Both the position numbers and the translations under genes were made by a program. From a virus, in the IMG/VR virus record IMGVR_UViG_3300034819_000011, positions 1 through 24,003 of that record: DNA of 24,003 bases, one strand, 5' to 3'. A model generated the notes under the pieces. It searched no databases, was not told the DNA's origin, and saw only the letters and a list, made by a program, of their open reading frames with translations. Below are positions 1-24,003 of the stretch, in pieces (the stretch's first letter is position 1; each line of letters begins with the position of its first letter).

Positions 1-1
1 C

Positions 2-385
2 TTCTTCATCTATCCGCCGACCAACGGCGCCTACCCCTATCGTGGGCGCTGCCACGTGCGGATGCCCGACATCGGCAGCGGCATCGTGGCGCCGACCGGC
101 TGGGACAGCGGCAAGAACCCGCCCGAGACCAGCGCCGTCATCCCGTGGTTCCCGAACACCACCTACCTGCGCACGCGCGTCGCCGGCGAGCTGATGAAGA
201 GCACGGGCGACACGCGGATGACCGCGTTCCTCGGCAAGGGGCCGGAGGGCGCGCAGGGCATCCTCGAGCGGCTGACGCAGATGGTCGACGACAAGCAGAG
301 CCGCGCGCAGAAGATCAGCCTCGACCGCCGCACCTTCCGGCCGAACCAGGCGGGTCTGCCCGACTCCAAGAACGTATTCGGCTGA
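2..385 (+). CDS. Phage structural protein, C-terminal part (possible head-tail adapter)
   Basis: The open frame runs in from the left edge with no start inside the window, so only the last 127 residues are present. The visible part is polar, with Gly/Pro-rich loops, a Trp-rich stretch (residues GWDSGKNPPETSAVIPWF) and a basic C-terminal tail, and it ends in NVFG. It contains no catalytic motif that I recognise. It stops 3 bases before the next gene through a TGA-GCC-ATG junction. It sits directly before a probable beta-propeller hub and upstream of ejection-type proteins. That corresponds to the place of the head-tail adapter (P22 gp4 position), but this role is inferred from order only. The coding call is firm; the function is uncertain. 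Confidence 0.8.
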   Translation, partial: FFIYPPTNGAYPYRGRCHVRMPDIGSGIVAPTGWDSGKNPPETSAVIPWFPNTTYLRTRVAGELMKSTGDTRMTAFLGKGPEGAQGILERLTQMVDDKQSRAQKISLDRRTFRPNQAGLPDSKNVFG

Positions 386-388
386 GCC

Positions 389-2344
389 ATGGCATCGCCA
401 CTGCCGGGCCAGCCGCTGACCTTCCGGGCGCGCGGATTGAGCGACGCGCAGGATTCGAGCAACGCTTTCCGCGGCGCCATGACGTCGCTCGCCGACCTCA
501 TCCCCAACCCGCGCACCAAGAATCAGTTCGTGCCGCGGCCGGCGGCGCAGCAGCTGACCAATTTCGCCGGCTCGGCGCTGAGCCAGGCGGGCGTGCCCAA
601 TGCGCTGCTGACGGTCGGCTCCATCGCCTATGGCATGTGCCCGGACGGCGCCGGTCCGTTCGCCGGCCTCGACGTGCCGTTCGCCTACAACACGCTGACC
701 AACGCCTTCCTGCCGATCTCGATTCCGGGCGGCGCGGCTGATCTGCCGACCTCGCCGGCGGCGCTGGGCGACTGGACGCCGCCGACGATGGTGGTGGTGG
801 CGAGCCGCGTGCTGGTCACGCATCCGGGCTTCGCCGGCGGTGCCAAGAAATTCGGCTGGCTCGACGTGTCGGGCTTCACCGACAGCAGCCACACCGGCTC
901 GACGCACACCTCGACGCTGATCGACACGCTGTCGGCCAATGTGCTGCAAGCCGGCTGGCAGGTCGGCATGGCGATCGCCGGCGCGGGGATCCAGGCCAAC
1001 ACGACGATCGTGTCCATCGCCGCCGACGGACTGTCGCTGGTGCTGTCGAAGGCGGCGACGGCCACGGCGGCCGGGGTGGCGCTGACCGTCACCGGCGGCA
1101 CCGCCGCGGCGCCGCTATGGGCCTCGGGCGACACCAACGGCAACAACCTGGCATCGGTGCCGGTGGCGGTGTCGCAATTCAACGGCCGCGCTTATTTCGC
1201 CGTCGGCGCCGGGCTCGTCTTCTCCGATGCCGGCAATCCCTGCCAGGTCACCAACGCGACGCAGGCGGTGAGCTTCCGGAACGGCGTCAACGTCACCGGC
1301 ATGGGCGGCATCGGCCTCTTCTCGTCGACGGTCGGCGGCATCATCCAGTCGCTGATGGCGTTCCAGGGCGACGCCCAGGTCTGGCAGGTGCAGGGCGACA
1401 TCACCTTCACCTCGGGCCTGACCATCAACGCGCTGCTGTCGGGCGTCGGCACGCTGGCGCCCAACACCATCGAGCAGACGCCCTTCGGCCTCGCCTTCGT
1501 CGCACCCGACGGCGTCAGAATCATCGACGCCACCGCCAAGTTCTCCGATCCCATCGGCCATGACGGCGACGGCGTGGTGGCGCCCTTCCTGTTCGCCATC
1601 AACCCGTCGCGCATGGTGGCGTCCTACAACCAGGGCGTCTATCGCATCACCGTCATCAACGGCGGCGGGCCGCAGCAGCTGACGCAGGAATATTGGCTCG
1701 ACATGACCCGGAAGATTTGGACCGGGCCGCACAGCTTCCCCTGCGCGATGATCGCCGCGCTGCAGGGCGTCGACAACTCCTTCGTCTGCGCCGGTGTCGG
1801 CATCGCCGGCAAGCTGTTCCAGAGCGACCCGGAGCCGGGGCTGGCCTCGACCTATGTCGAGCAGGGCGCGCAGATGAAATGGACGTGGCAGACCTGCCTG
1901 CTGCCCGACAACGAGTCGATGTCGCAGAACGCCATGGTGCTGGCGCAGCTCATGGCGTCGATCGGCAACGGTCAGACCATGACGGTGATCTGCCTCAACG
2001 AGCAAGGCAGCTCGCTCGCGACCGTCGTGCTCAACGGCCCGACCGCCAAGGATACGGTTTGGGGCCAGTTCACTTGGGGCCAGGCGCCATGGGGCGGGCC
2101 GGGCTCGGTGCTCTTCCAGCATCCGCTGCCGTGGGCCGCGGCGGTCGTCTTCAAGCAGATGAGCGTGCGCATCCAGGGCTCGTCGGCGCCGGCCACGATC
2201 ATCGGCAACCTCTACATGCAGCTTGAGGAATTGGACTACGTGACCGACGTGCTGACGCTGGCGCCCAGCGCGCCGATCCCGGTCCCGGCGCCGCCGCCGA
2301 CCTCGCCTACCTTCGACAGCCCCATACCAACGGTGTTCCCATGA
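389..2344 (+). CDS. Probable tail hub / DNA-stabilisation protein (P22 gp10-like position)
   Basis: This is a 651-residue beta-rich protein without signal peptide or membrane segment. The N-terminus (about 30-60) carries a Pro/Arg-rich linker with NPRTKNQFVPRP. The middle and C-terminal parts contain recurring short strands with Trp and aromatic turns, for example EYWLDMTRKIWTGPHSFP around residue 438 and VWGQFTWGQAPWGGPG near 555. Such patterns are typical of beta-propeller virion proteins that plug the portal in podoviruses. The C-terminus is Pro-rich. The ATG lies 3 bases after the upstream stop and has no clear Shine-Dalgarno sequence, which suggests termination-reinitiation. The stop overlaps the next start as ATGA. 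The assignment as hub/stopper rests on size, composition and position; I could not test homology. Confidence 0.6.
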   Translation: MASPLPGQPLTFRARGLSDAQDSSNAFRGAMTSLADLIPNPRTKNQFVPRPAAQQLTNFAGSALSQAGVPNALLTVGSIAYGMCPDGAGPFAGLDVPFAYNTLTNAFLPISIPGGAADLPTSPAALGDWTPPTMVVVASRVLVTHPGFAGGAKKFGWLDVSGFTDSSHTGSTHTSTLIDTLSANVLQAGWQVGMAIAGAGIQANTTIVSIAADGLSLVLSKAATATAAGVALTVTGGTAAAPLWASGDTNGNNLASVPVAVSQFNGRAYFAVGAGLVFSDAGNPCQVTNATQAVSFRNGVNVTGMGGIGLFSSTVGGIIQSLMAFQGDAQVWQVQGDITFTSGLTINALLSGVGTLAPNTIEQTPFGLAFVAPDGVRIIDATAKFSDPIGHDGDGVVAPFLFAINPSRMVASYNQGVYRITVINGGGPQQLTQEYWLDMTRKIWTGPHSFPCAMIAALQGVDNSFVCAGVGIAGKLFQSDPEPGLASTYVEQGAQMKWTWQTCLLPDNESMSQNAMVLAQLMASIGNGQTMTVICLNEQGSSLATVVLNGPTAKDTVWGQFTWGQAPWGGPGSVLFQHPLPWAAAVVFKQMSVRIQGSSAPATIIGNLYMQLEELDYVTDVLTLAPSAPIPVPAPPPTSPTFDSPIPTVFP

Positions 2345-3048
2345 TGAAACGCATGTTGCGCGGCCTCGGCCGCTTCTCTGGCCGCGTCGCCGTCGATGTC
2401 ACGGTGATCCTGGCGATCTTCGCCGCCGTCGCCTTCTCGGCGACGCTGACGCTCAAGGACGGCCTCAACAATCTCTACACCTACCAGGTGACCGTCGCCG
2501 GCCTCAACGTCATCAGCAACACGGCGATCTGCGACAGCACCGACGGCACGGTATGCGCCAAGGTGGCGGGCGGCGGCCTCTCGGTGGGCGGTCAGTCGCC
2601 GGTCGGCATCGCGATCACCGGCAACCCGCTGCTCGACGGCTGCCGCGCGCAGACCGCGGAGCAGACGGCTGTGCTCGACGGCCGCCAGGCGATCGGCGCC
2701 TGCGACGTGCTGGGCCGCCGCATCATCGCGCCCTACGCCAACAAGGAGCTGTTCGTACAGGGCAAGGGCACGCAGACCTCGACCACCGCGACCACGATCA
2801 TCGCCGCGCAGGGCGCCGGGGTGAAGATTTACGTGACCTCGATCCAGTGCGGCAACAGCGGCGCGTCGGCGAGCACCATCGCGCTCAACGACACCAGCGG
2901 CTTCACGATGATGAACCCGGCCGGCGGCGGCTTTACCACGACGCTGCCGGTGCCGCTGGTGGTCGCGGCCAACACGGCGCTGCAATTCACGCCGAGCTCG
3001 GCCAGCACGACCCAAATCTGCAACGCGCAGGGATACGCCGGCTCGTGA
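2341..3048 (+). CDS. Membrane-anchored phage jelly-roll domain protein
   Basis: The protein has 235 residues. Basic residues at 3-14 are followed by a hydrophobic segment at about 16-36 (VAVDVTVILAIFAAVAFSA) without an obvious cleavage motif, so it may be an N-terminal anchor. The rest is a repetitive beta-sandwich domain of a type common beside phage tail-fibre genes. It contains DGCRAQTAE, the PYANKELFVQG segment and a C-terminal module with IYVTSIQCGNSG, AANTALQFT and AQGYAGS. The protein has six cysteines. The C-terminal module resembles that of the gene at 8621-9541. The start is coupled to the previous stop (ATGA), with a second Met directly after the first. The role is probably virion decoration or receptor binding; why a membrane segment is attached is unclear. 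Confidence 0.7.
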   Translation: MMKRMLRGLGRFSGRVAVDVTVILAIFAAVAFSATLTLKDGLNNLYTYQVTVAGLNVISNTAICDSTDGTVCAKVAGGGLSVGGQSPVGIAITGNPLLDGCRAQTAEQTAVLDGRQAIGACDVLGRRIIAPYANKELFVQGKGTQTSTTATTIIAAQGAGVKIYVTSIQCGNSGASASTIALNDTSGFTMMNPAGGGFTTTLPVPLVVAANTALQFTPSSASTTQICNAQGYAGS

Positions 3049-5192
3049 TCCGCAAGCTCGCCCTCGCCCTCGCGCTCTGGCTGGCGCCGCTCCCGGCGCT
3101 GGCGGCGCTCGCCATCGACAGCCAGGAAAGCGCCAACACCGGGCACGCCGGCGCGTCGCCGCTGACCTGGAGCTTCACCAACACCGCCGGCACGCTGCTG
3201 ATCGTCGGCGTGTGCCTGAACAACACCGCGGCGGGAACTCCGGCCGTCTCGGCGGTGACCTACAACGGCGTTGCCATGTCGGCGATCTCCGGCACCACCA
3301 ACACCGGCGTCTCCGGCAGCTCGACCACCGTCTGCACGCTCTACCAGCTGCTGAGCCCGGCGACCGGCGCGCACACGGTCTCGGTGACGTGGGCCGGAAA
3401 CTGCGGCGGGTGCTATGCCGACGCGATCGCCGGCGCCATCTCGTTCACCGGCAACAATTCGACGACGCCCACCGGCAACCCAGGCACGGCCAGCGATACC
3501 AGCGGCGCCAGCAGCGCGGCCACCGTGTCGCTCACGGGCACGGCCAGCGGCGACTATGTGGTGAGCCTCGTGGCGACCGGGTCGGCGGTCGGCGGGGGGT
3601 CGGGGTCGACCACGACGTCATGGAAGCTCAACGTCACGACCAACGACGCGGGCGACAACGCGGCGCTAGGCCAGCAGACGACCGCCGGCGGCACGGTATC
3701 GGCCGGCTTCAGCGTCACACCCGACCTCTGGTTCATGTCGGCGATCGAGGTGTTCGCTGGCGGCGGCGCCGCACCACCAACGCCGACCAACGGCCTCGAG
3801 CTGGTGTCGGTCGGCGGCACGCTCAACCACGGCGACGGCAGCCCGGGCGGCGGCGGTGGGGCGCTCGCGCCTGGCTTCTTCGTGTCGAGCACCGGCAACG
3901 ACAACAATCTCGGCACCCTGGCCTCGCCGTGGGCGACGATCTTCCACGCGCAGCAGGTCATGCGCGGCAACAACTGCGGCACGGTGCCGACCGGGATCTG
4001 CCTGACCTACGTCAGGAGCGGCACCTACAACCTGACGTCCGCCATCAGCGCGACTTCGGCCGACAATGGCGAGACGCTGCAATTCTACCCGCCCGACGGC
4101 GTCAACACCGCCATCCTCGACGGCGGCAACACCATCGACGGCATCTTCCAGCTTAACGGCGTCACCAATTTCACGATCAACGGCCTCAAGATACAGAATC
4201 CGGTGGCGCTGGCGGTGTTCTGCGGCAACGCGTGCAACGGCCTGACCCTCAAGAACAGCGACATCAGCCTCAATCACAGCGGCAATAGCGCGCTCGGCTT
4301 CGGCGGATTCGCGCCGATCCTGGGCCTCTTCGGCAGGAACATGCTGATCTCGCACAACGCCGTGCACGACGCGGCCGGGACCGGGATCGGGGTCTACGCC
4401 TTCGCGTCGGGCGACAGCATCGACGGCACGGTGATCGACGGCAACGCGGTCTACCGCATCGGCCAGAGCGTCAACGACGATGGCGCGATCTACTGCGACA
4501 TGCACGCCAACAACCTCAATGGCGGGCACATCACGATCAGCAATAACTATGTCGTCGACTACGGCGCGAGCGGGGTGCAGTCGGAGGGCATCTATCTCGA
4601 CGACGACTGCTCAAATGCCACGGTGACCGGCAACATCATCGGCCCGCCGAACGTCAACATGAATACTTTCGGCAACTTCCGCGCCGACATCCTGATAAAC
4701 GGCGGCTGCTGCAACACCTTCCAGAACAACCTCGTCGACCTCGGCGCGACCGCCGCCGACGCGGGCAACTGGATCTACGGCATGTCGAACAACAGCGGCA
4801 GCGGCGGCAGCATCCCGTTCACCTGGACCAGCTCGAACATCTTCCAGAACAACATCGTCATCAGCGGCTATTCGTCGAACAGCCTGACGACCCGCGACGG
4901 CGTGGTCTATGACCAGGCGGGCGGCACGCCGACGCAATTCGTCTCCATCCAGAAGAACGCCTACCACAACTACGGCGGCGGCATCGAGGCGACCAACGGC
5001 ACGCTGGTCAGCGACATCAGCCCGCAGCACTACACGCCGACGCAGCTCGGCCTGCTGTCGTGCCCGAACGGGGTCTATGCGGTGTCGGGCGGCAGCACGG
5101 TCACCGGCGCACCCGTCAGTTTCCCGCTGCTGCCGACGAGCTGGGGCCCGCCGGGCTTCACGCCGCCGGCCACCCCCAACCATTCCTGCTGA
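3045..5192 (+). CDS. Secreted-type right-handed beta-helix tailspike-like protein
   Basis: The product has 715 residues from a GTG start that overlaps the previous stop (GTGA). This start is preferred over upstream in-frame ATGs because it gives a clean Sec signal peptide (VIRKLALALALWLAPLPALA, cleavage after ALA near residue 20) resembling that of the next gene. Residues about 25-235 form a Thr/Ser/Gly-rich Ig- or lectin-like domain. A Gly linker follows near 260-270. From about 280 there is a pectate-lyase-like parallel beta-helix opening with FFVSSTGNDNNLGTLASPW and then repeated N-x-[IV]-x-[NG] turns. The protein has fourteen cysteines, including a C-terminal one. The likely role is polysaccharide binding or depolymerisation at the host surface. 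No catalytic residues can be assigned by eye. Confidence 0.75.
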   Translation: MIRKLALALALWLAPLPALAALAIDSQESANTGHAGASPLTWSFTNTAGTLLIVGVCLNNTAAGTPAVSAVTYNGVAMSAISGTTNTGVSGSSTTVCTLYQLLSPATGAHTVSVTWAGNCGGCYADAIAGAISFTGNNSTTPTGNPGTASDTSGASSAATVSLTGTASGDYVVSLVATGSAVGGGSGSTTTSWKLNVTTNDAGDNAALGQQTTAGGTVSAGFSVTPDLWFMSAIEVFAGGGAAPPTPTNGLELVSVGGTLNHGDGSPGGGGGALAPGFFVSSTGNDNNLGTLASPWATIFHAQQVMRGNNCGTVPTGICLTYVRSGTYNLTSAISATSADNGETLQFYPPDGVNTAILDGGNTIDGIFQLNGVTNFTINGLKIQNPVALAVFCGNACNGLTLKNSDISLNHSGNSALGFGGFAPILGLFGRNMLISHNAVHDAAGTGIGVYAFASGDSIDGTVIDGNAVYRIGQSVNDDGAIYCDMHANNLNGGHITISNNYVVDYGASGVQSEGIYLDDDCSNATVTGNIIGPPNVNMNTFGNFRADILINGGCCNTFQNNLVDLGATAADAGNWIYGMSNNSGSGGSIPFTWTSSNIFQNNIVISGYSSNSLTTRDGVVYDQAGGTPTQFVSIQKNAYHNYGGGIEATNGTLVSDISPQHYTPTQLGLLSCPNGVYAVSGGSTVTGAPVSFPLLPTSWGPPGFTPPATPNHSC

Positions 5193-5201
5193 GAGGCACG
5201 C

Positions 5202-6047
5202 ATGATCCGCAAGCTCCTTCTGACCCTCTCGGCGCTGGTCGCCCTAGCGTCTCCGGCGCTGGCGCTCAACTGCGCGCCGCTGCCCTTCACCATCGCCAAC
5301 GGCCAGCCCGCCGACGCCTCGCAGGTGATGGCTGATCTGAGCAACATCGAGAACTGCGCCAATCAGAACCTGGCGCACAACGGCGCCAATTCCGACATCA
5401 CGTCGCTCTCCGGGCTGACGACGCCGCTCTCGGTGGCGCAGGGCGGCACCGGCACTTCGACGGGCGTGGCGAACCCGTTCACCACCGGCGACGTCAAGCT
5501 GACGCTTAAGACCTCGGCCGACAGCGGCTGGGTGATGATTAACGACGGCTCCATCGGCGACATCAGCTCGGGTGCGACGACGCGCGCCAATGGCGACACC
5601 GTGGCGCTCTACACGCTGGTATGGACGAATTGCGCCAACGCGCAGTGTCCGGTGGCGGGCGGTCGCGGCGTCAGCGCGGCGGCGGATTTCGTGGCCGAGA
5701 AGGCGATCACGCTGCCGCTGGCGCTGGGCCGGGCGCTGGCGATAGCGGGTAGCGGCTCGGGCCTCACCGCGCGGGCGCTCGGTGCCACGACCGGCGCGGA
5801 GACCGCGACCATCGCCCAGGCCAACCTGCCGGACTATGTGCTGCCCGATCCCGGCCACTCCCATACGGTGGTTGCCGCACTAGGCGGCGCGGTCGGCGGC
5901 GCCGTGGCGGGTGGCGGCAACCCCCTCACGAATTCGACCATCACCAGCTCTACAAGCACGACCGGCGTCCATCTCGGCGGCAGCGGCACGCCGCTGAGCC
6001 TGATGCAGCCGACGACTTTCGCGGTGAACATCGAAGTCAAGCTGTGA
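5202..6047 (+). CDS. Phage tail-collar / tail-fibre protein with signal peptide
   Basis: The protein has 281 residues and a good ribosome-binding site (GAGAGG). The N-terminus is a Sec-type signal peptide ending SPALA at about residue 20. Residues 75-90 contain PLSVAQGGTGTSTG, the GGTG motif typical of tail-fibre shafts. Residues about 110-230 resemble the phage tail collar domain: GWVMINDGSIGD, then LGATTGAETATIAQANLPDY and a PGHSH metal-type motif. The C-terminus (MQPTTFAVNIEVKL) matches the usual end of tail-collar fibres. It has four cysteines. The domain call is strong. The signal peptide is odd for a virion protein that would normally assemble in the cytoplasm. Confidence 0.85.
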   Translation: MIRKLLLTLSALVALASPALALNCAPLPFTIANGQPADASQVMADLSNIENCANQNLAHNGANSDITSLSGLTTPLSVAQGGTGTSTGVANPFTTGDVKLTLKTSADSGWVMINDGSIGDISSGATTRANGDTVALYTLVWTNCANAQCPVAGGRGVSAAADFVAEKAITLPLALGRALAIAGSGSGLTARALGATTGAETATIAQANLPDYVLPDPGHSHTVVAALGGAVGGAVAGGGNPLTNSTITSSTSTTGVHLGGSGTPLSLMQPTTFAVNIEVKL

Positions 6048-6057
6048 GGAGGCGAGC

Positions 6058-6321
6058 ATGTTCGGCATGAGCCGCGAGGACCGCCGCCGCCTCGATGAGG
6101 TCGAGCGGACGGCCAGGGAAGCCCGGGATGCCGGGACCAAGGCGACATCCGAGCTGGCCGGTCACACGGCCGTCTGCACCGAGCGACACAGCAATATCAC
6201 CAAGCGGCTCGGCGACATCGAGAAGACGCTCGGCGGGGTCAACACGAAGGGCTGGGCGATCCTGCTCGCCATGCTCGGCGCGATCTGCCTGGAGATCGCC
6301 AAGGCGAGGGGCCTGTTCTGA
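6058..6321 (+). CDS. Small coiled-coil membrane protein (holin- or XhlA-like)
   Basis: The protein has 87 residues and a strong ribosome-binding site (GAGGAG) 5-10 bases before the ATG. Residues 1-62 are highly charged and helical with heptad-like spacing (coiled coil). Residues about 66-82 form one transmembrane helix (GWAILLAMLGAICLEIA), followed by a short basic tail. This cytoplasmic coil plus C-terminal anchor layout matches small XhlA-type or holin-associated phage proteins. It is the only lysis candidate in the cassette. No endolysin or spanin is visible in the window, so the lysis role is a guess from topology. Confidence 0.6.
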   Translation: MFGMSREDRRRLDEVERTAREARDAGTKATSELAGHTAVCTERHSNITKRLGDIEKTLGGVNTKGWAILLAMLGAICLEIAKARGLF

Positions 6322-6329
6322 GAAAAAGA

Positions 6330-6359
6330 GGCCCGCGCGACGTGGAACGCCGGCGGGCC
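6330..6359 (+). terminator. Hairpin, weak terminator candidate
   Basis: A perfect 7-bp inverted repeat (GGCCCGC / GCGGGCC) starts 9 bases after the stop of the holin-like gene. Only three T follow on the + strand, whereas the opposite strand would end in a run of five T. It may limit readthrough into the next block of tail-fibre genes. Confidence 0.3.
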
Positions 6360-6422
6360 AGTTTGGGAGGAAACGCCGTGGAAGCGTCTCGGGGAGCACC
6401 CTAGCACACTCGCAAGGGATGG

Positions 6423-6467
6423 TATATGCTCCTCGCCGAACCCACTAGATGTTGGGCCTCGCCCAAC
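6423..6467 (+). promoter_or_regulatory. Candidate promoter -10 and hairpin just before the ribosome-binding site
   Basis: The 160-bp gap 6322-6481 is the largest in the late region. It holds TATATG at 6423-6428, an AT-rich -10-like hexamer in very GC-rich DNA, though no convincing -35 is seen. At 6451-6467 there is a perfect inverted repeat GTTGGGC-CTC-GCCCAAC whose 3' arm ends directly before the GGGGAG ribosome-binding site of the gene starting at 6482. The hairpin could control access to that site. The promoter is weakly supported; the inverted repeat is certain. Confidence 0.35.
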
Positions 6468-6481
6468 GGGGAGATGGACCG

Positions 6482-7705
6482 ATGCTGACCATTCGACGCT
6501 GGCGCCCGATCGTTGCCGCGCTGGCCGCGCTCCTGCTCACCGCGGGCGCCCAAGCCGCCAGCCTGCCGCAGTTCACCGGCCCCGCCGGCACCAACCCGGC
6601 GATGAACCCGACGATCCTCGGCGACCTCAACGCCACGATCAACGCCATCAATTCCGGCGTCACGCCCGGGTCGATGGCGACCTTCTCGGCCAACCGCAAT
6701 TTCCTCGACAACGGCGGCATGTCGGTCGCCCAGCGCGGCACCGCCGCCGCCACCGGTGGCACGACCAGCGGCTGCCCGCTCACCACCTACGTCGCCGACC
6801 GCTGGTGCGTCGATACCAACGTCACGTCGGGCGCCGGCAAGGGCCAGGTGGTCACCTCGACGCCGACCCCGCCCGCCGGCTTCACCAACTCGATGACGGT
6901 CTTCCGCAACTCCGGCGCGCTGCTGCAGCCGGTGTGCGCCATCCAGGAAATCAAGACGTCCAACGCGACGCAGCTCGCCGGCCAGCCGGTCGTGCTCAGC
7001 TTCTACGCCCAGGCGCTTGCTGGCCTCGCCGCCGATAACGGCAACGTCATCAACGCGACGATCATCACCGGCACCGGCACCGATCAGGGTCTCGGCACGC
7101 TGACCGCGTCGCCGGCGATCACCCCGGCCTGGACCGGCCTCGCCACGCCGCTCAATGCCCAGGCGCAGACGATCACCACGTCGTGGGTCCGCTACACCAT
7201 GCCGGCGGTGGTCATCGGCTCGACCGCGACCGAGGTCGGCGTCGAGCTGTGCTTCACCCCGACGGCGACCGGCGCGGGCACCACCGACGGCTTCGCGGTG
7301 ACCGGCGTCCAGCTCGAGCAGGGCAATGTCGCGTCGCCCTTCGAGTTCCGGCCGCTCGAGGTCGAGCTCGCCCGCGCGCAGAACTACTACTACCGCTACG
7401 CCGAGCTGGCCGCGGCCTACCAGTTGAACGGGGTGTGCGAGGCGACCGGCGCCGCCACCAACTCGTGCACGCTCAATCTGCCGCAGCAGATGTTCAAGAT
7501 CCCGACCATCGCCATCACGACGGCGGGCACCTTCAAGGTGAACATCGCGGGCACGCTGACCACCATCGCGACGCCGACGGCGGGCGCCTGCGGCCTCAAC
7601 ACCTGCCTGGTCACCGCGGCCAATACCAACACGGCGGGCCAGGTCGAGCTGCTCTCGGGCGCGGCGGGCGGCAGCGGCGTGTGGGAAGTCAGCGCGGACT
7701 TCTAA
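6482..7705 (+). CDS. Tail-fibre protein with carbohydrate-binding-type module and signal peptide
   Basis: The product has 407 residues. The ATG at 6482 is chosen over the in-frame ATG at 6449 because GGGGAG precedes it and it begins a standard signal peptide (residues 1-26, RRWRP then a hydrophobic core, cleavage near GAQA). Residues about 70-110 carry NRNFLDNGGMSVAQRG and YVADRWCVD. Residues about 278-310 carry TGVQLEQGNVASPFEFRP followed by ELARAQNYYYRY. Both are hallmarks of a widespread phage tail-fibre module thought to bind carbohydrate. The C-terminal 100 residues are a separate Thr-rich domain. It has eight cysteines. The family call is strong; the need for a signal peptide is unexplained. 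Confidence 0.8.
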   Translation: MLTIRRWRPIVAALAALLLTAGAQAASLPQFTGPAGTNPAMNPTILGDLNATINAINSGVTPGSMATFSANRNFLDNGGMSVAQRGTAAATGGTTSGCPLTTYVADRWCVDTNVTSGAGKGQVVTSTPTPPAGFTNSMTVFRNSGALLQPVCAIQEIKTSNATQLAGQPVVLSFYAQALAGLAADNGNVINATIITGTGTDQGLGTLTASPAITPAWTGLATPLNAQAQTITTSWVRYTMPAVVIGSTATEVGVELCFTPTATGAGTTDGFAVTGVQLEQGNVASPFEFRPLEVELARAQNYYYRYAELAAAYQLNGVCEATGAATNSCTLNLPQQMFKIPTIAITTAGTFKVNIAGTLTTIATPTAGACGLNTCLVTAANTNTAGQVELLSGAAGGSGVWEVSADF

Positions 7706-7708
7706 GCG

Positions 7709-8104
7709 GTGGCCGATCCCTGGACGATAACTGCCCGGGCCGCTGCCGGGTCGCCGTCGAGTGCGACGCAAGCCGCACCCGCCAGCGCCGGCACGACCAC
7801 GACGACCAACCGGACGGTGGTGCGGCTGCGCGCGCTGCAGTGCCGTCTGTCGGGCAGCGCGGCCGGGACCGACCTGCTGGTGGTGCGCGACGGCGCCACC
7901 GGCGCGGGCACGATCATCTGGCAGCAGGATCTGTCGGTGCCGGCCAATGGCAGCGACAGCGTCAACGTCACCGGGCTCGACCTGCGCGCGACGCCCGGCA
8001 ACGGACTCACCGTCGAGTTCGTCTCGGGCGTGGCGTCCGACCGAGAGGACGTGAACGCGCAGGGCGATTTCGTGCCGCAGGGCTACCCGATCGGGCAGCC
8101 GTAA
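7709..8104 (+). CDS. Small beta-sandwich phage protein
   Basis: The product has 131 residues from a GTG start 3 bases after the preceding stop. It has no signal peptide, unlike its neighbours. The first 35 residues are Ala/Ser/Thr-rich. The rest (about 38-125) is a compact beta-rich domain with LLVVRDGATGAGTIIWQQ and GLDLRATPGNGLTVEF, resembling short decoration- or fibre-type domains found among tail genes. It has one cysteine. The function is unknown; a structural or fibre-tip role is inferred from fold style and position. Confidence 0.7.
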   Translation: MADPWTITARAAAGSPSSATQAAPASAGTTTTTNRTVVRLRALQCRLSGSAAGTDLLVVRDGATGAGTIIWQQDLSVPANGSDSVNVTGLDLRATPGNGLTVEFVSGVASDREDVNAQGDFVPQGYPIGQP

Positions 8105-8114
8105 GGAGAGGACC

Positions 8115-8624
8115 ATGAGCGACGCGCTTTCGCCGGCCGACGTCCAGAACCTGATGCTGCTGTCGGCGCTCAAGACCGACGACGCGATGGCCGAGCGGAT
8201 CAAGAAGCTGCTGGCGGCGCACCAGGCGAACGAGGACACGCTGGCGCAGGTGCGCGAGGAGCGCGCCGCGGCGCACGCCGAGCTTGAGGAGGCGCGCAAG
8301 CTGTCCGCTGCATCCCAGGCGCGGCAGGCCGAGGCCGAGGAGCGCATGGTGAAGCTCGCGCACCAGGAGACGGGCCTGGGCGAGGCGATCACCACGCACA
8401 ACGCCGACGTGAAGGCGTTCAACGAGATCCGCGCGCAGATCGAGGCGGACCTGAAAGAGCGCACCGCGAAGCTCGAAGCGGCCGAGACCCTCGTAGTCGC
8501 GCGCAGCCAGGCGCTGGCCGATCGCGAGGTGTCGGTGCAAATGATGCACAACGACTACGTCGCGTCGCTCGACAGCCTGCGGGCCAAGCACGCCGAGCTG
8601 GCCGCAATCATCGCCCGCGAATGA
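8115..8624 (+). CDS. Coiled-coil protein in the fibre cassette
   Basis: The protein has 169 residues and is preceded by AAGGAGAG. It is almost wholly helical and charged: residues about 25-125 are rich in Glu, Ala, Lys and Arg with heptad spacing and no prolines, indicating a long coiled coil. It has no cysteines, no membrane segment and no signal peptide. Its stop overlaps the start of the next gene as ATGA, so the two are probably translated together. It could be a trimerising stalk or a fibre-assembly chaperone; neither can be decided from sequence. Confidence 0.75.
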   Translation: MSDALSPADVQNLMLLSALKTDDAMAERIKKLLAAHQANEDTLAQVREERAAAHAELEEARKLSAASQARQAEAEERMVKLAHQETGLGEAITTHNADVKAFNEIRAQIEADLKERTAKLEAAETLVVARSQALADREVSVQMMHNDYVASLDSLRAKHAELAAIIARE

Positions 8625-9541
8625 GGCTGCTCGCCGCCCTGCTGCTGGCGCTCTTGCTGGCAAGCGAGGCGCGCGCCGATAGCCTCACCGTCCAAACCTG
8701 CGGGACGCTGCCGCTGGCCTACCGGCCGGGCGCGGTCGTCAGCGGCACGGTCGACGTCAACGGCAATACCTGCATCAGCGGCAGCATCAGCGCGAGTTCG
8801 GCGCTCAATGCGACATCGACACTGCCGACGCTCGCGGCCGGCCCGCAGTCGCCGCAGGGCAGTCTCGCCGGGGCCGCCTATGTGCAGCCGGTGTTCGGCT
8901 CGGCGAGCGGCGGCGGAACGCAGGTCGACCTGACGCACGGCCTCCCGGTGCAGCAGCAGACCGGCGCCAGCTTTGCCGTCACGGGCACGTTCTTCCAGGC
9001 GACGCAGCCGGTCAGCGCGGTCTCCTGGCCGCTGCCGACGGGCGCCGCGCAGGACTCGTCGCTGACGACCATCGACACAGACGTCAAGGGCACCCAGCCG
9101 CGCAACGTCGCGCAGATCGCCGGCACGGTTCCCGCGATGAAGGCGAGCGGCACCAATGCGGCGACGACCGACGCCTCGCTGGTGGTCGCGCCGTCGCCCA
9201 ATCCATCGACGGTCTGCACCTCGTCGATCGCCATAAACCAGACGAGCTCGACCGATCTGGTGACCTCGACCAACAAGCTGCACATCTGCGCCATCCTGCT
9301 GGTGAGCGCCACGGCGCAGAACCTGTCCCTGGTGGAGGGCACCGGCACCGTCTGCGCCACCGGCATCGCGGCGCTGATCGGCGGCACGACGGCATCCGTC
9401 GCTGTGGCGGCGAATGGCGGCTTCTCCACGCCGTCCGACCGCGCCTGGCTCGTGACCAAGACGACCGCCGATCATCTGTGCCTGCTGCAAAGCGCTGGTG
9501 GCAACGTCTCCGGCGTCATCACCTACGTCGACCACAACTGA
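8621..9541 (+). CDS. Exported fibre-like protein with C-terminal jelly-roll module
   Basis: The protein has 306 residues with a start coupled to the upstream stop (ATGA). The signal peptide covers residues 1-19 (MRLLAALLLALLLASEARA, cleavage before DS). Residues about 85-115 contain AAYVQPVFGSASGGG and QVDLTHGLPVQ, a style seen in phage fibre or decoration proteins. The last 110 residues form a beta-sandwich with KLHICAILLVSATAQNLSL that resembles the C-terminal module of the gene at 2341-3048. It has six cysteines. It is probably a receptor-binding or surface protein, but export would place the mature form in the periplasm or outside. Confidence 0.7.
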   Translation: MRLLAALLLALLLASEARADSLTVQTCGTLPLAYRPGAVVSGTVDVNGNTCISGSISASSALNATSTLPTLAAGPQSPQGSLAGAAYVQPVFGSASGGGTQVDLTHGLPVQQQTGASFAVTGTFFQATQPVSAVSWPLPTGAAQDSSLTTIDTDVKGTQPRNVAQIAGTVPAMKASGTNAATTDASLVVAPSPNPSTVCTSSIAINQTSSTDLVTSTNKLHICAILLVSATAQNLSLVEGTGTVCATGIAALIGGTTASVAVAANGGFSTPSDRAWLVTKTTADHLCLLQSAGGNVSGVITYVDHN

Positions 9542-9553
9542 GGCAAGACCTTC

Positions 9554-9988
9554 ATGCGCAAGATCCTGATTTCGCTGGCGCTGGTTTTCATGGCTGGCCC
9601 GGCGCTGGCGGCGGCGACGCCCTCGCCCAATCTCAACGATCAGGCGGTGCTTGCCGCCGACACGCTGTTCCAGAACCGCGCGCTGGAATCGTTCTTCGGC
9701 TTCTGCGCCAACTCGATCAAGGGCGAGGGCACGACGGTCGCCTATCACAACCAGCGCAGCGCGCTCTGCCAGCAGGTGCTGCTCGCGCAGGCCACCGGCA
9801 CGGGGAGCTGGAAGGTGGTCTTGGCGCAGGTCGCCGCGGCGAACGCCACCGTGGTGGGCGACGCGACGGCCGCGGGCGCGACGCCGCTGACGAGCGCCAA
9901 CGCCGACGCGCAGCAGGCTCTGGTGGTCGACACCGACCTCAACAACGCGCTGGCGGCGGCGTTTAACGAGTTCCTCGGCCAGCCGTGA
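9554..9988 (+). CDS. Exported small phage protein of unknown function
   Basis: The protein has 144 residues. A classic signal peptide (residues 1-20, MRKILISLALVFMAGPALAA) precedes a helical domain with DTLFQNRALESFFGFCANSI, AYHNQRSALCQQVL and TDLNNALAAAFNEFLG. The mature part resembles a family of small helical proteins that occur beside phage structural genes, normally without an export signal. That family recollection is from memory and is not checked. It has two cysteines. Its stop overlaps the next start (TGATG). Confidence 0.65.
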   Translation: MRKILISLALVFMAGPALAAATPSPNLNDQAVLAADTLFQNRALESFFGFCANSIKGEGTTVAYHNQRSALCQQVLLAQATGTGSWKVVLAQVAAANATVVGDATAAGATPLTSANADAQQALVVDTDLNNALAAAFNEFLGQP

Positions 9989-10650
9989 TGCGTCGTCTCC
10001 TCCTCGCGCTGGCGCTGCTGTGGGCGGCGCCGGCCGAGGCGGCGGTCGTGTGGTCGGCGAGCGACCACGGCGCCAGCATCAGCGGCGGCGGCACGCTCAC
10101 CACGACGGCCACCGCGACCACCGACGAGATGGGGCGGGCGACCGTCAGCTTCAGCTCCGGCAAGCTTTATTTCGAGTTCACCGACAACGACGCCACCAAC
10201 GTTTTGGGCGGCTGGTCCAACGCGACCGAGTCCACCGCGCACATCCTCGGCCTGACGGCGACCAACAGCATCGGCATCCGCGGGTCCAATGGCATCCTGT
10301 TCAGCGGGGCCAACGCCAACGACGGCACCTTCACCGCCGGCGACCGCATCGCCATCGCCTTCGACATCGGCAACATGATCCTGTGGTGGAAGGACATCAC
10401 CACCGCCTCGGCCTGGCACCCGAGCGGCGACCCCAACCTCGGCACCGGCGGCTGGACGAGCGCCAACGACCCGGGCTTCACCAGCGCCAATTTCCCCGGC
10501 CCCTATTTCCCGGCTTACAGCTTCAGCCTCAACGCCTCGAGCGTGACCGCCGACTTCACGCCGGCCTCTTTCACCGGGGCGATCCCCACCGGATTCCAGG
10601 CGGTCGACCCCTCGGCGTCGGCCCGGGCGCTGCTGGGCGTGGGGCAGTAG
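9988..10650 (+). CDS. SPRY / concanavalin-like domain protein with signal peptide
   Basis: The product has 220 residues from the ATG at 9988; a GTG at 9985 would add one residue. The signal peptide covers residues 1-18 (MRRLLLALALLWAAPAEA). Residues about 48-200 match a SPRY/ConA-like beta-sandwich: SGKLYFEFT, GDRIAIAFDIGNMILWWK, a WHPSGDPNLGTGG loop and PYFPAYSF. Such domains occur in phage fibre proteins and bind glycans or protein ligands. It has no cysteines. It is the last of the exported cassette genes before the 73-bp gap at 10651-10723. Confidence 0.75.
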   Translation: MRRLLLALALLWAAPAEAAVVWSASDHGASISGGGTLTTTATATTDEMGRATVSFSSGKLYFEFTDNDATNVLGGWSNATESTAHILGLTATNSIGIRGSNGILFSGANANDGTFTAGDRIAIAFDIGNMILWWKDITTASAWHPSGDPNLGTGGWTSANDPGFTSANFPGPYFPAYSFSLNASSVTADFTPASFTGAIPTGFQAVDPSASARALLGVGQ

Positions 10651-10670
10651 CGCGGCCAGCCGATCCCAGC

Positions 10671-10676
10671 TATAGT
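10671..10676 (+). promoter_or_regulatory. Possible -10 element
   Basis: TATAGT stands out in GC-rich DNA within the short gap 10651-10723, about 50 bases before the next gene. No matching -35 hexamer is evident. This is weak support only. Confidence 0.2.
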
Positions 10677-10723
10677 AGGCCGCACAGAACGACCTACCAC
10701 CTATTGATCGGAGGGCTTCGGCC

Positions 10724-10879
10724 ATGGCTAAGGGCAGCGGTTTCAACGCGAAGGACACCGGCAACATCCCGTCCGGTCCCAAGGCTTCGGACCTCGGCGT
10801 GCCCGCGGCGCCGGCGCGCTCGACCGTCAATGACGGCGCGGTGCGCGAGAAGGTCGCCAAGAACCCGTCCGGCGGCTGA
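10724..10879 (+). CDS. 51-residue hypothetical phage protein
   Basis: A short open frame begins with MAKGSGFNAKD and ends in NPSGG. CGGAGG lies 8 bases before the ATG, the codons share the third-position G/C bias of the region, and it fills the space between two real genes exactly. It is polar and Gly/Pro/Lys-rich, probably disordered, with no cysteines or hydrophobic segment. The function is not known. Its place just before the oxygenase/cupin pair may be coincidental. Confidence 0.65.
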   Translation: MAKGSGFNAKDTGNIPSGPKASDLGVPAAPARSTVNDGAVREKVAKNPSGG

Positions 10880-10889
10880 GGGCTGCCCG

Positions 10890-11480
10890 ATGGGCCTCCG
10901 CGCCATCGGGCATGTCGAGACCTTTCCGGCGGTCGCCCGGCTGCACAAGCTGACGCACGGCGACCCCTGGAAGGGCACGGCGGACTGCGCCGTGATGGAC
11001 GACAAGGACCTGCCGCACAAGACGCTGATCCTGCGGCACCACAAGAACCCCTCGGCCGAGAACATCGCCGACGACCTGCCGGTGCACGACAGCCCGGAAT
11101 ACGAGAAGTTTCCGGTGTGGAAGAACCTGGTCGCGCGCGCCCGGAAGCTGATCTTCGCCGACCCGATGATGCGCGATCTGCTCGACGCCTCGGCGCCGCT
11201 CGGCCGGGTGGTCATCTCGGTGCTGGCGCCCAAGAGCCTGATGACGCCGCACAAGGACGTCGGCGACTACGCCAAGCGGCACATGCGCTTTCACATCCCG
11301 CTGGTCACCAACCCGCACTGCACGCTCTACGCCGCCAATACGCAGGCGCACATCCCGGTCGGGCTGCTGACCTGGCTCGACGTGCTCGAGCTGCACTGGG
11401 CGGCGAACTGGGCGCAGGCGGGCGCTCGGTCGCATCTGATCTTCGAGCTTCGCCGCCGCGACGCGGGAGGCGACGAGTGA
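10890..11480 (+). CDS. Aspartyl/asparaginyl beta-hydroxylase-type 2-oxoglutarate/Fe(II) oxygenase
   Basis: The product has 196 residues from the ATG at 10890, the first in-frame ATG after the upstream gene; the open frame extends far upstream but only through antisense-like sequence. The iron-binding facial triad is visible as H121-x-D123 (TPHKDVGD) and H169 (LELHW). R180 lies 11 residues later as the expected 2-oxoglutarate-binding Arg (GARSHLIFEL). The MRFHIPLVTNPHCTLY core fits the Asp/Asn hydroxylase family. These enzymes hydroxylate side chains or small substrates. The stop overlaps the cupin start (GTGA), so the two are probably translated together. The substrate is unknown; possible targets are a virion protein, a host protein or a small molecule. 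Confidence 0.8.
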   Translation: MGLRAIGHVETFPAVARLHKLTHGDPWKGTADCAVMDDKDLPHKTLILRHHKNPSAENIADDLPVHDSPEYEKFPVWKNLVARARKLIFADPMMRDLLDASAPLGRVVISVLAPKSLMTPHKDVGDYAKRHMRFHIPLVTNPHCTLYAANTQAHIPVGLLTWLDVLELHWAANWAQAGARSHLIFELRRRDAGGDE

Positions 11481-11845
11481 CGCCGATCGGCATACCGGCG
11501 GGCATGACCGCCGACGAGATGGCGGTCGCCGATGTCGGCCAGCTGCGGCCGGGCGATGGCGAGTTCTACGTCGACGACTGGCTGTTCCTGAAGCTCTACC
11601 CGCTCAAGGCCGGCGAGATGGTGGCGCAGCACGTGCACCTCTACGACCACGTGACGGTGGTCGCGACCGGCACCGTGCGGCTCACCATCGACGGCGTCGA
11701 CCAGGGCGAAGTCACCGGGCCGAAGCCGGTCACCATCCGCGCGCTGGCGCAACACAGCATGGTCGCGGTCACCGACGCGCTGCTGTTCTGCGCGCACAAC
11801 CTGCGCGGCGAAGGCTATCCGGCGCTGGCCGGTCAGGAGGACTGA
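11477..11845 (+). CDS. Small cupin-domain protein
   Basis: The product has 122 residues from a GTG that overlaps the oxygenase stop, with GGGAGG upstream. Cupin motif 1 is clear at about residues 44-64: GEMVAQHVHLYDHVTVVATG, with the paired metal-binding histidines H-x-H plus a further His in place of the usual Glu. Motif 2 at about 83-112 includes IRALAQHSMVAV and a FCAHNL ending. It is a single-domain cupin likely to bind a divalent metal. It could be a small-molecule enzyme or a sensor working with the neighbouring oxygenase. The family call is strong and the substrate unknown. Confidence 0.8.
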   Translation: MTPIGIPAGMTADEMAVADVGQLRPGDGEFYVDDWLFLKLYPLKAGEMVAQHVHLYDHVTVVATGTVRLTIDGVDQGEVTGPKPVTIRALAQHSMVAVTDALLFCAHNLRGEGYPALAGQED

Positions 11846-11846
11846 A

Positions 11847-12863
11847 ATGGCACCCGCAGCCTATGTCGGCGCCGCCGCGGCGGCAGGCTCCCTGGCGCTC
11901 AACGTCTCCAATTCGATGGGCGGCTCGGGCGTGCCGCAGAGCTACCAGCTCGGCAACCAGCCGGGCCAGGATCTGAATTTCAACAACATCCAAAACCTCT
12001 ACGGCCAGTATGCGATGGCGCAGCCGGGACAGGTGATCCCGCAGTTCCAGCAGGCGCAGCGCAACATCAGCAACAACCCCTATGCCGGGCTGCAGCAGCA
12101 GGGCGCGGGCGCGGTGGCGAATCTCGGCGCCGGCGTGGCGGGCCAGCAGCTCAGCGGCGCCAACTCGCTGTTCGGCGCCGGCAACCAGGTGCTCGGCCAA
12201 GCCTTCGACCCGCAGCAGGCGCTCTACAACCGGACGCAGCAGCAGGTGATGGATCAGATCAACGCCGCGAATGCCGCGTCGGGGGTGAGCGGGCCGGCGG
12301 CGGCGGGCGTGGCGCAACAGGGCATCTCGAATTTCAACATCGACTGGCAGAACAACCTGCTCAACCGCGAGCGCATGGGCATCCAGGCGGGCGGGCAGGC
12401 CTTCGCCGGCGGCGCCGATCTCGGCAACCTCGGCCTCGGCACGATCGCGTCGAGCTCGGGCATGCCCTATAACACCTATCTCGGCCAGCAGCAGAACATC
12501 ATCGGCGGCCTCAACTCGCTCAACGCGGGCGTGCTCGGCGCCTTCGCGCTGCCGCAGCAGGAGTTGCAGAACACCGAGGCGTATCTCGGGCTGGGCCAGT
12601 CGGCGAACAACCTGGCGCTGATGGGGCAGCAGCAGAATTTCAACCAGGGCATGATGAACGGCGCCGGGCTGGCGAACTCGTCGCTCGCCTTCGCCAACAA
12701 CCCGCAGATCCAGAGCATGTTCCAGAGCGCCGGCTCGGGCATCAACAGCCTGTTCGCGCCGTCCAATCCGAACGTGACGGCGGGCGGCTCGCCGACCTTT
12801 GCGATGGGCGGCGCTTACGACCCGTCGAATTTCGGCGGCTTCGACTTCTCGCAGGCGGGCTGA
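11847..12863 (+). CDS. Internal virion / DNA-ejection-type protein
   Basis: The protein has 338 residues and the strongest ribosome-binding site of the region (AGGAGG). It is rich in Gln, Asn, Gly and Ala, with a short Ala-rich hydrophobic N-terminus (residues 3-18) and helical glutamine-rich segments. The stretch FDPQQALYNRTQQQVMDQI followed by NFNIDWQNNLLNRER (about residues 119-175) is characteristic of podovirus internal proteins in the position of T7 gp14 or P22 gp7. It heads a group of three such genes. The role inferred from family and position is to be carried in the capsid and delivered into the envelope to aid DNA entry. Confidence 0.7.
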   Translation: MAPAAYVGAAAAAGSLALNVSNSMGGSGVPQSYQLGNQPGQDLNFNNIQNLYGQYAMAQPGQVIPQFQQAQRNISNNPYAGLQQQGAGAVANLGAGVAGQQLSGANSLFGAGNQVLGQAFDPQQALYNRTQQQVMDQINAANAASGVSGPAAAGVAQQGISNFNIDWQNNLLNRERMGIQAGGQAFAGGADLGNLGLGTIASSSGMPYNTYLGQQQNIIGGLNSLNAGVLGAFALPQQELQNTEAYLGLGQSANNLALMGQQQNFNQGMMNGAGLANSSLAFANNPQIQSMFQSAGSGINSLFAPSNPNVTAGGSPTFAMGGAYDPSNFGGFDFSQAG

Positions 12864-12866
12864 GCC

Positions 12867-14078
12867 ATGCAGCCGGGCTTCGCCGCAGGCTTCGGCAACG
12901 AGCTGCCCAATGCGACGGCGATCCAGCAGCGTCTCATGGAGGGCCGCGTTCGGCTGCAGCAGCAGGCGCAGCAGCAGCAGGCGGCCGAGGCGTTCTTCAA
13001 GTCGCTGGTGACGCCGGACGCCGCGGCCATCCCGCAGCAGGGCCCGCCTGGCATGGGCCAAGCGCCGCCGCCCGGCACGATGACGCAGGGCGCCGGCCCG
13101 GTGCCACCCTCGACCGGCCAGGTTCCGGGCATGCCGCCCGGTGGCGGCGCTCCCTCACCGGCACCAGCCCCCCCGGTGCCGGGGCCCGCCGGCGGTTCAC
13201 CGTCGCCCGCGACGGCCGCCGGCGGGCTTCAGCTTCCCGACCCGCTGGTGCGGCTGCGGGCCATGGCGCAGGCGCTGAAGGCCGCCAATCCCCACGCCGA
13301 CAACGCCACGCTCGCCGAGGCGCTCGACCGGCAGATCGCCACGGTGAAGGGCCTGGCGCCCGAGGACAAGGCGCTGATGCAGGCGCAGATCGCGCTGATG
13401 AACGCGCAGGCTCGCTACTACGCGGTCGACCGCAACAACGACACGCGGCGCGACATCGCCGATCGTGCCGCCGACACGCGGCTGACCGTCGCCGATCGCA
13501 CAAACAGCACGCGGCGCGACATCGCCAGCCAGACGAACCAGACCCGCCGAGACGTTGCGGGGGAAACCAACGACACCCGCCGGGACATCGCCGGCGAGAC
13601 CAACCAGACGCGGCGCGACGTGGCCGGCCAAGCGGAGGCTGGTCGCAACGCGCGGGCCGGCGCCGCCGAAGCCGGCCGCAACTCTCGAGCCGCGGCGCGC
13701 ATCGACGCCAGCAAGGCCGATGCCGGGGTCAAGGCGCAGTACAAGTCGCTGATGGCGCAGCGCGCCGAGATCAAGGACAAGATTGCCGCCTTCCAGAACG
13801 GCACGCCGGGCGCGCCGAAGAAGGAGGAGGTCGCCCAGCTTCAGGGCAAGCTTCAGCAGCTCGACAGCCAAGTGTCGGCGCTGTGGAGCCGCAACCCGAA
13901 CCTGCCGCGGCCGAGCGAGCTGGACCGTGAGCCGGGCGGCGCCGCGCCGTCGCCCGCCGCTGCGACGACGGCACCCGCGGCTGGCGGCATCCCCGAGGGC
14001 GCGCCGACGGCGACCGACGCGCAGGGCAACAAGGTCTACTGGGACGGCAAGGCGTGGCTCCCCGCGCCCAAGGGGTGA
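12867..14078 (+). CDS. Internal virion-type protein with 11-residue repeats
   Basis: The protein has 403 residues. Residues 1-45 are helical and Gln-rich, 50-120 are Pro/Gly-rich and disordered, 125-185 are helical, and 190-277 consist of eight consecutive 11-residue repeats of the type TN-x-TRRD-[IV]-A-x-x. After a further coiled-coil stretch (280-335) a Pro/Ala tail ends in VYWDGKAWLPAPKG. Hendecad repeats usually form long right-handed helical bundles, which suits an extended ejection protein or a membrane- or DNA-contacting rod. It has no cysteines. The start follows a TGA-GCC-ATG junction without a clear ribosome-binding site. Grouping with its two neighbours suggests a second ejection protein. 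Confidence 0.7.
   Translation: MQPGFAAGFGNELPNATAIQQRLMEGRVRLQQQAQQQQAAEAFFKSLVTPDAAAIPQQGPPGMGQAPPPGTMTQGAGPVPPSTGQVPGMPPGGGAPSPAPAPPVPGPAGGSPSPATAAGGLQLPDPLVRLRAMAQALKAANPHADNATLAEALDRQIATVKGLAPEDKALMQAQIALMNAQARYYAVDRNNDTRRDIADRAADTRLTVADRTNSTRRDIASQTNQTRRDVAGETNDTRRDIAGETNQTRRDVAGQAEAGRNARAGAAEAGRNSRAAARIDASKADAGVKAQYKSLMAQRAEIKDKIAAFQNGTPGAPKKEEVAQLQGKLQQLDSQVSALWSRNPNLPRPSELDREPGGAAPSPAAATTAPAAGGIPEGAPTATDAQGNKVYWDGKAWLPAPKG
13434..13697 (+). repeat. Eight tandem 33-bp (11-codon) repeats
   Basis: These are degenerate in-frame repeats coding residues 190-277 of the preceding entry. Repeats 3-6 are the most alike (TNxTRRD[IV]Axx), while units 7-8 diverge to AEAGRN[AS]RAxA. Confidence 0.85.
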
Positions 14079-14081
14079 GCC

Positions 14082-16958
14082 ATGGACCTGCCGCCGCCGC
14101 CCGCCGGCTTCACCCTTGATGCCGGGTTTGTGCCGCCGCCGCCCGGCTTCACGCTCGACACCCCACAGGATCAACGGAAACGGCCCGCCGGCGAGCAAGT
14201 CGCGGCCCCGCCTCCACCACCGGGGTTCAAGATCGACGCCAGCCCTGGCCTGCTGGCGCGGGCCAATGAGGCCGCCAAACAGGGCGCCCTCGCCCTCAAC
14301 CGCAAGATCGCCGAGACGGTCGCGCCGCTGCGCGAGGGGTCCGCGCCCGAGGGATCGAAGCCGGCCGACACCGCGCTGTCCCGCGTCGACCCGCACCCGC
14401 CAGTCGAGGAGGTAGACCCGAAGGCCACCTTCGAGCGGCTGAAGGCCCGCGGCGCCGAGCTGAAGGCCAAGGGCATCGACCCGAAGACCGACCCCGAATA
14501 TCGCGAGCTGGCGCGCAAGCAGGCGGTCGGCATCCGGCAGAATCTGGAGAGCGCCGCGACCATCGGCGCGCCGCTGGGCGCCATCGGCAGGGGCGTGGCC
14601 GGGCTGGTCGAGCGCGCCGCGCCCAGGGGTAAAGCTGTTAAGATCGAGGCCGATGCTGTTAAGAACGCGCCGGACGCCGCTGCTGCGCCGGCCGACAAGT
14701 CGCCCAGTGGAGCGAGCCCCGTCGCTACGACGGCAGGTCCACCAAGCGGGGTGGAAGGCCCCGCACCCGCGCCGCCGGCTGGCTTCAAGCTCGACGCGCA
14801 CCCGACCGAAGGCCCGCTGACCGAGCCGCCCGCCCTCGACAAGCCGCGCCGCCTCGAAGACCAGCTTTTCCAGCTGCGCAACCTGGAGACAGCCGACCGG
14901 CTCGACGCGCTGACCGCGCTGAAGAAGCTGCCCGAGGACTACACGCCAGAGCTCGACGAGAAGCTCTACCACCACGAGGAAAACCCGGCCGGCGTGCCGC
15001 TCGCCGCGCGCGAGAAGGCGATCTATGACGAGCACGTGGCGCCGATCCGCCAGGAAGCCAACGCTTTGGCCGCCGACCTGGAAAAAGTTACAGGGGTCAA
15101 GGCCGACCTCAACGACATCTACACGCCGCGCTACGTCGCCGGCCGCACCCGCTCCTACGGCGAGGCCATCGCCCAGTTTATGAAGGGCGTCGAGACCCGC
15201 TTCGGCGGCGCTGCGACTCGCACCATGCGCAAGACCATCGACGCGCAGAAGGGCCGCGATTTCTTCATCGCCGAGCACCCCGAGACCGGCGACCGCGCGC
15301 TGGTCTATGTCGCGCCCGACCGCTCGGTGCTGGCCTTCGACGGCACGCCGCAGCCCAAGCAATTCGGCCGCCTCGCCGGCACCACCGGCCCGCGCGCCGG
15401 GGCCATCGTCAAGTCGGAGAGCGGCGCCTACCGCCTGGCGCAGGCGACCACCAAGGAGATCGAGGCGCAGGCGCAGACCCGCTACATCAAGAGCGTGATG
15501 GCGAACCGGCTCGACAACCTCGCCAAGCTGCGCTCCGCGGTGCGCAACGCCAAATACATCGAAGACCTGAAGGCGGACCCGGCTTTCCCCGACTATTTCA
15601 AGGACGCGGCGTCGACGCCGGTGCCGCCCGTCACCAACGGCCGTCAGTGGCGCCGGCCGACGCTGCCGCAGTTCCAGGGCTTCTATGTCGAGCCGCGCAT
15701 CGCCGACGCTTTCGACGACTTCGCGCGCACCGGCAATGACGTCGAGGGCATCAACCGCGCGCTGCAATCGGTCGGCCGGGTGATGAACGGCGTCATGTTC
15801 ATCAACCCGAAGGCCCACATCGACAACGTCTTCAACCACATGCTGGTCGGCCGCGGCCTCGCCGGCAACATCATCCACGCGCCGTCGACGGTGCGTAACC
15901 TGGTGCGCGGCGCGCGCGAGGTGTGGAACATCGGGCCGGAATACCGCCGCGCGCTCAAGGCCGGGCTGTCGCTGCCCTATGCGAAGATCGTCGCCGGCGA
16001 CGTCCATGCCGAGCTGCTGAAGCGGCTGGGCGCCGAGGTCGCGCACAACGCGCGGCCGTGGAACAGCCTCGCCGTCAGCATGGGCTACCCCAACGCCAAG
16101 ATGATGGTGAAGCGCTGGTCGCAGGTGCCGAACCGGGTGCTGTGGGCGGCGCAGGACGCCATGATGATGAGCCGCGTGCTCGAGCTGAAGGAGCGCGGCA
16201 TCCCGCTCGAGCGCGCCATTCGGCAGAGCGAGAGCGAGATCCCGAACTACCGCGTGCCGGGCCAGGTCGGCGGCAAGGGCCAGGGCGGGCGCGCGATCGC
16301 CGAGCTGTTCGGCAATCCCGCGTTCGGCCGGTTCGGGCGTTATCAGTTCGGCCGGCTGCGAGCCTATGCCGACATGGTCAAGGACGCCTTCGGGCCGTCG
16401 CGCAACATCGGCGAGCGCGCGCACGCCTTCGACCAGATGCTGATGCTCGGCGTCTACACCTTCGGGGTCTATGCCGCCTACGACGCCATGTGGCAGGCGA
16501 TCACCGGCAACCCGCTGGCCTACACGGTGCGCAGCGGCGCGTCGGCCATCCCGAAGGCGATCGAGGACGTGGGCGAAGGGCGCAAGAAGGCGGGCGACCT
16601 CATCACGTCGCTGTTCACCATCGGCGTGCCGATCGAGCTCGCGAGCGAGGTCTACAACGGCCGCTACGGTTGGTCGGGCCAGCCCATCGTGCGCGACGCC
16701 GACGTGCGCAAGGCGCTGGAGGGCGACGACACCCGGCAGCACCAGATCGCGCGCGACGTGGTCGGCTTCGTGGCGCGGCAGTTCTCGACCGTCGGCCAGA
16801 TCGTCAACCCGAGCGCGACCGACACCATCGGCCAGTCGCTGATGCGCGCCGGCGGCGTGGTGTCGCCGACCGAGGAGCAGGAAGCGGCGCGCGAGCGGGC
16901 GCAGCGGTTCGACGAGAAGAGCGCGCGGCGGCGGGCGCAGAAGCAGGAGAACAGGTGA
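14082..16958 (+). CDS. Large internal virion / DNA-ejection-type protein
   Basis: This 958-residue protein is the third and largest of the internal-protein group. The N-terminal 60 residues carry three copies of a P-x-GF-x-[LI]-D motif (ending near residues 13, 26 and 52), and a fourth lies at 231-237, separated by disordered Pro/Ala sequence. Residues 270-450 are helical and charged. About 545-640 includes VMNGVMFINPKAHIDNVFNH and a GRGLAGN turn. Hydrophobic helices follow near 785-810 (MLGVYTFGVYAAYDAMW) and 840-860, ending in a charged coil. Size, amphipathic C-terminal helices and neighbours fit a P22 gp16- or T7 gp16-like ejection protein. I see no clear lytic transglycosylase or peptidase motif. 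It overlaps the next start by one base. Confidence 0.7.
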   Translation: MDLPPPPAGFTLDAGFVPPPPGFTLDTPQDQRKRPAGEQVAAPPPPPGFKIDASPGLLARANEAAKQGALALNRKIAETVAPLREGSAPEGSKPADTALSRVDPHPPVEEVDPKATFERLKARGAELKAKGIDPKTDPEYRELARKQAVGIRQNLESAATIGAPLGAIGRGVAGLVERAAPRGKAVKIEADAVKNAPDAAAAPADKSPSGASPVATTAGPPSGVEGPAPAPPAGFKLDAHPTEGPLTEPPALDKPRRLEDQLFQLRNLETADRLDALTALKKLPEDYTPELDEKLYHHEENPAGVPLAAREKAIYDEHVAPIRQEANALAADLEKVTGVKADLNDIYTPRYVAGRTRSYGEAIAQFMKGVETRFGGAATRTMRKTIDAQKGRDFFIAEHPETGDRALVYVAPDRSVLAFDGTPQPKQFGRLAGTTGPRAGAIVKSESGAYRLAQATTKEIEAQAQTRYIKSVMANRLDNLAKLRSAVRNAKYIEDLKADPAFPDYFKDAASTPVPPVTNGRQWRRPTLPQFQGFYVEPRIADAFDDFARTGNDVEGINRALQSVGRVMNGVMFINPKAHIDNVFNHMLVGRGLAGNIIHAPSTVRNLVRGAREVWNIGPEYRRALKAGLSLPYAKIVAGDVHAELLKRLGAEVAHNARPWNSLAVSMGYPNAKMMVKRWSQVPNRVLWAAQDAMMMSRVLELKERGIPLERAIRQSESEIPNYRVPGQVGGKGQGGRAIAELFGNPAFGRFGRYQFGRLRAYADMVKDAFGPSRNIGERAHAFDQMLMLGVYTFGVYAAYDAMWQAITGNPLAYTVRSGASAIPKAIEDVGEGRKKAGDLITSLFTIGVPIELASEVYNGRYGWSGQPIVRDADVRKALEGDDTRQHQIARDVVGFVARQFSTVGQIVNPSATDTIGQSLMRAGGVVSPTEEQEAARERAQRFDEKSARRRAQKQENR

Positions 16959-17071
16959 TGGGCAAACAGGGCTGGATCGACCTCGCGTTCATCATCGGAT
17001 TCTCCATGGCACCCGCTGTCGCATTCTGCGTCGCCTTCGCGGTGCTCTGCCTCGTATTCGGGATCAAATGA
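16958..17071 (+). CDS. 37-residue single-pass membrane peptide
   Basis: A short open frame begins MGKQGWIDLAF and is almost entirely hydrophobic (two near-contiguous segments, residues 8-35), ending in FGIK. It is coupled on both sides: ATG overlaps the previous stop by one base and its own stop overlaps the next start (ATGA). This perfect fit between two genes supports translation. The function is unknown; a small envelope protein or holin-type peptide are possibilities. Confidence 0.6.
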   Translation: MGKQGWIDLAFIIGFSMAPAVAFCVAFAVLCLVFGIK

Positions 17072-18384
17072 AAATACTGATCGTCGATAACTACGGCGAG
17101 AGCGCGCTCGACTGGGCGCTGCGCTGCCTCGACGCCGGCCACAAGGTGCGCTGGCACATCGCGCCGAACCCGCGCAGCGAGCACGTCGGCCGCGGGCTGG
17201 TCGAGCGGGTCAACGACTGGCGCGAGCACATGAAATGGGCCGACCTGGTGTTCCTGCCCGATAACACGAAATACCTGCGCGAGCTCGACCTGTGGCGCGA
17301 CCGCGGCGCGCGCATCGTCGGTCCCAACGTGCCCGGCGCCGCGTGGGAGCTCGACCGCGACGAGGGCATGCGCGTGCTGGAGCGCGCCGGAATCGAGACG
17401 CCACCTTGCAAGGAATTCCATGATTACGATCAGGCGATTCGCTGGGTCCGAGCGGAAGGCCGCCGCTTTGTTAGCAAGCCGAGCGGCGTTGAGGGCGACA
17501 AGTCCCTGTCCTATTGCTCTAAAGACGCCGCTGACATGGTGTGGATGCTTGAGCGATGGAAGCAGACAGGGAAGCTTAAGGGTGCCTTCGTTCTACAAGA
17601 ATTTGTCCCCGGCACAGAGTTTGCCGTGGGCGGGTGGTTTGGGCCCGGTGGGTTCATTGAGGGCTGGGAAGAGAATTTCGAGCACAAGCCCCTGATGAAC
17701 GACGACGTCGGTCCCAACACCGGCGAGCAGGGCACCGTGCAGCGCTTCGTCAAACGCTCGAAGCTGGCTAAGATGCTGCTGACGCCGCTGGAAGAGCAGC
17801 TGGAGGAGATCGGCTATGTCGGTTGCATTGATGTCTCGGCAATTATTGATGAGCACGGTCAGCCCCATCCCCTTGAGTTCACCATGCGGCCCGGCTGGCC
17901 TGCCTTCAACATTCAGCAGGCAGTTCAACGGGGAGACCCGGCGGAATGGATGGTCGATCTGCTGGAGGGTCGGGACCCCCGCTGCTTTCAACTTGGACGG
18001 ATCGCCGTTGGAGTGGTGATGTCGCTGCCCGACTACCCCTACGACAAGCGACCCATCGACGAGGTGATCGGCGTGCCGCTCTACGGGCTGAGCGACCGCA
18101 ACATGGCGAGCGTGCACCCCTGCATGATGCAGGCCGGGCGCGCGCCGTGCGAGGTCAACGGCAAGGTGGTGACGCAGCCGCTGCTGTGCTCGGCGGGGAC
18201 CTACGTGCTGGTGGCGACCGGGACCGGCGACACGGTGCAGGCGGCGCAGAAGGCGGCCTATCGCGTGGTGAAGGAGCTGCGGATGCCCGCCTCGCCGATG
18301 TACCGCAGCGACATCGGCTCGCGGCTCAAGAAGGCGCTGCCCGAGCTGCAGAAGCACGGCTTTGCCGAGGGGATGACCTGGTGA
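17068..18384 (+). CDS. PurD-like ATP-grasp ligase
   Basis: The protein has 438 residues, close to the length of phosphoribosylamine-glycine ligase. An N-terminal nucleotide-type fold (MKILIVDNYGESALDWAL) is followed by ATP-grasp features: K137 in VSKPSGVEGD, QEFVPGTEFAVGG (about 177-189), and E270 in PLEFTMRPGWPAFN. The C-terminus has the PurD-type GTGDTVQAAQKAAYRVV and YRSDIGSRL. The usual PurD signature EFNxRFGDPE is altered here to EFTMRPGWPA: the metal-contacting Asn is Thr and the following GDPE is changed. The substrate may therefore differ from that of housekeeping PurD. It lies in the late operon after the ejection genes, coupled to the 37-residue peptide and the following small gene. 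Its codon use is a mosaic. Confidence 0.75.
   Translation: MKILIVDNYGESALDWALRCLDAGHKVRWHIAPNPRSEHVGRGLVERVNDWREHMKWADLVFLPDNTKYLRELDLWRDRGARIVGPNVPGAAWELDRDEGMRVLERAGIETPPCKEFHDYDQAIRWVRAEGRRFVSKPSGVEGDKSLSYCSKDAADMVWMLERWKQTGKLKGAFVLQEFVPGTEFAVGGWFGPGGFIEGWEENFEHKPLMNDDVGPNTGEQGTVQRFVKRSKLAKMLLTPLEEQLEEIGYVGCIDVSAIIDEHGQPHPLEFTMRPGWPAFNIQQAVQRGDPAEWMVDLLEGRDPRCFQLGRIAVGVVMSLPDYPYDKRPIDEVIGVPLYGLSDRNMASVHPCMMQAGRAPCEVNGKVVTQPLLCSAGTYVLVATGTGDTVQAAQKAAYRVVKELRMPASPMYRSDIGSRLKKALPELQKHGFAEGMTW
17401..17691 (+). other. Codon-usage anomaly, tract 1 (recombination patch)
   Basis: Within the ATP-grasp gene about one third of codons here end in A or T (33 of roughly 97 by hand count), against 8 of 111 in the codons before it. 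The edges are abrupt. Confidence 0.6.
17815..18019 (+). other. Codon-usage anomaly, tract 2 (recombination patch)
   Basis: About 25 of 68 codons end in A or T, flanked on both sides by stretches with almost none. It is separated from tract 1 by about 120 bases of normal high-GC3 sequence. Confidence 0.6.
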
Positions 18385-18641
18385 GCAGCAAGGGCGCCAA
18401 GCTACTGGACGATGTTGCCGAGGCCTCGCTCAGATGGGCGCAGGAGGTCATGTCGTGGGAGGTTGCGCGCGGCGATCCCAACTTCCTGAAGATCCACGGC
18501 CTCAAGGCTCAGGCTGCGAGCATCGCCGCGCAGCTCAAGGCGCGCATCGACCCCGGCGGCCTGAAGGGCGACAAGGATGACAGGGTCGAGCGCGTGCTCG
18601 CCGAGCGGCTAGCCGAGGCGAAGGCCCCGAAGCCGAATTAG
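18381..18641 (+). CDS. 86-residue hypothetical phage protein
   Basis: The GTG start overlaps the stop of the ATP-grasp gene (GTGA), with GAGGGG a few bases upstream. The protein is helical and charged (WAQEVMSWEVARGDPNF near residues 19-35) and ends in a Lys/Ala-rich tail. It has no cysteines or membrane segment. It is the last + strand gene, and its stop overlaps the stop of the convergent - strand gene. The function is unknown; coupling to the ATP-grasp gene might mean a partner role, but that is only positional. Confidence 0.65.
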   Translation: MSSKGAKLLDDVAEASLRWAQEVMSWEVARGDPNFLKIHGLKAQAASIAAQLKARIDPGGLKGDKDDRVERVLAERLAEAKAPKPN

Positions 18642-18880
18642 TCGACGGGTCGCAGTTGCGAGACCTGGCCCGGCACGAACGGGCCGATAAAGTCGATCGT
18701 CACGATGTTGTGGTAGACGATCCACATCTTGTCCGACGGAATGCCGCCAGCACCCTTCGCTTTCTGCACGAAATCGGGAAGGCTGTCGGGCGAGGCGACC
18801 GCGACCGAAAACCCATTGATGCAGACGATCCGGTAGTTGTTGAGGATCGGCGCTGCGGCGGGCGCGGCGGGGTCGCTCAT
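18638..18880 (-). CDS. 80-residue hypothetical phage protein
   Basis: This is the last gene of the leftward operon. Its start overlaps the upstream stop (ATGA) and its stop overlaps the stop of the convergent + strand gene by three bases. The N-terminus (MSDPAAPAAAP) is flexible. The rest looks like a small alpha/beta domain with NYRIVCINGFSVAVASPD, then IPSDKMWIVYHNIVTIDF. It has one cysteine and no export signal. I do not recognise the family. Confidence 0.6.
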   Translation of the reverse strand: MSDPAAPAAAPILNNYRIVCINGFSVAVASPDSLPDFVQKAKGAGGIPSDKMWIVYHNIVTIDFIGPFVPGQVSQLRPVD

Positions 18881-19071
18881 TGCGGGACCATCCCCCTGGC
18901 GTGCTGGTCGAACAGGTCGCGGATACGGTCAACCAGCGCGTCGTACTGCGGCTTGTCGATGACGCAAAGGACTCGCCCCTCTCGGTCGGCCTGGATGCTT
19001 GGCATCTGCGCTACCGCTGTCGCCGCTGCGCCGATGGCGATCCCGACCGCCAGGGTGATGATCGTCCTCAT
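18877..19071 (-). CDS. 64-residue exported or membrane-anchored small protein
   Basis: Residues 1-21 (MRTIITLAVGIAIGAAATAVA) form a hydrophobic N-terminus with a possible signal peptidase site (AVA before QM), or an uncleaved anchor. The remaining 43 residues are charged and helical (YDALVDRIRDLFDQH) with a single cysteine. Starts and stops overlap both neighbours as ATGA. The function is unknown. It is the only leftward gene with an export-type N-terminus and echoes the pattern in the late cassette. Confidence 0.6.
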   Translation of the reverse strand: MRTIITLAVGIAIGAAATAVAQMPSIQADREGRVLCVIDKPQYDALVDRIRDLFDQHARGMVPQ

Positions 19072-19199
19072 AGCTCGGCCTTCTCCATCCGCTCCCTGTA
19101 CCCTTTCTTCGCCGCCGGCTTGTCCGCAGCGGGCTTCTTCGCCGCCCCGCTCTTGAACGCGGCCTTCACCTGTTTCGGCTTACGCGCCTGCTTCTTCAT
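19068..19199 (-). CDS. 43-residue lysine-rich protein
   Basis: The start at 19199 is chosen because AGGAG lies 8-9 bases upstream and it overlaps the HNH-like stop as ATGA; an upstream in-frame ATG at 19259 has no such support. The protein is mostly Lys, Ala and Arg (MKKQARKPKQVKAAFKSG, then KKPAADKPAAKK), resembling a disordered histone-tail-like nucleic-acid binder. That role is inferred only from charge. Confidence 0.55.
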   Translation of the reverse strand: MKKQARKPKQVKAAFKSGAAKKPAADKPAAKKGYRERMEKAEL

Positions 19200-19495
19200 G
19201 GTCGGTCTCCTGCGTGGCTGCTCGACCTCGAATTTACGAGCAGATTGGAGCGGCGGCAATCCAGGGTGTTGCCGTTCGCGAAGGTGACGTGGGCGCCGGG
19301 TGGCGGTTCTGTCAGGTAATGGTGCAGGTAGATCAGCGGCGTTCGCACGCCCGGATCAGCCACGCGACCGACGATGTAGCGCTCGCCAGAAGCGTGCGTC
19401 GAAAGCCACCATCGTCCGAGCATGACGCGCTCAATATCCGCGTCGTCAACGACCGCCACGAGTCGGTCTTTTCCCCTGAGATTTAGCTCAGCCAT
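19196..19495 (-). CDS. HNH-endonuclease-like small protein, catalytic His apparently lost
   Basis: The protein has 99 residues. The pattern RWWLSTHASGERYIVGR, then YLHHYL (H58-H59), then VTFANGNTLDCRRSNLLV matches phage HNH proteins of the L-H-R-x-L ... V-D-H-x-N-G-x-x-L-D-N-R-R-x-N-L type. At the position of the usual catalytic His (V-D-H) this protein has V-T-F (F72), while N74, D79, R81-R82 and N84 of the fold are kept. It may have kept DNA binding without cleavage. It is the first gene leftward of attP. No clear ribosome-binding site is visible. Confidence 0.65.
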   Translation of the reverse strand: MAELNLRGKDRLVAVVDDADIERVMLGRWWLSTHASGERYIVGRVADPGVRTPLIYLHHYLTEPPPGAHVTFANGNTLDCRRSNLLVNSRSSSHAGDRP

Positions 19496-19584
19496 CGGCA
19501 GAACGTCCCGGCAACCGACTGCACGCGCTGTGCCCCACTGTTGCCGACAAGTTCCGGTCGGATTGGTGCAATTTCATGCAGAAA

Positions 19585-19614
19585 GGCGCCCGGCCCGCGA
19601 CGGACCGAAGCGCC
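19585..19614 (-). terminator. Terminator-like hairpin downstream of the tRNA 3' end
   Basis: Read on the - strand, a stem of about 12 pairs (GGCGCTTCGGTCC against GGGCCGGGCGCC, with two G-T pairs and one bulge) closes a 5-base loop and is followed by TTTC. It starts 28 bases beyond the CCA of the tRNA fragment. The T-run is short, so efficiency is uncertain. Confidence 0.5.
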
Positions 19615-19642
19615 AAATCCCTTTGATTTTCAGACGTTAGGC

Positions 19643-19692
19643 TGGTGGAGCAGAGGGGGATCGAACCCCTGACCTCGACATTGCGAACGTCG
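19643..19692 (-). other. Probable attP core: 3' half of tRNA-Ala(CGC)-like gene
   Basis: On the - strand the sequence reads as an anticodon arm (CGACG-TTCGCAA-TGTCG), a variable loop AGGTC, a T arm (AGGGG-TTCGATC-CCCCT), the acceptor 3' strand CTGCTCC, then ACCA. The anticodon would be CGC (Ala). The 5' half (acceptor GGAGCAG and D arm) is absent upstream, so this is not a complete tRNA. A 3'-terminal tRNA piece near a tyrosine integrase gene is the classic attP arrangement, in which the phage copy restores the host tRNA after integration. Confidence 0.75.
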
Positions 19693-19724
19693 CGGGGTTG
19701 ATCGGTAGCGCGTTGAAACATAAG

Positions 19725-20618
19725 CTATTTCACCCCCGAGAAATCTAGCTGCACGTCTGGTGCACCGATTCGGCTCGACTTCACTGACGAATGATAGCCG
19801 TCGAAGTCGGTGTAGCGCCAGAATCGGCCGTTGACCCAGCGCTGCACCGCGCGCAGCGTCCGGTCTGTCCAATCGAAGCGGACGTTCGGCGACTTCTCTA
19901 AGGCATTCAGCTTCATGTAGGGCTGGGCGTACGGCTCGCCGCCCCACGCGATCACTTGTTTGATGCGCTCCATGCAGGCGGCAAACGGCTCGTTGCCGAT
20001 CAGCGTGTAGACCTGCTTCTTCCTCGGCGGCACCGCTTTCAGCATGACCATGACCCGCTCGACGTGCTCGCGCTCGGCCTGATCGTCGTAGGCGAAGCGC
20101 CACGGGCCGCGGTTGATCTCGCGCCACCGTGCGAGAACGGAGCCATCGAAGGTTCGCGGCTCAAAGCCGGAATTGGCATCGAGCAGCGGCACGCCTGCCG
20201 CCTTGTAGCGCGCGACGATGTGATCTTGATAATCGGCCGGCAGAGCCGACAGGTTGTTGTCGCAGAGCACCGGGCGCACCGGGAAATCGGGCAGCAGCGT
20301 GAAGCTCTTGCCCTCCATCTTCGGCACGATGCAGAACCAGCACCCCACCGGGCAGCCCCGGCTCGCGATGGTCGCCATGGGATTGTGCCGCGCGATCGCG
20401 TCGGGATAGTCGCCACCGATCTCGGCGACGTCGGCGAGGAAGTGCTTGCGGGTGAAGATGCCCGGACCACCGGCGCGCACACGGTAGCCCTGCGCCTTGT
20501 ACCAGATGGCGCGCATGTAGGCGTCGTTGAGCCGCCACGTGAAGGCGATCGACAGATAGGCGGTGTCGCCGTCTGTCCACTCCGCGAGGCCATCAACCCA
20601 CCCGCCGCGGCTGTCCAT
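19725..20618 (-). CDS. Radical SAM enzyme
   Basis: The protein has 297 residues and GGAGGA 4-9 bases before the ATG; the start lies inside the integrase gene (26-base overlap). The [4Fe-4S]/SAM motif C-x3-C-x2-C is at C89-C93-C96 (SRGCPVGCWFCIVPK). The N-terminal 50 residues end in RVRAGGPG, resembling the end of a reduced cobalamin-binding-type domain. It lacks the DxHxxG motif I would expect for B12. A barrel-like region follows (VRPVLCDNNLSALP, then LLDANSGFEPR). The family is radical SAM without doubt; the substrate is unknown. It sits between integrase and attP, so it would be the terminal gene of the integrated prophage, a typical place for accessory or lysogenic-conversion genes. Confidence 0.8.
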   Translation of the reverse strand: MDSRGGWVDGLAEWTDGDTAYLSIAFTWRLNDAYMRAIWYKAQGYRVRAGGPGIFTRKHFLADVAEIGGDYPDAIARHNPMATIASRGCPVGCWFCIVPKMEGKSFTLLPDFPVRPVLCDNNLSALPADYQDHIVARYKAAGVPLLDANSGFEPRTFDGSVLARWREINRGPWRFAYDDQAEREHVERVMVMLKAVPPRKKQVYTLIGNEPFAACMERIKQVIAWGGEPYAQPYMKLNALEKSPNVRFDWTDRTLRAVQRWVNGRFWRYTDFDGYHSSVKSSRIGAPDVQLDFSGVK

Positions 20619-21735
20619 GCTCCTCCGTGGCGCCGGGCAGCGCGCCGATCCGCGGATGGCTCGCGCCCCACACGCTCCTGATCTCGCCCGCCAGCGCGCT
20701 CGGCATCAGGTGCGCGTAGCGCTCGACCATCGCCAGCGTCGCCCAGCCGCCCTCGGCCTTGAGCAGCAGCGGGTCCTTGGTGAGCGCGTAGAACCACGTC
20801 GCCCAGGTGTGGCGCAGGTCGTGCGGCGTGACCTCGCGCAGCTGCGCCCGCATCAGCGCGGTGCGGAAGCCGGTCTTGATCTGGCCGCCGAACTGCCGCC
20901 CGGTGTCGGCGTAGGGGCTGCCGTCGTCGGTGCGGAACACGGGGCCGGTGCGGACGGGGAACGTCTTGCAGGTCGCGGGTTCCCCGTCCTGTCCACCGCA
21001 GTTCACGGCCCGCGACGGCCGCGCGGTGGCATCCACCGGGATATTCGCCAGCAGCAGCACCGCCGCCTCGGGCAGCGCCGCCGCGCGGTCGGTGCCGTTC
21101 TTCGTGTCGCGGAACACCGCCTTGGCCGCGGGCAGATCCACGTCGGCCCAGTCGAGGTAGAGCGCTTCCGACAGCCGCGCGCCGGTGCAGAGAATGAACA
21201 GCAGCAGCGGGCGCAGATGCGGCGCGGCGGCGTCGACCAGGCGCAGCGCCTCGGCGGGTGTGAGCCAGCGCGTCTTGCCGCGCGGCAGCGATGGCTGCTG
21301 GTAAGCGGGCTTCTCGCACCAGCCGCGGGCGTGCGCGTGGTTGAGGATGGCGGTCAGCGGCGCATAGACCGCGCGGCGCTTGGTGGCCGATGCCGCGTCG
21401 CGGCCGACTAGTGCCAGCACCGCGGCATCGGCGGCGGCCTGGTCAATCGGCAGCGCGGCCTGCTGGAAGTGCTCGACCAGCCGGTGGACGTCGGCCTCGG
21501 TGCGGTCGCTGCGCGCTTCGAACTCGAGATAGCTCAGCGCTGCCTCGCCGAAGGAAACGGCAACACGTCGCCCGATGAGGGCTCCCTCAAATAGCTGCGT
21601 CTCGCGCTTCGCTTTGTACGCTTCTGCGAGAGCGCGGTTTTCCGTGCCCGCAGCCTCGTAGCAACGGATGCCGCGGACGGTCCCGCGGATATAGAGGGTC
21701 TTGGTGCCTTTGCGGCGGACGACGCGGAGGGACAT
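20593..21735 (-). CDS. int: Tyrosine integrase
   Basis: The protein has 380 residues, normal length for phage integrases. The N-terminal 55 residues look like an arm-type DNA-binding domain (MSLRVVRRKGTKTLYIRGTV), followed by a SAM-like core-binding region (60-150) and the catalytic domain. Active-site residues visible are R187 (GARLSEAL), K212 (DTKNGT), H305 and R308 (HDLRHTWAT), W331 in the His/Trp position, and the nucleophile Y340 (VERYAHL). It catalyses site-specific recombination between attP and the host attB, here probably a tRNA-Ala gene. It overlaps the excisionase-like gene at its start and the radical SAM gene at its end. Confidence 0.93.
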   Translation of the reverse strand: MSLRVVRRKGTKTLYIRGTVRGIRCYEAAGTENRALAEAYKAKRETQLFEGALIGRRVAVSFGEAALSYLEFEARSDRTEADVHRLVEHFQQAALPIDQAAADAAVLALVGRDAASATKRRAVYAPLTAILNHAHARGWCEKPAYQQPSLPRGKTRWLTPAEALRLVDAAAPHLRPLLLFILCTGARLSEALYLDWADVDLPAAKAVFRDTKNGTDRAAALPEAAVLLLANIPVDATARPSRAVNCGGQDGEPATCKTFPVRTGPVFRTDDGSPYADTGRQFGGQIKTGFRTALMRAQLREVTPHDLRHTWATWFYALTKDPLLLKAEGGWATLAMVERYAHLMPSALAGEIRSVWGASHPRIGALPGATEEHGQPRRVG

Positions 21736-21899
21736 GGCAACACCTCGTAAAGGGCGCGGTACTCTGCTTCGTCTAGGATGATGACGCGACCCGGCTTCTT
21801 GCCGATGCCGTGCAGTTTTGCAATGGCCTTGAGCCGGCGCTCGCCGCAGCCCCAGCGGCGCGCGGCCTCGGCGATGGTGATGGGCCAGCCCTCGGTCAC
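21534..21899 (-). CDS. Excisionase-like HTH protein overlapping int
   Basis: The product has 121 residues from a GTG that overlaps the previous stop (GTGA). Residues 1-58 form a MerR/excisionase-type winged helix-turn-helix: ITIAEAARRWGCGERRLKAI and KPGRVIILDEAEYRALYE. The last 67 residues, starting near LPCPSAS, are read from the first 202 bases of int in another frame and are Ser/Arg/Ala-rich and probably disordered. It likely binds the attachment region to direct excision or controls the operon. The HTH call is good; the true length of the C-terminal tail depends on the overlap being translated. Confidence 0.7.
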   Translation of the reverse strand: MTEGWPITIAEAARRWGCGERRLKAIAKLHGIGKKPGRVIILDEAEYRALYEVLPCPSASSAAKAPRPSISAGPSAASVATRLRARKTALSQKRTKRSARRSYLREPSSGDVLPFPSARQR

Positions 21900-22228
21900 T
21901 CGAAAAGGTCCCGCACAGCAGCGTTCGGATCCTGCTTGTCGGGCGCGTCTAGGTGCTCGAAAGCGGTGCATTTCGGCTGCCCGTCGGCGTCGTACTGCCA
22001 CTCCGGCGGATACTTCGGATCGGGGACGTCGAAGCAGAAGGTGGCGGCGACGATCTGGCAGCCATCGGCGCTGTCAGGGTTGGCCTGGAACTCGGCGTCG
22101 TGCTTGCAGCGGCCGCACCACGCCTCAATAAAAATCTCGCCTTCGGTGCCGTTAGACGGGCGGTACTTCTCGCCGGCGCGCGCCTTGAACCGCTCGGCCA
22201 GATCGTCCGGGTAGAGCTTCGGGCTCAT
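21896..22228 (-). CDS. Conserved-type phage protein with CxxC
   Basis: The product has 110 residues; the start at 22228 is chosen because it overlaps the exonuclease stop (ATGA). It carries a short CGRC motif (EAWCGRCKHDAEF, about residues 35-47) with two later cysteines (DGCQIVAATFCFDV and QPKCTAFE), which could bind zinc. DPKYPPEWQYD is a recognisable segment of proteins that often lie next to phage recombination genes (from memory, unchecked). The function is unknown. The position between exonuclease and excisionase suggests a role in DNA metabolism. Confidence 0.65.
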   Translation of the reverse strand: MSPKLYPDDLAERFKARAGEKYRPSNGTEGEIFIEAWCGRCKHDAEFQANPDSADGCQIVAATFCFDVPDPKYPPEWQYDADGQPKCTAFEHLDAPDKQDPNAAVRDLFE

Positions 22229-22929
22229 GGCATCAGGAACGGCGCAACGAACTCGCGCTTCATCTCGTCCGCGCGCTCGACGTCCAGCGGCGTCACGGCC
22301 GCCTCGTAAGCCTGGAACACGCCCAGCTCCTTCGCCCGCTGCAGCATCACCAGCAGCTTGATGTTGAACTCTTCGAGCGCGTCGCGGAGCAGCTTGATGT
22401 AGCCCTCGTCGCGCCCGTTGCGGATGGCGCGCGGCGGCATGCGGTCGCTGTAGGCGTAGAAATCGACGTAGTCGAACTCGCAGACCATGAGCTGGCCCTG
22501 CACCTGCGGCCGGTAGTCGTCGCCGGGGCCGTCGAGCAGGTAGCCGATATGCACCGCGGGCGACGGGCACTTGATCTCGACGCCCGCCGCGCGACCCTTC
22601 ACGATCCGGTCCGGGCTGGCCCCTAGCATCCCGTCGTCGGTGGTGCAGAAGCCGACGCGCTGGAGCTCGACCTCGTGCACGAACTCGTATTGCGCCGCGG
22701 CCTTGGGCTCAAGCTCTTTGCCGCGCTCCATCCAGGTCTGGCCCTCGACCGACTCCATCGGCCGGTTGAGCAGCCGCTCGGCGATAAGGCGATAGGCGTA
22801 TTTGGTCGAGTACTTCGACAGCAGCCCCTTCGCCGGCGTCACGATCTGGTGGAACTCGGACGCGGTCGGGATGCCGATGCGGGCGCGATACCACTCGACG
22901 CTGCCCTGCTCGCAGTCGATGATCTTCAT
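22225..22929 (-). CDS. YqaJ / lambda-type viral exonuclease
   Basis: The product has 234 residues; the start at 22929 overlaps the previous stop (ATGA) and gives the usual N-terminus (CEQGSVEWYRARIGIPTAS). Catalytic features of the PD-(D/E)xK alkaline exonuclease family are present: TWMERGKELEPKAAAQYE (about 65-82), D107 in GASPDRIV, E118-x-K120 in GVEIKCPSP, and QVQGQLMVCEFDYVDF (142-157). It would degrade the 5' strand of double-stranded ends to give 3' overhangs for the ERF-type annealing protein two genes upstream, forming a two-component recombination system. Confidence 0.88.
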   Translation of the reverse strand: MKIIDCEQGSVEWYRARIGIPTASEFHQIVTPAKGLLSKYSTKYAYRLIAERLLNRPMESVEGQTWMERGKELEPKAAAQYEFVHEVELQRVGFCTTDDGMLGASPDRIVKGRAAGVEIKCPSPAVHIGYLLDGPGDDYRPQVQGQLMVCEFDYVDFYAYSDRMPPRAIRNGRDEGYIKLLRDALEEFNIKLLVMLQRAKELGVFQAYEAAVTPLDVERADEMKREFVAPFLMP

Positions 22930-23234
22930 TGGTACGGCCGCTTCTCGGAGTCGGTCAGCACGGTCGTTCCGTATCGCTGCTTGGCGTGGCACGGCAGCGT
23001 GACCGAGCGAGGATCGTCGGGGCGCCCTGCGGTGGTGAGGGCGGTTCTCAACCCGCAACTACGGCAGGTCAGCGCGTACACCCCGCAGCGGGGCGCGGGA
23101 TACGGCAGCGTCGCCGTACAGGTCTTGTCGGCGCCTTCCGACAGATCGACAGCGATCCCTGCCGGGAAGCGCGGGTCGGGAGCGCATTGAGGCTCGCGCC
23201 CGCGATCTATCCACTCGACGGCGATGTCGCTCAT
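22926..23234 (-). CDS. Small Cys-containing phage protein between recombinase genes
   Basis: The protein has 102 residues with starts and stops overlapping both neighbours (ATGA). It contains several cysteines, including CRSC in YALTCRSCGLRTAL and PQCAPDPRFPAG near the N-terminus, suggesting a small zinc-ribbon-like fold. Its fixed place between the annealing protein and the exonuclease suggests a helper in recombination or replication, but no function can be assigned. Confidence 0.65.
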   Translation of the reverse strand: MSDIAVEWIDRGREPQCAPDPRFPAGIAVDLSEGADKTCTATLPYPAPRCGVYALTCRSCGLRTALTTAGRPDDPRSVTLPCHAKQRYGTTVLTDSEKRPYQ

Positions 23235-24003
23235 TGCTCGCCCCGCTTCGCCTTCGACTGCCGGTCGAGCTTCGCCAGCAGCATGTTGCGCGCCGCCGTG
23301 TAGTTGTCGGCGCTCAGGTTCTCGACGTGCGCCACCTCGAAAAAGTCGCGCAGGAAGACCTCTTCGTCGGTCTTGGTTCCTTCGAGATATTTGCGGATCT
23401 CGGCCGCCTGCTCGGTGGTGACGAACTTGGTCCCGCCGAGCTTGCCGTCGTCGTCGACGCCCTCGCGCACGATGTTGAGCAGCATCTCGGCGGTGTACCG
23501 CTTGCCGTACTGCAGCGTGCTGCCCATCGCCTGCAGGTTGTTGCGGCCCGGCCCGGTGTCGAGCGCGAGCGGCATCGACGCGGTGCGCGTGTGGCCGTCG
23601 GCGTGCATCAGGGTGCCGGTGACCACCAGTCCGCCGCCCTCGCCCGGCCGCATGGCACTGTCGAAGCTGAGCGTGAACCCTTCCTCGACCATCAGCGGGC
23701 GTATCACCTTGTCGATGTCCTCCCAGCGCGCGAAGGGGATCGAGCCGCGGTCCTGGCCTGACTGCTTGTCCTTGCCGAGCGTGATCGTGCCGTTCTTCTT
23801 GACCCGCGGGAGCTTGGCCGAAAGCCGGGCGAACGCGGCGATGAAATTGCGCTCGGCCTGGCGGGCCTCAAGCCGCTCCTGCATCGCCATGATCTCTTTG
23901 AGCTTGAGCACGTCGACGGCTTGGTCCTTCGCCATGCCGACGATCGCGGCGAGCAGCGTGCCCGGCTCGGCCGGCGCGGCGGTTGCGACCTCGCGGCCTT
24001 CCA
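23231..24003 (-). CDS. erf: ERF-family single-strand annealing protein (5' end beyond window)
   Basis: The frame is open to the right edge; an internal ATG at 23935 exists, but the upstream codons (reading EPGTLLAAIVGMAKDQAVDV) continue a typical ERF N-terminus, so the gene most likely starts outside. The visible 256 residues include MQERLEARQAERNFIAAFARL, then GSIPFARWEDIDKVIRPLM and LQAMGSTLQYGKRYTAEMLLNI, all hallmarks of ERF recombinases. A charged C-terminal domain follows. It would anneal complementary single strands produced by the exonuclease encoded downstream. Confidence 0.88.
   Translation of the reverse strand, partial: EGREVATAAPAEPGTLLAAIVGMAKDQAVDVLKLKEIMAMQERLEARQAERNFIAAFARLSAKLPRVKKNGTITLGKDKQSGQDRGSIPFARWEDIDKVIRPLMVEEGFTLSFDSAMRPGEGGGLVVTGTLMHADGHTRTASMPLALDTGPGRNNLQAMGSTLQYGKRYTAEMLLNIVREGVDDDGKLGGTKFVTTEQAAEIRKYLEGTKTDEEVFLRDFFEVAHVENLSADNYTAARNMLLAKLDRQSKAKRGEQ

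Follow-up and report, generated by a model that had tools for sequence, protein, structure and literature searches.

Sec signal peptides on the fibre cassette of a podovirus: candidate tail fibres routed through the periplasm

Textbooks place the assembly of tail fibres in the cytoplasm. How, then, is a locus to be read in which one fibre-cassette gene after another appears to begin with a Sec signal? Host-recognising fibres with signals of this kind, present in a group of uncultured tailed phages, should be produced beyond the cytoplasm, the compartment in which the particle is assembled. Two readings follow: completion of the particle in an extracytoplasmic setting, or a different role for the fibres at the host surface.

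The window, that is, the whole stretch of DNA analysed, is a complete IMG/VR record of 24,003 bases with a GC content of 62-75%. Its minus strand encodes an integrase, an Erf-like annealing protein and an exonuclease, with a radical SAM protein (19725-20618, minus strand; phrog_9298, 5.5e-16) adjoining the integrase, and the plus strand carries the late operon. The product of gene 389-2344 is modelled by AlphaFold2 with a pLDDT of 87 and a pTM of 0.85, and the top solved-structure matches of the model are podovirus nozzles (Pa223, Z 25.0; P22 gp10, Z 24.9). Judged by this nozzle-like predicted fold, the contig is from a podovirus. The cassette lies directly 3' of the nozzle, the usual podovirus fibre position, and its features, with signal peptides (SPs) as predicted, are the following.

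389-2344, plus strand: tail nozzle (P22 gp10/T7 gp12-type), presumed anchor point of the fibre cassette (AlphaFold2 and fold matches)
2341-3048, plus strand: 235-aa protein with a hydrophobic leader at about residues 17-35 and 6 Cys (sequence, Cys count)
3045-3104, plus strand: SP of a 715-aa fibre-like protein (gene 3045-5192), mature part with 14 Cys (SP scorer)
5202-5264, plus strand: SP of a 281-aa tail-collar fibre (gene 5202-6047), 4 Cys (SP scorer, tail-fibre PHROGs)
5271-5357, plus strand: anchor-like N-terminal module NCAPLPFTIANGQPADASQVMADLSNIENC of the 5202 protein, flanked by Cys24 and Cys52 (homologue comparison)
6058-6321, plus strand: small holin-like protein with a C-terminal hydrophobic segment (homologue at the same place in the SP-less relative L021, 6e-11)
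6482-6556, plus strand: SP of a 407-aa tail fibre (gene 6482-7705), 8 Cys (SP scorer)
6563-6655, plus strand: second N-terminal module, SLPQFTGPAGTNPAMNP..DLNATINAINS, of the 6482 protein, SP-less in L021 (homologue comparison)
7709-8624, plus strand: two SP-less cassette genes, 7709-8104 and 8115-8624 (SP scorer)
8621-8677, plus strand: SP of a 306-aa protein (gene 8621-9541), 6 Cys (SP scorer)
9554-9616, plus strand: SP of a 144-aa protein (gene 9554-9988), 2 Cys (SP scorer)
9988-10041, plus strand: SP of a 220-aa SPRY-like protein (gene 9988-10650), 0 Cys (SP scorer)
11847-16958, plus strand: three large genes (11847, 12867, 14082), 0 Cys and no SP (Cys count, SP scorer)

The three large genes occupy, by position and composition, the place of podovirus ejection proteins; family searches (PHROG etc.) gave no match of weight for them, and as Cys-free, SP-less products they form an internal contrast to the fibres. 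The stretch separating the fibre genes from these three encodes a 196-aa protein (10890-11480), aspartyl/asparaginyl hydroxylase-like by eye, and a cupin-like protein (11477-11845) whose gene is kept even in SP-less relatives. A 438-aa protein (17068-18384), ATP-grasp-like by eye, shows 45-57% identity throughout the phage group.

Signal peptides were called with a purpose-built scorer of the n-, h- and c-regions that includes the (-3,-1) rule. All six starts to which the preliminary description had assigned Sec signals (3045, 5202, 6482, 8621, 9554 and 9988) pass, with scores of 11.2-12.9, and by this scorer they present the hallmarks of Sec and signal peptidase I: a basic n-region, a hydrophobic core and small residues at -3 and -1. 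With a slash for the cut, cleavage is predicted at VIRKLALALALWLAPLPALA/ALA (3045), MIRKLLLTLSALVALASPALA/LNC (5202), MLTIRRWRPIVAALAALLLTAGAQA/ASL (6482), MRLLAALLLALLLASEARA/DSL (8621), MRKILISLALVFMAGPALAAA/TPS or alternatively ALA/AAT (9554), and MRRLLLALALLWAAPAEA/AVV (9988). Outside the six, just one gene model passes, a 64-aa gene (18877-19071, minus strand) that is not in the cassette. Scores of at least 11 are reached by none of 94 spurious non-coding ORFs (longest start) and by 2 of 768 spurious starts, and 3% of shuffled N-termini pass at any score; the assignment of Sec signals to the six starts is thus borne out. The 2341-3048 product is not called by the scorer, and its hydrophobic leader had been overlooked; its sequence makes it a likely seventh exported protein, by a signal anchor or a long signal.

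These calls depend on the gene starts. A gene caller blind to SPs chooses the identical six. Starts 3045, 8621 and 9988 are translationally coupled to the preceding gene (the ATG of 9988 overlaps the TGA of its neighbour), 5202 and 6482 have clear RBS-like purines, and 9554 has a weaker, farther RBS-like stretch. The gap before gene 6482 (6322-6481) contains strong GC-rich hairpins, one ending just 5' of the RBS, with a fold z-score of only -1.5. When codons inside the signal are excluded, the first later in-frame starts fall at residues 56 (3045), 42 (5202), 41 (6482), 88 (8621), 32 (9554) and 21 (9988). An annotation artefact, in which the real starts lie downstream and the leaders are untranslated, would fit the fact that SP-less homologues start at the module itself. 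It is nevertheless barely credible: the next starts of 5202 and 6482 fall inside the conserved module and would truncate it, SP starts are coupled to upstream genes, leaders stand at the same place in homologues of 39-48% identity, and leader status predicts cysteines in other parts of the protein. The check on true starts downstream of the signals, put forward beforehand, therefore leaves the SP starts as the natural gene starts.

What the mature proteins are is clear for part of the set. The 5202 protein has tail-fibre/collar matches (PHROG) and a poor monomer model (pLDDT 61); the 6482 protein matches tail fibre phrog_4492 (1.7e-25), the 3045 protein matches minor tail protein phrog_553 (1.4e-8), and the 9988 protein has a weak SPRY match (E 0.04; 1e-4 for its L190 homologue, L numbers denoting related loci). 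Pfam gave nothing useful on the six, and the 8621 and 9554 proteins have no significant Pfam or PHROG match, so that tail-fibre homology covers only part of the cassette. The domain assignments made earlier are accordingly supported only in part, and the beta-helix and jelly-roll are unconfirmed. One cultured phage, of Sphingomonas, shows a distant SPRY-like match; its tail proteins bear no SPs.

The N-terminal module of the 5202 protein occurs in two forms. A pattern scan for NGxxADAxQVM in viral and bacterial collections returned 124 distinct proteins, 71 with a leader and 53 without. In the leader-less form, the module begins near residue 12 and has no Cys pair; the leader-bearing form mostly has one Cys just before the module and another some 20 residues after. 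Such a flanking pair is present in 55/71 leader-bearing but 1/53 leader-less homologues (Fisher 2e-19), and the sole leader-less exception, L195, is itself a weak SP. Both forms share one gene position, the module gene standing immediately after the nozzle in 40/45 leader-less and 38/44 leader-bearing phages. On a tree of 86 nozzles, with leader changes counted on well-supported branches, the leader has been gained or lost at least 8 times, and in 8 independent contrasts the Cys pair tracked the SP in 5-6 and opposed it in none (sign test p 0.03-0.06). L021 has the window's gene order (nozzle, module-1 fibre, small holin-like gene, module-2 fibre), with both fibres SP-less. The pair Cys144/Cys149 in the collar domain of the 5202 protein was considered as a further export marker and is not diagnostic, as it is shared by the SP-less L196.

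The second fibre behaves similarly. Its close full-length homologues, taken from loci gathered for other reasons (L120, L024, L144 and L013; 39-48% identity), all four carry SPs, and within this SP-bearing family cysteines appear and vanish in pairs; no additional homologues emerged from a related-locus search with the 6482 protein or from a pattern search with its N-terminal module. The domain homologous to the 9988 protein forms, in L190, the C-terminal part of a protein with an SP and a Cys pair.

Even cysteine counts are favoured in exported bacterial proteins because of periplasmic disulfides (PMC7678975). Cysteine counts for the mature parts of the six proteins are, in order, 14, 4, 8, 6, 2 and 0, with 6 for the product of 2341. 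Among Cys-containing proteins without the 5202-type module, drawn from contigs with a nozzle homologue, the count is even in 44/51 SP but 325/761 non-SP proteins (Fisher 7e-10), a p value that, like the others for parity, is optimistic, as kin proteins are non-independent and the non-SP set holds some spurious gene calls. Module-bearing proteins have even counts in 25/30 SP versus 14/31 SP-less cases. Both the parity and the leader-linked pair are signs of folding in an oxidising compartment.

Export also looks like a trait of the whole phage. Other cassette genes bear SPs in 20/97 cases where the module-1 fibre is leader-bearing and in 6/201 where it is leader-less (odds ratio 8.4, kinship ignored). 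In L013, L014, L055, L075, L101 and L116, every cassette protein of at least 150 aa has a signal or hydrophobic leader, which leaves few other candidates for receptor binding. The L013 contig (46.7 kb) encodes a terminase, a portal and a major head protein; both its cassette fibres are leader-bearing, and one matches tail-fibre family phrog_4492 (6e-27). SP proteins bear ordinary tail-fibre C-terminal modules. Four observations coincide: cysteine counts tend to be even, the Cys pair comes only with a leader, leaders have repeatedly been gained or lost at a single locus, and phages with a leader-bearing module-1 fibre have SPs on their other cassette genes more often than phages without one. 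Export of the cassette proteins, and selection for it, are thereby well supported by sequence comparison, in keeping with the earlier proposal that the recurring signals reflect selection. Together, the even cysteines, the two forms of the 5202 module and the nozzle-tree contrasts identify tail-fibre orthologues redirected via Sec into an oxidising compartment, with cleavage and oxidation themselves probable.

The best explanation of the whole, on which we place even weight for and against, is that Sec-exported, periplasm-matured fibres complete the virion outside the cytoplasm. The podovirus tail fibres would be exported by Sec, presumably cut by signal peptidase, and would fold and probably form disulfides in the periplasm; fibreless virions would be built in the cytoplasm. 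Holin and endolysin would then open the envelope, fibres and virions would meet, and the mature fibres would attach at the nozzle, presumably after lysis. Cleavage would leave at the N-terminus the module with which SP-less fibres start, and this module may serve as the tail anchor. That exported fibres remain virion components, incorporated at lysis or later, has about an even chance of being right; the full statement, a tailed phage whose fibres pass through Sec, acquire periplasmic disulfides and are mounted on the tail during or following lysis, by a route gained or lost at least 8 times, falls a shade below that. Late joining is feasible by analogy with T4, whose long fibres can be added to particles completed without them (PMC3004832). 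Against post-lysis joining, the fibres would have to beat dilution. SP-less fibre candidates elsewhere in the L014 contig (459 and 606 aa) and the L013 contig also count against this explanation; the candidate in L013, 300 aa long and weakly matching tail fibres, keeps the L013 case short of airtight.

The main alternative is that the exported proteins are not virion parts but fibre-derived, phage-encoded surface or secreted adhesins or glycan-binding proteins, with roles such as receptor masking, superinfection exclusion, attachment, or a soluble depolymerase or decoy freed at lysis. Bacterial genomes supply one argument for this. A leader-bearing module protein is encoded at 23 bacterial-genome loci; YD/RHS-repeat ORFs share its 8-kb stretch in 20 of them and a nozzle in none, whereas YD repeats occur in 1/161 viral loci; the RHS neighbours in two of the bacterial-genome loci bear Tox-REase-7 or C39 peptidase domains. 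On alphaproteobacterial chromosomes (among L167-L194, e.g. L169, L176, L187 and L193), fibre-like proteins with a leader and Cys pair adjoin short YD/RHS-repeat ORFs, and each such gene with its RHS ORF may form an RHS-linked exported two-gene unit. These proteins (L169, L176, L187 etc.) resemble the window's in leader, module and Cys pair but differ in having YD/RHS-repeat ORFs nearby instead of phage genes, so the exported form seems able to work without a virion. L013 further encodes, at 3089-3814, a 241-aa SP protein without a PHROG match that looks like an alphaproteobacterial outer-membrane barrel, and SP-bearing phage proteins have been proposed elsewhere to act on host envelopes (PMC10367356). 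However, the window's genes overlap one another in the late operon right behind the nozzle, with no sigma-70-like site in a promoter scan of 2000-12000 and hence none within the cassette (a scan of little power at 70% GC), and Sec by itself delivers to the periplasm only. Were a leader to keep the fibre off the particle, the phage would have lost its fibre at every gain; yet the module is kept right after the cleavage site, which suggests an unchanged function for the mature protein and favours periplasm-matured fibres joining finished particles. A role apart from the virion is thus possible but doubtful. The earlier premise that export would take the fibres out of the particle finds no support here; the exported form retains both the module of the SP-less fibre and its place behind the nozzle, which argues for a retained virion role. 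The sequence evidence is not decisive between the two outcomes proposed at that time, exported adhesins and extracytoplasmic completion of the virion, but tilts towards the latter.

A further reading takes the leaders as uncleaved hydrophobic N-termini that serve virion assembly, membrane docking or DNA ejection. The longer, less typical leaders of some relatives (L013, L144) and the resemblance of the 2341 product to a signal anchor would suit it, but it is improbable: the A-x-A sites, even-cysteine bias and leader-linked Cys pair point to an oxidising compartment, and leader sequences diverge while their length and pattern remain typical.

If fibres go through Sec in a widespread phage group, the end point of virion assembly shifts, the disulfide hardening of extracellular fibres is explained, and host Sec and Dsb enzymes become host factors for infectivity. 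If they are non-virion adhesins, virion fibres have repeatedly been converted to proteins exported to the host surface, and these have an RHS-linked counterpart on bacterial chromosomes. The choice between virion and adhesin is directly testable in inducible prophages.

INPHARED contains no cultured phage with a nozzle of this family and no match for the window DNA, the 3045, 6482 and 9988 proteins or the two consensus N-terminal modules; its matches to the 5202 protein are the collar and repeat parts of SP-less fibres. In the open-access literature (subscription papers and preprints being outside the scope), signal peptides with export evidence were not found on tailed-phage fibres, and phage signal peptides are described on capsid, spanin, endolysin or unknown proteins (e.g. 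PMC10367356). Virion incorporation, if shown, would be categorically new for tailed phages.

The closest counterparts are the SP-less fibres of Burkholderia/Paraburkholderia-type prophages with the same nozzle family (e.g. L184, L045), which share the NGxxADAxQVM module, the place directly behind the nozzle and the downstream gene families g11477 and g11847, but have neither leader nor Cys pair and are cytoplasmic products. In filamentous phages, coat proteins such as pIII are virion proteins with Sec signals and disulfides; these phages assemble by extrusion through the membrane and have no tail, nozzle or terminase. An exported coat protein of the filamentous type is ruled out by the nozzle in the window and by the terminase, portal and major head protein of L013. 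PblA and PblB of Streptococcus mitis phage SM1 are tail-type proteins that reach the cell surface, but they have no Sec signal, are released by lysis and belong to a Gram-positive host. Lambda Lom is the product of an SP-bearing gene within the tail region and forms an outer-membrane barrel. A Lom-type conversion gene (moron) would be expected to have its own promoter and to be expressed in the lysogen, a point on which the promoter scan of the window, with no sigma-70-like site but little power at this GC, weighs little. Porphyromonas gingivalis phages also carry SP genes (PMC10367356). Lom and the P. gingivalis genes encode an outer-membrane barrel or unknown proteins, with no fibre orthologue and no link to a Cys pair. 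The cassette of the window is best described as known fibres taking an unexpected route.
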